DNA of 64,000 nt from NCBI RefSeq assembly GCF_014236855.1, contig NZ_CP051261.1:3534001-3598000 (forward strand), read 5' to 3'. Of the stretch, positions 1 to 64,000 are shown in pieces (position 1 is the first letter of the stretch; every line of letters begins with the position of its first letter). A program made the translations under genes and the position numbers. Below the pieces are notes generated by a model. It had not been told where the DNA came from and searched no databases. It saw only the letters and a list, made by a program, of their open reading frames with translations. This stretch comes from Xanthomonas sp. SI. GTDB lineage: Bacteria; Pseudomonadota; Gammaproteobacteria; Xanthomonadales; Xanthomonadaceae.

Positions 1-2392
1 TGTAGATGTCGTCCTTGATGACCTTGTCGAACAGCGCCACCGAGACCAGGCCGTTGTTGCCGTTGAAGTACAGGTCCCAGGCCAGGTCCAGGTTGGTGGC
101 GCGGCGCGGTTCCAGGCCGGCGTTGCCCTGCTGGATGGTGCAGAAATTTCCGCCCTGGCCGTCGTCGCCGCAGCTGGTGTTGGTGGCCTGGGCGATATTG
201 CTCGGCGTCGGCCGGCCCAGCGTGCGGCTGGCCGAGAAACGCAGGCGCTGGTCTTCGCTGAGCTTGAAGGTCGCGTTCAACGACGGCAGCAGGTTGTCGT
301 AGCCGCCGCCGGTCTTGCGCAAGTCGGCCGTATAGGTCTTGCCGCCGTCGGCGCTGAACGGGCTGAACGCATCGAAGCGGGTGTGGTCGTAACGCAGGCC
401 GCCGATCAGCAGCAGCCGCTCCCAGGCGTAGTGCGCCGAGACGTAAGCGTTGCTGATGTCCTCGACGTACTTGTAGTCGCTGGTGACGTTGTCGTTCGGG
501 TAGGCCGCGTTGTTGTCGCCCAGCGTTGGCGCCAGCTGCTCGCTCCACTTGCGGTTGTCGATCAACGGAAAGCCCGGCACGGTGCCCAGCAGGGTCGCGC
601 CCGGATAAAGATAATCGTTGAGCGTCGCGCTGGTCTTGTAGTAGTCGAAATCCACGTTCTGCCAGATGTTCAGGTGCCGGTACTCGGCGCCGGCGGCGAC
701 ACCGAAGCCGCGCGCATCGGCATCGATGTTGTGGGTGAAGTCCACCCGCAGGTTGTCGACGGTCTCCTGCGCCTGGCGCGGCGAGGTGTAGGCCTGCGCC
801 GGATTGAGCTTGAACGCCGAGCTGGTCAGCAGGCTCGGATCGGAGACGCCGATCGCGTTCGGAAAGCCATGGCTGTCGTTGGCGTAATCGACGAACAGGT
901 TGCTCGGATAGGCGCGCACGCCCCAGTAGACCTGGGTGTTGTCGAACGTCTCTTCGGTGTGGCCGGCGCGCAGGGTGAGCTTGGAGAGGTCGCCCACGTC
1001 CCAGCTGAAATGGGCGATGGCGCCGCGGTTGCTGCGGTCCCAGCGGTCGTGCCGGTTCTTGATGTAGATGCTGTTGATCTGGGTGGTGCCGCTGTCCTCG
1101 GTCTGGTCGCGGATCGGGAACTTGGCATTGGAGTACAGGTCGGTCTTGTTCATCGTCGAGTTCTCGTAGAACCGGTACGAGTACAGCAGCAGCGAAGCGT
1201 AGAAGGGCTGGTCCGACGGCTTCCACTCCAGCTTGGCCGAGCCGCCGAAGTTGGTGATGTAGTTGGTGTAGGTGCCGGTACTGAAGTTGCCCGGCGCGCG
1301 CAGGCCGTTCCAGCCGGTGGCCTCGCTGGGCTCGGTGGTGCCGTCGGTCAGGTATTTGCCGGCATCGTTGTAGTAGTAGTTCGATTCCACCCAGCGTTTG
1401 ATGCTGTTGCGCGAGCGCTGCTCGTAGCGCGCCACCGCCACGATGCCGAACTGCTGGTCGGCGCCGAACTGGTTGGAGAACACCGCCTTGGCACTCTTGC
1501 CGAAGTGGCCCAGGGTCTTGTGGTCGCCGCCGGCACTGCGGCCGACGTCGGTTTCGGCGGTGGAATAGATGCCGGCTAGATCGGCGAAAACGTACTTGCC
1601 GGACCGGTCGAACGCGCTGCGGCTGATGATGTCGATCACCCCGCCGATGGCATCGGGCGCCTGCTCGGCGCTGAAGCTCTTGTAGATGTCGGTGCGGGTG
1701 CCGACGTCGCTGGGAATCAGCTGCAGGTTGTTCATGCGCTCGCCGGAGCCGCTGGCGCCCACGCTGGCGATCGCGATGCCGTCGATGGTCGTGTAGTTGA
1801 GGTTGGCCTGCACGCCGCGCACGGTCACGTAGCGCGGCTCGCCCGCGTCCTCCACCGCGCTCAGGCCGGGCGCGGCCATCAGGCTCTCGGCCAGCGTCTC
1901 GTCGCCGTAGCTATCCATCTCGTCGTAGATCACCGAGTCCCGGATCATCGGCGAGGTCTTCTTCTGCTCGATCACCTCGTGCGCGGCGATCACCTTCACC
2001 GCATCCAGGGTGGGGGCGACCCTGCCCTCGTCCTCGCGCGGCGGCGGCGCGGCCGGCTTGGGTTCGCTGCGCGCCGGGGTCGGATCGATGGCGATGACGT
2101 TGCCGTCCACCACCGCATAGGTCAGGCCGGTACCGGCCAGCAGTGCATCCAGCGCCTGCTTGACGGTGGCGCCCGCCGGCACCGCGCCGCCCATGCGCGC
2201 CGTGCCGGCCGGCGAATACAGGAACTGCACGCCCGAGTTGCGCGAGAGCTGTTCCAGCGCGCGGCCCAACGGCTGCGCGGCGATCGGCACGGTGACCCGC
2301 ACTTCCAGCCCATCCGGTGTCGCCGCGCGCGCCTGGGCGAGCAGACAGGGTGACAGGGCGAGGACCATCGACAGGTAGAGCTGCTTCCGCAT
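1..2392 (-). CDS. TonB-dependent receptor with N-terminal STN signalling domain (3' end off window)
   Basis: An outer-membrane active-transport receptor; the frame is open from the ATG at 2392 to the left edge (797 codons), so the last part of the barrel is missing. A signal peptide covers about residues 1-24. An STN (secretin/TonB short N-terminal) domain at about 28-98 is the signalling domain that contacts FecR. The plug domain begins near residue 140 (TVRGVQANLNYTTIDG, then EQAPDAIGGVIDIISR). The rest is barrel sequence rich in aromatic/Asn-Gly strands, closest in style to the TonB-Xanth-Caul class. It follows fecR and a sigma gene on the same strand, as in a cell-surface signalling system. 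The substrate is unknown; the fucosidase gene upstream suggests a glycan-derived ligand, which is inference. Confidence 0.93.
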   Translation of the reverse strand, partial: MRKQLYLSMVLALSPCLLAQARAATPDGLEVRVTVPIAAQPLGRALEQLSRNSGVQFLYSPAGTARMGGAVPAGATVKQALDALLAGTGLTYAVVDGNVIAIDPTPARSEPKPAAPPPREDEGRVAPTLDAVKVIAAHEVIEQKKTSPMIRDSVIYDEMDSYGDETLAESLMAAPGLSAVEDAGEPRYVTVRGVQANLNYTTIDGIAIASVGASGSGERMNNLQLIPSDVGTRTDIYKSFSAEQAPDAIGGVIDIISRSAFDRSGKYVFADLAGIYSTAETDVGRSAGGDHKTLGHFGKSAKAVFSNQFGADQQFGIVAVARYEQRSRNSIKRWVESNYYYNDAGKYLTDGTTEPSEATGWNGLRAPGNFSTGTYTNYITNFGGSAKLEWKPSDQPFYASLLLYSYRFYENSTMNKTDLYSNAKFPIRDQTEDSGTTQINSIYIKNRHDRWDRSNRGAIAHFSWDVGDLSKLTLRAGHTEETFDNTQVYWGVRAYPSNLFVDYANDSHGFPNAIGVSDPSLLTSSAFKLNPAQAYTSPRQAQETVDNLRVDFTHNIDADARGFGVAAGAEYRHLNIWQNVDFDYYKTSATLNDYLYPGATLLGTVPGFPLIDNRKWSEQLAPTLGDNNAAYPNDNVTSDYKYVEDISNAYVSAHYAWERLLLIGGLRYDHTRFDAFSPFSADGGKTYTADLRKTGGGYDNLLPSLNATFKLSEDQRLRFSASRTLGRPTPSNIAQATNTSCGDDGQGGNFCTIQQGNAGLEPRRATNLDLAWDLYFNGNNGLVSVALFDKVIKDDIY

Positions 2393-2492
2393 TGCGGTTC
2401 CTTGGAGGAGAGAGGACGGCGGGCCCACGTCGCGGATCGACGGCGGCTTCTCCTAAGAAAGAGCGGGAAAACGCGGAAGTGGAGAACGCGGA

Positions 2493-2513
2493 TTCGATGA
2501 ATTTTTTTTGACA
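2493..2513 (-). promoter_or_regulatory. Candidate promoter element upstream of TonB receptor 1
   Basis: On the minus strand this reads TGTC-N8-TTCATCGAA, with N8 all A. It lies between fecR and the receptor gene, about 100 bp before the receptor ATG. The same 21-bp pattern, with identical spacing, occurs at 56435-56455 before the second receptor. The shared position suggests a promoter or activator site for receptor genes; its use by the linked ECF sigma factors is inference. Confidence 0.55.
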
Positions 2514-2531
2514 GCGCCCGTGCGCTCGCGC

Positions 2532-3569
2532 TCAGCGGCTGGAGACCCGTACCGTGTCGCCATCGCGGCGCACCGCCAAGCGCGCATCGCGCTGCAGGAA
2601 GGCCTGCAGCGCCGCGACCCGGTGCGCGTCCAGGCTGCCGGACAGGCGCACCGATGCGGCCGCCGCGTCCTCGACCACCACCTGCACCGTGTTGTGGCGA
2701 TTGAACGCTGCCGCGACTTCGTCCAGGCGTTCGTCGAGGAAGGAGACCTTGCGCTGCTGCCAGTCCAGCAGCATCGAGGCCGGCATGTCGAGCCGCTGCA
2801 CCGCGCCGCTGCCTTGATCGACCAGCACCACCCGGCCGGCGTCCAGCTGCGCCAGGCGCCGCGCATCGGCGTCGCTGCGCCAGACCTCCACCTCGCCGGA
2901 CATCACCCCGATGCGGGTGCCCTGCAAGCGCCGCGACACATCGAACACGGTACCGATATCGCGGATCTGCAGGCCGTCCACCTGTACCAGGAACGGTCGC
3001 CGATCCGCGGCGATGTCGAAGGTGGCTTCGCCCTGCAGCAACTCCACGCGCCGCGCCAGCCAGCCCATGCGCACACGCACGACGCTGTCCGCGTTGAGAC
3101 GCAGCTGGGTGCCGTCGGCAAGCCTGAGGTCGCGCAACTGTCCGTGTCCGGCCGTCAGCAGCAGCGTCTGCGACTGCAGGTGCAGCAGTCCGAAACCCAG
3201 CCCCAGCGCGATGCAGGCCGCTGCGGCCGCCAGCGTCCAGCCACGGCGCGCGCGGCGCACGCGCGGTGCCTGCGTGCGCGGCGTGCTGGCAAACAACGGC
3301 ACCACCTTGGCCAGGGTGCCGTGCGCACCGTGCGCTGCGCGACCGGCAGCCACCACCTGCTGCTGCGCCATCCCCATCGCGGCGCCCACCTGGCGATGCA
3401 GGTGCAAGGCATGCAGGTATTCGCGCACGTGCTCGGGCGAACGCTGCATCCAGTCCAGGAACGCCAGGCGCTGCGGTTCGCTCAGTGGCGCCTCGCGGTT
3501 GAGCAGGAACCAGCGGGCCGCCTGCTCGGCCACGGTCCCGTCCACGGCTGGCGGCTCCTGCCGGTTCAC
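2532..3569 (-). CDS. FecR-type anti-sigma regulator
   Basis: An inner-membrane sensor that passes a signal from the STN domain of the receptor to an ECF sigma factor. I chose the GTG at 3569 (VNRQEPP) because it overlaps the sigma stop as GTGA and has a GGAGG ribosome site 6-7 bases upstream; this gives 345 residues. An N-terminal DUF4880-like helical segment (about 10-60, EQAARWFLLNREAPLSEPQRLAFLDWMQ) is followed by one membrane segment near 115-130. The periplasmic FecR domain contains RLADGTQLRLNADSVVRV and the FDIAADRRPFLVQVDG motif. A C-terminal region resembling an STN/secretin fold (YSSFLDERL-like, about 255-340) ends the protein. It sits between the sigma gene and the receptor. Confidence 0.93.
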   Translation of the reverse strand: MNRQEPPAVDGTVAEQAARWFLLNREAPLSEPQRLAFLDWMQRSPEHVREYLHALHLHRQVGAAMGMAQQQVVAAGRAAHGAHGTLAKVVPLFASTPRTQAPRVRRARRGWTLAAAAACIALGLGFGLLHLQSQTLLLTAGHGQLRDLRLADGTQLRLNADSVVRVRMGWLARRVELLQGEATFDIAADRRPFLVQVDGLQIRDIGTVFDVSRRLQGTRIGVMSGEVEVWRSDADARRLAQLDAGRVVLVDQGSGAVQRLDMPASMLLDWQQRKVSFLDERLDEVAAAFNRHNTVQVVVEDAAAASVRLSGSLDAHRVAALQAFLQRDARLAVRRDGDTVRVSSR

Positions 3570-4177
3570 GCGTCCTCCCTGGCGCGCAGCGCCTTGCGGC
3601 AGGCGTCCAGGCCCTTGCCGATGTGCTTGCGCACCATGTGCACGGACACGTCCAGCTGCGCACCGATCTGCGGGCACTCCAGGCCATCGCGATAGTGCAG
3701 TTCCATCATCCGCTGCGTGGCCGGCGGCAGCTGCGCGATGGCCCTGCGGATATCGCTCCAGCGCTGCCTGCTTTCGAACGCGCCCTCCACATCCTCTTCG
3801 CTCTTCAGGACTTCGGCCAACAGCTCGACATCCTCCAGCGGCGGCAGCGCAGAGCGCGAGCGCGCATGCTCGCGGGCCAGGTTGGCCGCCACGGTGTACA
3901 GATACGCCTCGGGATTGGCGACGGCCTCGGCGTTATCGCCGGTGGTGCGCAGCAGGCGCAGGTAGACCTCCTGCGCCAGGTCCTCGGCATCCTCGGCATG
4001 CGAGCCGCGGCGAAGGAAGAAGCCGCGCAGCAGGCGATGCCGCAGCTGGTAGCTCTTCTCCCAGATCCTGACGCTGCTCACGCTGATCGGCCGCACCACA
4101 TGGAAACGTTCGATCTTCGCGCGACAAGATGACATCGCGGTTGCATCGCAGCGCTGCCGTACGGCGCCGCCGCTCAT
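3566..4177 (-). CDS. ECF (FecI-like) RNA polymerase sigma factor
   Basis: An extracytoplasmic-function sigma factor of the FecI type, predicted to transcribe the neighbouring receptor gene when FecR relays a signal. Region 2 is visible as HRLLRGFFLRRG...DAEDLAQEVYLRLLR with PEAYLYTVAANLAREHAR. Region 4 is LPPATQRMMELHYRDGLECPQIGAQLDVSVHMVRKHIGKGL, with the helix-turn-helix. The ATG at 4177 gives 203 residues, but the first ~30 have no counterpart in the second sigma gene of this window (54610). An in-frame GTG at 4081 would start the protein in the equivalent place and may be the true start. The gene overlaps fecR by 4 bp (GTGA). Confidence 0.92.
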   Translation of the reverse strand: MSGGAVRQRCDATAMSSCRAKIERFHVVRPISVSSVRIWEKSYQLRHRLLRGFFLRRGSHAEDAEDLAQEVYLRLLRTTGDNAEAVANPEAYLYTVAANLAREHARSRSALPPLEDVELLAEVLKSEEDVEGAFESRQRWSDIRRAIAQLPPATQRMMELHYRDGLECPQIGAQLDVSVHMVRKHIGKGLDACRKALRAREDA

Positions 4178-4234
4178 GGTCGGTCCCGTGACACGGCCTT
4201 CGCGTCATGAATCAGGGCGTCGCCCCGGCGATGC

Positions 4235-4269
4235 GCGCTCCCCCACCGCGCATGGCGGTGAGGGAGCGC
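4235..4269 (-). terminator. Strong hairpin after the fucosidase gene
   Basis: A 15-bp stem (GCGCTCCCCCACCGC against GCGGTGAGGGAGCGC, one mismatch) with a 5-nt loop lies just past the fucosidase stop and 58 bp before the sigma start. No U-rich tract follows on the minus strand, so it may be a weak terminator, an mRNA-stabilising structure or a processing site. Confidence 0.5.
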
Positions 4270-4275
4270 AAGCCC

Positions 4276-6204
4276 TCATCGCAAGCGCGAGAATGCACCG
4301 ATACCGGCGATCGCCAGCCGCTCGGCGGGCAGCGCCGTTTCGGCGAACGACAGCCGCAGGTAGCGGATCTGGCGGACCTCGGGGAAATTCAGCCGCTGGG
4401 TCGAGAGCGCATAGGCGATATTGGCCAACTCGCCGCCACCGGCCGGCTGCCAGTTCTTGCCGTCTTCACTGCTTTCGGCGCGATAGCCCTTTGGCGGCGC
4501 CGCGCCCTTCATCACCGCGCGCGAGGGGGTGAGGCTGAAGCCAGCGACCTGGCGCAGCGCGCCGAGGTCGATGGTCACCTGTACGGGATGGCCCGGCTTG
4601 GGAGCGGGTACGCTCCAGATCGTGCCGGCATCGTCGTCGAGCAACTTCTCCGCCCCTGGCGCACTGGCCTCGACGATGCGCCAACCCGCGGTGGACAGCA
4701 CGTCCGGCGCGTTCGCCGTCGGCCGCGCGACCGCAACTGGCGCAACCGCGCGGAACAATGCGAATTCGCTGATCGCCGGGCAGACCGGCGCATCGAGCAC
4801 GAGCAGACGCACGCGGCGCGCGGCGACCGGGTGCTCGAGTCGCAGGATCCGCTGTGCCCCGATGCATTGCGCTTCGGCCAAGCGCTGCCATTGCCCATCG
4901 ACCTCGGCTTCGATTGCGAAGCGGGTGACGCGTACGCCCAGCGGCAGGTATTCGCGCAGCCGGATCAGGTCGAAGCTGTGCACCGCCGACAGTTCCAGCG
5001 TCAGCGTCGGCGTAGTGACGCCGTCCGGCGTAGACCAGTAGCTGTCCGCCTGGCGGTCTAGCACGCGCGCCGGCTCGAATCCCTTGCCCCGCGACGCGCT
5101 GGCGCTGGCCTTGGCGCCCTTGGCCAGATCGATGGCGAAGCTGGCGCGGATCGCGTCGCCGAAGCTCTGCAGCACCGCCACGTCGTGGTCGGCGATGCGA
5201 CCGCGCCGGTCCGGCGGAAGATTGAGGTTCATGTTGGTGCCGCGCGCGACCGAGGTGTCGAAATAGCGCACCAGGTTTTCCGGGCTGCGCACCTTGCCGT
5301 CTTCATCGGCATGGTAGAACCAGCCCGGGCGGATCGAGGTGTTGGTTTCGGCCGGCCACCACAGCGCCGCCCCGCGCACGCCGGCATTGCCGTTTTCCTG
5401 GGTGTAGGGGGCATTGGGCATGGTCGGCCAGCACGGATCGCCAGCGACGCCATCCTCGTTGCCGACCCAACGGATATCGGCGCCGAGCGGATCGAAGGTG
5501 CAGGCCATCGGCTGGTGCTGGTGGACCAGCTCGATCATCCGCGGCCAGTCGTAGTAAGCGGGCGCATCGAGCTTGCGCGTTTCGCGCGCTCCACCGTAGT
5601 AGCCGTCGCCGCCATTGGCGCCGTCGAACCAGAACTCGAACAAGTCGCCATAGCCCGTGCACAGTTCGACGATCTGCTTGCGGAAATAGTCGAGATAGCC
5701 GGGACGACCGTACTCCGCGTGGTTGCGATCCCACGGCGACAGGTAGATGCCGAAGGCCATGCCCGCGCGCCGGCATGCCGCCGCCATTTCGCCGACGATG
5801 TCGCCCTTGCCGTTCTTGTAGGGCGAATTACGAATGCAATGCTCGGTCAGGCGGGTCGGCCAGAGGCAGAACCCGTCGTGATGCTTGGCGGTGAAGATGA
5901 TCCCTTTCAGATTGCCGGCCTTGGCAGCGGCGACGATCTGGTCGGCGGAGAAATCGCTGGGATCGAACTTGCGCGGATCTTCGTCGCCGTAGCCCCATTC
6001 CTTGTCGGTAAAGGTGTTCATCGCAAAATGCACGAAGGCGTATTGCTCCCACCGATGCCACCGCAGCTGGCGCGCGCTGGGCACGGCGCCCCACGGTGCC
6101 GGCCCCTTCGGGCGCGGCGCAGCCGCGATCTGGGCGGCGGATGCGCTGAAACCCGCGGCGACGGCCACGACACCCGTGGCAAGAAAGGTACGACGATCGA
6201 TCAT
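4276..6204 (-). CDS. Alpha-L-fucosidase, GH29, Tat-exported
   Basis: A 642-residue glycosidase that removes alpha-L-fucose from glycans. The start at 6204 is preceded by GGAGG. The N-terminus DRRTFLATG followed by a hydrophobic alanine-rich stretch is a twin-arginine signal, so the enzyme should fold in the cytoplasm and act in the periplasm. The GH29 domain runs from about residue 40 to 390 ([42 protein letters not shown]). Asp194 in [11 protein letters not shown] is in the position of the GH29 nucleophile. Two discoidin-like (F5/8 type C) modules follow, one at about 410-500 with [21 protein letters not shown]. It lies 98 bp upstream of the ECF sigma gene on the same strand, so transport of fucosylated glycan is a plausible linked function. 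Confidence 0.93.
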
Positions 6205-6652
6205 TGGCGCCTCCGACTCTATACAAGCCCGGATCTTAGCTTTTCCAACGGCGCAAGAGTCCTCCCCCCGAAGCTGCGGACAGTCGTGCAATGGGGAGAA
6301 TGTAAATCCGTGTAGCGATCCTTCGCCGCATGCATGTGGATTGACTGCACGCTGTCGCCGATCCCTGCTTCCACGGACACTTGCAGCTGACGCCCAGACG
6401 ACTCGACCGTACTTGGCATGGACTCGGCATTGCACGTGCTGCAAACCGACCGGACATTCCTTGCCTCCCGATTGGCTTCCTGCAACTGTCCATGGAAACG
6501 GGGAGACACCCGGAGTTCCACAGTGGATCGGCAGGCGACGCGTCGGGCCATGGAGCCAGGCTGAAGCCGCGCCACCCTGTCCTTTGCTGGCTGCACACGT
6601 CCATACTTGCCCACAGCCAGCCAACCTGAAATTCCTTAAACCATTGAATCAG
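6205..6652. other. Divergent intergenic region, fucosidase / mutS
   Basis: 448 bp between the divergent fucosidase and mutS genes. I find no convincing gene, RNA or terminator here. Frames open in this stretch only continue as GC-rich shadows of mutS or of the fucosidase. It presumably carries both promoters. Confidence 0.5.
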
Positions 6653-9265
6653 ATGCAAAATCGAGAAAAAACCCAATCTCCTGGAAGCGCCGCGGAACAC
6701 ACCCCGCTGATGAAGCAGTTCTTCGCCGCCAAGTCCGAGTACCCGGAACTGCTGCTGTTCTTCCGCATGGGCGATTTCTACGAGCTGTTCTACGACGACG
6801 CGCGCAAGGCGGCGCGGCTGCTGGACATCACCCTGACCCAGCGCGGCAGCTCCGGTGGCGCGCCGATCCCGATGGCCGGGGTGCCGGTGCATGCCTACGA
6901 GGGCTATCTGGCGCGGCTGGTGGCGCTGGGCGAGTCGGTGGCGATCTGCGAGCAGATCGGCGATCCGGCGCTGGCCAAGGGCCTGGTCGAGCGCAAGGTG
7001 GTGCGCGTGGTCACCCCGGGCACGGTCACCGACGAGGCGCTGCTCGACGAGCGCCGCGACACCTTGCTGATGGCGATCGCGCGCAACAAGCACGGCTACG
7101 GCCTGGCCTGGGCCGATCTGGCCGGCGGCCGCTTCCTGGTCAACGAGGTCGATAGCGAGGACGCGCTGGAAGCGGAGCTGGCGCGGCTGGAGCCGGCCGA
7201 GCTGCTGGTGCCCGACGAGGACCAGTGGCCGGAATTCCTGCGCGAGCGCCGCGGCGTGCGCCGCCGCGCGCCGTGGCTGTTCGACGCCGACAGCGGCCGC
7301 CGACAGCTGCTGAACTTCTTCCAGCTGCACGATCTCAGCGGCTTCGGCATCGACGACAAGCCACGCGCCACCGCCGCCGCCGGCGCCCTGCTCGGCTACG
7401 TGGAGGAGACGCAAAAGCAGCGCCTGCCGCACCTGACCGCGATCGCGATGGAAACCGCGGCCGAGGCGATCGCGATGAACGCCGCCACACGCCGCCACCT
7501 GGAGCTGGACACGCGCGTGGATGGCGATACCCGCAACACATTGCTCGGCGTGCTCGACAGCACGGTCACGCCGATGGGCGGGCGCCTGCTGCGGCGCTGG
7601 CTGCACCGCCCGCTGCGCCTGCGCGAGGTGCTGGTGCAGCGCCATCATGCGGTCGGCACGCTGATCGACCGCGGCGCCGATGCCGACCTGCGCGACGCGT
7701 TCCGCGCGCTCGGCGACATCGAACGCATCCTCACCCGCGTCGCGCTGCGCTCGGCGCGCCCGCGCGACTTCTCCACGCTGCGCGACGGCCTGGGCCTGCT
7801 GCCGGCGGTACGCACGATCCTGGCGCCGCTGGATTCGCCGCGGCTGGCCGCGCTGGCCACGGAACTGGGCCAGCACGACGAGATCGCGCACCTGCTGGCC
7901 TCGGCGATCGCCGAGCAGCCGCCGCTCAAGCTCAGCGACGGCGGCGTCATCGCCGCCGACTACGACGCCGAGCTGGACGAACTGCGCCGGCTCAGCACCC
8001 ACGCCGACCAGTTCCTGATCGACCTGGAAGCGCGCGAGCGCGCCAGCAGCGGCATCGCCACGCTGAAGGTCGGCTACAACCGCGTGCACGGCTACTACAT
8101 CGAGATCAGCAAGGGCCAGGCGGAAAAGGCGCCGGTGCACTACACGCGGCGACAGACGCTGACCAATGCCGAGCGCTACATCACCGAGGAACTGAAGAAC
8201 TTCGAGGACAAGGTGCTGTCGGCGCGCGAGCGCTCGCTGTCGCGCGAGAAGCTGCTGTACGAAGCCTTGCTGGACACGCTGGGCGATCGCCTGGAGCCGC
8301 TCAAGCGCGCCGCCGCCGCGCTCAGCGAACTGGACGTGCTGGCCGGCTTCGCCGAACGCGCGCAGGCGCTGGACTGGGCGCAGCCGGAACTGGAGACCGC
8401 GCCGTGCCTGCGCATCGAACGCGGCCGCCATCCGGTGGTGGAAGCGGTGCGCGAGCAGCCGTTCGAACCCAACGACCTGGACCTGCATCCGGACCGGCGC
8501 ATGCTGGTCATCACCGGCCCGAACATGGGCGGTAAATCCACCTACATGCGCCAGAACGCGTTGATCGTGCTGCTGGCGCACATCGGCAGCTACGTGCCGG
8601 CGACGCGTGCGGTGATCGGCCCGATCGACCGCATCCTGACCCGCATCGGCGCCGGCGACGACCTGGCGCGCGGCCAGTCCACCTTCATGGTCGAGATGGC
8701 CGAGACCAGCTACATCCTGCACCACGCCAGTGCGCAGTCGCTGGTGCTGATGGACGAGATCGGCCGCGGCACCTCGACCTACGACGGCCTGGCCCTGGCC
8801 GACGCGGTGGCGCGCCATTTGGCCCACCACAACCGCTGCTACACCCTGTTCGCCACGCACTATTTCGAGCTCACTGCGCTGGCCGACGAATCGGTCGAAG
8901 GCGGCGCCAGCGGCATCGCCAACGTGCACCTGGACGCGGTCGAGCACGGCGACAAACTGGTGTTCATGCACGCGGTCAAGGACGGCCCGGCCAATCGCAG
9001 TTTCGGCCTGCAGGTGGCGGCGCTGGCCGGCCTGCCGAAAGCCACCGTCGCGCAGGCGCGGCGGCGGCTGGCGGAGCTGGAGCAACGCGGCGGCGAGAGC
9101 CACGCCTCGCAGATGGCACCGCAGGCGCTGGACGCGCCGCAGCAGTTCGGCCTGTTCGCGGCCGCCTCGTCGGCGGCGCAGGACGCGCTGGCCGCGCTGG
9201 ACCCGGACGAACTGACGCCCAAGCAGGCGCTGGAAGCCTTGTACCGGCTCAAGTCGCTGCTGTAG
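6653..9265 (+). CDS. mutS: DNA mismatch repair protein MutS
   Basis: Recognises base mismatches and small loops and starts methyl-independent or MutL-dependent repair; an 870-residue protein of normal length. The mismatch-reading Phe-X-Glu motif is F42-Y43-E44 in [10 protein letters not shown]. The connector, lever and clamp regions follow. The C-terminal ATPase has Walker [10 protein letters not shown] at about 622-630 and the Walker B/signature region [20 protein letters not shown], with the [10 protein letters not shown] switch nearby. The ATG at 6653 has a poor ribosome site. An internal Met at [14 protein letters not shown] could also serve, but the upstream residues ([10 protein letters not shown]) look conserved, so the longer form is preferred. 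The frame is also open upstream, but that sequence is antisense to the fucosidase N-terminus. Confidence 0.97.
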
Positions 9266-9281
9266 CGCAGTGCGGCTTCAG

Positions 9282-9608
9282 CCCCCTCTCCCGTCGGGAG
9301 AGGGGTTGGGGTGAGGGTACGGCGCGAAGCGTCTCGCGGTGTTGGGTGCACGAGGCTGCGCCCCGGACCCTCATCCGCCCCTGCGGGGCACCTTCTCCCG
9401 ACGGGAGAAGGAACAGCAGCTAGCCCCTCTCCCACCGGGAGAGGGGTTGGGGTGAGGGTACGGCGCAAAGCGACTCGCGGAGTTTGGGTGCACGAGGCTG
9501 CGCCCGTACCCTCATCCGCCCCTGCGGGGCACCTTCTCCCGAGGGGAGAAGGGAACAGCCGCTTTAGCCCCTCTCCCGCCGGGAGAGGGGTTGGCGTGAG
9601 GGTACGGC
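9282..9608. repeat. Intergenic palindromic repeat array, ~142-bp unit, 2.3 copies
   Basis: Unit starts are at about 9282, 9423 and 9567. Each full unit contains two palindromes, CCCCTCTCCC-N3-GGGAGAGGGG and CCTTCTCCCGACGGGAGAAGG, joined by near-identical spacers (GGGTGCACGAGGCTGCG; CCCTCATCCGCCCCTGCGG). The third unit is truncated. The same family occurs at 21598-21869. It fills the gap between the convergent mutS and GST genes and may act in transcription termination. Confidence 0.9.
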
Positions 9609-9648
9609 GGCGCAGCACGCACAACCGCCGGCGAATCGCGTCCGCTCG

Positions 9649-10305
9649 CTAGGCGACCGCCGGCGCCACGCTTGCCGGCATGTCCGGATGCGGATGCGCC
9701 GCGAGCAATGCAGCGTCGATCGCACTGGCACGCAGCAATGCAGGACGGTCGGCATGGCGCTGCGCGAACGCGGCGAATGCCGGGCGCGGCTCGAGCAGGC
9801 CGATGCGCATGTAGTACGCCAGGCATGCGGCGGTATACAGGTCGGCCGCGCTGAAACGGTCGCCGGCCAGGTGCTCGCGGCCCGCGACCGCCTGTTCCAG
9901 CGTCTGCATCAGATCGGCCTCGCGGCCATAGCCGGCGCTGCGTGCCGGCGCCAGCGCGCCACCTTCCTTCGCGGTCAACAGTCCCTCGACCGGCCCGGCC
10001 ATGAAGAACAGCCAGCGGTAATAGTCGGCGCGTGCCGGCGATCCCGGCGGCGGCGCCAGTTGCCGCTCCAGCACCAGATCGGCCAGATAGGCGCAGATCG
10101 CCGCGTTCTCGGTGACCACGGTGTCGCCATGGCGCAGCGCGGGCACCTTGCCCATCGGGTTGATCGCCAGATACTCCGGCGCCTTCATCGTGGTGCCGTA
10201 GTCGAGGATGACCGCCTGGTACGGCAGGCCGGTTTCCTCCAGCATCCAGCGGGCGACGCGGCCGCGCGACATGGGGTGGGTGTAGAGCACGATCTCGGTG
10301 GACAT
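9649..10305 (-). CDS. Glutathione S-transferase family protein
   Basis: A 218-residue cytosolic GST-fold protein. The N-terminal thioredoxin-like domain (about 1-80) starts EIVLYTHPMSRGRVARWML, with Ser13 or a nearby residue in the catalytic position. It has the cis-Pro motif GKVPAL and the glutathione-binding VTENAAICAYLAD. An all-helical C-terminal domain contains the N-capping box region RFSAADLYTAACL. It lies 58 bp downstream of a WYL-domain regulator on the same strand and may be controlled by it. The substrate cannot be deduced. It converges with mutS across the repeat array. Confidence 0.9.
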   Translation of the reverse strand: MSTEIVLYTHPMSRGRVARWMLEETGLPYQAVILDYGTTMKAPEYLAINPMGKVPALRHGDTVVTENAAICAYLADLVLERQLAPPPGSPARADYYRWLFFMAGPVEGLLTAKEGGALAPARSAGYGREADLMQTLEQAVAGREHLAGDRFSAADLYTAACLAYYMRIGLLEPRPAFAAFAQRHADRPALLRASAIDAALLAAHPHPDMPASVAPAVA

Positions 10306-10363
10306 GGGCAGACTTCCGTGGTGAACAGCCTGCAGTCTGGTCCTGCCCTGCTGACAGGTGTTG

Positions 10364-11059
10364 TCAGCAGTCGGCGCCGTAGCCGGTGGCCGCGCGCCAG
10401 CGCTTGATCAGCAGATGCCGGCGCGAGGGATAGCGTTCGCCGTCGTCAGCCAGGGCCAGCACCCGGTCGGCACGGAAGTGGCGGAAATCGCGGCGCAGTT
10501 CGCACCACGCGGCGATCATGCCGTAGCCGCCGAAGAAGGCCATCGCGAACGGCCAGATCAACCGTTGCGAGGCCGCGCCGTTGGCATCGGTGTAGTCCAT
10601 CCGCAGCACGTGCTCGAGGCGGATGCCATGGCGCAGCACCGGCAGCCACGGCGCCGGCGGCGGCACGTCTGCGGCGGCAGGCACCAGCAGCCCGCTGGTC
10701 TCGATCGACAGGCGCAGATTGCCGGGCAACGTCGCCGCGATCCGCGCCACCGCGCGCTGCGCCGCCTGCGCCAGTTCCGGATCGGCCTGGCGCGCCACCC
10801 AGCGCGCGCCCAGGGTCAACGCCTCCAGTTCGTCCTCGGTGAAATTCAGCGCCGGCAGCAGGAAGCCGGGACGCAGCACGTAGCCCACGCCAGGGTCGCC
10901 GAGGATGTCGGCGCCCTGTACGCGCAAGGTCGCGATATCGCGGTACAGCGTGCGCAGACTCACGCCCAGCGCGGTGGCGAGCTCGGCGCCGGCCACCGGC
11001 CGGCGGCGTCCGCGCAGGGCGTCGAGCAGGTGCAGCAAACGGGTCGCACGGATGGTCAT
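10364..11059 (-). CDS. YafY-type HTH/WYL transcriptional regulator
   Basis: A 231-residue DNA-binding regulator. An N-terminal DeoR-like HTH covers about residues 5-60 ([42 protein letters not shown]). The rest is a WYL-type ligand/nucleic-acid sensing domain; the region [49 protein letters not shown] matches the YafY subgroup. It is divergent from katG across 426 bp and is followed by a GST gene on the same strand, its likeliest target. The effector is unknown. Confidence 0.9.
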
Positions 11060-11298
11060 CGCGACAGGATAGTGGGCTTTGCGGTTTCCGATTGCGGCTT
11101 TGGCGGTTCGCCGTCGCGCTGCGCAACGCGTTCGATGCGCTCGGCGCGCCCATACTGCAGGTCGCCGATCTCCACGCCGGCAGGCGAGGCTCGTCCGCAG
11201 GCGCGTTGTCCAGCGAGTGCCGACGCCGGTCGGCGCGATCCGGTCAAAACCCGGACATGCTCTACCGCGATCCTCGAACCGCTACGCACCGTCATCCT

Positions 11299-13735
<2,437 letters not shown>

Positions 13736-13747
13736 GGTAGGTCGACG

Positions 13748-13771
13748 GCCTGCCCGGTGCGTCGGGCAGGC
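13748..13771. other. Perfect hairpin just after katG
   Basis: A 9-bp perfect stem (GCCTGCCCG / CGGGCAGGC) with a 6-nt loop starts 13 bp past the katG stop. No U-tract follows; it may stabilise the 3' end ahead of the true terminator at 13843. Confidence 0.5.
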
Positions 13772-13842
13772 TGCTGGTCGGTTGGGCCTGCCCGGGTGAT
13801 CTGGGGCTGGTTGATGGCGGCAGTTTCTGCGCTTTGTGACAC

Positions 13843-13878
13843 GCAAAAACGCCCGGGCTTGCTTGGGCGTTTTTTTGC
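13843..13878 (+). terminator. Intrinsic terminator downstream of katG
   Basis: The stem GCAAAAACGCCC / GGGCGTTTTTTTGC with a 10-nt loop gives a GC core flanked by A- and T-tracts, so it can terminate transcription from either direction. It closes the katG transcript about 110 bp after the stop. Confidence 0.85.
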
Positions 13879-13966
13879 GTGAGCGTCGTGACATGGATAT
13901 CGCAACACTACGGCTGATGCGAAGCTGGGTCGTGGAAGTTATTCGGGATGGCCTCAAATCACCTGT

Positions 13967-14421
13967 TCTGACACTTTCCGACAACGACAGGTTCACCACT
14001 TCGCTCGTCGCGGCTGAAGCCGCTCCTACAGGGGATTTGCGGCACGACGACTGGGTGCACTGTAGGAGGGACTTCAGTCCCGGCACTCTCCGATACCGAT
14101 CGGTTCACCGCTTCGTTCGTCGCGGCTGAAGCCGCTCCTACAGGGGATCTGCGGTGCGCCGGCTGAGTGCACTGTAGGAGGGACTTCAGTCCCGACACTC
14201 TCCGACACCGTTCGGTTCGTCGCTTCGTTCGTCGCGGCTGAAGCCGCTCCTACAGGGGGATCTGCGTTGCGCCGGCTGAGTGCACTGTGGGAGGGACTTC
14301 AGTCCGACACTCTCCGACACCGATCGGTTCACCGTTTCGTTCGTCGCGGCTGAAGCCGCTCCTACAGGGACTTGCGGCGTGCTGGCTGGGTGCGCTGTAG
14401 GAGGGACTTCAGTCCCGACTG
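13967..14421. repeat. Tandem array of four 112-bp REP (BIME-like) units
   Basis: The palindrome core GCGGCTGAAGCCGC starts at the same phase four times, with GTCGCGG at 14007, 14119, 14231 and 14343, an exact 112-bp period. Within each unit it is followed by an inverted partner of altered sequence (GTAGGAGGGACTTCAGTCCC). Spacers are 80-95% alike by eye. It is a bacterial interspersed mosaic element of REP type filling the katG-hslR gap. It is not a CRISPR array. Confidence 0.95.
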
Positions 14422-14517
14422 CACGATGCCTGGGAAAGCGCCCCACCCGGCGAAAGCGAGCGAGGGGCCGCGGGCATCGAGCGGCATCTTCGGAAACGGC
14501 CGTCCGCGTCAAAGACA

Positions 14518-14925
14518 CTACAACGCGTCCAGATCGCCCAGCGCGCGGATCAGGCGCCGTGCGCGCTTATCCGGCTTGCCATCGGGGGCCTGGTAGCCGT
14601 TGCGTTCGGCGCTGCGTTGCCCGCGTTGCTGCGCGCGCCGCTCGCGCGAGGCGTCGCTCTCCTGGTACAGCGTCTGCGCGACGCTGGCCGGGCCGCGGTC
14701 GTCGCTGAGCGCCAGCACCTGGATCTCGAACACCTCCTCGCCGCGCTCCACGCGCAACTGCTCGCCCACGCGCACCGCGCGCGAGGATTTCGGGCGCTGC
14801 CCGGCCACGTCGACCTTGCCGGTTTCCACCGCCTGCTTGGCCACGCTGCGGGTCTTGAAGAAGCGTGCGGCCCACAGCCAGACATCCAGCCGGACCACGC
14901 TCGGTTGCACTAGCGGTTCATTCAT
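14518..14925 (-). CDS. hslR: Hsp15-type S4-domain RNA-binding protein
   Basis: A 135-residue protein of the heat-shock protein 15 family, which binds stalled 50S subunits that carry nascent chains and helps recycle them. The S4 RNA-binding domain covers about residues 11-60 (VRLDVWLWAARFFKTRSVAKQAVETGKVDVAGQRPKSSRAVRVGEQL). A basic, Arg/Gln-rich tail (RERRAQQRGQRSAERNG) follows, as in the family. It overlaps the upstream lipoprotein gene by 8 bp, suggesting translational coupling. A REP array follows immediately. Confidence 0.93.
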   Translation of the reverse strand: MNEPLVQPSVVRLDVWLWAARFFKTRSVAKQAVETGKVDVAGQRPKSSRAVRVGEQLRVERGEEVFEIQVLALSDDRGPASVAQTLYQESDASRERRAQQRGQRSAERNGYQAPDGKPDKRARRLIRALGDLDAL

Positions 14926-15202
14926 CGTGCTTGCGGAACTCCACGTTCATCGGTCGCTCGTCGTGTCGCTCGCTGGACCACTGCAGCGACTCCTGCGGAT
15001 GGCAGCGCTGCTCGCGCTGGCTGGTGGCCAGGCCGTCGGCACGGCGCGGGAGCGCGCTGTCGTCCTCGCCGACCAGGCATTCCGGTCGCTCGCCGGGCCG
15101 CACCGTGGCATCGCCCCAGCGCGCGTTGTCGGCGCACGCGGCCAGTGCAAGCGCCAGCGCGCTGCATCCGATCCACTGCAGATTGCGGCGCAAGTTCGGC
15201 AT
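14918..15202 (-). CDS. Small predicted lipoprotein of unknown function
   Basis: 94 residues. The N-terminus MPNLRRNLQWIGCSALALALAACADN has a lipobox LAAC, so the mature protein should be lipid-anchored at the Cys near residue 22. The mature part is short, polar and low in recognised motifs (ECLVGEDDSALPRRADGLATSQREQRCHPQ), with two Cys residues that could pair. It overlaps hslR by 8 bp. I do not recognise a family with a known function. Confidence 0.75.
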   Translation of the reverse strand: MPNLRRNLQWIGCSALALALAACADNARWGDATVRPGERPECLVGEDDSALPRRADGLATSQREQRCHPQESLQWSSERHDERPMNVEFRKHDE

Positions 15203-15386
15203 TGCAAGTTCCTTTGGTTAGTGATGTGTGCCGACCGCTGTGCCAGCAGCTGCAAGCCGGCCCCGCAGCGACGCATTCAGCCTAGGACGTTCCCGGCAGC
15301 GCCACACCTGCCATCCGTTGCCTCCCCGGCTTCGCGTGCAGGTGCTAGTGTGCGCGGCTCCCCGTTTCCGTCCGTGCAGGCCTGCG

Positions 15387-16847
15387 ATGCCCAAGTCCGC
15401 CGCGCTCACCGAAGGCCCGATCGGCCGGCAGTTGCTGCTGTTCGCGCTGCCGATCCTGGCTGGCAACATCGCGCAGTCGCTGAACGGGTCGGTCAATGCG
15501 ATCTGGGTGGGCCGCTACCTCGGCGAGGCGGCGCTGACCGCGGCGGCCAACGCCAACAGCATCATGTTCTTCCTGATCGGCTCGGTGTTCGGCATCGGCA
15601 TGGCCGCCACCATCCTGATCGGCCAGGCGATGGGCCGCGGCGACGTGGTCCAGGCGCGGCGGGTGATGGGCACCAGCGCCACGTTCTTCATCGGCATCTC
15701 GGTGCTGATCGCGGCCTGCGGCTGGTGGCTGGCGCGGCACCTGCTGGCGGCGATGGGCACGCCCGCCGCCTCGCTGCCGTTGGCCGAGGCCTATCTGCGG
15801 GTGATCTTCCTGGCGATGCCGCTGCTGTACGCGTTCGCGTTCCTGTCGGCGGCGCTGCGCGGCACCGGCGACTCGCGCACCCCGTTCCGCTTCCTGCTGC
15901 TGTCGGTGGCGCTGGACATCGGCTTCAATCCGCTGCTGCTGTTCGGGCTGGGGCCGTTCCCGAAGCTGGGCATCGCCGGCGCCGCCTGGGCCACGCTGAT
16001 CGCCCAGGCCATCGCCCTGAGCGGCCTGCTGCTGTACCTGCGGCACAAGCGCCATGTGCTGTGGCTGGGCCGGCAGGACGCGCGGCTGTTCCGCATCGAC
16101 CCGACGATCCTGCGCGCGCTGGTGGTCAAGGGCGTGCCGATGGGCCTGCAGATGGTGCTGATCTCGCTGGCGATGATCGTGATGATCTCGATGGTCAACG
16201 GCTACGGCACCGATACCTCGGCCGCCTACGGCGCGGCGATGCAGCTGTGGACCTACGTGCAGATGCCGGCGATGGCGATCGGCGCGGCCTGCTCGTCGAT
16301 GGCCGCGCAGAACGTCGGCGCGCAGCGCTGGGACCGGGTTGCGGCGGCTGCGCGGCAGGGCGTGCTGTTCAACTTCCTGCTGACCGGCGCGCTGATCGCG
16401 CCGCTGATCCTGCTCGACCGCTGGACCCTGGCGCTGTTCCTGCCGCCGCACAGCGCGGCGCTGGAGATCGCGCGCCATCTCAACCACATCGCGGTGTGGT
16501 CGTTCCTGTTCTTCGGCGTGACCTTCGTGATCTCCGGCGTGGTCCGCGCCACCGGCGCGGTGCTGCCGCCGCTGCTGATCCTGGCGCTGGCGCTGTGGGG
16601 CGTCCGCGTGCCGTTCGCGCAGCTGCTGCAGCCGCAGTTCGGCGCCGATGCGGTGTGGTGGAGCTTCCCGACCAGCTCGATCTGCTCGATGGCCTTGTCG
16701 CTGGCCTATTACCGCTGGGGCAACTGGCGCAAGGCGCAGATGCTGAGCCAGCCGCGCCCGGAGGAAATGGCTCATCCGGCGGAAGTGCCGGCGCAGCCGC
16801 CGGCCGCGGTCGCGGATGTGTCGATCGTGCAGGATCCGGCGCGCTGA
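15387..16847 (+). CDS. MATE family efflux transporter
   Basis: A 486-residue inner-membrane antiporter with about 12 membrane helices, of the NorM/DinF family that exports drugs or metabolites in exchange for Na+ or H+. The first repeat opens with GPIGRQLLLFALPILAGNIAQSLNGSVNAIWVGRYLGEAALTAAANANS. A typical mid-helix motif is LSAALRGTGDSRTPFRFLLLSVALDIGFNPLLLFG. The second repeat contains VVKGVPMGLQMVLISLAM. The cytoplasmic C-terminal tail is rich in Pro/Ala. The ATG at 15387 is chosen because it immediately precedes the conserved first helix. It is divergent from the lipoprotein-hslR pair. Confidence 0.95.
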   Translation: MPKSAALTEGPIGRQLLLFALPILAGNIAQSLNGSVNAIWVGRYLGEAALTAAANANSIMFFLIGSVFGIGMAATILIGQAMGRGDVVQARRVMGTSATFFIGISVLIAACGWWLARHLLAAMGTPAASLPLAEAYLRVIFLAMPLLYAFAFLSAALRGTGDSRTPFRFLLLSVALDIGFNPLLLFGLGPFPKLGIAGAAWATLIAQAIALSGLLLYLRHKRHVLWLGRQDARLFRIDPTILRALVVKGVPMGLQMVLISLAMIVMISMVNGYGTDTSAAYGAAMQLWTYVQMPAMAIGAACSSMAAQNVGAQRWDRVAAAARQGVLFNFLLTGALIAPLILLDRWTLALFLPPHSAALEIARHLNHIAVWSFLFFGVTFVISGVVRATGAVLPPLLILALALWGVRVPFAQLLQPQFGADAVWWSFPTSSICSMALSLAYYRWGNWRKAQMLSQPRPEEMAHPAEVPAQPPAAVADVSIVQDPAR

Positions 16848-16867
16848 GCGCCCGCGTTTCGATCGAG

Positions 16868-17144
16868 GCGATCGCCTGTGGGAGCGGCCTCGATGGCGAT
16901 GGGTTTCCCGGGAAGTCGCGTTGCGACTGAAGTCGCTCCCGCATAGTCTGCGACGACTCCGGGAAAGCGCTCTCGCTTCGCTTCGGCCGAAACGGCATCG
17001 AAGGAACGCGGTCGGCGCTGGAGCACCCGACGCTCTAGCCACGCGGATGGTCCGCGGCTTCGCCCGGTCGCGGTTGAAACCGCTCCTACAGGGACTCGCG
17101 GCGAACTGCCTGGGTGCACTGTAGGAGGGGCTTCAGCCCCGACC
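16868..17144. repeat. Degenerate and intact REP elements between MATE gene and rplS
   Basis: The gap 16848-17292 contains no gene. It holds a decayed REP pair at about 16868-16946 (GACTGAAGTC core). A better-preserved inverted pair follows at 17067-17144, GCGGTTGAAACCGC then GGGGCTTCAGCCCC, each beside GTAGGAG or its complement. The stem positions co-vary between copies. Confidence 0.8.
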
Positions 17145-17236
17145 GGAACCTCCAGCCACGTCATGCCCAGCGCAAGCACGTCATATCGAGCGCAACGGCG
17201 CAGACGCCACGAAATCACCGCATCCGGCCCCACAAA

Positions 17237-17268
17237 CGCAAACGGCCGCCCGAAGGCGGCCGTTGCGG
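17237..17268 (-). terminator. Terminator of the rpsP-rimM-trmD-rplS operon
   Basis: A 10-bp GC stem AACGGCCGCC / GGCGGCCGTT closed by a TTCG tetraloop on the minus strand and followed by a partly T-rich GTTTGCGTTTG. It lies 25 bp beyond the rplS stop. Confidence 0.75.
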
Positions 17269-17292
17269 CAGCGACCGAAGTCGCTGGGGGGA

Positions 17293-17709
17293 TTACTCGG
17301 CCTTGGCGGCGGCCGCAGCGGCCTGACGCGCGACCTTGGCCTGCGCAGCGGCGGCCAGATCTTCCTTGATGCGGGCGGCCTTGCCTTCCAGGCCACGCAG
17401 GTAGTACAGCTTGCCGGCGCGGACCTTGCCGCGGCGCTTCACTTCGACCGAGTCAATGATGGCGCTGTGGCTCTGGAACACGCGCTCCACGCCGAAGCCG
17501 TGGGAGATCTTGCGCACGGTGAACGAGGAGTTCAGGCCGGCGTTCTTGGTACCGATCACCACGCCTTCGTAGGCCTGGACGCGCTCGCGGTTGCCTTCCT
17601 TCACCTTGACGTTGACGACGATGGTGTCGCCCTGGTTGAACTCCGGCAGCTTGCGCTGGATCTGGGCGGCTTCGAAGTCGGCCAGGATGGTCTTGTTGAG
17701 CTTGCTCAT
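17293..17709 (-). CDS. rplS: 50S ribosomal protein L19
   Basis: A ribosomal protein at the 30S-50S interface. It is 138 residues from [16 protein letters not shown]; three residues upstream another ATG is in frame but less likely. Conserved segments are [54 protein letters not shown], and [27 protein letters not shown]. The Ala/Lys-rich C-terminal extension is normal in this group. It is the last gene of the rpsP-rimM-trmD-rplS operon, ahead of a terminator. Confidence 0.98.
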
Positions 17710-17840
17710 GGTGGGCACCGCTTGTGTCTGGTGAGGTGGTCCGGCAGTCGCCGCACGGCGATTGCGCGATATACGGATGGGCCAAGCGCAGATGGCTAGG
17801 CCGGAAAGCCGGGCATTTTAACCCAGTCGCGCCGTCATGG

Positions 17841-18623
17841 CTAGGGCTTGGATGGATTTTCCTGCACGGGGGCCGGATCGGCCTGCAGGCCCTGGCGGAA
17901 TTCCTCCAGCAGGCGGCGGTCGGCCGCGCTCAGCGCCGCCTCGTCCAGCAGGTCCGGGCGCCGCAGCCAGGTCCGACCCAGCGCCTGCATGCGCCGCCAG
18001 CGCGCGATCGCGGCATGGTTGCCGGAGCGCAGGATGGCCGGCACCTCGCCCAGCGCGTGCTCGCGCGGATGGGTGTAGTGCGGGCAGTCGAGCAGGCCGT
18101 CCGGGCCTTCAAAACTGTCCTGTGCGGCGGACTCGGCATCGTTCAGCGCGCCCTCCTGCAGCCGGGTGACCGCATCGACCAGCACTGCCGCGGCCAGTTC
18201 GCCGCCGGACAGCACGTAGTCGCCGATCGAGATCTCCTCGTCCACCGCGGCGGCGACGAAGCGCTCGTCCACGCCTTCGTAGCGCCCGCACAGCAGCACC
18301 AGCCGCGGCAAGGCAGCCAGCTGGCGGGCCTTGGCCTGGGTCAGCGGCGCGCCCTGCGGGCTCAGGTAGATCACCGGCGCCGGTTGCGGGTCGGCTTCGC
18401 GCACCGCCTGCAGGCAGGCCTGCAGCGGCTCGATCATCATCACCATGCCCGGACCGCCGCCGAACGGGCGGTCGTCCACCTTGCGGTAGCCGCCCGTGGC
18501 GTAGTCGCGCGGGTTCCAGCCGTGCAGCGCCAGCAGCGCGCGCTCCTGCGCACGCCCGACCACGCCGAACGCGGCGCACTGGGCGACGAACTCGGGGAAC
18601 AGGCTGATGACGTCGATGCGCAT
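17841..18623 (-). CDS. trmD: tRNA (guanine-37-N1)-methyltransferase
   Basis: Methylates G37 next to the anticodon using S-adenosylmethionine, preventing +1 frameshifts. 260 residues from [12 protein letters not shown]. The SPOUT trefoil knot is visible as [20 protein letters not shown]...[15 protein letters not shown] and [26 protein letters not shown]. The C-terminal domain includes [33 protein letters not shown]. It lies 77 bp downstream of rimM and 131 bp upstream of rplS on the same strand, in the standard order. Confidence 0.98.
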
Positions 18624-18700
18624 GGGGCGGGGATTGGGGAGTCGGGATTGGGGATTGGTCAGAGCAACGGCCACAGCAGGCGCATGCGCGCCTGCCTCGC

Positions 18701-19213
18701 TCAGAACTCGGGGTCCCAGTCGACCACGATCAGGTTGGCGTCGAAATCCACCGACTTGACGTAGTCCGGCTGCACGAACGGCAGCAGCCGCTCGCGGTCG
18801 CCGCGCACCACCAGCACGTCGTTGGCGCCGTTGGAGAACAGGTGCGAGACCTGGCCCAGGGCCACGCCGTCGACGGTGCGCACGTCCAGGCCTTCCAGGT
18901 CCACCCAGTAGTATTCGTCGGGCTTGGGCGGCGGCAGTGTGTCGCGCGCCACGTAGATCTCGGTGCCGCGCAGCGCCTCGACCGCATCGCGATCGGTGAC
19001 GTCGGGCAAGGTGACCACCAGATGCTTGCTGGATTCGCGGCCGCGCACGCCGCTGAGGCTGCTTTCGCTGCCGTCGGGCTTGCGCACGATCCAGGGCTGG
19101 TAGCGAAAAATGGCGAGGCGCGGCTCGGTCCACGACTCGAGCTTGGCCTCGCCACGTACGCCGAAGGCGCCCAGGATCCTGCCCAGCAGGATACGGCGCT
19201 GGCTGTCTTTCAT
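18701..19213 (-). CDS. rimM: Ribosome maturation factor RimM
   Basis: Assists late assembly of the 30S head by binding S19. 170 residues, normal length. The N-terminal beta-barrel has [24 protein letters not shown]. The PRC-barrel C-terminal domain has [49 protein letters not shown]. Its ATG lies only 6 nt after the T-tract of a terminator-like hairpin, so its expression may be set below that of rpsP. Confidence 0.97.
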
Positions 19214-19218
19214 AGGTG

Positions 19219-19251
19219 CAAAAACCGAAAGGGCCGCGCCAGGCGCGGCCC
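19219..19251 (-). terminator. Attenuator-like hairpin between rpsP and rimM
   Basis: On the minus strand a GGGCCGCGCC / GGCGCGGCCC stem is followed by TTTCGGTTTTT. It begins right after the rpsP stop and its T-tract runs up to the rimM leader. It likely terminates part of the transcripts, lowering rimM/trmD output relative to ribosomal protein S16, as reported for the enterobacterial operon. Confidence 0.65.
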
Positions 19252-19257
19252 GCAGGA

Positions 19258-19515
19258 TCAGGCCGCGGTGGCCTGGGCCTTCGCTTCGCGGTACAGGTTG
19301 CGCACCTTGTCGGTCAGCTGCGCGCCGTTGGACACCCAATGGTCCACGCGCGGCAGGTCGAGCACGATACGCGGCTCGGCGCCCTGCGCGACCGGGTTGT
19401 AGTAGCCCAGGCGCTCGATGTTGCGGCCGTCGCGCGCGCTGCGCACGTCGGTGACGATGATGTGGTAGAAGGGGCGCTTCTTGGCGCCGCCACGGGTAAG
19501 GCGAATCTTGACCAT
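19258..19515 (-). CDS. rpsP: 30S ribosomal protein S16
   Basis: Small-subunit ribosomal protein, 85 residues: [21 protein letters not shown] and the typical ERLGYYNP...[27 protein letters not shown]. First gene of the rpsP-rimM-trmD-rplS block. The upstream neighbour here is a PabC-like gene instead of ffh, which lies about 2.4 kb further upstream on the same strand. Confidence 0.98.
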
Positions 19516-19610
19516 GGTGAGTTTCCGGTGTTGCCCAGTCGCCAGGATGGCGCGGTGAGCCGGCGATTATAGCGGGCGCGCGGAACGCTGCCAAGTCGCC
19601 CCCGGATCGG

Positions 19611-20414
19611 TCAGATCGCTTGCCAGGCTTGGGTCTCGACGGCGGCGTTCAGTATTCTCAACAGCTCCGTGGCCGGTCCCAGCGCCTGCCCGTCCACCGC
19701 GGCGATGGCCTGCTGGCCGCGCGCGTTGCAGGCGAAGGCGGCGGCACACCCGGCCAGTTCGTGCAGGTGCAGCGGGCGCACCTGCTGGGCGATGCCGAGC
19801 GCGGCCAGGCCGGCCTGCAGCAGCCGTTCCTGGGTGCCGCGCAAGGCCGGCGCCTGCGGCCATACCACGCCGCCCTGCCCGTCCCAGGCGCCCAGGTTCC
19901 AGGTCGAGCCCTCGGCGATCAGGCCCTGCGCATCGACGAACAGCGCGTCGTCGTAGCCGGCCTGGAGCGCCAGCCGGCGCTGGTGGAACAAGGCGAAGGT
20001 GCCGGCGTGCTTGATCTGCGACAGTTCGCGCGCGAACACCGCGCTGCGCAGCCGCAAGGGCGTGGCGTCCGCCTGCGCGGGCGCGGCCAGCGACACCAGC
20101 AGTTGCGGTGTGCAGGCCGCATCGGCGCGGCGGAAATCAAAGTCGCGGGCGAACACGCTGACGCGCAGCGACGCATCGCCGCTGCCGAATGCCTGCAGCG
20201 CCGCGCGCAACTCGGCGCGGATCCGATCGGCCGCCAGTTCGCTGCCGAACAGCGTGCGGGTGGCCTCATCGAGCCGCCGCAGGTGCAGGTCGAAGCCGCG
20301 CACTGCGCCGTCGCGCACCTGCATCGTGCTGAAGTGGCCGTAGTTGACCAGCGCCGGCGCGGCCAAGACGTCCGCGCTCGCCGGCCGCCCTTCGCAGAAC
20401 AGCGCGACGCTCAC
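19611..20414 (-). CDS. Aminotransferase class IV (aminodeoxychorismate lyase-like)
   Basis: A PLP enzyme of fold type IV, 267 residues from a GTG at 20414 that overlaps the preceding stop as GTGA. The best functional guess is 4-amino-4-deoxychorismate lyase (PabC), which makes p-aminobenzoate for folate; branched-chain or D-amino-acid aminotransferases share the fold. Lys135 in [17 protein letters not shown] is the expected PLP lysine. [11 protein letters not shown] and [12 protein letters not shown] are the usual phosphate-binding and substrate-loop regions. It lies 95 bp upstream of rpsP and is translationally coupled to the nitronate monooxygenase-like gene. Confidence 0.85.
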
Positions 20415-21481
20415 AGCAGCGCCTGCGCTTGGTCCCACCAGCTGTCGAGCAGCGTCGCCGCCGGCTGCGCCGGCGCCATCCACGCCGACTGCCCGGCCCA
20501 GGCCTGCATCGCTGCCAGGCGGCCTTCGCGCACCGCGACCTGGCGCATCGGCGCGGTCAGCCCGCGCTGCACCGGGTAGGGTCGCGGCGGGGGCGCTGTC
20601 GACTCGGCCGCGGCACGCACGTAGTCGGTGGCCAGCGCACGGCCAAGGCGACCGGAAAACGCACGGGTCGGCACCGTCTGTTCCGGCTCGGCGCGCGCCA
20701 GCGCCTCGGCCCAGGCTGGCGCCAGCGCCGCCTCCGGGGTGCGCAGGAAGGCAGTGCCGATCTGCACGGCGCTGGCCCCTAGGGTCAGCGCCGCAGCGAT
20801 GCCACGGCCATCGCCGATGCCGCCGGCGGCGATCACCGGCACGTCCAAGTGATCGGCCAGCCGCGGCAGCAGCGCGAACAGCCCGGTCAGCTGCTGCTCG
20901 GCGCGCGACGCATCGAAGGCGCCGCGGTGGCCGCCGGCCTCCGCGCCCTGCGCGACCACCGCATCGGCACCTGCCGCCTGCGCCGCCAGCGCCTCGTCCA
21001 GCGTGGTGGCGCAGGCGAACCAGGCGATGCCGGCCCGCTTCAGTTGCGCGACGAAGGCCGGTGGGAACAGGCCCATGATCGAGGACGCCACCGCCGGACG
21101 CGCGTCCAGCAACGCGGCGCATTGCGCGTCGAAATCGGCTGGACCGGCATCGCCGGCGGCCGCCTCCACCGGCGGCCCCCACTGCGCAAGGAACGCGCGC
21201 GTGGCGGCCTCGGCCGCGGCATCGCGCAGCGGCGGCGGATCGGGGACCCACAGGTTGACCTGCGCCGGTCCATCGGTGTCGCGCCGAAACGCGTCCATCC
21301 AGGTGCCGATATCCGCGACCGAGGACAGCACCGCGCCCATCGCGCCCATGCCGCCGGCCTGCGCGACCGCCACCGACAACGGCACCGGGCAGGCGCCGGC
21401 CATCGGTGCCAGCAGGATCGGTGCGCGCAGGCCGAAGCGGGTGCAGAACGCGGTGACGCGGTGTTGCAGCGAATCGTTCAT
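20411..21481 (-). CDS. Nitronate monooxygenase family protein (FMN TIM barrel)
   Basis: A 356-residue FMN-dependent enzyme of the 2-nitropropane dioxygenase family that oxidises nitroalkane anions such as propionate-3-nitronate. The N-terminus [37 protein letters not shown] is the flavin-binding first strand. The motif [16 protein letters not shown] carries the usual active-site His. [34 protein letters not shown] binds the FMN phosphate. The start at 21481 is chosen for MNDSLQHRV. It overlaps the aminotransferase gene by 4 bp. Why the pair sits between ffh and rpsP is unclear. Confidence 0.9.
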
Positions 21482-21597
21482 GGCGGGTCGATACTGCGCG
21501 TGGCGGATGGCGCAGCGGATGATATCGCCAGTTTCGGCGCAGCGGCTGCGGGGTGCAGCAGGCACTGGATGCGAGGAATGAGGCTGCATTGGATTGG

Positions 21598-21869
21598 ATG
21601 GCGAGGTGGCTTCGCCCCTACCCTCACCCCTCTCCCGGGGGAGAGGGGCTATGCGCGCTGGGCTGTTCCCTTCTCCCGCCGGGAGAAGGTGGCCCGCAGG
21701 GCCGGATGAGGGTAAGGGCGAAGCCTCATGTTCTTCGAATCAACGAGACGCTTTCGCGCCGGATCCTCCGAGGTGGCTTTCGCTCCGACCCTCGCCCTGG
21801 TCCCTCTATGCATGGCGAAGTGGCTTCGCCCCTACCCTCACCCCAACCCCTCTCCCGGGGGGAGAGGGG
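21598..21869. repeat. Palindromic repeat cluster of the 142-bp family
   Basis: The 430-bp gap between ffh and the nitronate monooxygenase gene holds palindromes CCCCTCTCCC-GGGGGAGAGGGG (21627-21648), CCTTCTCCCGCCGGGAGAAGG (21669-21689) and CCCCTCTCCC-GGGGGGAGAGGGG (21847-21869). It also holds a direct repeat, ATGGCGA(G/A)GTGGCTTCGCC, at 21598 and 21812. This is the same family as 9282-9608. No gene is seen. Confidence 0.85.
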
Positions 21870-21911
21870 CTTGCGCATGTGGCGTCCTTGCGAGGTCGCC
21901 GTTACGGACGC

Positions 21912-23291
21912 TCAGCGGAACGGCAGGCCGCCGCGGCCGCCCATGCCACCCATCATGCCCTTCATGCCGCGCATCAGGCCCTTCATGCCGCCGCCGGCCA
22001 TCTTCGACATCATCTTTTCCATCTGCTGGTACTGCTTCATCAGCTTGTTGACGTCGGCCGGCTGGGTGCCGGAACCGCGCGCGATGCGGGCGCGGCGCGA
22101 GCCGTTGAGCAGGGTCGGATTGCGCCGTTCCTTCTTGGTCATCGAACCGATGATCGCGATCATCCGCGGCACGTCCTTGTTGCCGGCGACCTGCTGCTTG
22201 AGGTGCTCGGGGATCTGGCCCATGCCCGGCAGCTTGTCCATCAGCCCGGAAATGCCGCCCATGTTCTGCATCTGCTCGAGCTGGTCGCGCATGTCGTTGA
22301 GGTCGAACTTCTTGCCCTTGGCGACCTTCTCGGCCAGCTTCTGCGCCTTGTCCTTGTCGACCTGGTGCTCGACCTGCTCGACCAGCGACAGCACGTCGCC
22401 CATGTCCAGGATGCGGCTGGCCAGGCGGTCGGGATGGAACACGTCCAGGCCGTCGGGCTTCTCGCCCACGCCGATGAACTTGATCGGCTTGCCGGTGATG
22501 TAGCGCACGCTCAGCGCGGCGCCGCCGCGGGCGTCGCCGTCGGTCTTGGTCAGCACCACGCCGGTCAGCGGCAGCGCTTCGCTGAACGCCTTGGCGGTGT
22601 TGGCCGCGTCCTGGCCGGTCATCGCATCGACCACGAACAGGGTTTCGGCCGGGTTGATCGCGGCGTGCAGCGCCTTGATCTCGGTCATCATCGCCGCGTC
22701 GATGGCGAGGCGGCCGGCGGTGTCGACCAGCAGCACGTCGACGAAGGACTTGCGCGCGTCGGCGATCGCGGCGCGGACGATGTCCACCGGCTGCTGCGAG
22801 GCCTCGGACGGGAAGAACAGCACCCCGACCTGCTCGGCCAGGGTCTTGAGCTGCTCGATCGCGGCCGGACGGTAGACGTCGGCCGAGACCACCATCACCT
22901 TCTTCTTGCGCTTTTCCTTCAGGTGCTTGGCCAGCTTGCCGACCGTGGTGGTCTTGCCCGCGCCCTGCAGGCCGGCCATCAGCACGATCGCCGGCGCCGG
23001 CACGTTGAGGTTGAGGTCGCTGGCGGCCGAGCCCATCACCGTGGTCAGCTCGTCGCGCACGACCTTGATCAGCGCCTGGCCCGGGGTCAGGCTCTTGAGC
23101 ACTTCCTGGCCGACCGCGCGCACCTTGATGCGCTCGATCAGGGCCTGCACCACCGGCAGCGCGACGTCGGCCTCGAGCAGCGCGATGCGCACTTCGCGGG
23201 TGGCTTCGCGGATGTTCTCCTCGGTCAGGCGGCCGCGGCCGCGCAGGCGCTGCATGGTGCCGGAGAGGCGTTGGGTGAGGGATTCGAACAT
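21912..23291 (-). CDS. ffh: Signal recognition particle GTPase Ffh
   Basis: Binds 4.5S RNA and signal sequences of nascent inner-membrane proteins and docks with FtsY. 459 residues. N domain: MFESLTQRLSGTMQRLRGRGRLTEENI. G domain: GLQGAGKTTTVGKLA (G1), DVYRPAAIEQLKTLAEQ, LLVDTAGRL (G3), LTKTDGDARGGAALS (G4) and the FIGVGEKPDGLDVF closing motif. The M domain ends in a methionine- and glycine-rich tail (MMSKMAGGGMKGLMRGMKGMMGGMGG), used for signal-peptide binding. It is divergent from the CcsA-like gene. Confidence 0.98.
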   Translation of the reverse strand: MFESLTQRLSGTMQRLRGRGRLTEENIREATREVRIALLEADVALPVVQALIERIKVRAVGQEVLKSLTPGQALIKVVRDELTTVMGSAASDLNLNVPAPAIVLMAGLQGAGKTTTVGKLAKHLKEKRKKKVMVVSADVYRPAAIEQLKTLAEQVGVLFFPSEASQQPVDIVRAAIADARKSFVDVLLVDTAGRLAIDAAMMTEIKALHAAINPAETLFVVDAMTGQDAANTAKAFSEALPLTGVVLTKTDGDARGGAALSVRYITGKPIKFIGVGEKPDGLDVFHPDRLASRILDMGDVLSLVEQVEHQVDKDKAQKLAEKVAKGKKFDLNDMRDQLEQMQNMGGISGLMDKLPGMGQIPEHLKQQVAGNKDVPRMIAIIGSMTKKERRNPTLLNGSRRARIARGSGTQPADVNKLMKQYQQMEKMMSKMAGGGMKGLMRGMKGMMGGMGGRGGLPFR

Positions 23292-23546
23292 GCGGGCGGG
23301 TCGCAGACGGGAAACGGTCGTCGATTATAGCCGCGCCGGCTGGCGATCCCGGAGCCGGCCCCGGCCCGGGTCCGAAGCCGCATCGACAGGCCGGCGTCCG
23401 CCCTGGCGCCGCTGCCTGCCGGCTTGCTCCCGGTGCCGCCGATGCCGCAGCCGCATGGCGTGCTGTCGTGGGCGCGGCGCGAAAGGGCGCGTCCGATCGA
23501 CCGGGCCGCTGCCACGAGCGCAGGCCCGATATGCGAAACTGGCGCG

Positions 23547-24341
23547 ATGTTCTTCATCCTCGTCGCGACCCTGCTGTACCTCACCGCCACCGGCCTGCTG
23601 GTCGGCTCGGTGGTGCGCGACCGGGTCGAGCGCAGCCGCGCCTGGCTGTGGGCGGCGCTGCCGGCGGTGGCGCTGCATGCGGGCTACCACGTGCAGGTGG
23701 CGCTGCACACCGCCGGCGGGCCGGACATGCACTTCTTCGCCGCGCTGTCGCTGGTCAGCCTGGGCATGGCGCTGATGACTGCGCTGGTCGGCGCCAGCGG
23801 GCGCATGGCGGCGCTGGGCGTGGTGGTGTTCCCGCTGTCGGCGGCGCTGCTGCTGGCCTACCACTCGCACGGCCACGAGCCGGCGCCGGTGCTGGACTGG
23901 CGGCTGCAGCTGCACGCGTGGATGGCGCTGCTGGCCTATGCCACGCTGGGCATCGCCGCGCTGCTGGCGGTGATGCTGTGGCTGCAGGAGCGCGCGCTGC
24001 GCCGTCGCGACTTCCACCCGTGGCTGCGCGCGCTGCCGCCGCTGACCGCGCTGGAGACGCTGCTGTTTCGCACCATCGTGGTCGGCTTCATCCTGCTGAC
24101 CCTGACCCTGCTGACCGGGGTGCTGTTCGTGCAGGATTTCCTGGCGCAGCGGCTGGTGCAGAAGACCGTGCTCAGCGTGCTGTCGTGGATCGTGTTCGGC
24201 GCGCTGCTGTTCGGCCGCTGGCGCTACGGCTGGCGCGGGATCAAGGCGGTGCACTGGACCCTGGCGGCGATGCTGTTGCTGCTGCTGGCGTTCTTCGGCA
24301 GCAAGTTCGTCATCGAACTGGTGCTGGGGCATCCGCAGTAG
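23547..24341 (+). CDS. CcsA/YpjD-like cytochrome c assembly family membrane protein
   Basis: A 264-residue inner-membrane protein with about eight hydrophobic helices. The CcmC/CcsA haem-handling family signature is seen in LDWRLQLHAWMALLAYATLGIAALLAVMLWLQERALR and the C-terminal SWIVFGALLFGRWRYGWRGIKAVHWTLAAMLLLLLAFFGSKFVIELVLG. There are conserved His residues in several loops (YHSHGHEP, LHAW, VHW). A gene of this type next to ffh is common in gammaproteobacteria (ypjD). Its precise role, possibly haem delivery or a non-haem structural function, is not settled. The start at 23547 places the first helix at the N-terminus. Confidence 0.88.
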   Translation: MFFILVATLLYLTATGLLVGSVVRDRVERSRAWLWAALPAVALHAGYHVQVALHTAGGPDMHFFAALSLVSLGMALMTALVGASGRMAALGVVVFPLSAALLLAYHSHGHEPAPVLDWRLQLHAWMALLAYATLGIAALLAVMLWLQERALRRRDFHPWLRALPPLTALETLLFRTIVVGFILLTLTLLTGVLFVQDFLAQRLVQKTVLSVLSWIVFGALLFGRWRYGWRGIKAVHWTLAAMLLLLLAFFGSKFVIELVLGHPQ

Positions 24342-24378
24342 CGGTTGTAAGTTGGCATCTGGGATGTCAATGCATCTT

Positions 24379-24464
24379 CTGTAGGAGCGGCTTCAGCCGC
24401 GACCCGGCACCGAGAAAATACCGGCTGCGGAAACGATCTGTCGCGGCTGAAGCCGCTCCTACAG
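24379..24464. repeat. Inverted REP pair
   Basis: Two REP palindromes (core GCGGCTTCAGCCGC) face each other across about 37 bp, forming an 86-bp BIME that could fold into one long hairpin. It lies between the convergent CcsA-like and galM genes and may act as a bidirectional terminator. Confidence 0.9.
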
Positions 24465-24502
24465 GAAGCGCGATCGCTGCTGGCAGCGATCCGCATCACA
24501 CT

Positions 24503-25555
24503 TCAATCGGCCAATGCCGCCTCTACTGTGGCCCAATCGGCATTCGCGCCGACCTCGGCGAAGCGGTATTCGATGCGGTGCCGGTAGACCTGGCCGGGAC
24601 GCAGGATGGTGTCGGGAAAGCCCGGCTGGTTCGGCGCATCCGGATAGCCCTGCGGCTCCAGGCACACGCCGCGGCCCAGGCCCGGATGCTGGCGGTCCAG
24701 CCAGTGCCCTTCGTACAGTTGCAACGCCGGCATCGCGCTGGCGATGCGCATGGCCACGCCGCTGTGCGGCGAATACAGGATGGCGCTGCAGTCGCGCGGA
24801 TCGGCCAGCACCAGGCAGTGGTCGTAGCCGCCGCTCAGGCGTAGCTGCGGATCGGCCGCGCCGTCCTTGTCGCCAATCGCGCGCGGGCTGCGGAAATCGA
24901 ACGGCGTGCCGGCCACGGCGGCGACCTCGCCGGTCGGCAGCAACGCCGCGTCGGCCACCGGCAGGTAGCGGTCGGCCGGTACCCGCAGCCACTGCGCGGC
25001 GGCCGCCACGCCGGCATCGCCGGCCAGGTTGAAGTACGGATGATGGGTGAGATTGAGCGGGGTCGGCGCATCGGTCTGCGCAGCGAACTCCAGTTCCAGG
25101 GTGCGCCCGTGCACCTTGAACTCGGCGCTGACCTGCACGTTGCCCGGATAGCCTTCCTCGCCGGCCGGCGAGTCGTAGCGCAGTTGCAGGCCGCGCTCGG
25201 ACTGCGCCTGCACCGACCACACCCGGCGCCCGAATCCGCACGCGCCGCCATGCAGATGATTGGCGCCTTCGTTGGCGGTGACCGCGTAGCGCTGCCCGTC
25301 CACGCTGAATGCCGAGCCGGCGATGCGATTGCCGAAGCGGCCGACCAGCACGCCGAGATACGCCGGGTCGTGCAGGTATGCGTCCAGCGTCGGCAGCCCG
25401 AGGACCAGCTCGGTGCGGCCGCGCGCGGTGTCCAGGCTGAGGCTACGCAGCAGGCCGCCGTAGGTCAGCACTTCCGCGCGCAAGCCGGCGCCGCTGTCCA
25501 GGAGCACACGTTGGATGGCGGTACCGTCGGGAAGCTGGCCGAAGATCGATGACAT
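24503..25555 (-). CDS. galM: Aldose 1-epimerase (mutarotase)
   Basis: Interconverts alpha and beta anomers of aldoses such as galactose, glucose or L-arabinose. 350 residues from MSSIFGQLPDG; an in-frame extension upstream lacks conserved sequence. Family motifs: VGRFGNRIAGSAFSVDGQRYAVTANEGANHLHGG, with the substrate-binding His, LNLTHHPYFNLAG with the catalytic His, GGYDHCLVL, and the catalytic Glu region CLEPQGYPDAPNQPGFPDTIL. It diverges from a secreted arabinofuranosidase gene, which suggests that it equilibrates released arabinose. Confidence 0.95.
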   Translation of the reverse strand: MSSIFGQLPDGTAIQRVLLDSGAGLRAEVLTYGGLLRSLSLDTARGRTELVLGLPTLDAYLHDPAYLGVLVGRFGNRIAGSAFSVDGQRYAVTANEGANHLHGGACGFGRRVWSVQAQSERGLQLRYDSPAGEEGYPGNVQVSAEFKVHGRTLELEFAAQTDAPTPLNLTHHPYFNLAGDAGVAAAAQWLRVPADRYLPVADAALLPTGEVAAVAGTPFDFRSPRAIGDKDGAADPQLRLSGGYDHCLVLADPRDCSAILYSPHSGVAMRIASAMPALQLYEGHWLDRQHPGLGRGVCLEPQGYPDAPNQPGFPDTILRPGQVYRHRIEYRFAEVGANADWATVEAALAD

Positions 25556-25642
25556 GCGGGGTCCTTGTTGGGCGCGTGCGGAGTCCACGCGTGCCGCGCA
25601 GCATAACCAGCGCGGCCGCTCGCAAGCCATCGCCGCGCGCGT

Positions 25643-25660
25643 TGGTGCATCGATGCACCA
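25643..25660. promoter_or_regulatory. Perfect 18-bp palindrome, LacI-type operator candidate
   Basis: TGGTGCATCGATGCACCA is a perfect palindrome with a central CG, the usual layout of LacI/GalR-family operators. It sits 88 bp upstream of the galM start in the galM/GH51 divergent region. No LacI-family gene is in the window. Confidence 0.6.
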
Positions 25661-25704
25661 CGTCGCGCACTTGCAGCTGCGATCGCGCGCCACCGCCAGG
25701 CGCG

Positions 25705-25744
25705 TGCGATGCCGCAGTCCACGCATGCGATCTGCGGCATCGCA
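25705..25744. promoter_or_regulatory. 12-bp inverted repeat in the galM/GH51 control region
   Basis: TGCGATGCCGCA and TGCGGCATCGCA are exact reverse complements separated by 16 bp. It could be a regulator site or a transcript hairpin between galM and the arabinofuranosidase gene. Confidence 0.5.
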
Positions 25745-25771
25745 TCATTGCAATCCCCATATCGCTACGCC

Positions 25772-25815
25772 GATTTAAATCATTGGTCCGCTATAGGTCG
25801 CTCGCCTATCCTCGA
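25772..25815 (+). promoter_or_regulatory. Promoter-like box, copy 1, upstream of the GH51 gene
   Basis: GATTTAA-N3-ATTGGTC, then 18 bp, then TATCCTCGA. TTGGTC (25783-25788) and TATCCT (25807-25812) could be -35 and -10 elements. A second gap-free copy lies exactly 123 bp downstream. Confidence 0.5.
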
Positions 25816-25894
25816 TGCGCGCATCGGGGAGCGCATCGGCAATGCACGACGCCGAACAGCCGCACCAGCAATGCGAATCGGCTATAGCAGCGAG

Positions 25895-25938
25895 GATTTA
25901 AGTGATTGGTCGCAACCTGCCGGCCTGCCTATGCTCGA
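25895..25938 (+). promoter_or_regulatory. Promoter-like box, copy 2, upstream of the GH51 gene
   Basis: GATTTAA-N3-ATTGGTC (TTGGTC at 25906-25911), an 18-bp spacer and TATGCTCGA (25930-25938) repeat the layout of the copy at 25772 while the spacer sequence differs. Only the two boxes and their spacing are conserved, which points to functional elements in place of a simple duplication. Confidence 0.5.
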
Positions 25939-26174
25939 ACCGCGGCCGGGGACCCGCTGCCGTGCCGCCGCACCGTCACCGGTCACAAGGATTGCGATCT
26001 GCACCGATACCTCCGCCATCGTGCCGCGCCCTGCCAGCAGCCACCGTCGTTGTTCGCTACGCGTACGCCAGGCCCCGTCGTCCCACTGCATGCGCCGCAC
26101 GCGGCGAGTGCCGCCCCTCACCGACAAGGCGTCCTTGCGGGGAACCGCCGCCCCATCCATCCAGGAGACCCACG

Positions 26175-27767
26175 ATGCTCTCGACCCGCTCACTGAAGAA
26201 CGCCGCACTCCGCTGGCGGCGACGCCTGCCGCTGGCCGCCGCGGCGGCCGCGCTGACATTCGGCGCCGGCCTGGCGCAGGCCGCCGACGTCGCGGTGCGC
26301 GGCACGCTGCATGCCGACCAGCCGGGTGCGCAGGTCTCGCGCAACCTGTTCGGCCAGTTCGCCGAACACCTGGGCAACGGCATCTACGGCGGCGTGTGGG
26401 TCGGGCCGGATTCGAAGATCCCCAACACCCGCGGCTACCGCAACGACGTGGTCGCGGCGCTGAAGGCGCTGGACGTGCCCAACATCCGCTGGCCCGGCGG
26501 CTGCTTCGCCGACGAATACCACTGGCGCGACGGCATCGGCCCGCGCGCCAAGCGCCCGACCAGCATCAACACGCACTGGGGCGGCGTCGAGGAACCGAAC
26601 AGCTTCGGCACCCATGAGTTCATGGACTTCACCGAGTTGCTCGGCACCCAGGCCTATGTCGCCGGCAACGTCGGCGACGCCGCGCCGGACGAGATGGCGC
26701 AATGGGTCGAGTACATGACCGCGCCGACCAAGTCCACGCTGGCCAACCAGCGCCGCAGCAACGGCCGCGAGGCACCGTGGAAGGTGCCGTACTTCGGCGT
26801 CGGCAACGAGTTGTGGGGCTGCGGCGGCAACATGCGCGTGGAATACGCCGCCGACGTGTATCGCCGCTACCAGACCTTCGTCAAGGCACCGGCCGATCAG
26901 AAGATCATGAAGATCGCGCCCGGCCCCAGCGATGCCGACTACCACTGGACCGAAGTGATGATGCGCGAGGCCACCAAGTACATGGACGGGCTGAGCATGC
27001 ACTACTACACCATCCCCGGCGGCTGGCCGCCGCGCGCCTCGTCCACCGATTTCGACGAGACCGCGTGGATCGAGACGCTGTCGCGCACGCTGCTGATGGA
27101 CGAGCTGATCAGCAAGCACAGCGCGATCATGGACAAGTACGACCCGGGCAAGAAGGTCGCGCTGGTGGTGGACGAATGGGGCACCTGGTACAGCGGCCTG
27201 CCCAACGTCAACCCGGGCTTCCTGCGCCAGCAGAACACGCTGCGCGACGCGCTGGTGGCCTCGCTCAACCTGGACATCTTCGTCCAGCATGCCGACCGCG
27301 TGCGCATGGCCAACATCGCGCAGATGATCAACGTGCTGCAGGCGATGATCCTCACCGACGGCGACAAGATGCTGCTGACCCCGACCTACCACGTGTTCGC
27401 GATGTACAAGCCGTACCAGGACGCGACCGCGCTGCCGCTGCAGATCAAGGCGCCCGACTACAAGCACGGCGAGTACACGGTGCCGTCGGTGCACGGTTCG
27501 GCGGTCAAGGCGAAGGACGGCCACGTCTACGTGGCGCTGACCAACCTGGACCCGAACCGCGCCGCAGAGGTGGTGGTGAGCGTGGACGGCGTACAGGCCA
27601 GCGGCGTCAGCGGACAGATCCTCACCGCGCCGAAGATCACTGCGCTCAACACCTTCGAACAGCCGCAGGCGGTGAAGCCGGCTGCGTTTAGCGGCGCCAG
27701 CCTGCAGGGCGGCACGCTGAAGGTGGCGCTGCCGGCCAAGGCGATCGTGATGCTGAAGCTGCAATAG
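26175..27767 (+). CDS. Secreted alpha-L-arabinofuranosidase, GH51
   Basis: Removes alpha-L-arabinofuranosyl side chains from arabinoxylan, arabinan and related plant polymers. 530 residues from the ATG at 26175 with an AGGAGA ribosome site. A Sec signal peptide (residues 1-38, RRRLPLAAAAAALTFGAGLAQAAD) is unusual for GH51, where many enzymes are cytoplasmic, so it should act in the periplasm or outside the cell. The TIM barrel contains NIRWPGGCFADEYHWRDGIGP. The acid/base Glu212 is in GVGNELWGCGG and the nucleophile Glu334 in LVVDEWGTWY. A C-terminal beta-sandwich follows. It diverges from galM. Confidence 0.95.
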   Translation: MLSTRSLKNAALRWRRRLPLAAAAAALTFGAGLAQAADVAVRGTLHADQPGAQVSRNLFGQFAEHLGNGIYGGVWVGPDSKIPNTRGYRNDVVAALKALDVPNIRWPGGCFADEYHWRDGIGPRAKRPTSINTHWGGVEEPNSFGTHEFMDFTELLGTQAYVAGNVGDAAPDEMAQWVEYMTAPTKSTLANQRRSNGREAPWKVPYFGVGNELWGCGGNMRVEYAADVYRRYQTFVKAPADQKIMKIAPGPSDADYHWTEVMMREATKYMDGLSMHYYTIPGGWPPRASSTDFDETAWIETLSRTLLMDELISKHSAIMDKYDPGKKVALVVDEWGTWYSGLPNVNPGFLRQQNTLRDALVASLNLDIFVQHADRVRMANIAQMINVLQAMILTDGDKMLLTPTYHVFAMYKPYQDATALPLQIKAPDYKHGEYTVPSVHGSAVKAKDGHVYVALTNLDPNRAAEVVVSVDGVQASGVSGQILTAPKITALNTFEQPQAVKPAAFSGASLQGGTLKVALPAKAIVMLKLQ

Positions 27768-27821
27768 TCGCGGACGCCTTCGCGCCTACCCTCCCGCTGC
27801 AGGGCGCGGGCAGGTCGTCCG

Positions 27822-27852
27822 AACCACGCCGGCGCAGGTCGGCGTGGTTTTT
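27822..27852 (+). terminator. Intrinsic terminator of the GH51 gene
   Basis: AACCACGCCG / CGGCGTGGTT with an 8-nt loop and a run of seven T. It also covers the end of the convergent hypothetical gene. Confidence 0.88.
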
Positions 27853-28326
27853 TTATTCCTGCGGCTCCGACAAGCGCGCGAACAGCGAGTCGCCGTCCGG
27901 CGAGATCAGGTCGCTGACCGCCCAGCAACCGTTGCCGCGGCGCTGCAGCTCGATCTTCACCGAGCCCGGCTTGGTGGACGAGCCGCCAAGCGCCAGCCGG
28001 TAGTCCACCCGCACCTCCAGCACGGTCGCAAGGGAGCCGCCGGACACCAGGGTGAAGCGCGGCGCGCCCTGGATGTCGCCGTCCTGCGCGTTGGTCCATG
28101 GATCGTCGCCCATGCGGCAGATCGCCTCGCGCTGGGCGCATGCGATCTCACCCTTGATCGCATGCGCGAAGGACGGCGTCAGCAGCCCGTCCAGATTCTG
28201 CGGGCGCCGATAGAAATCGCGCGCCTGGTACAGCCGCTGCGCCACCTGCAGCGGCGTCGCGCACGGCGGCGCCTGCGCCGCGGCGAGCGCAGGCAGGAAG
28301 GCAAGGATGGCAACGAGTCGACGCAT
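27853..28326 (-). CDS. Small exported protein of unknown function
   Basis: 157 residues with a clear Sec signal peptide (MRRLVAILAFLPALAAAQAPP). The mature part has four Cys residues (PPCATP, IACAQREAICRMG, GNGCWAVSDL) that could form two disulphides. The pattern of an early helix (LQVAQRLYQARDFY) followed by alternating strands ending in GCWAVSDLIS resembles DUF3828-type periplasmic proteins; I am not certain of this. It is downstream of the EF-G2 gene on the same strand but separated by a terminator, so it is probably transcribed separately. Confidence 0.75.
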   Translation of the reverse strand: MRRLVAILAFLPALAAAQAPPCATPLQVAQRLYQARDFYRRPQNLDGLLTPSFAHAIKGEIACAQREAICRMGDDPWTNAQDGDIQGAPRFTLVSGGSLATVLEVRVDYRLALGGSSTKPGSVKIELQRRGNGCWAVSDLISPDGDSLFARLSEPQE

Positions 28327-28390
28327 GCGCGGCTCCGGTATCGGGGGCGCCTATGAAGCCCGGATCGCGGCGTGCGCGCAAGCGCCGGGC

Positions 28391-28422
28391 AAAAAAAGAG
28401 GAGCCGGCGAACCGGCTCCTCG
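28391..28422 (-). terminator. Intrinsic terminator of the EF-G2 gene
   Basis: On the minus strand GAGGAGCCGGT-loop-CCGGCTCCTC is followed by TTTTTTT. It lies 33 bp past the EF-G2 stop. Confidence 0.9.
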
Positions 28423-28454
28423 ACCTCGTACAGCAGCTCTCGCAAGCGGGCGAT

Positions 28455-30518
28455 CTACGCCGCCCTGACCGCCTCGTAGCCGTCGAAGGTCATGCTCGCC
28501 GACGCGCGGCCCTGGGTCAGCGAGCGCAACGCGGTGGTGTAGGCCTGCAGTTGCGCCAGCGGCGCGTGCGCGACCACGTCGGCACGCGCACCGCGCTCGG
28601 CGATCGCCACGACGCGTCCTTCGCGCCGCTGCAGATCGCCGAGCACGTCGCCGACGCTGGCGGCCGGGGTGTCGATCGCCAACGCCATCACCGGCTCCAG
28701 CAGCAGCGTGCCGGCCTGCGCCAGCGCCGCCTTCACCGCTTCCGACGCCGCACGCTGGAACGCCATGTCCGACGAATCCACCGCATGCGCCTGGCCATCG
28801 ACCAGCACCACCTCCACGCCCACCACCGGGTAGCCGCGCGGACCTTGCGCCAGCGCCGCGCGCACGCCCTTCTCGGTCGCGGCGACGAACGCCTTCGGCA
28901 CCACGCCGCCGCGGCTGCGGTCGGCGAAAACGACCTCCCCGTCCGTGCGCGGCACCAGGTCCAGCACCACCTGCGCAAACTGGCCATGGCCGCCGTTCTG
29001 CTTGGACAGCCGCCCGACCACGCCCAGCGCCGCGGCGCGCAGCGTTTCCTGGTAGGCCACGCGCGGCGCGCCGGTACGCACATCCACCTGCCACTCGCTG
29101 CGCAGACGCTCCACCATCACCTCCAGGTGCAGCTCGCCCATGCCCCAGACCAGGGTTTCGCCGGTCTCGGCATCGCTGTCGACGCGGAACGAGGGATCTT
29201 CCTGCGCCAGCCGCGCCAGTCCCTGCCCCATCCGCACCAGCTCCGCGGCATTGGCCGCGCCCAGCCGCCACGCCAGCACCGGCGGTTGCGTACGGATGCT
29301 TTCCAGCACCCAGCGCGCGTCGCCGCCGCTGAGCGTCTCGCCGCTGGCCGCGTCCTTCCAGCCGAGGATGGCCACGATCTCGCCGGCGCAGGCCTGCGCC
29401 ACGTCGTGGGTGCGCTGCGCCTGCACCACCGCCAGCCGCCCGACCCGTCGCAAGCGCCGCGCCTGCGACGTCCACACCATGTCGCCGACGCGCAAGGTGC
29501 CCGCATACACGCGCACGAAGGCCAGCGGCCCCTGCGCGGTATGCGCGACCTTGAACACCAGCGCCGCCAACGGGCCGGACGGATCCGGCGCCAGTTGCGC
29601 GGCGAGCGCCATGCCGGTGCCGCCGACGTCGTCCGCGTCGCGCGTCGCCGGCACCGGCGGGCGGTCCAGCGGCGACGGCAGCCAGTCGACGATCGCGTCC
29701 AGCAACGGCTCGATGCCCTTGCTCTTGAACGCCGAGCCGGCCAGCACCGGCACGCCGGCGCCGGCCAGGGTGGCGCGGCGCAACGCGGCGCGCAGCGTGT
29801 CGTCGTCGATCGTCCGCTCTTCCAGATAGGCCTGCGCCAGCGCGTCGTCGTGCTCGGCCACCGCGGCGACCAGCCGTTCGCGTGCCTCGGCGAACGCAGC
29901 GGCATCGTCCGGGTTCCATGCGCGCGCGGCCATGCGCCCGTCGCCGTCCCATGCGAGCACGCGGCGGCCGACCAGATCGACCCAGCCGTCGAAGCCGGAA
30001 TCGCCCGGCAGCGGCACGCCGACCGCCCACACCGTGGCGTCGAGCTCGCTGCGCAGCTGCGCCAGCACGCCATCGAACGAAGCGCCGGCGCGGTCCATCT
30101 TGTTGACGAACGCGACCAGCGGCACGCCGTGCCGGCGCGCCTGGCGCCACACGGTTTCCGATTGCGGCTGCACGCCGTCGACCGCGGAGAACACCGCGAC
30201 CGCGCCGTCGAGCACGCGCAGCGAGCGTTCCACCTCGATCGCGAAATCGATGTGCCCGGGGGTGTCGATCAGGGTGAGCCGATGCGCCGGCTGCCCGCGC
30301 GGCGCCCACTGCGCCTGCACCGCGGCCGCGCCGATGGTGATGCCGCGGGCGCGTTCGATATCGGAGAAGTCGGTGGTGGCGGCGCCGTCGTGGACTTCGC
30401 CGACGCGATGGATCGCGCCGGTGGCCCACAGCAGGCGTTCGGTGAGGGTGGTCTTGCCGGCGTCGATGTGAGCGATGATGCCGAGGTTGCGCCAGCGGGA
30501 AAGGATTTGGGTGTTCAT
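28455..30518 (-). CDS. Elongation factor G-like GTPase (second EF-G)
   Basis: A translational GTPase of EF-G size (687 residues), not in a str operon, so a paralogue (EF-G2/FusA2 class) of the main translocase. It could act in ribosome recycling or under special conditions. GTPase motifs: AHIDAGKTT (G1, 16-24), the switch region around FSDIERARGITIGAAAVQAQW, DTPGHIDF (G3) and NKMDR (G4). Domain IV/V motifs: GMGELHLEVMVERLR, KQNGGHGQFAQVVLDLVPR and RSLTQGRASASMTFDGYE. The start MNTQILSRWRNLGIIAH is fixed by the conserved first strand. An unusual leader (30551-30687) precedes it. Confidence 0.92.
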   Translation of the reverse strand: MNTQILSRWRNLGIIAHIDAGKTTLTERLLWATGAIHRVGEVHDGAATTDFSDIERARGITIGAAAVQAQWAPRGQPAHRLTLIDTPGHIDFAIEVERSLRVLDGAVAVFSAVDGVQPQSETVWRQARRHGVPLVAFVNKMDRAGASFDGVLAQLRSELDATVWAVGVPLPGDSGFDGWVDLVGRRVLAWDGDGRMAARAWNPDDAAAFAEARERLVAAVAEHDDALAQAYLEERTIDDDTLRAALRRATLAGAGVPVLAGSAFKSKGIEPLLDAIVDWLPSPLDRPPVPATRDADDVGGTGMALAAQLAPDPSGPLAALVFKVAHTAQGPLAFVRVYAGTLRVGDMVWTSQARRLRRVGRLAVVQAQRTHDVAQACAGEIVAILGWKDAASGETLSGGDARWVLESIRTQPPVLAWRLGAANAAELVRMGQGLARLAQEDPSFRVDSDAETGETLVWGMGELHLEVMVERLRSEWQVDVRTGAPRVAYQETLRAAALGVVGRLSKQNGGHGQFAQVVLDLVPRTDGEVVFADRSRGGVVPKAFVAATEKGVRAALAQGPRGYPVVGVEVVLVDGQAHAVDSSDMAFQRAASEAVKAALAQAGTLLLEPVMALAIDTPAASVGDVLGDLQRREGRVVAIAERGARADVVAHAPLAQLQAYTTALRSLTQGRASASMTFDGYEAVRAA

Positions 30519-30550
30519 GAGATGGGTTCCGCATTGCCAACACTGGGGAA

Positions 30551-30584
30551 GCCGCATGCCCCGGTTGGCGACTGGGCATGCGGC
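30551..30584 (-). promoter_or_regulatory. Leader hairpin before EF-G2
   Basis: An 11-bp perfect stem, GCCGCATGCCC / GGGCATGCGGC, with a 12-nt loop begins at the stop codon of a 9-residue leader ORF and ends 32 nt before the EF-G2 start codon. It could couple EF-G2 translation to ribosome movement on the leader. Confidence 0.6.
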
Positions 30585-30613
30585 TAGGTTTTCGGTTCGG
30601 CGGCGTAGTGCAT
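30584..30613 (-). CDS. Putative 9-residue leader peptide of EF-G2 (MHYAAEPKT)
   Basis: ATG at 30613, stop TAG at 30584-30586, with a strong GAAGGAGA ribosome site 7 bases upstream, better than that of EF-G2 itself. The stop overlaps the first base pair of the leader hairpin. A CCTCC stretch 12 nt upstream could pair with the GGAG. It has the layout of an attenuator peptide; no direct evidence of translation. Confidence 0.45.
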   Translation of the reverse strand: MHYAAEPKT

Positions 30614-30660
30614 GGCACGTTCTCCTTCGCGTTTCGGAGGTGGGACAGCTGGAAAAAAGG

Positions 30661-30687
30661 CAATAAAAAAGCACCCATCGGGTGCTT
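30661..30687 (-). terminator. Terminator-like hairpin in the EF-G2 leader
   Basis: On the minus strand AAGCACCC-GAT-GGGTGCTT is followed by TTTTATTG and, a little later, TTTTTT. It lies about 145 bp upstream of the EF-G2 start, and no minus-strand gene lies upstream to need it. The rest of the gap to 31082 holds only a weak 32-codon frame (30717-30815, minus) and nothing else I can support. A premature terminator in a long leader, or the end of a small RNA, are both possible. Confidence 0.6.
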
Positions 30688-31082
30688 GTCTGCGGCGGAT
30701 CGGCGGCGGCGGAGCGCTACGGCTCGGCTCGGTCCATCCCGTCAGGCAGGCGCACCCGGCCTGCGCTGATGCGCAGGGCGTCGGTCGGCAATATCAGCAG
30801 CGGTGCGTGCGGCATGGGAGGGCGGGCGATACGGTGTGATGAGGGCGCAAGTCTGGACCTGCGCCGCAGGCGGGTCAATCCATTCGGCACCACGCCGCTG
30901 GAACAGTCCGGCGCGGCGCGTGCAACGACGCGCCCGGGCCGCTTGCCAGCGTTATCGCGGAAGCGGACGCAAAGGAGTTGCGGACGCTCATTCCCCCTCT
31001 TGGCAGAAAATGAAGGAAGATCGACCTTTGAGCCACGCGTGAATCCCGAGAGAGTGGGATCCCAACCACACCGGATTCCACC

Positions 31083-32219
31083 ATGTCGCAACGTCCCCGC
31101 TTCCTCTCCCGCATCGCCCTTGTCAGCGTCGCCGGCCTCTTCGCGGTGTGTGGGTCGGTTGCCGCCGCCGGTTCTGCGGCGACAGCGCAGCCAGCGAATG
31201 CCCAGGTGACGGGCTTGCCGATCATCCACGTCCGCAAGCATCCGGATGCGCTACCCGTGGTCGTCGTGGTCGCCCAGGACAAGACCGTGCTGTCGGACTT
31301 CGTCGTGCCATACGGCGTACTCGCGCAATCCGGCGCGGCAAAGGTGATCGCCCTGAACATGACCGACCGCCCATTGAAGGCTGGCCCGCTCACGCTGTTG
31401 CCCGACATGACCGTCGCCGCGTTCGACGAGGCCTACCCCGATGGGGCCGACTACGTGATCGTACCGGCGACGGCGGACAAGCATGCCGAGGAAACGACCT
31501 GGTTGCGGGCGCAACGCGCGCACGGCGCCGCGTTGGTGTCGATTTGCGACGGCGTCGAGCTGCTGGCGGAGATCGGCGCACTCGACGGTCGCCGCGCCAC
31601 GGGCCACTGGGCTTCGCTGCAGGATCGTCGGAAGCATTACCGGCAGGTCACCTGGCTGACGAACCTGCGCTATGTGGCCGATGGCGATGTCGCCTCGAGC
31701 GCCGGGGTCTCTGCCGCACTGCCGATCAGCCTTGCGCTGGTCCAGACGATCGCGGGGCCGCAAGCGGCGCGCGCGACCGCCGACCGCCTGGGCGTTGCGT
31801 CATGGGAAGCCGCGCATGACAGCGACATGTTCAAGGTTCTGCCGACGGACGAAGCAACGCACCGCGCCAACATGCACGTCAAGCACGAAGATGTGGTGGC
31901 GATACAGGTGCAAGACGGTGACGATGAGGTGGCGCTGTCGCTGCACGCCGAGGCATGGTCGCGCACGATGCGCAACGAAGTCCGCGCTGTCTCCGACACG
32001 GCCGGCCCGGTACGGCTGCGCGGCGGCCTGCGCGTGCAGACACAGGCGACATCGTCCTTGACTGCGGACGTGCGCATCGTAGTGGCCGAGGCTGCCCCTG
32101 CCGGCACGGCGCTGCCTGCCGCTTTCGATCTGATCGCCCAGCGCTATGGCAGCGGCACCGCGCGCCTGTCCGCACTCGGCATGGAATATCCATGGGGCGA
32201 CCTGAAGGCGGCACAGTGA
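31083..32219 (+). CDS. Exported DJ-1/PfpI-like protein with C-terminal extension
   Basis: 378 residues. An N-terminal signal peptide or anchor (about 8-38, LSRIALVSVAGLFAVCGSVAAAGSAATAQ) places a DJ-1/PfpI glutaminase-like domain (about 55-225) outside the cytoplasm. The nucleophile-elbow Cys is in ALVSICDGVELLAE, and SSAGVSAALPISLALVQTIAG resembles the matching part of GlxA-type regulators. The last ~150 residues (SWEAAHDSDMFKVLPTDEATHRAN onward) contain no helix-turn-helix and no domain I know. It sits 76 bp upstream of a GlxA-family AraC regulator on the same strand, so the pair may form an operon. The reaction is unknown. Confidence 0.85.
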   Translation: MSQRPRFLSRIALVSVAGLFAVCGSVAAAGSAATAQPANAQVTGLPIIHVRKHPDALPVVVVVAQDKTVLSDFVVPYGVLAQSGAAKVIALNMTDRPLKAGPLTLLPDMTVAAFDEAYPDGADYVIVPATADKHAEETTWLRAQRAHGAALVSICDGVELLAEIGALDGRRATGHWASLQDRRKHYRQVTWLTNLRYVADGDVASSAGVSAALPISLALVQTIAGPQAARATADRLGVASWEAAHDSDMFKVLPTDEATHRANMHVKHEDVVAIQVQDGDDEVALSLHAEAWSRTMRNEVRAVSDTAGPVRLRGGLRVQTQATSSLTADVRIVVAEAAPAGTALPAAFDLIAQRYGSGTARLSALGMEYPWGDLKAAQ

Positions 32220-32295
32220 CATGCACAGTTCCCTCTCTCGGCGTTATCCAGTCCAGGTCACAGGGTGGCCACATGCCGCGACCGGACGATAGCCC

Positions 32296-33378
32296 ATGAC
32301 GTTTTCACTAGCGCAGAGTGTTCCAGCTTCCCTGGATGGAAAGCCAATCGGCATCGATCACGTGGGACAGCCACAAGGACCTTTGCGCGTGGTGCTTCTC
32401 GCCTACGACGGGATGAACCTGCTCGACCTCGCTGGTCCGTTGCAGGCGCTGGCCACGGCCAACCGGAGCGCGGAATCGGGGGCACCGGCACGCTATGACA
32501 CGATCGTGGCATCGGCACAGGGCGGCCCGATCGTCACCGGGTCGGGCTTGCCGGTGGTCACCGTCGCGGTCTCCGCGCTGGCGAACGTCGCGATCGACAC
32601 GCTGATCGCACCGGGCGGCTGTGCGGGCGAGGAGTTCGAGGTCGTGCCCGCGTTGCGCGATTTCATCGTCGCGCGCGCCGGATCGGTGCGCAGGCTCTGC
32701 TCCGTCTGTACCGGCGCGTTCCTTCTGGCAGCCGCCGGCCAGCTCGATGGCCGGCGCGTGGCGACGCACTGGGCCTGGCTCGACAAATTGAAGCGCCGGC
32801 ATCCGCAACTGGAGGTCGATGCGGACAGCATCTTCATCCGCGACGGCAATCTGTGGACCTCGGCCGGGGTGAGCTCGGGCATCGATCTCGCATTGGCGCT
32901 GATAGAGCAGGATTATGGCCCGCGCGTCGCGATCGATGCTGCCAGACACCTGGTGGTTTTCATGAAGCGCGCCGGCGGGCAATCGCAGTTCAGCGTGCCG
33001 CTGGCGGCGCAGACGCGGGATCATGCCTTCGTCGAACTGCACGCGTGGATGGCAGCGAACCTGGGCGCGGACCTGTCGGTCCCGCAGCTCGCCGAGCGTG
33101 CAAACATGGCGCCGCGAACCTTCGCGCGCATCTATGCGGCCAAGGTGGGGCGCACCCCTGCCAAGACGGTCGAATTGATGCGGCTCGAGGCGGCGTGCCG
33201 CGCGCTGGAGGAAACCGGGCTGCCCTTGAAGAGCATCGCCTTGCACGTGGGCTATGGCGACGAACAGCAGCTGCGACGCGCGTTTCAGCGCCAGTTCGGC
33301 ACCAATCCAGGTACGCATCGCTCGCGCTTCTCAACGCACCTCGCAGGCGTCGAAGCGGAGGGGACGCGGCAACCTTGA
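32296..33378 (+). CDS. GlxA-type AraC family transcriptional regulator
   Basis: 360 residues: an N-terminal DJ-1/PfpI-like amidase domain (about 30-200; VVLLAYDGMNLLDLAGPLQALATANR, and RRLCSVCTGAFLLAAAGQLDGRRVATHW with the elbow Cys), then a C-terminal AraC double helix-turn-helix (about 245-345; LSVPQLAERANMAPRTFARIYAAKVGRTPAKTVELMRLEAACRALEETGLPLKSIALHVGYGDEQQLRRAFQRQFGTNP). Members sense small nitrogenous ligands such as amino acids or betaine derivatives. The target is probably the co-oriented exported DJ-1-like gene or its own operon. Confidence 0.93.
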   Translation: MTFSLAQSVPASLDGKPIGIDHVGQPQGPLRVVLLAYDGMNLLDLAGPLQALATANRSAESGAPARYDTIVASAQGGPIVTGSGLPVVTVAVSALANVAIDTLIAPGGCAGEEFEVVPALRDFIVARAGSVRRLCSVCTGAFLLAAAGQLDGRRVATHWAWLDKLKRRHPQLEVDADSIFIRDGNLWTSAGVSSGIDLALALIEQDYGPRVAIDAARHLVVFMKRAGGQSQFSVPLAAQTRDHAFVELHAWMAANLGADLSVPQLAERANMAPRTFARIYAAKVGRTPAKTVELMRLEAACRALEETGLPLKSIALHVGYGDEQQLRRAFQRQFGTNPGTHRSRFSTHLAGVEAEGTRQP

Positions 33379-33430
33379 GGAACGATGAGCGCAAGCGCGA
33401 AAGTCTGGAACACGGCTATGCCGGCGCGCG

Positions 33431-34594
33431 TCAGGCCGCCCAGATTTCGCCGAACACCCGATCGAAGTTCAGCCCCAGCACCTTCTCGGTCACCCGCGCG
33501 CTGTAGCCGTGGCGCAGCAGGCCATCGGCGACGCGTTCGAGCTTGCGCACGCTGTTGACGTCGGGCAGGTACGGGGTGCGGTTCTCGCCGGGCGCACCGA
33601 CGCCGTCGTGGCGGCGCTGCTGCATCAGCGTGTCCATCTCGCGGATATCCTGCTCGGTGACCGGGAAGAACATCGAATCGGTGCCGATGCCGACGTGGTC
33701 CTCGCCGCACACGTCCAGCGCATGCCGCATGTGCCGCAGATAATCGGCCAGCTGCGGCTGGCGGCTGTCCTCGGTCAGGAACGGCAGCATGTAGATGCCC
33801 ATCACCCCGCCCTTGTCGGCCAGCGCGCGCATGTCGCGGTCGAGCTTGTTGCGCGGATGCGCGAACACCGCGCTGCAGCCGGCATGGGTGAACACCGGCG
33901 GACGCTGCGACAGCGCGATGCCGTCGCGGGTGGTCTGCGCGTTGGCATGGCTCAGGTCCAGCGCCACGCCGAGCCGGTTCATGCGCACGATCGCCTCGCG
34001 CCCGAGCGCGGTGACGCCGCCGGCATCGCCGTCCAGGCAGCCGGTGCCGAACGGCGAGGCACGGTTGTAGGACAGCTGCATCACGCGCACGCCGAGCTGG
34101 CGGAACAGATCGATGCGTTCGGGCTTGTCCTCCAGCATCGCCGCCGATTCGAAGGAGAAGATCAGCGCGATCCGGCTCTCGCGCTTGGCCCGCTGCAGGT
34201 CCTCGTGCCGCAGCACTTTCAGGAAGTGCTGCGGATAGGTTTCGACCAATGCCTGCGCTGCGGCGATGTCCTTCACCGCTTCCTCGAAGTCGCCAGCGGC
34301 GCCGCCCAGCGTGGTCTTCAGCGCGGTCACGCCGGAATCGCGCAACTGGCGTATGCGCTCGGCGCTGTCGCCTTCGCCGGCCAGCTGGCCGATCGAGGCC
34401 AGGGTGTTGGCGTCGAGCACCAGGGCGCGGCGATACAGCGCCGCGGCGTCGCTTGCGTCCGCGCCGTTGCCGGCCGTGTCCTTCGCCTTCGGTGCCACGG
34501 CGCCATTCGCCGCCGCCGTAGTGGGCAGCAGCCCGGCAAGCAGCGCGCTGCCGGAAAGGCCCAGCCATTGCCGCCGCGTCCATGCTTCGCTCAT
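33431..34594 (-). CDS. M19 (membrane dipeptidase) family protein, Tat-exported, atypical metal site
   Basis: 387 residues from MSEAWTRRQWLGLSG, a twin-arginine signal, so probably periplasmic. The fold is that of renal dipeptidase: IALIFSFESAAML (bridging Glu), GVALDLSHANAQTTRDGI and RPPVFTHAGCSAVFAHPRNKLDRD (metal-binding His residues), and GEDHVGIGTDSMF near the C-terminus. The usual N-terminal HxD metal motif is absent: the segment reads LVLDANTLAS, with Asn63 and Leu65 where His and Asp are expected. The enzyme may bind one metal or act on other substrates. It is convergent with the GlxA-type regulator and divergent from the antiporter gene. Confidence 0.88.
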   Translation of the reverse strand: MSEAWTRRQWLGLSGSALLAGLLPTTAAANGAVAPKAKDTAGNGADASDAAALYRRALVLDANTLASIGQLAGEGDSAERIRQLRDSGVTALKTTLGGAAGDFEEAVKDIAAAQALVETYPQHFLKVLRHEDLQRAKRESRIALIFSFESAAMLEDKPERIDLFRQLGVRVMQLSYNRASPFGTGCLDGDAGGVTALGREAIVRMNRLGVALDLSHANAQTTRDGIALSQRPPVFTHAGCSAVFAHPRNKLDRDMRALADKGGVMGIYMLPFLTEDSRQPQLADYLRHMRHALDVCGEDHVGIGTDSMFFPVTEQDIREMDTLMQQRRHDGVGAPGENRTPYLPDVNSVRKLERVADGLLRHGYSARVTEKVLGLNFDRVFGEIWAA

Positions 34595-34815
34595 CGCTTT
34601 CTCTCCCGCTGCAATCAAGTGATAACGCGACCTGTGGCCGCCAACGGCCACGCGCGCAGCCCCGCATAGCACTGCATCCGGCGCGCGGCGGTCAGTGCCG
34701 AAAGTACCGTCGGCGCTTCGCCGCACCGCCAGACGCGCATGGCGTGCAGCCGGCTTGCGTGGATTTCTCCGCGCCGCGCTCCTATCATCCGCCGACATAT
34801 CAGGGATGCGTGCCG

Positions 34816-36084
34816 ATGACCACACCGCAGATGTCCGTCTATTTCTTTCTGCAGGCGGCGGCGATCCTGCTGATCTGCCGGCTGGTCGGCCTGTTGGCCA
34901 AGCGCGTGGGCCAGCCGCAGGTGGTGGGCGAGATGATCGCAGGCGTGGCGCTGGGGCCGTCGCTGTTCGGCTGGCTGCTGCCGGACGTGCAGCAGGCGCT
35001 GTTCCCCAAGCAGACCCTGGACATGCTGTACGTGGTCGCGCAGTTCGGCGTGGGCCTGTACATGTTCCTGGTCGGCACCGACTTCCGTGGCGACCATTTC
35101 CGCGCGCGCTACCGCAGCGCGATGAGCGTGTCGCTGGCCGGCATCGCGGTGCCGTTCGTGCTCGCGTTCGCGCTGGTGCCGTGGCTGCTGCATACCCCGG
35201 GCCTGTTCTCGGCCAAGGCCAAGACCCTGGAAGCCTCGCTGTTCCTGGGCGCGGCCATCGCCATCACCGCGTTCCCGATGCTGGCGCGGATCATCCACGA
35301 GCGCGGCCTCACCGGCAGTTCGCTGGGCACGCTGGCGCTCACCGCCGGCGCGGTGGACGACGCTGCCGCCTGGTGCATCCTGGCCATCGTACTGGCCAGC
35401 TTCGGCGGCAGCTGGAACAGCGCCTACCTGGCGATCGGCGGCGGCGTGGGCTACGCGCTGTTCATGATGCTGGTCGGCCGGCATTGGCTGCGCCGCCTGG
35501 CCGATCACGTGCGCCCCGACCAGCCGCTCAGCGCCAGCGTGCTGGCGGTGGTGCTGATGCTGTTCTGCACGAGCGCCTGGGCGATGGACGCGATCGGCAT
35601 CCACGCGGTGTTCGGCGGTTTCCTGCTCGGCGCCTGCCTGCCCAAGGGCGCGCTGACCGAGAAGCTGCGCGAGCAGTTGCAGCCGTTCGTGGTGGTGTTC
35701 CTGCTGCCGATGTTCTTCACCTTCTCCGGGCTCAAGACCCAGCTCAGCGTGCTGCTGGACCCGCAGATCCTGATCGCCGCGGTGGCGATCCTGCTCGCCT
35801 CGTTCCTGGGCAAGGGCATCGCCTGCTGGGCCGCGGCGCGCGTCAGCGGCGAGAACAACCGCGACGCGATGGCGATCGGCGCGCTGATGAACGCGCGCGG
35901 GCTGATGGAGCTGATCATCATCAACATCGGCCTGCAGGCCGGGGTCATCGAGCAGGGCCTGTTCTCGATCCTGGTGCTGATGGCGATCGTGTCCACGCTG
36001 ATGGCCACGCCGCTGTTCAACTGGGTGATGCGCCGCGCCGCCGCGCGCGAGGCGGCGCCGGCGGTGGCCGGCGGCAGGCCGTAA
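34816..36084 (+). CDS. Monovalent cation:proton antiporter (CPA2/Kef type, membrane domain only)
   Basis: 422 residues with about 12 membrane helices, the Na+/H+ exchanger fold. Signatures: GQPQVVGEMIAGVALGPSLFGWLLP in the first helices, VGTDFRGDHF, ASLFLGAAIAITAFPMLARIIHERGL with TAGAVDDAAAWCILAIVLA (the aspartate pair typical of CPA2), and AIGALMNARGLMELIIINIGLQAG near the C-terminus. It has no cytoplasmic RCK/TrkA-N domain, so it is closer to NapA-type exchangers than to full KefB/C. The start at 34816 places MTTPQMSVYF before helix 1. Confidence 0.94.
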   Translation: MTTPQMSVYFFLQAAAILLICRLVGLLAKRVGQPQVVGEMIAGVALGPSLFGWLLPDVQQALFPKQTLDMLYVVAQFGVGLYMFLVGTDFRGDHFRARYRSAMSVSLAGIAVPFVLAFALVPWLLHTPGLFSAKAKTLEASLFLGAAIAITAFPMLARIIHERGLTGSSLGTLALTAGAVDDAAAWCILAIVLASFGGSWNSAYLAIGGGVGYALFMMLVGRHWLRRLADHVRPDQPLSASVLAVVLMLFCTSAWAMDAIGIHAVFGGFLLGACLPKGALTEKLREQLQPFVVVFLLPMFFTFSGLKTQLSVLLDPQILIAAVAILLASFLGKGIACWAAARVSGENNRDAMAIGALMNARGLMELIIINIGLQAGVIEQGLFSILVLMAIVSTLMATPLFNWVMRRAAAREAAPAVAGGRP

Positions 36085-36105
36085 CCCGCTGCCCGTCGTG
36101 CGGGC

Positions 36106-37035
36106 CTAGGCCTGCGCCACGCGCCACGCCGGCGGCAGGCCGGCGACGAGGTGTTCCTGCAGGGCGCGCACCTTCGGGGTGAAATCGCGGCGGTCGGCCA
36201 CGCACAGGTACAGCCGCATCGGTTCGGGCGTGGCGTTGGCGGCGCCGGCGGCGTCTTCGAACAAGGCGCGCAACGCGCCGCGCTGCAGGTAAGGCTGCGC
36301 CACGAATGCGGCCAGCCGGGTGATGCCGCCGCCGGCCGCGGCCATGGCGGCGAGCGCATCGATGTCGTCGCCGACCAGCGCCGGCGCCACCTCGACATCG
36401 AAGCGCAGCCCGTCGCGGACGAAGCCCCAGCGCAGGTAGCGGCCATCCACCGCCCAGCGCAGCAACAGGCAGGCGTGGTCCTTCAACTGCTCCGGCGTCG
36501 CCGGCGTGCCGGCACGCGCCAGGTACTCCGGCGCCGCGCAGAACACGAACGGCACCGCGGCGATGCACCGTGCGACCAGGCCGTCCTGCAACTGCGGCTC
36601 GATGCGGATGCTGACATCCACCCCTTCCTGCGCGTGGTCCACGCGATGATCGGCGCTCAGCAGTTCGATCGACAGGCGCGGATGCCGCGCCGCCAGCGCC
36701 GGCAGCAGCGGCGCCAGCACATGCCGGCCGAACGCGGCGGTGCTGGCGATGCGCAACCGCCCTTCCGGCTCGGCCTGCGGATCGGCCACCGATTGCCGCG
36801 CGCGCTCCAGATCCAGTTCCACCCGCCGCACCTGCTGCAGATACAGCGCGCCGCGCTCGGTCAGCGCCAGGCTGCGCGTGCTGCGGTTGAGCAGGCGCAC
36901 GCCCAGGTGCGCTTCCAGCCGCGCGATGTTCTGGCTCACCGCCGCCGCGCTCACGCCCAAGGCCTTGGCGCCGCCGGCGACGCTGCCGGCCTCTACGGTA
37001 TGGATGAAGCTGCGGATGGACTGAAGAAGGTTCAC
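36106..37035 (-). CDS. LysR family transcriptional regulator
   Basis: 309 residues, normal LTTR length. The N-terminal winged HTH is MNLLQSIRSFIHTVEAGSVAGGAKALGVSAAAVSQNIARLEAHLGVRLLNRSTRSLALTERG; the effector-binding domain occupies about 90-300. It is of the CrgA/DmlR-like class. It diverges from a small DUF2798 membrane protein gene, and a GTAA-N8-TTAC dyad lies 27-42 bp before its start, so it probably represses itself and controls that neighbour. It is convergent with the antiporter gene (21-bp gap). Confidence 0.93.
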   Translation of the reverse strand: MNLLQSIRSFIHTVEAGSVAGGAKALGVSAAAVSQNIARLEAHLGVRLLNRSTRSLALTERGALYLQQVRRVELDLERARQSVADPQAEPEGRLRIASTAAFGRHVLAPLLPALAARHPRLSIELLSADHRVDHAQEGVDVSIRIEPQLQDGLVARCIAAVPFVFCAAPEYLARAGTPATPEQLKDHACLLLRWAVDGRYLRWGFVRDGLRFDVEVAPALVGDDIDALAAMAAAGGGITRLAAFVAQPYLQRGALRALFEDAAGAANATPEPMRLYLCVADRRDFTPKVRALQEHLVAGLPPAWRVAQA

Positions 37036-37061
37036 TGGCTACAGCTATACGCGATGCATTC

Positions 37062-37077
37062 GTAAGTTGCAGTTTAC
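37062..37077. promoter_or_regulatory. Candidate LysR-type operator
   Basis: GTAA-N8-TTAC dyad fitting the T-N11-A LysR pattern in the divergent gap between the LysR gene and the DUF2798 gene. A short, AT-richer stretch around it could hold both promoters. Confidence 0.45.
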
Positions 37078-37175
37078 AAAGTCGCAAGCCGCCCTCGCCT
37101 ACTGGCGCTGCGATCGGCTTGCTAACGTGCCGCCTCCCGCGCCGTCAGGCCGCAACGACCACCGAGGCATCGCCC

Positions 37176-37442
37176 ATGCAGGATTTCGATATCGCCGCGC
37201 CACGCCGCCTGAAACTGGGCGTGCGCACCACGCCGTTCGTGTTCGCCTTCTACATGGCCGCGATCATGGCCATGCTGATGTGCCTGGTGATCACCGCGGC
37301 CAATGCCGGTCTCGGCGAGGACTATCTGCAGCGCGTGCTGGGCGCGTATCGGCTGGCGATGCCGACCGCGTTCTGCTGCATCCTGGTGGTACGGCCGCTG
37401 GTGATGCGGCTGGTGGCGGCGACGGTGCATGTGCCGCGTTGA
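37176..37442 (+). CDS. DUF2798-type small membrane protein
   Basis: 88 residues with two membrane helices (FVFAFYMAAIMAMLMCLVITAAN and YRLAMPTAFCCILVVRPLVMRLVAATV), the pattern of DUF2798 proteins. The start at 37176 (MQDFDIAAPRRLKLG) precedes the first helix; an upstream in-frame Met adds only non-conserved sequence. It is divergent from a LysR regulator that probably controls it. Function unknown. Confidence 0.8.
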   Translation: MQDFDIAAPRRLKLGVRTTPFVFAFYMAAIMAMLMCLVITAANAGLGEDYLQRVLGAYRLAMPTAFCCILVVRPLVMRLVAATVHVPR

Positions 37443-37493
37443 GGGTTTTGGGCGCTACCGCGTGTGATGCAGCGATGGTGGCGATGGGCTCCC

Positions 37494-37520
37494 TGTCGCG
37501 GCTGAAGCCGCTCCTACAGG
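37494..37520. repeat. Single REP element
   Basis: One copy of the GCGGCTGAAGCCGC palindrome with its flanking CTCCTACAGG tail, in the gap between the convergent DUF2798 and DUF4261-like genes. Confidence 0.88.
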
Positions 37521-37539
37521 TGCATGTTGAATCGCCGGC

Positions 37540-38259
37540 TCACAGCGGCGTCAGCCGCCACAGCCCATAGGGATTGGCGAACAGGTCGCCGGGCTGGAAC
37601 TGGGCGCTGGGTTCGGCGTCGAGCCGGTAGCGCGGCGCATCCTCGGCGACGGCGAAGGTGTGGCCCTCGCGCATCGCCGGCGCTTCGGTGAACAGGTACC
37701 AGGTGAAGGTGTGCAGCAGCGCGACCGGGTCGTCTGCCGCCTGCGCATCAACGATCGCGTCTTTCATGCCGAAATGGTGCATGCCGCAGGAATGCACCTG
37801 CTCGCCGGTGAGGTTCAACACGTATGCACGATGGGCGCTGAAAAAGCCCAGGTCCGCGCACAGCTGGCGCCACGCTCCCGGACCGTGCGCGACGCCGCTG
37901 CTCTCGACCTTCACGCCCAGACCGCCGGCGTCCAGCAGCGCCGCGGCCGCCAGCATCATCGCCTCGGCGCGCGCCCTGGAACCGCCATCGCCGATCAGGT
38001 ACACGACCGAGGCATGCGCATCGATGCGCGCCATGTCGTCGGAATCGAGCCAGTGCGGCCCGGCGGCAGCAAACGCGTCCGCCATGCGTGGGTCGCGCGG
38101 CTCGTATTGCAGTTCGAAGGCGTCGCCGCTTTCCATGTGCAGCAGGACCTGCCCGGCAAACAGGTAACCGCCGCTGTCGCGGACGATGCGCGGGAGCAGA
38201 TCCGAGCGGTCCTGCCACGGGCCGGGAATGCACAACACGATTTTCGGGGTTTCGATCAA
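37540..38259 (-). CDS. Conserved protein, possibly DUF4261 family
   Basis: 239 residues, no signal peptide or membrane helix. The sequence (KIVLCIPGPWQDRSDLLPRIVRDSGGYLFAGQVLLH; AEAMMLAAAALLDAGGLGVKVESSGVAHGPGAWRQL; YVLNLTGEQVHSCGMHHFGMKDAIV) has features of the DUF4261 group, which is found in many bacteria and sometimes near toxin or immunity genes. The Cys/His-rich HSCGMHHFG segment is notable. No function can be assigned. It stands alone between a REP and a GST gene. Confidence 0.75.
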   Translation of the reverse strand: MIETPKIVLCIPGPWQDRSDLLPRIVRDSGGYLFAGQVLLHMESGDAFELQYEPRDPRMADAFAAAGPHWLDSDDMARIDAHASVVYLIGDGGSRARAEAMMLAAAALLDAGGLGVKVESSGVAHGPGAWRQLCADLGFFSAHRAYVLNLTGEQVHSCGMHHFGMKDAIVDAQAADDPVALLHTFTWYLFTEAPAMREGHTFAVAEDAPRYRLDAEPSAQFQPGDLFANPYGLWRLTPL

Positions 38260-38357
38260 GGTGGCGGCTCCTTGCCGTCAGGTAGCGGATACGCGCGAGC
38301 GGAATGGCCGCTGCAGCGAAACGGGCGCGGCAACGCTGGCCGCAGGCCACACCATAC

Positions 38358-38978
38358 TCAGGTCAGCGGCGTCATCACGCCCTTGCGGTAGGCCGGACGC
38401 TGTTGCAGGCGGGAGTACCAGTCCTGCAGGTGCGGCAGCGCCGGTCGTTCGATCGGCATCTCGAACCAGGCGTAGGCGAAGCTGCCCAGCGGGATGTCGC
38501 CCATCGCGAACTGCGCGCCCGACAGCCACGGCTGCTGCGCCAGCGCCGCATCGGCCATGCCCAGCAATTCGCCCGAACGCGCCAGCGCCGCGGCGATCCT
38601 GGCTGCGTCGCGCGCTTCGGGCGCGGTGCGCAGCGTGCCCCAGAAAAGATCGCGGAACGGGCCGGCGAAGGTCGACGTGGTCCAGTCCATCCACTTGTCG
38701 CCACGCGCGCGTTCGGCCGGATCCTGCGGATACAGCGTGTCCGGCGCATAGCGCGCGGCCAGGTAGCGCACGATGGCGTTGGATTCCCACAGCGCCAGGC
38801 CGTTGTCCTCGATCGCCGGCACCAGGCCGTTGGGATTCAATGCGCGGTAGGCCGGATCGGCGGTCTTGCCGAACGCGCCGCCGACCTCGATCGACTCATA
38901 GGCCACGCCGATTTCCTCGGCGCACCACAGCACCTTGCGCACGTTGCTCGAATTGTGTCGGCCCCAGATCTTCAGCAT
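38358..38978 (-). CDS. Glutathione S-transferase family protein
   Basis: 206 residues, theta/beta-like GST. The N-terminal thioredoxin-like domain is MLKIWGRHNSSNVRKVLWCAEEIGVAYE with a candidate catalytic Ser; the cis-Pro and glutathione contacts are NPNGLVPAIED and ALWESNAIVRYLAARY. The C-terminal helical domain has FAMGDIPLGSFAYAWFEMPIERPALPHLQDWYSRLQQRPAY. It lies 209 bp downstream of the arabinose operon on the same strand; I see no reason to include it in that operon. Confidence 0.93.
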   Translation of the reverse strand: MLKIWGRHNSSNVRKVLWCAEEIGVAYESIEVGGAFGKTADPAYRALNPNGLVPAIEDNGLALWESNAIVRYLAARYAPDTLYPQDPAERARGDKWMDWTTSTFAGPFRDLFWGTLRTAPEARDAARIAAALARSGELLGMADAALAQQPWLSGAQFAMGDIPLGSFAYAWFEMPIERPALPHLQDWYSRLQQRPAYRKGVMTPLT

Positions 38979-39187
38979 GGCAGCGCTCCTGTCGCGAGCG
39001 CCAATTCTATGCCGCCGCATCCGCAGCTGCGACGCCGATGCGTGCGATGCGACCGTCGTGCCGCCGCCGCAATGGCGCGGATTCAGTCTTGCCGGTTCGG
39101 TGCGGCACCCACGCAATCCCCGCCATCGGCATGCGCGGGCGCCGTTGCGGCGGTGCCCGCCCCTGCACGCGGCAGGCGCCAGCGCGC

Positions 39188-41179
39188 TCAGTCGAACTGC
39201 AGCACGAAGCCGCCGCGCGCCGGCAACGACACCTCGACGTTCTGCGTCGGCCCCACTTCGATGCGCCGGCTGGCCAGGCCCAGCGGGCCGTCGCCATCGA
39301 CGATCAGGCGCGCGCCGCGACCGGCCACGCCCAACTCCGCCAGGTTCAGGCGCAGCGTGCGCGGTTGCGCATCGGCGTTGATGCCGGCCACGTACCAGCG
39401 CGCGCCGCCGCGCCGCGCGAACACCGCGAAGCGGCCGGGATAGCCGTCCACGTAGCGGCTGTCGTCCCACACCGAGGGCAGTTCGCGCAGCAGCGCCTGC
39501 ACCTCCGGCGCGGCCTTCTCAAGATTCTCCGGGGTCTCGGCGTAATGCTGGATGCCGGACACGAACAGCACCGTCTCGGCCAGTTCGAAGCCGGGCGTGG
39601 TGCGGCGCTGCACCTTGTCGTTGAGTTTGACCAGGGCCAGCGGGGTGAAGTCCATCGGGTCGAACACGTTGCGCGCGAACGGCAGCATCGCCGCATGCGC
39701 CGGCACCTGGTCGGCGTTGACCTGCTCGAAGGTGGCGAATTCCAGCCCGCGCACCGCCTCCATGGTCATCAGGTCCGGCCAGGTGCGCTGCCAGCCGCGC
39801 GGCAAGGTGGCGCCATGGAAGTTGAGCATCAGCCCGTACGGCGCGGCGTCCTGCATGATGTCCAGGTAGTAGCCGATCATCGACTGCCCGTCGCCGCCGA
39901 AGAAATCGATCTTCACCCCGGCCACGCCCATCGCCTTGAGCCGCGCGAACTCGCGGATGCGGCTGGCGTGGGTCAGCATGCGGTCGCGCGGGGTCTGCGG
40001 CGCTTCGTTCCAGCTGCCGGCCGAGTTGTACCAGAGCAGGATCGACACCTGCTTGCTGTGCGCGTAGGCGATCAGCTCGCGCAGCTTGTCTTCACCGATC
40101 TGCGTGTCCCACAGGGCATCGATCAAGGTGTAGCGCCAGCCCATGCGCGCGGCGAAGTCGATGTAGCGCTTCTGCACTTCGAAGGTCGTAGCGCCGTCGC
40201 CGAGCAGCGGCCAGCTCCACGACGCCTTGCCGGGCTGCGGCGGCGCGATCGGCGCGGCCGCGGGCGGATCGGCCAGGTCGGTGCCGAGCGTGGACTCGGC
40301 GATGGTCTTCAGGCTGCCGACCGCGACGATGCGCCACGGCGAGCGCCACGGCAGCGCGAAGCGCGGATTGGCGGCGCCGCCGGGCAGCACCTCGCGCGGA
40401 TCGGGCATGCCGATCGCGTACTCGCCGGGCGCGTCGGCGACATCGCGCAGGCGGCTGCCGGCGTGGCCGCGGCCGAGCGAACCCTCGCTGAGCAGCACCC
40501 AGTCCGCCTCATGGCGGAACAGGGCCGGATACACCCAGCCGGCCGCGAGCGGCGACGGCGTGCCGACCGTGATGTCCTGCAGGTAGTACTCCTCGTAGGA
40601 AGGATTGGTCCTGCCGAAGCCGGTCTTGGCCGGCGACATCGGCTGCAACCAGGCGCGCGTGGCGGCGGCGAAGCGGAACGTGGTGGCGTCCTCGCGCAGC
40701 TCGCGGATGTTCGGGTCGCGCTGCGGGAAGTCGTAGCGGAACGCGACGCCGTCGTCGGAGACCTGGAATTCGATCTGCAGGCGTTCGCCGTTGGCGCCGC
40801 GCCAGGAGAACACGCGGCGATTGGCGCGGTAGTCGTTGATGCGCCGCTTGCCGGTCAGCAGTTCGTAGCGATCGTGCACCGGCTCGACCGGCGACACCGC
40901 GAGCAGGCGCAGGCCCTTGGAGAAATCGGCATCGTCGCGGACCAGGCCCAGCCGCGAGCGCAACAGCACCTCGCGCCCGTCGCGCAACACGCGGTAGTGC
41001 GCGCTGCCGGCCGCGTCAACGCTCACTTGCGCGTGCAGCGTGGCGTCCGGGCTGAGCACGTCGCCGACCATGCGCTCGGCGGCCAGCGCCGGCAGCGCGC
41101 ACAGCAGCAATGCGCAGGCTGCCGCGATCGCGGCCGAGGCCCTGTACCAGCGGCTCAGAATTGCGGGTTCTTTTCCCAT
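39188..41179 (-). CDS. GH97 glycoside hydrolase, predicted retaining type
   Basis: 663 residues with a Sec signal peptide (about 10-34, ASAAIAAACALLLCALPALAAE). The N-terminal beta-sandwich (35-290) and the catalytic barrel are typical of GH97 (KASWSWPLLGDGATTFEVQKRYIDFAARMGWRYTLIDALWD). Asp425 in MGVAGVKIDFFGGDGQ occupies the nucleophile position of retaining GH97 alpha-galactosidases; inverting SusB-type alpha-glucosidases lack this Asp. Retaining members include alpha-galactosidases and a beta-L-arabinopyranosidase, and the latter would suit this operon. The start overlaps the GH127 stop by 25 bp, with GAGG upstream. It is the last gene of the arabinose operon. Confidence 0.9.
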   Translation of the reverse strand: MGKEPAILSRWYRASAAIAAACALLLCALPALAAERMVGDVLSPDATLHAQVSVDAAGSAHYRVLRDGREVLLRSRLGLVRDDADFSKGLRLLAVSPVEPVHDRYELLTGKRRINDYRANRRVFSWRGANGERLQIEFQVSDDGVAFRYDFPQRDPNIRELREDATTFRFAAATRAWLQPMSPAKTGFGRTNPSYEEYYLQDITVGTPSPLAAGWVYPALFRHEADWVLLSEGSLGRGHAGSRLRDVADAPGEYAIGMPDPREVLPGGAANPRFALPWRSPWRIVAVGSLKTIAESTLGTDLADPPAAAPIAPPQPGKASWSWPLLGDGATTFEVQKRYIDFAARMGWRYTLIDALWDTQIGEDKLRELIAYAHSKQVSILLWYNSAGSWNEAPQTPRDRMLTHASRIREFARLKAMGVAGVKIDFFGGDGQSMIGYYLDIMQDAAPYGLMLNFHGATLPRGWQRTWPDLMTMEAVRGLEFATFEQVNADQVPAHAAMLPFARNVFDPMDFTPLALVKLNDKVQRRTTPGFELAETVLFVSGIQHYAETPENLEKAAPEVQALLRELPSVWDDSRYVDGYPGRFAVFARRGGARWYVAGINADAQPRTLRLNLAELGVAGRGARLIVDGDGPLGLASRRIEVGPTQNVEVSLPARGGFVLQFD

Positions 41180-43110
41180 ACCGGCCTCGCTCGGCAATAG
41201 ACCGCGTAACGCTCGTGGGCGATGCGGTAGAACGGCACCAGGGTCAGCGGGCCCTGCAGTCCGTCGGCCTCGAACACCAGTTCCTGTCCCTCGCGCTTGC
41301 GCGCCCACAGCTGTTCCGGCGCGAAGTAGACCGCCGGCAATTGGCGGCCGACGATCCGGTTCAACGACGGCCGCTGGTCGGACACGTGCAGCTGCGCCGG
41401 GTCGATACCGTCGCTGCCCAGCTGCGCAGCCAGCACCAGCGGACCGTACATCATCGCCTGCAGGCTGGGTTCGTCGGGTAGCGGCGCGGCGTGCAGCGCC
41501 ATCGGCAGGTCCAGTTCGATGCGGTCGCCGTCGGCGAAACGGCGCTCTAGCGAAAGGTAGCTGCCAGGTGTCGCCTTGACCGTCTGCGCCTTGCCGTTGA
41601 TGCGCAGGCGCACGCCCTGGGTGGCCCAGTACGGGATGCGCAGGCGCAGCGTCATCTGCTGCGGTCGCTTGCACTGGAACTCCAGTGCGGTGCCTTCCTG
41701 CTGCGGGAACCGGGTGCGCTGCACGACACGCAGGCCGCGCTCGGCCCAGTCCAGTTGCGAGGCGATGAACAGGTTGACGGTGAGGCCGGCATCGTCGCGA
41801 AAGTAGATGCTGTCGTTGCTCTTGGCGAACTCCTCCACGCCGGTGCCGGTGCAGCACCAGAACGAGGCGAACGGCGTGTTGTAGAGCTTCCAGTAGCCGG
41901 CATCCATCGGCACGAAGTACATCATCATGCCGGCTTCGTCCTGGGTGCCCAGGCGCGCGTTGAACAGCACGCGCTCGTAGTAGTCCATCAGCGCCGCGTC
42001 CGGCTGCCAGGTGTACAGGTGCCGGGTCAGCTTGAGCATGTTGTAGCTGCAGCAGCACTCGTGGCTGTGCCCGCTCAGGCGCCCGGCGAAGTGGTCGGGC
42101 TTGCCGAACATCTCGAAGTCGCTGACGCCGCCGGTGCAATAGGCATGGTGGCCGCTGACCGTGCGCCAGAAGAATTCGGCGATCTGGCGCTGGCGCGGCT
42201 CGCCGTCGATCTCGTAGGCGCGCGCGGCGGCGACGATCTTCGGGATCTGGGTGTTGGCGTGCAGGCCGGCCAGTGCGTCGCGCTGCTGCGCCAGCGGTTC
42301 CAGCAGCGCGGCCTGCTCGTAGCGCGCCGCCCAGCGCTGGTACCTGGCGTCGCCGCTGAGCAGGTACAGCTCCAGCAGCGACTCGTGCACGCCGCCGAAC
42401 TCCACGCCGAGGATGCGTTGCCACTGCGCGTCGTCGAAGCCGTCCATCCACGCGCCCAGCCAGTCGGCGAAGCGCTGCGCGGTGCGCAGCGCCTGCGCGT
42501 TGCCGGCATGGCGGGCCATGTCCAGGTGCCCGGCCAGGATCTTGTGCGCGGTGTAGATCGGCACCCACACCTCCTCGCGGCGGCCGAGCCGGTCGTAGAA
42601 CGAGGACGGGTACGCGCCGATGTAGCCATCCGCACGCTGGCAGCGCGCGAGTTCGGCGACCAGCGCATCGGCCTTGTCCTTCAGCGCGGCATCGCCGGTG
42701 GCCGCGTACAGCAGCGCGCAGGCCGACAGGTAATGACCGCCGGCAAAATGCCCGCGGATCTCGCAGTGCGGCGACTCCCAGCCGCCCAGCGGCTCGGCCT
42801 GCGAGTCCAGGCCCGCGGCTAGCCGGAAATTGTGCAGCAGGCGGTCGTTGGGAATGGACATCAGGTAGCGGCGATCGCGCTCGCGTGCCTGCAGGAACGG
42901 GCCGTCGAGCAGTTGCACCTGGCCCAGCGCGAACGGCTGCTCGCGCAGTTGCACGGCCAGCTGCCGTTTCGCGGCCGCTGCTACCTCCGCAGGCGATGCG
43001 GCCAGCGCCTCGCCTTGCGCCAACAGACCCAGCGCGGCCAGCGAGGCGCCGCCGTAGTGCAGGAAATCGCGCCTTGTGCAGGCCAGGCCCGCCTCTTCAT
43101 ATTCCGTCAT
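41155..43110 (-). CDS. GH127 beta-L-arabinofuranosidase, Tat-exported
   Basis: Releases L-arabinose from beta-L-arabinofuranosides such as those on hydroxyproline-rich plant proteins. 651 residues. CTRRDFLHYGGASLAALGLL is a twin-arginine signal, so the enzyme is probably a folded periplasmic metalloenzyme. The zinc-thiolate active site of HypBA1 (Glu338, Cys340, Cys417, Cys418) is matched by Glu351 and Cys353 in SHECCCSYNMLKL and by Cys419-Cys420 in SFWCCTGTGVEEFAK, one of which is the nucleophile. It overlaps yjfF by 4 bp and GH97 by 25 bp, so it is translationally coupled to a sugar transporter. Confidence 0.92.
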   Translation of the reverse strand: MTEYEEAGLACTRRDFLHYGGASLAALGLLAQGEALAASPAEVAAAAKRQLAVQLREQPFALGQVQLLDGPFLQARERDRRYLMSIPNDRLLHNFRLAAGLDSQAEPLGGWESPHCEIRGHFAGGHYLSACALLYAATGDAALKDKADALVAELARCQRADGYIGAYPSSFYDRLGRREEVWVPIYTAHKILAGHLDMARHAGNAQALRTAQRFADWLGAWMDGFDDAQWQRILGVEFGGVHESLLELYLLSGDARYQRWAARYEQAALLEPLAQQRDALAGLHANTQIPKIVAAARAYEIDGEPRQRQIAEFFWRTVSGHHAYCTGGVSDFEMFGKPDHFAGRLSGHSHECCCSYNMLKLTRHLYTWQPDAALMDYYERVLFNARLGTQDEAGMMMYFVPMDAGYWKLYNTPFASFWCCTGTGVEEFAKSNDSIYFRDDAGLTVNLFIASQLDWAERGLRVVQRTRFPQQEGTALEFQCKRPQQMTLRLRIPYWATQGVRLRINGKAQTVKATPGSYLSLERRFADGDRIELDLPMALHAAPLPDEPSLQAMMYGPLVLAAQLGSDGIDPAQLHVSDQRPSLNRIVGRQLPAVYFAPEQLWARKREGQELVFEADGLQGPLTLVPFYRIAHERYAVYCRARPVWEKNPQF

Positions 43111-44135
43111 GCGTCCGCTCCCGAATCCGGCGTGCGCCGGGTCAACACGCGTTGCAGAAGGCAGAACACCAGCAGCAGCGCGCCGATCACGATGCGCGTC
43201 CACCACGAGCTGAGCGTGCCGTCGAACACGATCAGGGTCTGGATCACGCCCAGGATCAGCACGCCGAACAGCGTGCCGATCACGTAGCCGCTGCCGCCGG
43301 CCAGCAAGGTGCCACCGATCACCACCGCGGCGATCGCATCCAGTTCCAGGCCCAGCGCATGCAGGCTGTAGCCGGACAGCATGTAGAACGTGCACACCAC
43401 CCCGGCCAGCGCCGAGCAGAATCCGCTGAAGGCGTAGACCTTGACCTGGGTGGCGGCCACCGGCAGGCCCATCAGCCGCGCCGAGGCCTCGCTGCCGCCC
43501 AGCGCATACACGCAGCGGCCGAAGCGCGTGCTGTGCGCCAGCCACATGCCCAGCGCCACCGTGGCCAGCGCGATCAGTGCGCCGATCGACAGCGAGGCGC
43601 CGGCGCCGATCGGCACGCGGAACTGGGCGATGGCCACGTACAGCGCATCGTCGATCGGAATCGAATCGACGCTGATCAGGTAGCTGGCGCCGCGCGCCAG
43701 GAACATGCCGGCCAGGGTCACCACGAACGGCTGCAGCCGGTAGCGCTGGATCAGCATGCCCATGAACGCGCCGAACAGCGCCCCGAGCAGCAACACCAGC
43801 GGGATCGCCGCCAGCGGCGACCAGCCATGGTGCTGCACCAGCGACGCCGACAGCACCGTGGTGAAAGCGATCACCGCGCCCACCGACAGGTCGATGCCGC
43901 CGCTCAGGATCACGAACGTCATGCCGACCGCGGCGATGCACAGGAAGGCATTGTCGATCAGCAGATTGGCGAACACCTGCGGCGACAGGAAGCCATCGTA
44001 GAGCACGCCGCCGGCGCCGGCCATGGCCACGAACAGGGCTACGGTGATCGCCAGCGGCAGGCGCGCGCCGTGCAGCAGCGTGCCGACGCGGCGCAGGCCG
44101 CGCGCGTTCTGGATCGGGACGCCGGCCGCGCTCAT
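43107..44135 (-). CDS. yjfF: Sugar ABC transporter permease, YjfF-like
   Basis: 342 residues, about nine membrane helices, BPD_transp_2 (RbsC-like) family. Signatures: NAFLCIAAVGMTFVILSGGIDLSVGAVIAFTTVLSA, LQPFVVTLAGMFLARGASYLIS and AIAAVVIGGTLLAGGSGYVIGTLFGVLILGVIQTLI. It pairs with YtfT to form the channel of a YtfQRT-YjfF-type importer, known for galactofuranose in E. coli and for L-arabinose in Shewanella (AraUVWZ). Four-bp ATGA overlaps on both sides show tight coupling. Arabinose as substrate follows from the linked pathway genes. Confidence 0.92.
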   Translation of the reverse strand: MSAAGVPIQNARGLRRVGTLLHGARLPLAITVALFVAMAGAGGVLYDGFLSPQVFANLLIDNAFLCIAAVGMTFVILSGGIDLSVGAVIAFTTVLSASLVQHHGWSPLAAIPLVLLLGALFGAFMGMLIQRYRLQPFVVTLAGMFLARGASYLISVDSIPIDDALYVAIAQFRVPIGAGASLSIGALIALATVALGMWLAHSTRFGRCVYALGGSEASARLMGLPVAATQVKVYAFSGFCSALAGVVCTFYMLSGYSLHALGLELDAIAAVVIGGTLLAGGSGYVIGTLFGVLILGVIQTLIVFDGTLSSWWTRIVIGALLLVFCLLQRVLTRRTPDSGADA

Positions 44136-45187
44136 CGCCGTGCTCCCGGCTCGGCACGCCGCACCCAGCCGCGCACGCTGGCGCGGAACTGCGGCGACTG
44201 CAGCAGCATCACCGCGAACACCAGCAGCGCCTTGATCAGCATGTTGACCTGCGCCGGCACGCCGATGGCGTAGATGGTCGCGGTCAGGGTCTGGATGATC
44301 AGCGCGCCGATCAGGCTGCCGGCCAGGCTGAAGCGGCCGCCGTCGAGCAGCGTGCCGCCGAGGGTGACCGCCAGGATCGCGTCCAACTCCATCAGCTGGC
44401 CGGCGTTGTTGGCATCGGCGCTCTTGACGTTGGAACTGATCAGCAGCCCGGCCAGGCCGGCGCTGAACGCGCAGAACACGTACAGCAGCACCGCGATCAG
44501 CCGCGCCTTGATCCCGGCCACGCGCGCCGCGCGCGGGTTGTGCCCGATCGCGCGCACGAACAGGCCCAGCGCGGTGCGCCCGAGCAGCAACTGCAACACC
44601 GCGAACACCGCGGCGACCACGAACAGCGCGAACGGCAGGCCGAGCAGGAAGCCGTTGCCCAGATAGAAATACGGCGGGTAGTAGATGGTCAGGATCTGGC
44701 CGTCGCCGATCAGCTGGGCCACGCCGCGCCCGGCCACCATCAGGATCAGCGTGGCGATGATCGGCTGCATGCCGACCTTGACCACCAGCAACCCGTTCCA
44801 CAGTCCGCACGCAGCGGCGACCAGCAGCGGCGCCACGATCACCGCCCACAGCGGGAAGCGGCTGTGCTCGCCGCCGCCGATCATCCACGCCGCCACCGTT
44901 GCGGCGATCGCCACCACCGCGCCGACCGAGATGTCCAGGCCGCGCACCGCGATCACCAGGGTCATGCCCAGCGCGACCAGCGCCAGCGGCGCGGCGCGGT
45001 TGCCGATGTCCACCAGGTTGCCGTACAGGTGCCCGTCGCGCCATTGCAGCGCCAGGAAGCCGGGATTCCACAGGCCGTTGCCGAGCAGCAGCAGCGCCAG
45101 CGTGGCCAGCGGCCAGAACAGCGGGTGGGCGACGATGCGCGCCGGCAGCCGCGGCGCGCTCGGCGATGACGTGGCCGCCGCGCTCAT
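44132..45187 (-). CDS. ytfT: Sugar ABC transporter permease, YtfT-like
   Basis: 351 residues, about nine to ten membrane helices, same family as YjfF. Signatures: AAPLALVALGMTLVIAVRGLDISVGAVVAIAATVAAWMIGG, GMQPIIATLILMVAGRGVAQLI with the following DGQILTIYYPPYFYLGNG typical of YtfT, and ELDAILAVTLGGTLLDGGRFSLAGSLIGALIIQTL. It overlaps ytfR and yjfF by 4 bp each. Confidence 0.92.
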   Translation of the reverse strand: MSAAATSSPSAPRLPARIVAHPLFWPLATLALLLLGNGLWNPGFLALQWRDGHLYGNLVDIGNRAAPLALVALGMTLVIAVRGLDISVGAVVAIAATVAAWMIGGGEHSRFPLWAVIVAPLLVAAACGLWNGLLVVKVGMQPIIATLILMVAGRGVAQLIGDGQILTIYYPPYFYLGNGFLLGLPFALFVVAAVFAVLQLLLGRTALGLFVRAIGHNPRAARVAGIKARLIAVLLYVFCAFSAGLAGLLISSNVKSADANNAGQLMELDAILAVTLGGTLLDGGRFSLAGSLIGALIIQTLTATIYAIGVPAQVNMLIKALLVFAVMLLQSPQFRASVRGWVRRAEPGARR

Positions 45188-46698
45188 GCCGCCGCGCTCC
45201 CGGCGATCATCTCGAATACCGCGCGCTCGCCGCAGCCGCCCGGCAGTTCGCCGACCAGGCGGCGTTCGCGCAGCACCGCGATGCGGTCGGCGATACGCTC
45301 GATCTCGGCGACCTCGGCGGAAATGAACAGCACCGCCATGCCTTCGCGGGCCAGCGCCAGGATGCGGGTCATGATGTCCTGCTTGGCGGCGATGTCGATG
45401 CCGCGGGTGGGTTCGTCGAGGATCAGCAGCCGCGGCCGCGTCGCCAGCCAGCGCGCCAGCACCACTTTCTGCTGGTTGCCGCCGGACAGCAGCCCGACCG
45501 GGGTTTCCACGCTGGCGGTCTTGATGCCCAGCGCGTCCACGTAGCCCTGCGCGATGCGCAGCTGTTCGGCCAGCGGCAGGAACCGGCGCAGGCCCATGCG
45601 CGCCTGCAGCGCCAGCACGATGTTCTCGCGCACCGACAGCTCGGCGACGATGCCGTCGGTCTTGCGCTCTTCCGGACACAGCGCCAGGCCGTGGCGGATC
45701 GCGTCGGGCGGGCCGCGCAGCGCCACTTCATTGCCGTCGATGGACACGCGGCCGCAATCGGCGCGGTCCAGGCCGAACAGCAGCCGCGCCAGCTCGGTGC
45801 GGCCGGCGCCGAGCAGGCCGGCCAGGCCCAGCACCTGGCCACGGCGCAGTTGCAAATCGATCGGGTGCAACTGGCCGCGCCGGCCCAGGCCCTGTGCCTG
45901 CAGCAGCACCGGCGCGTCTTCGGTCGGCACGGCGTCCACCGTCGCGGCGGCCGCGGCGGCCACGTCCAGTTCGCGCCCGACCATCGCCGCGATCAGCCGC
46001 GGCGCCGGCAGGTCCGCGGCCAGGTATTCGCCGACCAGGCGCCCGTTGCGCAGCACGCTGATGCGGTCGGACACCGCATACACCTGGTCGAGAAAATGGG
46101 TCACGAACAGGATCGCCATGCCCTGCTCGCGCAGGCCACGCATCACCCGGAACAGTTCGGCGACCTCGCCTTCGTCGAGGCTGGAGGTGGGTTCGTCGAG
46201 AATCAGCACCCGCGCCGACACGCTCAGCGCGCGCGCGATCGCCACCATCTGCTGCACCGCCACCGGATAGGCGGACAGCGCGCGGCGCACGTCGATGTCC
46301 ACGCCCAGCCGCTGCAGGCACTCACGCGCCTCGCGTTCGACCCGGTGCCAGTCGATGCGCCGCGGCCAGCCCTTCAACGGATAGCGGCCGGCGAAGATGT
46401 TCTCGGCCACCGACAGGTTCGGGCACAGGTTCACTTCCTGGTACACGGTGCTGATGCCCAGCTGCTGCGCCTGCAGCGGCGAGCTCGGCGCGATCGCGTC
46501 GCCGCCCAGCGCCATGCGCCCGGCATCGGCGGCGACCGCACCGGTCAGCAGCTTGATCAGGGTGGATTTGCCGGCGCCGTTCTGGCCCATCAGCGCGTGG
46601 ATCTCGCCGCCGCGCAGGCACAGCGCCACGTCGTCCAGCGCGGCGACGCCGGCGTAGGCCTTGCTCAGTCCCTGCGCGTGCAGCACCACCGGCTTCAT
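45184..46698 (-). CDS. ytfR: Sugar ABC transporter ATPase, YtfR-like (two nucleotide-binding domains)
   Basis: 504 residues with two fused ATPase domains, as in the RbsA/MglA class. The first has Walker A GQNGAGKST (38-46), LSAYPVAVQQMVAIARAL as signature and LILDEPTSSLD as Walker B. The second has the degenerate Walker A GLLGAGRTEL usual for this family, with LSGGNQQKVVLARWLATRPRLLILDEPTRGID. It drives import by the YtfT/YjfF channel. It starts 12 bp after ytfQ. Confidence 0.95.
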   Translation of the reverse strand: MKPVVLHAQGLSKAYAGVAALDDVALCLRGGEIHALMGQNGAGKSTLIKLLTGAVAADAGRMALGGDAIAPSSPLQAQQLGISTVYQEVNLCPNLSVAENIFAGRYPLKGWPRRIDWHRVEREARECLQRLGVDIDVRRALSAYPVAVQQMVAIARALSVSARVLILDEPTSSLDEGEVAELFRVMRGLREQGMAILFVTHFLDQVYAVSDRISVLRNGRLVGEYLAADLPAPRLIAAMVGRELDVAAAAAATVDAVPTEDAPVLLQAQGLGRRGQLHPIDLQLRRGQVLGLAGLLGAGRTELARLLFGLDRADCGRVSIDGNEVALRGPPDAIRHGLALCPEERKTDGIVAELSVRENIVLALQARMGLRRFLPLAEQLRIAQGYVDALGIKTASVETPVGLLSGGNQQKVVLARWLATRPRLLILDEPTRGIDIAAKQDIMTRILALAREGMAVLFISAEVAEIERIADRIAVLRERRLVGELPGGCGERAVFEMIAGSAAA

Positions 46699-46710
46699 CG
46701 GCAGGCTCCG

Positions 46711-47703
46711 TCAGTACTTGCGCTTGGGCAGCTCGGCGGCGGCCTGCTCCTGGGTGTACACCGATTCCTCGACCACGATGCGCTTGGGCAGCGGCTTGCC
46801 GGCCTTGGCGTCGCGGATCGCCTGCACCAGCTGCGGGCCGAGCAGCGGATTGCATTCCACGGTGACGTTGAGCTTGCCGGCCTGCATCGCCTCGAACGCG
46901 CCCTTCACCCCGTCGATGGAGATCACCAGGATGTCCTTGCCCGGCTTCAGCCCGGCTTCCTCGATCGCCTGGATCGCGCCGATCGCCATATCGTCGTTGT
47001 GCGCGTACAGCACGTCGATGTTGCGCCCTTCCGACTTCAGGAACGCCTCCATCACTTCCTTGCCCTTGGCGCGGGTGAAGTCGCCGCTCTGCGAGCGCAC
47101 CACCTGGAAGCGCGGGTTGGCCGCGATGATTTCCTTGAAGCCCTTCATGCGGTCGATCGCCGGTGCCGAACCCACGGTGCCCTGCAGCTCGACGATGCGC
47201 ACCGGCTTGTCGCCGTCCTTCAGCGGCGACTGCTCGAGCAGCCAGCGCCCGGCCTTGCGCCCTTCCTCGACGAAGTCCGAGCCGATCAGTGTGGTGTACA
47301 GGCTGTCGTCGGACACCTTGACCGCGCGGTCGGTCAGCACCACCGGGATGTTCGCCGTCTTGGCTTCGCGCAGCACGGTTTCCCAGCCGGATTCGACCAC
47401 CGGCGAGAACGCGATCACGTCCACGCGCTGGGCGATGAACGAGCGCAGCGCCTTGATCTGGTTTTCCTGTTTCTGCTGCGCGTCGGAGAACTTCAGCTTC
47501 ATCCCCGCCTGCTCGATCGCCTGCTTGACCGAGGCGGTATTGGCAGTGCGCCACTCGCTCTCGGCGCCGACCTGGCTGAAGCCGACCGTGATCTGGCCCG
47601 ACTTGCCGGCCGCGTCCTTGCCGCCGCCGGAACACGCGCTCAACGCCGCACCCAGCAGTACCGCCATTCCCAGCACCGCCGCACGCACACCTGACTTCTG
47701 CAT
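46711..47703 (-). CDS. ytfQ: Periplasmic sugar-binding lipoprotein, YtfQ-like
   Basis: 330 residues, type I periplasmic binding fold (ribose/galactofuranose class). Lipobox LSACSGGG suggests membrane anchoring. Family sequence: ITVGFSQVGAESEWRTANTASVKQAIEQAGMKLKFSDAQQKQENQIKALRSFIAQRVDVIAFSPVVESGWETVLREAKTANIPVVLTDRAV, then VLYAHNDDMAIGAIQAIEEAGLKPGKDILVISIDGVKGAF. It supplies the YtfR/YtfT/YjfF importer. A strong GAGGAGGGG ribosome site is present. A 97-bp gap to the aldehyde dehydrogenase gene allows an internal promoter, though I see none clearly. Confidence 0.94.
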   Translation of the reverse strand: MQKSGVRAAVLGMAVLLGAALSACSGGGKDAAGKSGQITVGFSQVGAESEWRTANTASVKQAIEQAGMKLKFSDAQQKQENQIKALRSFIAQRVDVIAFSPVVESGWETVLREAKTANIPVVLTDRAVKVSDDSLYTTLIGSDFVEEGRKAGRWLLEQSPLKDGDKPVRIVELQGTVGSAPAIDRMKGFKEIIAANPRFQVVRSQSGDFTRAKGKEVMEAFLKSEGRNIDVLYAHNDDMAIGAIQAIEEAGLKPGKDILVISIDGVKGAFEAMQAGKLNVTVECNPLLGPQLVQAIRDAKAGKPLPKRIVVEESVYTQEQAAAELPKRKY

Positions 47704-47800
47704 AACCCCTCCTCGTTCGTTGCACGCTGGCGGTCGCGCGGCGTTCGTGCCGCGGCGGCCGCCCACCCTCCCAGGCAGGCGCGCGAATGGATCGATCAAT

Positions 47801-49240
47801 TCATCCCGCGAATGTATAGGCCGTCTTGACCGTCGTATAGAACTCCACCGCATAGCGGCCCTGCTCGCGCGGGCCGTAGCTGGAGGCCTTGCGCCCGCCG
47901 AACGGCACGTGCGGATCGACCCCGGCGGTGGGCAGGTTGACCATCACCATGCCGGCCTGCGCATGCCGCTTGAAATGCGTGGCGTGCTTCAGCGAGCGCG
48001 TGGCGATGCCGGCGCACAGGCCGAATTCGGTATCGTTGGCCAGCGCCAGCGCGTGTTCGTAATCGTCGGCCGGCATCACCGCCGCAACCGGGCCGAACAC
48101 TTCCTCGCGCGCGATGCGGTGCTGCGGCTGCGCGGCGATCAGCGCCGGGCGCATGTAGTGGCCCTGGTGCTCGCATTCCAGCGCCTCGCCGCCGTACACC
48201 AGCTCGGCGCCTTCTTTCTGGGCGATACGCACGTAGTCGCGGTCCTGCGCGAACTGGCTGGCGCTGGCGACCGGGCCGATGTCGATGCCGGGGGTCAGCG
48301 CATGGCCGATCTTCAGCGTGGCCAGGCGCTTGCTGACCCGCGCGACGAACTCGTCGTATACCGCACGCTCTACGATCAAGCGGCTGGAGGCGGTGCAACG
48401 CTGGCCGGTGGAGAAGTACGCGCCGTTGACCGCGATCTCCACCGCCAGGTCCAGGTCGGCATCGGCCAGCACCACCAGCGGATTCTTGCCGCCCATTTCC
48501 AGCTGGATCTTCAGCCCGCGCGCGGCGGCCTGCTTGAGCAGATGGTTGCCGGTGGGCACCGAGCCGGTGAAGCTCAACGCATCGATGCCGGGGTCCTCGA
48601 CCAGCGCCTGGCCGACGGTGCGGCCGCTGCCGATCACCAGGTTGAACGCGCCGCTGGGCAGGCCGGCGCGGCTGAGGATTTCGGCCAGCGCCCAGGCACA
48701 GCCGGGCACGATCTCGGCCGGCTTGAACACCACGGTGTTGCCGTAGGCCAGCGCCGGGGCGATCTTCCACGCCGGGATCGCCAGCGGGAAATTCCACGGC
48801 GCGATGATACCGACCGTGCCGACCGGCTCGCGGGTGATCTCCACGTCCACGCCGGGGCGGGTGGAGGCGAGCTTTTCGCCGGGAATGCGCAGCGCCTCGC
48901 CGGCGAAGAACTTGAAGATCTGCCCGGCGCGCGCGGCCTCGCCGATGCTCTCCGGCAGGGTCTTGCCTTCTTCGGACGCCAGCAGCGTGCCCAGCTCCTG
49001 CTTGCGCGCCAGGATCTCGCTGCCGACGAAGTCCAGCGCGTCGGCGCGCTGCTGCGGCGTGCTCGCCGCCCACTTGGCCTGCGCCGCGTTGGCCGCGGCG
49101 ATCGCGCCGCGCACCGCGTCGGCATCGACGCTGCCGACCTCGCCGACCGGCGCGGACAGGTCGGACGGATTCTCGTCCGCCGCGAGGTCGCCGCCGGCCA
49201 GCCACTGCCCGTCGATATAGCTCTGGAAACGCTGACTCAT
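47801..49240 (-). CDS. Aldehyde dehydrogenase, probable alpha-ketoglutarate semialdehyde dehydrogenase
   Basis: 479 residues of the NAD(P)+-dependent ALDH superfamily. In the oxidative L-arabinose pathway this step converts 2,5-dioxopentanoate to alpha-ketoglutarate. The catalytic Cys282 lies in GAYFSTGQRCTASSR and the general base Glu248 in IQLEMGGKNPLVVLADAD. The cofactor-binding segments are IIAPWNFPLAIPAWKIAPALAYGNTVVFKPAE and ALSFTGSVPTGNHL. The C-terminal VMVNLPTAGVDPHVPFGGRKASSYGPREQG matches the alpha-ketoglutarate semialdehyde dehydrogenase group. It is 19 bp downstream of araD1. Confidence 0.9.
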   Translation of the reverse strand: MSQRFQSYIDGQWLAGGDLAADENPSDLSAPVGEVGSVDADAVRGAIAAANAAQAKWAASTPQQRADALDFVGSEILARKQELGTLLASEEGKTLPESIGEAARAGQIFKFFAGEALRIPGEKLASTRPGVDVEITREPVGTVGIIAPWNFPLAIPAWKIAPALAYGNTVVFKPAEIVPGCAWALAEILSRAGLPSGAFNLVIGSGRTVGQALVEDPGIDALSFTGSVPTGNHLLKQAAARGLKIQLEMGGKNPLVVLADADLDLAVEIAVNGAYFSTGQRCTASSRLIVERAVYDEFVARVSKRLATLKIGHALTPGIDIGPVASASQFAQDRDYVRIAQKEGAELVYGGEALECEHQGHYMRPALIAAQPQHRIAREEVFGPVAAVMPADDYEHALALANDTEFGLCAGIATRSLKHATHFKRHAQAGMVMVNLPTAGVDPHVPFGGRKASSYGPREQGRYAVEFYTTVKTAYTFAG

Positions 49241-49259
49241 GTCGTCCTCCCTTGCTCGG

Positions 49260-50267
49260 TTACAGCGCGCGCACGCCGCCCAGTTCGAACCCGGCCGACA
49301 CCCGCTGCAGCGGATTGACCAGCGCCGCGCCCAGTTCCGGCAGTTCGATCTCGAAGCGGTCGCCCGGCTCGGCCTGCACGCCGTCGGCGAAGCTCAGCGT
49401 GGCGGTGCCGAAGAAATGCAGGTGCACGTCGCCGGGCACGCGATGCGCGGCGTACTTGAAGTGGTGGTATTCCAGGTTGGCCAGCGAGTGGCACATGTTG
49501 GCCTCGCCAGTGACGAAGGGTTTTTCCCAGATCACCGCATCGCCGCGGCGGATGCGGCTGCTGCCGCGCAGGTCGCGCGGCAGTTCGCCGCTGCGCAGCT
49601 CCGGCCCCACCGCGCAGGCGCGCAGCTTGGAATGGGCCAGGTACAGATAGTTCTGGCGTTCGGTGACGTGGTCGGAGAACTCGTTGCCGAGCGCGAAGCC
49701 GAGCCGGTACGGCACCCCATCGGCGCCGATCACGTACAGCCCGACCAGTTCCGGCTCCTCGCCGCCGTCCAGCGCGAAGTCCGGCGACGGCAACGGCGCG
49801 CCCGGCGCGACCAGGATGCTGCCGTCGCCCTTGTAGAACCATTCCGGCTGCGCGCCGGGCTGGCCGTCGCGCGGGATGCCGCCTTCCACGCCGAGCTGGA
49901 AGATCTTCATCGAATCGGTGAGCGTGCCCTGGTCGGCCTGCTGCTGCAGGTTCTGGTGCATCGCGTCGCGGGTGGCGGCGCTGCCCAGGTGGGTCAGGCC
50001 GGTGCCGGTGACGCGGCAGTGCGCCGGGTCCGGGTGGGTCAGCGGCGACAGCACGCGGTGGTTGGCCAACAGTTCGGCATAGTCGAGCACGATGTCGCCG
50101 AGCTGATGCGTGGCGTAGTCGTCCAGGCCGAGGCCGGCGGCGAGCGCGGCGTTGGCCAGCGCATAGGTCGAACCGACTTCGCGCAGCAGGCGCACCTGGG
50201 TGCCGTTCGCCTCTACGGCGCCCACGCTGGGGATGCCGGACTCGTCGAGCAGTTGGATCAATCGCAT
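49260..50267 (-). CDS. araD1: FAH-family 2-keto-3-deoxy-L-arabonate dehydratase (AraD1/GguC type)
   Basis: 335 residues of the fumarylacetoacetate hydrolase superfamily, GguC/AraD1 group. It is predicted to dehydrate 2-keto-3-deoxy-L-arabonate to alpha-ketoglutarate semialdehyde. Metal-binding acidic residues are in EPELVGLYVIGADGVPYRLGFALGNEFSDHVTERQNYLYLAHSKLRACAVGPEL. The C-terminal part EYHHFKYAAHRVPGDVHLHFFGTATLSFADGV is typical. It is the first gene of the eight-gene operon and is divergent from the LysR regulator, with the ACAAATATC element between them. GguC was first described beside the ChvE sugar importer genes of Agrobacterium. Confidence 0.85.
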   Translation of the reverse strand: MRLIQLLDESGIPSVGAVEANGTQVRLLREVGSTYALANAALAAGLGLDDYATHQLGDIVLDYAELLANHRVLSPLTHPDPAHCRVTGTGLTHLGSAATRDAMHQNLQQQADQGTLTDSMKIFQLGVEGGIPRDGQPGAQPEWFYKGDGSILVAPGAPLPSPDFALDGGEEPELVGLYVIGADGVPYRLGFALGNEFSDHVTERQNYLYLAHSKLRACAVGPELRSGELPRDLRGSSRIRRGDAVIWEKPFVTGEANMCHSLANLEYHHFKYAAHRVPGDVHLHFFGTATLSFADGVQAEPGDRFEIELPELGAALVNPLQRVSAGFELGGVRAL

Positions 50268-50364
50268 GAATCGGTCGCCTGTCGGAATACGAAAGAGCGG
50301 CGCGGCAGCACAGACCGCCGGTGCCGCGGATGCGGTTCTATTCTGGCCGGATGACCTATATGCA

Positions 50365-50373
50365 ACAAATATC
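50365..50373. promoter_or_regulatory. ACAAATATC operator half-site, araD1/LysR divergent region
   Basis: CCTATATG-CA-ACAAATATC sits in an AT-rich stretch (about 50350-50405) between the divergent araD1 and LysR genes. The same TATATG..AACAAATATC string begins the operator at 52515. An AATGT-N6-ACATT dyad lies at 50386-50401 and may be the partner site. Confidence 0.6.
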
Positions 50374-50418
50374 GTTTTTGGCTTAATGTATACGAACATT
50401 CATATGCATTGGGCCGCC

Positions 50419-51420
50419 ATGCCTGCCGCCACGCCCTGGTTCGTCCGCGCCCGCCTGAAGACCCGGCAGCTGATGCTGCTGCTGGCGATCGAGGAGGAAG
50501 GCAACATCCACCGCGCCGCCGAGACCTTGAACATGTCGCAGCCGGCCGCGTCCAAGCTGCTCAAGGACCTGGAGGACATGATGGAGGTGCCGCTGTTCGA
50601 ACGCCTGCCGCGCGGCATGCGCCCGACCTGGTATGGCGAGGCGATGATCCGCCACGCGCGCATCGCCCTGTCCAGCCTGGGCGAGGCCGGCGCCGAGATC
50701 GAGGCGCTGAAGGCCGGCTATTTCGGCAGCGTCAGCGTCGGCGCCATCGCCGGGCCGGCGATGACCCTGCTGCCGGCCGCGCTGGCCCAGGTCACCGAAC
50801 AGCATCCGCTGCTGCGCGTGGCGCTGCGCGTTGACGGCAGCGACGTGCTGCTGGAGCAACTGGCGCAGAACAAGCTCGACATCGTGGTGGCGCGGCTGTT
50901 CGCGCGCCACGACAAGCGCAACCTGCACTACCAGGCGCTGGCCGAGGAAGAGGTGTGCGCCATCGCCCGTCCCGGCCACCCGATCCTGGCAATGCCGCAA
51001 CCGGCGCTGCGCGAACTGGCCGCGACCGGCTGGATCGTGCCGCCGGACGGCAGCGTGCTGCGCCATCGCTTCGAGTTGATGTTCCAGAACGCCGGGCTGG
51101 AGCCGCCGAAGCGGGTGGTGGAGACCTCGGCGTTGGTGGTGCTGCCGCAGCTGCTGCGCCAAAGCGACTACCTGGCGGTGGTGCCGATGGACGTGGCCAG
51201 GCATTTCGCCGACCACGGCAGCGTGGCGATCGTGCCGGTGGAACTGTCGTGCCGGATGGACGCGTTCGGCATCATCACCCGCACCGACTGGCTGCTGTCG
51301 CCGGGCGCGCGAATCATGCTGGAGGCGCTGCAGGCCGCGGCCGGGCCGGTGTACGGCTACGTCGCGCCGGCAGAGGAAGCGCCGGCACCGGCGGATGCGG
51401 ACGCGCCAACCGAAGGATGA
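50419..51420 (+). CDS. LysR regulator of the arabinose cluster (GbpR/GguR-like)
   Basis: 333 residues from ATG 50419 (MPAATPWF); an in-frame ATG at 50404 is also possible. The HTH is RLKTRQLMLLLAIEEEGNIHRAAETLNMSQPAASKLLKDLEDMMEVPLFERLPRGMRPTWYGE, and the effector domain starts VSVGAIAGPAMTLLPAALAQVTEQHPLLRVALRVDGSDVLLEQLAQNKLDIVVARL. This matches the GbpR/GguR group of LysR regulators that control sugar binding protein and sugar-acid genes in Azospirillum, Agrobacterium and Burkholderia. It is divergent from araD1 and probably regulates both that operon and the SDR/dehydratase pair. Confidence 0.92.
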   Translation: MPAATPWFVRARLKTRQLMLLLAIEEEGNIHRAAETLNMSQPAASKLLKDLEDMMEVPLFERLPRGMRPTWYGEAMIRHARIALSSLGEAGAEIEALKAGYFGSVSVGAIAGPAMTLLPAALAQVTEQHPLLRVALRVDGSDVLLEQLAQNKLDIVVARLFARHDKRNLHYQALAEEEVCAIARPGHPILAMPQPALRELAATGWIVPPDGSVLRHRFELMFQNAGLEPPKRVVETSALVVLPQLLRQSDYLAVVPMDVARHFADHGSVAIVPVELSCRMDAFGIITRTDWLLSPGARIMLEALQAAAGPVYGYVAPAEEAPAPADADAPTEG

Positions 51421-51421
51421 G

Positions 51422-51670
51422 GTCGGGGCTGAAGCCCCTCCTACAGTGCACCCAGACAGCTTGCCGCAAGCCCCTGTAGGAGCGGCTTCAGCCGCGACCG
51501 AACGCAGCGGCAAGCATTCCGTCTTCGGTCACCATCGGGGCTGAAGCCCCTCCCACAGTGCACCCAGCCGGCTCGCCGCAAGTCCTGTAGGAGCGGCTTC
51601 AGCCGCGACCGAACGCAGCGGTCAACATTCCGCCTGCGGACACCGTCGGGGCCGAAGCCCCTCCTACCCG
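51422..51670. repeat. REP array with a 112-bp period
   Basis: TCGGGGC(T/C)GAAGCCCC elements at 51423, 51535 and 51646 alternate with inverted GCGGCTTCAGCCGC elements beginning near 51475 and 51590. The spacers are alike, and the 111-112-bp period matches the array at 13967. It lies between the LysR gene and the convergent SDR gene. Confidence 0.93.
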
Positions 51671-51689
51671 ACGGCAATGCATCCGCCGC

Positions 51690-52487
51690 TCAGGTCCAGC
51701 CCGCATCCACCACGAATTCCTGCGCGGTGATCGCGCGCGACTCGTCCGAGGCCAGGAACAGCGCCATGCGCGCGATGTCTTCCGGCATCACCTTGTCCGG
51801 CAGGCACTGGTTGCGCGCCAGTTCGCGCTCGCCGGCCTCGTCCAGCCACAGCGTGACCTGGCGCTCGGTCATCACCCAACCCGGGGTCAGCACGTTGACC
51901 CGGATCCGCGCCGCGCCCAGTTCGCGCGCCAGGCCACGGGTCAGCCCGTTCACCGACGACTTGGCGGTGGCGTAGACCGGATAGCCGCCGGTCTTGGTCT
52001 GCCAGCCGGTGGAACCGAGGTTGACGATCGAACCGCCACCGAGCCGCTTCATGCCCGGCACCAGCGCCTGGATCGCGAAGAACGCGGCGCGCTGATTGAT
52101 CGCCACGCAGCGCTCCCAGTACTCCGGGGTCACCGCGTCCAGCGCGTGGCGGTCGTCGCTGCCGACGTTGTTGAGCAGCACATGGAAATCGCCCAGCTCG
52201 GCGGCGGCCTCGCCCAGCGCCGCCTGCAGCGCGGCCACGTCGGTGACGTCGCAGCGGCGCCACCACGGCCTGGCCAGGCCGGCCGCGGCCAGGCGCTCGG
52301 CCAACGCTTCGCTGGCCTCGGCGGCCACGTCGACGAAGGCGACCTGCGCGCCCTGCCCGGCGAAGGCCTCGACCAGCGCCGCGCCGATGCCCGACCCGCC
52401 GCCGGTGATGAAGACCCGGCGCCCGTGCAGGCTGCCGTAGGTTGCGTTGCCGGTGCCGGGAGACGCCGCGCTTGCCGTGTTGTCCAT
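51690..52487 (-). CDS. SDR sugar 1-dehydrogenase (L-arabinose/D-galactose type)
   Basis: 265 residues of the classical short-chain dehydrogenase family. The cofactor motif is VFITGGGSGIGAALVEAF with VAFVDV favouring NAD+, then LLNNVG and the catalytic Ser in NLGSTGWQTK, Tyr172 and Lys176 in YPVYATAKSS. The C-terminal PGWVMTERQVTLWLDE is seen in sugar dehydrogenases. The neighbouring sugar-acid dehydratase makes oxidation of L-arabinose (or D-galactose) to its lactone the likely reaction. Divergent from that dehydratase across a 56-bp dyad operator. Confidence 0.88.
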   Translation of the reverse strand: MDNTASAASPGTGNATYGSLHGRRVFITGGGSGIGAALVEAFAGQGAQVAFVDVAAEASEALAERLAAAGLARPWWRRCDVTDVAALQAALGEAAAELGDFHVLLNNVGSDDRHALDAVTPEYWERCVAINQRAAFFAIQALVPGMKRLGGGSIVNLGSTGWQTKTGGYPVYATAKSSVNGLTRGLARELGAARIRVNVLTPGWVMTERQVTLWLDEAGERELARNQCLPDKVMPEDIARMALFLASDESRAITAQEFVVDAGWT

Positions 52488-52514
52488 GCCGTTTCGCTCT
52501 AGGTGGATGAGATT

Positions 52515-52570
52515 TTGATATATGAAAACAAATATCCATAGTCAGATATTTGTTATTTTTCATGTATCAA
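52515..52570. promoter_or_regulatory. Large inverted-repeat operator between SDR and dehydratase genes
   Basis: TTGATATATGAAA-ACAAATATC and the reverse complement of GATATTTGT-TATTTTTCATGTATCAA face each other with an 8-bp spacer; the inner ACAAATATC / GATATTTGT arms (52528-52536, 52545-52553) are exact. The outer TTGATA(T/C)ATGAAA arms also match. It is AT-rich in a very GC-rich region. It shares its half-site with 50365-50373. Confidence 0.75.
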
Positions 52571-52661
52571 TATGCCCGCTAGCATCGCCGACGTAAAGCA
52601 CCCCGGGCGACGCCGCGCAGGCACCGATCCGGGCCGATCAGGTCTCGAGGATTCCGCCAGC

Positions 52662-54386
52662 ATGGGCTCACCCACCAAACCGGTCCGCCGCAGCCAGGCG
52701 TGGTTCGGTCGCGAAGGCAAGCAGGGTTTCTACTACCGCAGCTGGCTCAAGAGCGCCGGCCATCCGCACGACATGTTCGACGGGCGCCCCGTGATCGGCA
52801 TCTGCAACACCTGGTCGGAACTGACCCCGTGCAACGGCCACCTGCGCGAGCTGGCCGAGCACGTCAAACGCGGCGTCTACGAGGCCGGCGGCTTCCCGCT
52901 GGAATTCCCGGTGATGTCGCTGGGCGAGACGCAGATGCTGCCCACCGCCATGCTGTTCCGCAATCTGGCCAGCATGGACGTGGAGGAATCGATCCGCGCC
53001 AATCCGCTGGACGGCGTGGTGCTGCTGATGGGCTGCGACAAGACCACCCCGTCGCTGCTGATGGGCGCGGCCAGCGTGGACCTGCCGACGATCGGTTTAT
53101 CCGGCGGCCCGTCGCTGTCCGGCAACTGGCGCGGGCAGCCGCTGGGTTCGGGCACCGGGGTGATCCAGATGTCGGAGATGGTCCGCGCCGGCACCCTGAG
53201 CCAGGACGAGTTCGTCGAGGCCGAGGCCTGCATGCAGCGCTCCAAGGGCAGCTGCATGACCATGGGCACCGCCTCGACGATGGCCAGCATGGTCGAGGCG
53301 CTGGGCATCTCGCTGCCGGAAAACGCGGCGATCCCGGCGGTGGATTCGCGCCGCGCGCGGCTGGCGCGACTCAGCGGCCGGCGCATCGTACAGATGGTCG
53401 AGGACGACCTGCGCATGTCGCAGGTGCTGACCCGCTCCGCGTTCGCCAACGCGATCAAGGTCAATGCGGCGATCGGCGGCTCCACCAATGCGGTGATCCA
53501 CCTGCTGGCGATCGCCGGGCGCCTGGGCGTGCCGCTGAGCCTGGACGATTGGGACCAGTTGGGATCGCGGCTGCCGTGCCTGGTCAACCTGAAACCGTCC
53601 GGCCAGTACCTGATGGAAGATTTCTACTACGCCGGCGGATTGCCGGCGGTGATGCGCGAACTCGGCGCCGAACTGGAACTGGACGCGCTCACCGTCAACG
53701 GCCGCACCCTGGGCGAGAACGTGGCCGACGCGCCGTGCTGGAACCGCGAGGTGATCCATGCGCTGGACACGCCGTTCCGCGAACAGGCCGGCATCGCCGT
53801 GCTGCGCGGCAACCTGGCCCCGGACGGCGCGGTGATCAAGCCTTCCGCGGCATCCCCGCACCTGTTGCGGCACCGCGGCCGCGCGGTGGTGTTCGAAAGC
53901 ATCGAGGACATGAAGGCGCGCATCGACGACGAGGCGCTGGACATCGACGCCGACTGCATCATGGTGCTGAAGAACTGCGGCCCGCGCGGTTACCCCGGCA
54001 TGGCCGAGGTCGGCAACATGCCGCTGCCGCCGAAGCTGCTGCGCGCCGGCGTCACCGACATGGTGCGCATCTCCGATGCGCGCATGAGCGGCACCGCCTA
54101 CGGCACCGTGGTCCTGCACGCCTCGCCCGAGGCCGCCACCGGCGGCACCCTGGCGCTGGTGCGCGACGGCGACATCATCGAACTGGACGTGCCCGGGCGC
54201 TCGCTGCACCTGGAGGTCAGCGACGAGGAACTGCTGCGCCGGCGCAGCGAATGGACCCCGCTGCCGACGCCGCTGCGCGGCTGGAGCAAGCTGTACGTGG
54301 AGCACGTGCAGCAGGCGCACCTGGGCGCGGACCTGGATTTCCTGGTCAGCGGCAGCGGCGCCGACGTGGCGCGCGATTCGCATTAG
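52662..54386 (+). CDS. IlvD/Edd family dehydratase, probable L-arabonate dehydratase
   Basis: 574 residues from ATG 52662 (MGSPTKPVRRSQAWFG); an in-frame ATG at 52572 would add 30 non-conserved residues almost at the operator edge. Converts L-arabonate (possibly also D-galactonate or D-fuconate) to the 2-keto-3-deoxy acid. The three [2Fe-2S] ligands fit Cys57 (ICNTWSELTPCN), Cys125 (LLMGCDKTTPS) and Cys198 (SKGSCMTMGTAST), with the same spacing as Cys59, Cys127 and Cys200 of the Rhizobium enzyme. The active-site region ISDARMSGTAYGTVVLHASPEA is conserved. Divergent from the SDR gene. Confidence 0.92.
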   Translation: MGSPTKPVRRSQAWFGREGKQGFYYRSWLKSAGHPHDMFDGRPVIGICNTWSELTPCNGHLRELAEHVKRGVYEAGGFPLEFPVMSLGETQMLPTAMLFRNLASMDVEESIRANPLDGVVLLMGCDKTTPSLLMGAASVDLPTIGLSGGPSLSGNWRGQPLGSGTGVIQMSEMVRAGTLSQDEFVEAEACMQRSKGSCMTMGTASTMASMVEALGISLPENAAIPAVDSRRARLARLSGRRIVQMVEDDLRMSQVLTRSAFANAIKVNAAIGGSTNAVIHLLAIAGRLGVPLSLDDWDQLGSRLPCLVNLKPSGQYLMEDFYYAGGLPAVMRELGAELELDALTVNGRTLGENVADAPCWNREVIHALDTPFREQAGIAVLRGNLAPDGAVIKPSAASPHLLRHRGRAVVFESIEDMKARIDDEALDIDADCIMVLKNCGPRGYPGMAEVGNMPLPPKLLRAGVTDMVRISDARMSGTAYGTVVLHASPEAATGGTLALVRDGDIIELDVPGRSLHLEVSDEELLRRRSEWTPLPTPLRGWSKLYVEHVQQAHLGADLDFLVSGSGADVARDSH

Positions 54387-54400
54387 CGGCGCGCCGTTGT

Positions 54401-54469
54401 TGTAGGAGCGGCTTCAGCCGCGACAGGATCTATCGGTAACGCCTGTCGCGGCTGAAGCCGCTCCTACAA
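54401..54469. repeat. Inverted REP pair
   Basis: Two complete REP palindromes in opposite orientation, separated by 18-20 bp, that together form a near-perfect 24-bp-arm hairpin. It lies right after the dehydratase gene and before the ECF sigma gene, and is a probable transcription barrier. Confidence 0.92.
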
Positions 54470-54609
54470 CCAGGCATTCAATGCGGCCATGGCCGCATGC
54501 AATCGGCGTCCTGCACGAAAGCCCTGCACAGGACCGGATACGCGCCGCGTCACCGAAACGTCATCGACCGCCTCTAGCCTGCGCCGCATCCAAGGGGCAA
54601 GGCAGGTCG

Positions 54610-55134
54610 GTGGCGGCACATCCCAAGCGCGCGTGGGCGCGCATGTTCGCGGAACACGGTCCGGTGCTGCGCGGCTTCTTCGTGCGCCGCGGCGCCAACG
54701 AGGACGCCGAGGACATGGTGCAGGAAACCTATCTGCGCCTGCTGCGCGCGCATCAGCACCAGGGCGAGGCGATCGCCAATCCCGAGGCCTACCTGTACAC
54801 GGTGGCGCTGAACCTGGCGCGCGAACAGGCCGCGCGGCGCAAGCAGGCGCCGCTGCGCATCGACGAGATGGAGCAGTTTTCGCAATTGCTGGCCGCAGGG
54901 GACGACGTGGAAGACACGGCACAGCGACAGCAGCGGCAACAGCGCCTGCAGGCCCTGCTGGCCGGCTTGCCCGAACGCACCCGTGCGGTGCTGGTGATGC
55001 AGTACCGCGACGGCCTCAGCTATAAGCAGATCGCCGAACGCATGGGCGTGTCCGCGCACATGGTCAAGAAGCACGTGGTGCGCGGGCTGTCGGCGTGCCG
55101 GCGGGCGCTGGCCGAGAGCGGAGAAAGCTGGTGA
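54610..55134 (+). CDS. ECF (FecI-like) RNA polymerase sigma factor
   Basis: 174 residues from a GTG at 54610 (VAAHPKRAWARMFAEHG); longer in-frame ATG starts reach back into the REP pair and are unlikely. Region 2: PVLRGFFVRRGANEDAEDMVQETYLRLLRAH with PEAYLYTVALNLAREQAARRK. Region 4: LLAGLPERTRAVLVMQYRDGLSYKQIAERMGVSAHMVKKHVVRGLSACRR. It is clearly related to the sigma factor at 3566. It overlaps fecR as GTGA. It is predicted to activate the receptor gene at 56566 in response to its ligand. Confidence 0.92.
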   Translation: MAAHPKRAWARMFAEHGPVLRGFFVRRGANEDAEDMVQETYLRLLRAHQHQGEAIANPEAYLYTVALNLAREQAARRKQAPLRIDEMEQFSQLLAAGDDVEDTAQRQQRQQRLQALLAGLPERTRAVLVMQYRDGLSYKQIAERMGVSAHMVKKHVVRGLSACRRALAESGESW

Positions 55135-56210
55135 ACGAGGCCGCCTTCCCGCCGCGCAGCGCCACTGCCGAGGCCGCGCACTGGCATGCCCTGCAACGCA
55201 TGCAGGCGCTGGACGCGACCCAGCAGGCGCAGCTCATGGACTGGCTGACCGCATCGCCGCTGCACCTGCGCGAATACATGGCGGTGCTGCGCGTGGCCGG
55301 CGAACTGGGCGAGGCCATGCGCGGCATGGACCTGGACGTGGACGCGCTGCTCGACGCCGACCGTCGCGCCGACACCAACGCGGCGCCGCGCAACGTGATC
55401 GCGCTGCCGCTGCCGCAACGGCCGCAACGCCCTGCCCCGCAGATTCCCCACACGAAAGACCGGCGTGCGCGCCTGCGCGGCTGGGGCATGGGCCTGGCCG
55501 CGGCGCTGTGCGGTGTGGCGGTGCTGGCCGGCTGGGCTTGGCCGCGCACTGAGACCTACAGCACCGCGCACGGCGAGCAGCGCAGCGTGCAGCTGGCCGA
55601 CCGCAGCGTGGTACACCTCAATGCGCAAAGCGCCCTGCGCGCGACCATGACCCCATGGAGCCGGCGCCTGCAGCTGCTGCATGGCCAGGCCAGCTTCGTG
55701 GTCGCGCCGGATCGGCGCCCGTTGCAGGTGCTGGCCGGCGTGCTGCGGGTCGAGGACATCGGCACCACCTTCGATATCGCCCTGTACCGGCAACAGGCAC
55801 GCATCGAGGTGGCCGAGGGCCGCGTGCACGTCTGGCGCGCCGATCGCCCGCGGCAGCCGATGCTGGCCGATCTGCGCGCCGGGCAGAGCGCGCGCATCGA
55901 CGACGCCAGTGGCACCGTCGAACTGGCCAGCGAGGACGTCGCCGCGATGCATGCCTGGTGGCAGCGCCGCATCGTGTTCCGCGACGAGCCGCTGGCCAAC
56001 GTGGCCGAGGATTTCAACCGGCTCAACCGCACCCGCCTGCTGATCGACGATGCCGCCGCCGGTGCGATGCGCCTGACCGGCAACCTGCGCGGCGACGACA
56101 TCGCCTCGCTGCGCGCCTTCCTCGCCGACCAGCCGACGTTGCGCGTCACCGCCAGCGCCGACGGGATCCGGGTCGGCAGCCGTGCGGCGCCGCAGCCGGT
56201 CGCACGCTAA
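55131..56210 (+). CDS. FecR-type anti-sigma regulator
   Basis: 359 residues from GTG 55131, with GGAGA upstream and a 4-bp overlap with the sigma gene. N-terminal cytoplasmic domain with EAAHWHALQRMQALDATQQAQLMDWLTASPLHLREYMAVLRVAGELGEAM; one membrane helix at about 120-138 (GWGMGLAAALCGVAVLAGWAW). Periplasmic FecR domain: SVQLADRSVVHLNAQSALRATMTPWSRRLQLLHGQASFVVAPDRRPLQVLAG and VEDIGTTFDIALYRQQARIEVAEGRVHVWR. The C-terminal STN-like domain runs about 285-350. It is the partner of the receptor 355 bp downstream. Confidence 0.93.
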   Translation: MNEAAFPPRSATAEAAHWHALQRMQALDATQQAQLMDWLTASPLHLREYMAVLRVAGELGEAMRGMDLDVDALLDADRRADTNAAPRNVIALPLPQRPQRPAPQIPHTKDRRARLRGWGMGLAAALCGVAVLAGWAWPRTETYSTAHGEQRSVQLADRSVVHLNAQSALRATMTPWSRRLQLLHGQASFVVAPDRRPLQVLAGVLRVEDIGTTFDIALYRQQARIEVAEGRVHVWRADRPRQPMLADLRAGQSARIDDASGTVELASEDVAAMHAWWQRRIVFRDEPLANVAEDFNRLNRTRLLIDDAAAGAMRLTGNLRGDDIASLRAFLADQPTLRVTASADGIRVGSRAAPQPVAR

Positions 56211-56344
56211 TCGAGGCCTCGGTCGCCGACCGCGGCGACCGATTCCCGCGCGCATGGCGAGATCGGTGCGCAACCGCGAGTGCCGCGGCACCACGCCCGC
56301 AGGCGCACCACGCATCACCGCCTAGCGCGCATCCAGTCATGCCA

Positions 56345-56391
56345 CGAGCGTTCGTTCGTTCGCTCGCTCGCACGCGCACGCGCACGCGCGC
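56345..56391 (+). repeat. Simple-sequence tract (GTTC/GCTC/ACGCGC repeats)
   Basis: Short tandem runs, (GTTC)3, (GCTC)2 and (ACGCGC)n, in the 355-bp gap between fecR and the receptor gene, upstream of the TGTC-N8-TTCATCGAA element. Slippage here would alter promoter-distal spacing without touching a coding frame. Confidence 0.7.
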
Positions 56392-56434
56392 AACCAGATG
56401 AGAAAGCAGCGGCTCGCCCTCGCCTCCTCGCACG

Positions 56435-56455
56435 TGTCACAGAAAATTCATCGAA
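56435..56455 (+). promoter_or_regulatory. Candidate promoter element upstream of TonB receptor 2
   Basis: TGTC-ACAGAAAA-TTCATCGAA, 110 bp before the receptor ATG. It matches the element at 2493-2513 in both boxes, in spacing and in position relative to the receptor start. Confidence 0.55.
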
Positions 56456-56565
56456 AACCGGTGCCCGATCGTCGCTGTCGATCCTCGTAGTCCAGGTACA
56501 ACGCAGCATTTCGCCCTTCGCGGCGGCGCTGCGTCCCCACCTTCCGCTCCCACTGGACAACGACG

Positions 56566-59460
56566 ATGCGCCGCACCCTGTTCCTTTCCATCGCCCTCGC
56601 CCTGCATGCCGGCACCGCCGGCGCCCAGACCACGCCCGCCGCGGTCGATGCGATTCCCGCGCAGCCGCTGGCGCGCGCGCTCAACACCCTGTCGCGGCAG
56701 AGCGGATTGCAATTCGTCTATGCCGCGGGCGTGGCCGGCGATCCGCAGACCCGCGGCACCCGCGCCGGCGCCACGCCGGAGCAGGCCTTGCGGCAACTGC
56801 TCGACGGCACCGGCCTGCGCTACCGCTATCTCAACCCGACCACGGTGACGATCGAAGCCGCAGGCGCGGCGAGCGACGCCCCGCAGGCGGTGCCGGCCGC
56901 GTCCGCCGCCGCCATGCCGGCCGCCGCACCCGCGGCCGACGCACCGGTGAAGGAATTGGACCGCATCCAGGTCCTCGGCAGCTACGCCGGCAGCCTCAGC
57001 GCCGCATTGCGCGAGAAGCGCTACGCCGACAGCGTGGTCGACGTGATCGCCGCCGAGGACATCGGCAAGCTGCCGGCGCAGAACGTGGCCGAAGCGCTGC
57101 AGCGCGTGCCCGGCGTGTCGATCGTGCGCGACCGCGGCGAAGGCGTGTACGTGCGCGTGCGCGGCCTGGGCCCGAACTTCCAGGTCACCACGCTCAACGG
57201 CCAGACCATGGCGGTCAACGAGAACGTGCGCACCTCCGGGCAGACCGGCCGCCAGTTCCGCTACGACACGCTGCCCGCCGAACTGGTGTCCGGCCTGGAA
57301 GTGATCAAGAGCCCCACCGCCGACCTGGACGAAGGCGCGATCGGCGGCATCGTCAACGTGCGCACGTTCCGCCCGCTGGAACTGGGCAAGACCCTGACCA
57401 ACCTGTCGCTGGAATCGAGCCAGGCGCAGCGCACCCACGCCAACGATCCGCGCGTGTCCGGCCTGTTCAACTGGGTCAACGCCGATGGCAGCTTCGGCAT
57501 GCTGATCTCCGGCGCCTACGCGCAGCGCAGCCTGCGCCAGGACCGGGTCAACGAAGTGAGCTGGGACTACTACCCCAATGGCGTGCCGGGCGCGCCCGGC
57601 GCCTACTACGCGCCGACCGGCTTGCGCCCGACGCTGGAACTGGAGCAACGCGAGCGCACCGGCGTGGCCGCCTCGCTGCAGTGGAAGCCGAGCGCGGCGT
57701 GGGAGACCAACCTGGACCTGCTGTACGCCAAACAGACCGTGCACTACGACGAATACAGCATGGGCGTGGGCTTCGACAGCCTGGCCAAGCTGAGCAACAT
57801 TCGCGTCGAGCACGGCGGCATCACCGGCTTCGACTACCGCAACGGCCAGGTGCAGATCTCGCGCGAGACCTCCGGCATCACCGACGACAACCGCAGCGCG
57901 CGCCTGTCCAGCACCTGGAGCGGCGATCGCTGGACGCTGGGCGCGGTGGCGTTCCACTCGCAGGCGCACAGCTACGATTCGGACCCGATCCGCCGCACAC
58001 GCCTGCGCAGCGGCACGAATCTGTCGATGCGCGTGGAGATGCCGCAGGCCGACGACGACAACGTGCCCGACTGGGCGTTCACCAACGGCTTCGATCCGAA
58101 CAACCCGGCCACCGTGGCCGGGCGCCGCCTGGAGTGGCGCGAGATCGATGCGCGCGACAAGGAGGACGCGCTGCAGTTCGACGCCAAGCGCGCGCTCGAC
58201 GGCGACTTCTTCCGCGACCTCAAGATCGGCGCCAAATACCGCCAGCGCTCGCGCAGCTACGACCGCGCCGACCTGCTGCTCAACAGCATCGCCGGCGTGC
58301 GTTTCCCGGCCGGCAACTTCACCGCGCTGCCGGTGGACGACATGCTCGCCGACGCCAACGGCACCCTGCCGCGGCAATGGCTGGCGCCGGTCGAATCCAC
58401 CTTCTGGGGCAACTGGCCGACCGCCGCGGATCTGACCAACACGCCCAACAGCGCCGACCTGCAGAACTCCTATGAAGTGAAGGAAAAGATCGGCTCGGCC
58501 TATGCGATGGCCGATTTCGGCAGCGAACTTGCCGGCCGCGCACTGCGCGGCAATCTCGGCGTGCGCCTGGTGCGCACCGAGCAGACCACCGACGGCCATG
58601 CCGACGTCGACGGCACCGCGCAGCCGGTGCATTTCGAGCGCAGCTACAACAACGTACTGCCCTCGTTCAACGCCGCCTGGGACGTGCGCGAGGACATGGT
58701 GCTGCGCACTTCTGCGGCCAAGGTCATCACCCGCCCCGACCTCACCGACCTGTCGTCCAAGCTCACCTTCAACTCCAGCGGCGAGATCCTCACCGCCAGC
58801 GGCGGCAATCCCGGGCTCAAGCCGTTCGAAGCGTGGCAGTACGACTTGACCTTCGAGTGGTACATCGACGGCACCTCGGCGTTGACCGGCGGCGTGTTCT
58901 ACAAGGACATCTCCAGCTTCATCCAGACCCAGATGTCGAACCTGGACTACCAGGGCCAGACCTATCTGCTGTCGTCCAAGACCAACGGCAGCGAGGCCAA
59001 GGTCAAGGGTGCGGAAGTGGCCTACCAGCAGGTGTTCGCTGGCCTGCCGGCGCCGCTGGATGGCTTGGGCATGCAGCTCAACTACACCTGGACCGACAGC
59101 GAGGCGACCTACCGCGACGGCACCGGCACCTTCACCGACAGCCTGGAAGGAGTGGCCAAAAACACCTACAACGCGGTGCTGTTCTACGAGAAGGGACCGC
59201 TGATGGCGCGGGTCAGCTACGGCTGGAGCGACGACATCCTCAACGCGGTCGGCACCGCCAACGTCGCCACGCTCAACAGCGACAAGTTCGGCAGCCTGGA
59301 TGCGAACCTGGCCTACAAGGTCAACGACAACCTGTCGCTGTTCGTCAACGCGATCAATCTCACCGGCGAGGTGCAGCGCCAGTACGTCGGCGACCACCTG
59401 TTCGGCGGCTACACCGACTACGGCCGCACCTGGTCGGTCGGCCTGCGCGCACGTTTCTGA
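56566..59460 (+). CDS. TonB-dependent receptor with STN domain, TonB-Xanth-Caul type
   Basis: 964 residues. Signal peptide about 1-20 (MRRTLFLSIALALHAGTAGAQ). STN domain about 25-105 (IPAQPLARALNTLSRQSGLQFVYAAGVAG...TPEQALRQLLDGTGLRYRYLNPTTVTIE). An Ala/Pro-rich linker of about 25 residues follows. The plug domain runs from 127 (LDRIQVLGSYAGSLSAALREKRYADSVVDVIAAEDIGKLPAQNVAEALQRVPGVSIVRDRGEGVYVRVRGLGPNFQVTTLNGQ), then the 22-strand barrel ending in the aromatic terminal strand TWSVGLRARF. Its FecR and sigma partners are upstream. The two phosphatase-type enzymes downstream suggest a phosphorylated ligand such as inositol phosphate; this is inference. Confidence 0.96.
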   Translation: MRRTLFLSIALALHAGTAGAQTTPAAVDAIPAQPLARALNTLSRQSGLQFVYAAGVAGDPQTRGTRAGATPEQALRQLLDGTGLRYRYLNPTTVTIEAAGAASDAPQAVPAASAAAMPAAAPAADAPVKELDRIQVLGSYAGSLSAALREKRYADSVVDVIAAEDIGKLPAQNVAEALQRVPGVSIVRDRGEGVYVRVRGLGPNFQVTTLNGQTMAVNENVRTSGQTGRQFRYDTLPAELVSGLEVIKSPTADLDEGAIGGIVNVRTFRPLELGKTLTNLSLESSQAQRTHANDPRVSGLFNWVNADGSFGMLISGAYAQRSLRQDRVNEVSWDYYPNGVPGAPGAYYAPTGLRPTLELEQRERTGVAASLQWKPSAAWETNLDLLYAKQTVHYDEYSMGVGFDSLAKLSNIRVEHGGITGFDYRNGQVQISRETSGITDDNRSARLSSTWSGDRWTLGAVAFHSQAHSYDSDPIRRTRLRSGTNLSMRVEMPQADDDNVPDWAFTNGFDPNNPATVAGRRLEWREIDARDKEDALQFDAKRALDGDFFRDLKIGAKYRQRSRSYDRADLLLNSIAGVRFPAGNFTALPVDDMLADANGTLPRQWLAPVESTFWGNWPTAADLTNTPNSADLQNSYEVKEKIGSAYAMADFGSELAGRALRGNLGVRLVRTEQTTDGHADVDGTAQPVHFERSYNNVLPSFNAAWDVREDMVLRTSAAKVITRPDLTDLSSKLTFNSSGEILTASGGNPGLKPFEAWQYDLTFEWYIDGTSALTGGVFYKDISSFIQTQMSNLDYQGQTYLLSSKTNGSEAKVKGAEVAYQQVFAGLPAPLDGLGMQLNYTWTDSEATYRDGTGTFTDSLEGVAKNTYNAVLFYEKGPLMARVSYGWSDDILNAVGTANVATLNSDKFGSLDANLAYKVNDNLSLFVNAINLTGEVQRQYVGDHLFGGYTDYGRTWSVGLRARF

Positions 59461-59605
59461 GCCGTGCCCGCGCAATCGCCGCCGTGGTGCGGCGTCGCGC
59501 GCGATGGCGACAGCGCCCACTGCGGCGCTGTCCGCCGACCCGTCTTCCCGGCCGGTACCACGGCCAGCGGCATACCGCGCTCTGCCGTACCGCCTCTTTC
59601 GGAAC

Positions 59606-60916
59606 ATGCCGATGCCCTTGATCCCTCGCCTCGCCGCCGCCGCGCTGCTCGTCCTCGCCCTGCTGCCGTTCGCCGCCGCGCACGCCGCAGTCGCAGCGCC
59701 GCAGGACACCCTGGAAAAAGTGCTGATCCTCAAACGCCATGGCGTGCGCTCGGCGATGTCCAGTCCGGAACAACTGGGCCGCTATTCGGCGCACCCATGG
59801 CCGCGCTTCGGCGTGCCGGCCGGATACCTGACCGAGAACGGCGCGCGCCTGGAGCAGTTGTTCGGCGCCTACTACCACGCGCTCTATGCAGCGCAGGGAT
59901 TGTTCGCCGGCGACGCCTGCGCCAGCGCCTACTACTGGGCCAATCGCACCCAGCGCACCATCGCCTCGGCGCAGGCGTTGGCGAGCACGCTGACGCCAGG
60001 TTGCGCGAACGTTGTGCACAGCGTCGCCGACGGCGCCTCCGATCCGCTGTTCGACGGCGCGCCGGCCTTGCGCACGCCCGCCGCCGCCGCGCTGATGCGC
60101 GCGGCCATCGCCGGCCGCATCGGCGGCGACGCCGACGCCTGGAACGCGGCGCAGCGCGATGCGATCGACACGCTGCAGCAGTTGCTGTTGCAGTGCGCGC
60201 AGCGGCCGTGCCCGGCCGACGCGGGTGCCGGCAAGCAGCGCCTGGACGCGGTGGCCGCGCAGATGAGCGATACCGACGACGGGATTCCCGGCGTCGAAGG
60301 TCCGGCGTCGGCCGCCTCCGGCATCAGCGAAAGCCTGCTGATGGGCTGGGCCAACGGCCAGGACTTCGCCGCGCTGGGCTGGCAAGGCCTGGACGAAGCC
60401 AGCCTGCTGCGCGCGTTCGCCCCGCACCAGGCCGAGTTCGCGCTGCGCCTGCGCGCGCCCACGGTGGCGCGCATGGCCAGTTCGCCGCTGGCCGCGCGCG
60501 TACTGGCCACGCTGCAGCAAGGCAGCGACAGCGTCGCGCATATCGCACCGATCGGCGGCGATGCGCGGCTGGTGGTGCTGTCCGGACACGACGGCACGCT
60601 GACTCTGCTGGCCGGCATGCTCGATCTGCACTGGCAGTTGCCCGGCTACCAGCCCGACCAGACCGTGCCCGGCGGCGCGCTGGTGTTCGAGCGCTGGCGC
60701 CGCGCCGATGGGCAGCGCGTGATCCGCCTGCGCTACACCGCGCAGAGCCTGGCGCAGCTGCGCGAACGGCGTGCGCTGACGCTGCAGGCGCCACCGCCGT
60801 CAGCGCCGGTGTTCATTCCCGGCTGCAGCAGCGCCACGCCGGGCTACGACTGCCCATTACCGACACTGGCCACGCTGATCGGCGCGGCGATCGACCCACA
60901 GTTCCTGAGCGAATGA
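59606..60916 (+). CDS. Periplasmic histidine acid phosphatase (AppA phytase/Agp-like)
   Basis: 436 residues with a Sec signal peptide (RLAAAALLVLALLPFAAAHAAVAA). Hydrolyses phosphomonoesters through a phosphohistidine. The nucleophile motif is KRHGVRSAMS with His45, where the family consensus RHGxRxP has Ala in place of Pro. The proton donor is His328-Asp329 in LSGHDGTLTLLAGML. Other AppA-like parts are YLTENGARLEQLFGAYYHALYAAQGLF and ANRTQRTIASAQALASTLTPGC. Several Cys pairs could form disulphides. It follows the receptor by 145 bp, so it probably belongs to the same regulon, releasing phosphate or stripping the imported ligand. Confidence 0.93.
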   Translation: MPMPLIPRLAAAALLVLALLPFAAAHAAVAAPQDTLEKVLILKRHGVRSAMSSPEQLGRYSAHPWPRFGVPAGYLTENGARLEQLFGAYYHALYAAQGLFAGDACASAYYWANRTQRTIASAQALASTLTPGCANVVHSVADGASDPLFDGAPALRTPAAAALMRAAIAGRIGGDADAWNAAQRDAIDTLQQLLLQCAQRPCPADAGAGKQRLDAVAAQMSDTDDGIPGVEGPASAASGISESLLMGWANGQDFAALGWQGLDEASLLRAFAPHQAEFALRLRAPTVARMASSPLAARVLATLQQGSDSVAHIAPIGGDARLVVLSGHDGTLTLLAGMLDLHWQLPGYQPDQTVPGGALVFERWRRADGQRVIRLRYTAQSLAQLRERRALTLQAPPPSAPVFIPGCSSATPGYDCPLPTLATLIGAAIDPQFLSE

Positions 60917-61047
60917 CGCCATGCCTCCGGCCGTTGGCCGACGACGTGGCTGCCGCATCGGCGCATCCGGCGCCGTTTGGCGCATTCCGCGCCGCTTCCC
61001 TGGCCATCGCGCCAGCCGCTGTTCCCCACCACCGCAAGAGGCGATTC

Positions 61048-62352
61048 ATGATCCAGCATCTACGCACCCTCGTGAGCTTCGGCATCGGACTGAGCATGGC
61101 CTGTGCCGGCGTGGCGCACGCGCAATCGGACACCGGCGTGCTCGACGTGCTCAGCTACAACGTCGCCGGACTGCCCGAGGGCATCTCCAGCAGCAACCCG
61201 TCCGCCAACACCGCGCAGCTGGCGCCGAAACTGGCGCCGTACGGCCTGGTCCACGTGCAGGAGGACTTCAACTACCACGCCACCCTGTATGCCGGCGACA
61301 CGCATCCCTACCGCACCCCGACCAGCGGCGGCGCCGCGATCGGCGACGGCCTCAACACGCTGAGCAACTATCCCTTCAGCGACTTCACCCGGGTCAAATG
61401 GAACCAGTGCAACGGCACCGACTGCCTGACCCCGAAGGGCTTCAGCTACATGCGCGTGCGCCTGGCCGACGGCGTGCTGCTGGACGTGTACAACGCCCAT
61501 CCCAATGCCGGCACTGAAGCCAGCGACCTGTCCGCACGCCGCGCCAATATCGGCCAGCTCTCGCAGTTCATCCAGACCTGGTCGGCCGGCAACGCGGTAC
61601 TGGTGATGATGGATTCCAACACCCGCTACACCCGCGCCGACGACAACATCCGCACGCTGATCGCATCCAACGGGCTGACTGATCCGTGGGTGGAACTGGT
61701 CAAGGGCAGCGCACCGGCCGCCGGTGCGGAGCCGCTGCTGTGCGGCACGCCGCCGACCAACGCCTGCGAAGTGGTCGACAAGATCCTGTACCGCGATGCG
61801 CCGCAGCTGACCCTGGTCGCCAACCGCTACCAGCTCGATCCGGGTAAGTTCTACGACAGCGCCGGCAAGCCGCTGTCCGACCACTACCCGCTGTACGCGC
61901 AGTTCGGCTGGGCGGTCGGCACCGCCGTGCGCACCAGCGACCAGTTCGGCGGCCCGCACGGCATGCCGTTCAACGATCTGGCCGACAGCGCCAGCGCGCG
62001 TCCGCTCAGCGGCGTGACCCTGCGCGGCGCCGAGCGCCTGGATAACGTCGGCGTGATCCTGGACACCGGCAAGCTGCTCGCGCACGGCGGCACTGGCGGA
62101 CAGGCGACCACTCTGTCGCTGGGCGCCAACGAGACGCTGACCTCGGCCACCGTCAGCGTCGGCAAGTACAACGACACGACCCGCGTGTTCTCGCTGAGCC
62201 TGCGCACCAGCATCGGCCGCAGCGTGCAGGTGGGCAAGCAGACCAGCGAGACCTACACGCTGACCGCGCCCAGCGGCTGGCACATCGCCGGCTTCACCGG
62301 CCGCGCCGGCGACGCGATCGACAAGCTCGGCGTGGTGTACCGGAAGAACTGA
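61048..62352 (+). CDS. Secreted EEP-fold phosphoesterase fused to a jacalin-like lectin domain
   Basis: 434 residues with a Sec signal peptide (1-26). The endonuclease/exonuclease/phosphatase domain (about 28-290) has a full active site: Glu72 in VHVQEDFNYH, His151 in DVYNAHPNAGTEASD, Asp189 and Asn191 in VMMDSNTRYT, and Asp278-His279 in KPLSDHYPLY. This family includes sphingomyelinases, inositol-polyphosphate 5-phosphatases and DNases. The C-terminal ~130 residues form a jacalin-like beta-prism (SGVTLRGAERLDNVGVILDTGKLLAHGG to the hallmark GFTGRAGDAIDKLGVVY), which binds carbohydrates. It is probably surface-acting. It lies 131 bp after the acid phosphatase gene, as the last gene of the locus. 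Confidence 0.9.
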   Translation: MIQHLRTLVSFGIGLSMACAGVAHAQSDTGVLDVLSYNVAGLPEGISSSNPSANTAQLAPKLAPYGLVHVQEDFNYHATLYAGDTHPYRTPTSGGAAIGDGLNTLSNYPFSDFTRVKWNQCNGTDCLTPKGFSYMRVRLADGVLLDVYNAHPNAGTEASDLSARRANIGQLSQFIQTWSAGNAVLVMMDSNTRYTRADDNIRTLIASNGLTDPWVELVKGSAPAAGAEPLLCGTPPTNACEVVDKILYRDAPQLTLVANRYQLDPGKFYDSAGKPLSDHYPLYAQFGWAVGTAVRTSDQFGGPHGMPFNDLADSASARPLSGVTLRGAERLDNVGVILDTGKLLAHGGTGGQATTLSLGANETLTSATVSVGKYNDTTRVFSLSLRTSIGRSVQVGKQTSETYTLTAPSGWHIAGFTGRAGDAIDKLGVVYRKN

Positions 62353-62394
62353 CAGGGACGGCGGGACGCCACACGCCCGCGCGCAAACGGCAAT

Positions 62395-62416
62395 GGCGCT
62401 CGTTACGGCGAGCGCC
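62395..62416. terminator. Hairpin between convergent genes
   Basis: GGCGCTCG / CGAGCGCC with a 6-nt loop, 43 bp after the EEP-jacalin stop and ahead of the convergent exported-protein gene. It has no T-tract, so its strength as a terminator is uncertain. Confidence 0.4.
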
Positions 62417-62512
62417 GTTCGCCAGGCCGCGGGGTTTGCCGCTGCGCATCCGACAGGGCGCCAACGCCAGCACGCCGGTAGCGGACAGGTCGCGACAGCG
62501 CGTGCGACCGGA

Positions 62513-63130
62513 TCATGGCGTCTCGGCGCGCAGTTTCAGCGCCGGCACCGGCATCGCCGCCAACGCCTCGATGTCGCGCGCACGCGCGGCCTTGAGCTGC
62601 GCGAACAACGCACGGATCTCGGTATCGCCGTAAGCGCGGCGGCTCAGGCCGATCATCAACACGCCGTGGCCGGCGGGGCTGGGCACGTAGCGATACGCAT
62701 TCCATTCGACGATCGTGTTGCCCTCGGCATCGGTGGCCGACAGCACGAAGTCGAGCAGCGCCTGGTCCTTGGATTCGCTGAGCAGCGGGGTGTAGTGCAC
62801 CACCGGATCGGTCGCCTTGCGCCGCTCCAGTTCGGCCACCTTGATTCCCATCAGTTGCTCGGGCGTGGCCGACCGATCGTCCAGCAGATCCAGCATCAGC
62901 ATCGACTGGTAGCGCTCGACGTTCTGCCCCTGCGGCACGTATTCGTGCTTGTAGAAATCCGGGCGCGGATGGCTGCTCCAGGCCAGATGGTAGGCGGCGC
63001 CTGCCAACTGCAACGGGCCGGGCACCGTCAGATAATCCTTCGTCTGCTGCCCTGCGGCGGCGGCCGCAGCGGTCACGCACAACAGGGCGTACAGGCCCAT
63101 CCGCAGCAGCGGTCGCACGATCATGCGCAT
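62513..63130 (-). CDS. Exported protein of unknown function
   Basis: 205 residues with a signal peptide (MRMIVRPLLRMGLYALLCVTAAAAAAGQQ). The mature part begins TKDYLTVPGPLQLAGAAYHLAWSSHPRPDFYKHEYVPQGQNVERYQSMLMLDLL. It has alternating helices and strands (LLDFVLSATDAEGNTIVEWNAYRYVP) and no metal-binding or catalytic motif I recognise. Genes of this kind occur in Xanthomonas and related genera as conserved hypotheticals. It is downstream of a DUF805 gene on the same strand (182-bp gap). Confidence 0.75.
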   Translation of the reverse strand: MRMIVRPLLRMGLYALLCVTAAAAAAGQQTKDYLTVPGPLQLAGAAYHLAWSSHPRPDFYKHEYVPQGQNVERYQSMLMLDLLDDRSATPEQLMGIKVAELERRKATDPVVHYTPLLSESKDQALLDFVLSATDAEGNTIVEWNAYRYVPSPAGHGVLMIGLSRRAYGDTEIRALFAQLKAARARDIEALAAMPVPALKLRAETP

Positions 63131-63312
63131 CGTTCCAGTCCTTTAGAGAGTGTTGCAATCGAAATGCCGGCAGCGCCGGGCGCCGCGGCAAGCAGGCGTG
63201 GCAGCTGCCGCAGCGGGATGCAGGGCCGACCATGGCACGCGCGCCGCATGCGCGCCAATCCGGCAGCAGCGACCGGGCCGCAGGACCCGGCCGCTGCAGG
63301 ATCGGACGCGGC

Positions 63313-63699
63313 TCAGGCCTGCTTCGGATCCGGGCCGTAGGCGTTGGCGCCCTTGACCCCTTCCATGAACATGAAGACCAGGATCACCACGCCGCCCAGC
63401 CAGGGAATCAGGCCCAGCAGCACGTACCAGCCGGACTTGCCCTGATCGTGGAAACGGCGCACCTGCACCGCGATCGACGGCACCAGCACGGCGAGCGAAT
63501 ACAGGCCCAGCAACACGACCGCCACCAGCGACAGCATGCTGGTGCCGTTCTGGCCGCCGACGCCGCCGCCGATTCCCATCAACACCATCAGCACGGTGAT
63601 CACCACGATGTTCAACAGCGTGAACATCCAGTACTCCTTGCGCCGCGAACGCCCGGAAAAATCCGCGTAGCGCTTGAGCGGCATCAACATCCATTCCAT
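63313..63699 (-). CDS. DUF805 family inner-membrane protein
   Basis: 128 residues with three to four membrane helices. DUF805 signature: KRYADFSGRSRRKEYWMFTLLNIVVI near the N-terminus and VPSIAVQVRRFHDQGKSGWYVLLGLIPWLGGVVILVFMFMEGVKGANAYGPDP at the end. The function of this widespread family is not known. It lies 83 bp downstream of radA on the same strand. Confidence 0.93.
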   Translation of the reverse strand: MEWMLMPLKRYADFSGRSRRKEYWMFTLLNIVVITVLMVLMGIGGGVGGQNGTSMLSLVAVVLLGLYSLAVLVPSIAVQVRRFHDQGKSGWYVLLGLIPWLGGVVILVFMFMEGVKGANAYGPDPKQA

Positions 63700-63782
63700 T
63701 GTGTTTCCCTTTTTTCGAACCGCTGCCTCACTGCAGCGGGCGGCATGGTGGCATAAACGCCGCCGCAGGGAAACGCTTGCGG

Positions 63783-64000
63783 CTACTCGCTCGCCGCCTC
63801 CAGCGCCTGCGACAGGCGCTCCACCGCGATCACTTCCATGCCCTTGACCACGCCGGTCTTGGGCGCATTGGCCTTGGGCACGATGGCGCGCTTGAAACCG
63901 TGCGTGGCCGCTTCGCGCAGCCGGTCCTCGCCGTTGGGCACCGGGCGGATCTCGCCGGACAGGCCGACCTCGCCGAAGGCGATGGTCTTCTCCGCCAGCG
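63783..64000 (-). CDS. radA: DNA repair protein RadA, C-terminal end (5' part off window)
   Basis: The last 72 codons read LAEKTIAFGEVGLSGEIRPV, then a PNGEDRLREAATHGFKRAIVPKAN segment and KGMEVIAVERLSQALEAASE, ending at TAG 63783-63785. This is the Lon-protease-like C-terminal domain of RadA/Sms, a RecA-related helicase that drives branch migration in recombination. The ATPase and zinc-finger parts are outside the window. Confidence 0.93.
   Translation of the reverse strand, partial: LAEKTIAFGEVGLSGEIRPVPNGEDRLREAATHGFKRAIVPKANAPKTGVVKGMEVIAVERLSQALEAASE

Follow-up and report, generated by a model that had tools for sequence, protein, structure and literature searches.

A probable L-arabinose utilisation regulon in Xanthomonas sp. 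SI with a furanosidase gene in the operon of a furanose importer

Gene clusters that unite a Gaf importer with secreted arabinofuranosidases, some of them also with an oxidative L-arabinose route, are described for the GafABCD systems of Shewanella sp. ANA-3 and Acidovorax citrulli AAC00-1, for which release followed by furanose uptake was proposed (Drousiotis et al., 2023, PMC10191376). Beta-L-arabinofuranosidases of the PF07944 type are known from Xanthomonas euvesicatoria (xehypBA1, xehypBA2-AA; Nakamura et al., 2018, PMC6085000), and beta-L-arabinofuranoside glycosidases next to a dedicated ABC importer from the HypAA-HypBA2-HypBA1 system of Bifidobacterium longum (PMC7263609). In turn, the FAH-type L-KDP (L-2-keto-3-deoxyarabonate) dehydratase belongs to the non-phosphorylative L-arabinose route of Herbaspirillum and Paraburkholderia (Watanabe group, 2019, PMC6336799), to which our locus is likened by family. 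Statements on published systems refer, here and below, to parts of the cited sources. In Xanthomonas sp. SI, we consider it probable that the region described here is an L-arabinose utilisation regulon, with a furanosidase encoded in the operon of a furanose importer and an oxidative route inside the cell.

Operon layout and glycosidases

We analysed a stretch of 64,000 nt (GCF_014236855.1, contig NZ_CP051261.1, positions 3,534,001–3,598,000 of the forward strand), referred to as the window; all feature coordinates are positions within it. The minus-strand operon (39188–50267) comprises eight genes, in the direction of transcription those for AraD1, the alpha-ketoglutaric semialdehyde dehydrogenase candidate (KGSADH), a YtfQ-type binding protein, YtfR, YtfT, YjfF, GH146 and GH97. 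A sequence-only reading of this DNA had named the same genes at this place and strand, apart from one family label, and had described the whole as joined by 4- and 25-bp overlaps. These lengths are exact for the two glycosidase junctions (YjfF/GH146, −4 bp; GH146/GH97, −25), and −4 bp is also found at YtfR/YtfT and YtfT/YjfF, whereas the genes from AraD1 to YtfR are separated by gaps (AraD1/KGSADH, +19 bp; KGSADH/binding protein, +97; binding protein/YtfR, +12). A single transcript is predicted for the operon. Among the eight proteins, only AraD1 and YjfF pass the NCBIfam equivalog cut-offs.

The label that failed was GH127 for the product of 41155–43110 (minus strand; PF07944 and PF20736). 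In a PDB sequence search, this protein scores far higher against GH146 structures (5opj, which we take to be BT0349, 364.9 bits; 8k7y, 192.9 bits) than against GH127 ones (4qjy, 81.2 bits; 3wkw, 48.9 bits), while a separate GH127-type protein of the genome scores the opposite way (4qjy, 802 bits; 5opj, 77.8 bits); membership of GH127, with its HypBA1 and Geobacillus-type structures, was therefore rejected. The genome encodes three PF07944 proteins. By its residue numbering 8k7y fits Bll3HypBA1, with E723, C725, C804, C805 and E694 of which E351, C353, C419, C420 and E333 of the operon protein align, i.e., the zinc ligands (E351/C353/C419/C420), the nucleophile (C419) and the acid/base (E333) are conserved; in the same alignments Trp182 occupies the linkage position. 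The N-terminus carries a Tat-like signal (TRRDFL), and the pattern RRx[FLM] falls among the 45 N-terminal residues in 94 of the 120 relatives that were listed out of 7975 matches; a control stretch gave 0 of 120. Such signals would suit a zinc and cysteine active site that must arrive folded in the periplasm, and we regard the protein as a candidate beta-L-arabinofuranosidase with predicted Tat export. XeHypBA1, the extensin enzyme of Xanthomonas, is labelled GH127 in PMC6085000 and, like the operon protein, classed as GH146 according to PMC10850190.

The last gene (39188–41179, minus strand) encodes a GH97 protein (PF10566/PF14508/PF14509) with a hydrophobic N-terminal signal. Its nearest structure is 5xfm_A (426 bits; the next, 3a24, 147 bits), which we take to be BT3661, a beta-L-arabinopyranosidase/alpha-galactosidase; in the PDB table the 5xfm entry is named alpha-glucosidase. 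The Asp of the VKIDFFGGD motif aligns with an Asp of 3a24 (Gly in 5e1q) and the Glu of MTMEAV is also aligned, which places both the Asp nucleophile and the Glu acid/base of the retaining type in the operon protein. It is this Asp that retaining GH97 enzymes use (PMC10086023). From these similarities the enzyme is predicted to remove beta-L-arabinopyranose and/or alpha-galactose.

Importer and oxidative route

The importer genes, all on the minus strand, encode a sugar-binding protein of the GafA/YtfQ type whose signal peptide is lipobox-like, with LSAC (46711–47703; NF041827, 389.9 bits, cut-off 510), a YtfR-type ATPase (45184–46698; NF041861, 629.6 bits, cut-off 850; runner-up AraG, 477), a YtfT-type permease (44132–45187; NF041862, 313.9 bits, cut-off 535) and a YjfF-type permease (43107–44135; NF008630, 477.9 bits, above the cut-off of 363). 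Each subunit has its own family model (YtfQ, YtfR, YtfT or YjfF) as best match. The most likely start of the binding-protein gene is 47703; the reading frame that begins further out, at 47853, represents a mechanical start. Structure matches of the binding protein (6hbd, GafA of M. smegmatis, 357 bits; 5ocp of Shewanella, 331; 2vk2, YtfQ of E. coli, 310) support the importer family given in the sequence-only reading and place it in the Gaf type. Its predicted specificity is a different matter. The Shewanella member GafASw is specific for L-arabinofuranose, while GafAMs of M. smegmatis, which has an Asn, binds L-arabinofuranose and D-galactofuranose (PMC10191376). Of the GafASw-type signature, Phe40 beside Asp110, our protein keeps the Asp (Asp125) and lacks the Phe, having Asn55 in its place. 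The same Asn, together with the Asp, recurs at each of the 29 loci scanned, of which 20 belong to the genus group (this genome among them) and 9 do not. A strictly arabinose-specific importer is thus unsupported, and binding of D-galactofuranose is to be expected as well. In the 29 loci a Glu stands beside the binding-site Trp (ESEWR); the five solved Gaf chains in the alignment carry Gly there.

AraD1 and KGSADH together fit the established pentose route that forms alpha-ketoglutarate (PMC6336799). The first operon gene (49260–50267, minus strand) encodes an FAH-type protein of the AraD1/GguC family (NF040903, 516.9 bits, cut-off 340), a candidate L-KDP dehydratase presumably linked to the assayed C785_RS13710; a PDB sequence search gave no match for it. 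The KGSADH candidate (47801–49240, minus strand) matches PF00171 with 519.8 bits and, as its best NCBIfam model, NF042993 with 491.9 bits, under the cut-off of 770. Two more steps have candidates in a neighbouring divergent pair of genes: an SDR dehydrogenase, candidate L-arabinose 1-dehydrogenase (51690–52487, minus strand; NF053674, D-xylose 1-dehydrogenase, 314 bits, under the cut-off of 400), and an IlvD/EDD-family candidate L-arabonate dehydratase (52572–54386, plus strand; NF004784, 927 bits, over the cut-off; NF009559, L-arabinonate dehydratase, 861.5 bits, cut-off 882). No lactonase was found at the locus, all four SMP-30 matches of the genome lying outside the window. The locus therefore falls short of the five steps, and the view that a single operon covers catabolism has to be given up, as the operon itself holds candidates for two of them. 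A search of the genome for arabinose isomerase (AraA, PF02610) gave no match; the control search finds the enzyme in 5 of 14 genomes. Elsewhere, the genome has a galactose-type oxidative cluster with an SMP-30 lactonase, an enolase-family dehydratase and a KDPG-type aldolase. Together with AraD1, KGSADH and an importer family known for L-arabinofuranose, these two results support the earlier proposal that L-arabinose is most likely the common sugar of the locus.

In the sequence of events that we favour, GH146, exported folded via Tat, would cleave beta-linked L-arabinofuranose off plant glycan fragments in the periplasm, where the retaining GH97 would act too, and the furanose form would be imported by the Gaf-type system. 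Inside the cell L-arabinose would be oxidised by the SDR enzyme, the lactone opened by a lactonase encoded elsewhere, L-arabonate dehydrated by the IlvD-type enzyme, and its product converted by AraD1 to alpha-ketoglutaric semialdehyde and by KGSADH to alpha-ketoglutarate. A bolder extension, which we put forward tentatively and hold to be rather doubtful, is a furanose relay: co-translation of the Tat-exported furanosidase with a permease of the furanose importer would allow uptake before conversion to the pyranose and oxidation in the furanose form, giving the 1,4-lactone, with the Glu of ESEWR as a new selectivity device. Against the favoured sequence of events stands the GH97 product, which would be a pyranose that a furanose importer could take only after a ring change.

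Regulation and recurrence among relatives

A LysR-type regulator (PF03466 and PF00126) is encoded divergently from AraD1 at 50419–51420 (plus strand); its start is likely the ATG at 50419, as the family matches run from residue 89 on of the mechanical reading frame that begins at 50200. The name GguR was dropped for it, because GguR is a galactarate/glucarate regulator of the GntR family (PMC5507952). A putative operator between LysR and AraD1 (50358–50405) consists of GATATTTGTTGCATAT (50358–50373, minus strand) and the near-palindrome ATACGAACATTCATAT (50390–50405), a pattern that with one mismatch also turns up in 3 of 100 shuffles. All 20 AraD1 upstream regions, from 19 genomes with this one among them, contain GATATTTGTTG[CT]ATAT. 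A second putative operator, between SDR and IlvD (52512–52573), contains the inverted repeat AACAAATATC-N8-GATATTTGTT together with an outer repeat of 17 nt; 16 of 17 scorable loci (of 20) have the inner repeat in relaxed form. The motif common to both promoter regions has three sites in the 5.25-Mb genome at up to two mismatches (backward control, one), two of them at the locus; around the third and weaker one, at 4.79 Mb, tblastn with the operon proteins gave no match. The LysR protein, encoded between the two units, probably controls the regulon, its targets and inducer being predictions from sequence.

The gap before the binding-protein gene measures 97–99 bp in 18 of 18 genus-group loci with KGSADH (17 genomes) and its sequence is partly conserved, so a promoter there might divide the catabolic genes from those for transporter and glycosidases into two transcripts. 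We find this unlikely, because the motif was found ahead of AraD1 and in the SDR–IlvD interval but not in the 97-bp gap, nor did the gap yield a sigma-70-like site (the scan covers sigma-70 only). Promoter- and terminator-like sites in general were not counted as evidence: two of the former (inside YtfR, minus strand; between SDR and IlvD, plus strand) compare with 0.8 (sd 0.8) in shuffles, and two of the latter with 5.9, both on the plus strand, so that none was recognised after GH97.

The genus group comprises 20 genomes, this one counted: AraD1 is found in 19, the close GH146 homologue in 10 and the GH146/GH97 overlap in 7, which rejects a fixed GH146-GH97 fusion. Of the 10 loci with the close GH146, 9 keep the YjfF/GH146 overlap of −4 and 7 the −25 overlap. 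The glycosidase genes might instead be passengers that deletion or recombination fused with the operon and that serve another purpose (e.g., host glycoprotein trimming), next to an independent general arabinose system. Nine of the 19 AraD1-bearing genomes are without a close GH146, which means that the pathway does not need it; in X. bonasiae FX4, GH146 and GH97 are separated by a symporter and a GH43 gene, and a short copy of the 3′ end of GH146 precedes GH97; genome G208 carries a broken GH97, and the only GH97 of G186 is 32% identical and located elsewhere. Nevertheless, the order Gaf then GH146 is seen again outside the genus group, namely in Pseudoxanthomonas, Luteimonas, Solimonas and one Lysobacterales MAG (GH146 identity 61–73%; spacing −8 bp in L026, −4 in L028, +17 in L029 and −4 in L027), indicating an old junction, and we judge passengers to be decidedly unlikely as a general account, while for GH97 alone that account may hold. 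In a sample of 198 genomes from the family, this one counted, 26 bear AraD1, and 25 of these have GH146-like genes, against 9 of the 172 without AraD1; by genus the figures are 10 of 10 and 2 of 44, the genus-level count being the only correction for relatedness.

Least probable, although kept as a rival, is a galactose/galactofuranose locus with GH97 as alpha-galactosidase, a YtfQ-type importer for D-galactofuranose and promiscuous pathway enzymes: the NCBIfam subunit names refer to galactofuranose, GH97 also matches retaining alpha-galactosidases (NF053844, 190 bits, cut-off 800) and the binding-site Asn is that of the dual-binding protein (PMC10191376), but KGSADH and an FAH-type L-KDP dehydratase suit a pentose and not a hexose, characterised GH146 enzymes release L-arabinose (PMC10850190), AraA has no match, and the separate galactose-type cluster adjoins a LysR gene of its own, 44% identical to the operon-side one.

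Comparison with described systems

The L-arabinose regulon proposed here is a candidate oxidative route in a plant-associated genus, in a genome without an AraA match. Direct capture of the rare furanose ring from a glycosidase before conversion was suggested, and left open, by Drousiotis et al. (2023, PMC10191376); a furanosidase gene overlapping a Gaf permease gene, with relatives that have or lack GH146, offers a testable natural series. The sequence-only reading had seen a different arrangement in the coupling of the presumed GH127 gene to a non-phosphorylative pathway and GH97. In this form the claim is too broad, since clusters that join a Gaf importer to secreted arabinofuranosidases, some with the oxidative route as well, had been reported before (PMC10191376), and the GH97 junction, found in 7 of 20 genomes, is a local variant. 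The GafABCD clusters differ in having arabinases, L-arabinofuranosidases (with abfB as an alpha enzyme) and regulons of the AraR type, whereas the Xanthomonas operon has a beta-type GH146 and GH97 overlapping the permease gene, with a LysR-type regulator alongside; the words GH127 and Xanthomonas are absent from the main text of PMC10191376. The X. euvesicatoria route attacks hydroxyproline-rich glycoproteins by means of GH121 and a GH43-type enzyme, with xehypBA2-AA under HrpX, and the main text of PMC6085000 does not contain the word transporter. B. longum imports the disaccharide beta-Ara2 and uses an intracellular GH127 HypBA1 (PMC7263609), unlike the monosaccharide import after GH146 export that we read here, and for Herbaspirillum and Paraburkholderia no glycosidase coupling is described in the part of PMC6336799 drawn upon. 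Judged from full-text literature searches, every part of the Xanthomonas locus is of a known kind, and their combination looks like a new arrangement.

Operon layout and glycosidases

The eight minus-strand genes at 39188-50267, in the window covering 3534001-3598000 of the 5.25-Mb genome, run from 50267 down to 39188 in the order AraD1, KGSADH, binding protein, YtfR, YtfT, YjfF, PF07944 glycosidase and GH97. Their junctions, from first to last gene, measure +19, +97, +12, -4, -4, -4 and -25 bp; thus, the 4- and 25-bp overlaps that the sequence-only reading had placed at the glycosidase junctions are exact (YjfF/GH146, -4; GH146/GH97, -25).

The same reading had labeled the PF07944 protein (41155-43110) as GH127, which has to be replaced by GH146: the protein scores 364.9 and 192.9 bits against the GH146 structures 5opj and 8k7y, versus 81.2 and 48.9 bits against GH127 structures. 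We take 5opj to be BT0349, and its numbering agrees with the published W162 to within two residues; 8k7y is Bll3HypBA1, as residue numbers match those of PMC10850190 at an offset of 378. Alignment to the structures showed that the operon enzyme keeps the Zn ligands, the Cys nucleophile and the Glu acid/base, while its Trp182 position is occupied by Trp in 5opj and by Ile522 in the beta-1,3-specific Bll3HypBA1. Two further PF07944 proteins are encoded in the genome, one GH146-like (450 bits against 5opj) and one of GH127 type (802 bits against 4qjy). A Tat-like motif is found at the N-terminus of the operon GH146, and in 94 of 120 relatives among the matches listed (of 7975), compared with 0/120 for a control stretch; because of this motif, the enzyme would be expected to fold and take up Zn before export. 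As for GH97, its best structural match is 5xfm (426 bits; next chain, 147 bits), a putative BT3661 that the PDB table names alpha-glucosidase, and the Asp and Glu characteristic of retaining enzymes are both present in GH97.

Predicted importer specificity and candidate catabolic pathway

The binding protein (46711-47703), which also carries a lipobox-like signal, matches M. smegmatis GafA (6hbd, 357 bits) better than Shewanella GafA (5ocp, 331 bits) and E. coli YtfQ (2vk2, 310 bits), names being those used in PMC10191376. According to Drousiotis et al. (PMC10191376), Shewanella GafA binds L-arabinofuranose and not D-galactose, crystals of M. smegmatis GafA were obtained with L-arabinofuranose and with D-galactofuranose, and Phe40 beside Asp110 is a possible cause of the difference. 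The window protein retains the Asp (Asp125) and has Asn55 at the Phe40 position, as in M. smegmatis. It is predicted to bind both L-arabinofuranose and D-galactofuranose, and this predicted dual binding weakens the arabinose-only reading of the importer. Across 29 loci, 20 from the genus group (the window's own among them) and nine from elsewhere, Glu precedes the pocket Trp, the stretch beside the pocket reading ESEWR; in the five solved Gaf chains of the alignment, Gly takes that place, giving ESGWR.

AraD1 passes its NCBIfam cut-off (516.9 bits; cut-off 340), and FAH-type L-2-keto-3-deoxyarabonate (L-KDP) dehydratases, one strict for L-KDP, have been demonstrated (PMC6336799). A LysR-type regulator gene (likely start 50419) diverges from the operon; beyond it lie genes for an SDR dehydrogenase and an IlvD-type dehydratase, divergent from each other. 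The best models for KGSADH (alpha-ketoglutaric semialdehyde dehydrogenase) and SDR (D-xylose 1-dehydrogenase) score under their cut-offs; IlvD scores above the cut-off of a general dihydroxy-acid dehydratase model and falls just short of that for L-arabinonate dehydratase (861.5 vs 882). AraA has no match in this genome, and a control search finds it in 5 of 14 genomes. All four SMP-30 lactonase matches of the genome lie outside the window. The best-scoring one (G000:C1:2626000-2636000, locus L091 of this genome, G000) is clustered with genes for an enolase-family dehydratase, a KDPG-type aldolase and a LysR protein 44% identical to that of the window. This cluster resembles those of the De Ley-Doudoroff galactose route and might also supply a lactonase. 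Since it is separate, galactose is probably oxidised by a route of its own in this genome, and a pentose reading of the window locus is better than a galactose one.

Putative operators

The motif GATATTTGTTGCATAT sits in the LysR-AraD1 intergenic region, and GATATTTGTTATTTTT, one arm of a AACAAATATC-N8-GATATTTGTT repeat, in the SDR-IlvD region. With up to two mismatches, the GATATTTGTTGCATAT pattern has three genome sites, these two and one at 4.79 Mb (backward control, 1). Within the genus group, the first motif is found in 20/20 AraD1 upstream regions (19 genomes, own included); at SDR-IlvD, where 17 regions among 20 loci were scorable, GATATTTG[TC]TA occurs in 16 and a relaxed form in all 17. 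A motif common to both intergenic regions and kept in relatives supports one regulon of two units, whose putative operators would be bound by the adjacent LysR protein.

Between LysR and SDR (51401-51690), palindromic GGGGCTGAAGCCCC elements are repeated. At 54481-60916 (+), genes for an ECF sigma factor, a FecR-type anti-sigma factor, a TonB-dependent receptor and a histidine-acid phosphatase/phytase-like protein stand in a row, resembling a surface-signalling cassette with a phytase tied to it.

Distribution and comparison with known systems

Among named carriers, Xanthomonas sp. AmX2 and X. bonasiae FX4 stand nearest, along with a protein cluster to which Xanthomonas sp. WHRI 7945 belongs. 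Among the 20 genus-group genomes, own included, AraD1 is present in 19, close GH146 (90-100% identity) in 10, close GH97 in nine (eight intact) and the 25-bp GH146/GH97 overlap in seven. KGSADH is absent between AraD1 and the binding protein in two of the 19 AraD1-bearing genomes (L064/L065 of G198 and G170, 3.5-3.7 Mb in size), loci thereby without the last pathway enzyme. Another genome, G208, has two copies of the AraD1-to-YjfF block; GH146 and a broken GH97 come after one of them (L062) and are missing after the other (L063). In FX4 (L054, 4890-8670), GH146 and GH97 are separated by an MFS_2 symporter and a GH43 gene, and the 3' end of GH146 is repeated in short form directly upstream of GH97, which resembles a recombination footprint. 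AmX2 likewise has symporter and GH43; its only GH97 is encoded elsewhere and just 32% identical.

Pseudoxanthomonas sangjuensis, Luteimonas suaedae and Solimonas marina share the order AraD1, KGSADH, Gaf, GH146, symporter, GH43, and a Lysobacterales MAG has YtfT, YjfF and GH146 where its contig begins. In the other four of the 10 loci retrieved (Acidobacteria, Terriglobia; GH146 50-52% identical), no other window genes were found in the stretch examined. A survey of 198 genomes of the family found GH146-like genes (E at most 1e-60) in 25/26 AraD1-bearing genomes vs 9/172 others, with kinship corrected for only by a genus-level count (10/10 vs 2/44); in 13 of the 26, one shares a contig with AraD1 at a distance of no more than 30 kb, on either strand.

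The locus had been proposed as a different arrangement. That one cluster can serve sugar release, uptake as furanose and oxidation is already published (PMC10191376), whereas a Gaf importer coupled to GH146, or GH97 with either of them, was not found in the portions of full-text literature searched; the GH146-Gaf locus makes the furanose-relay idea testable.
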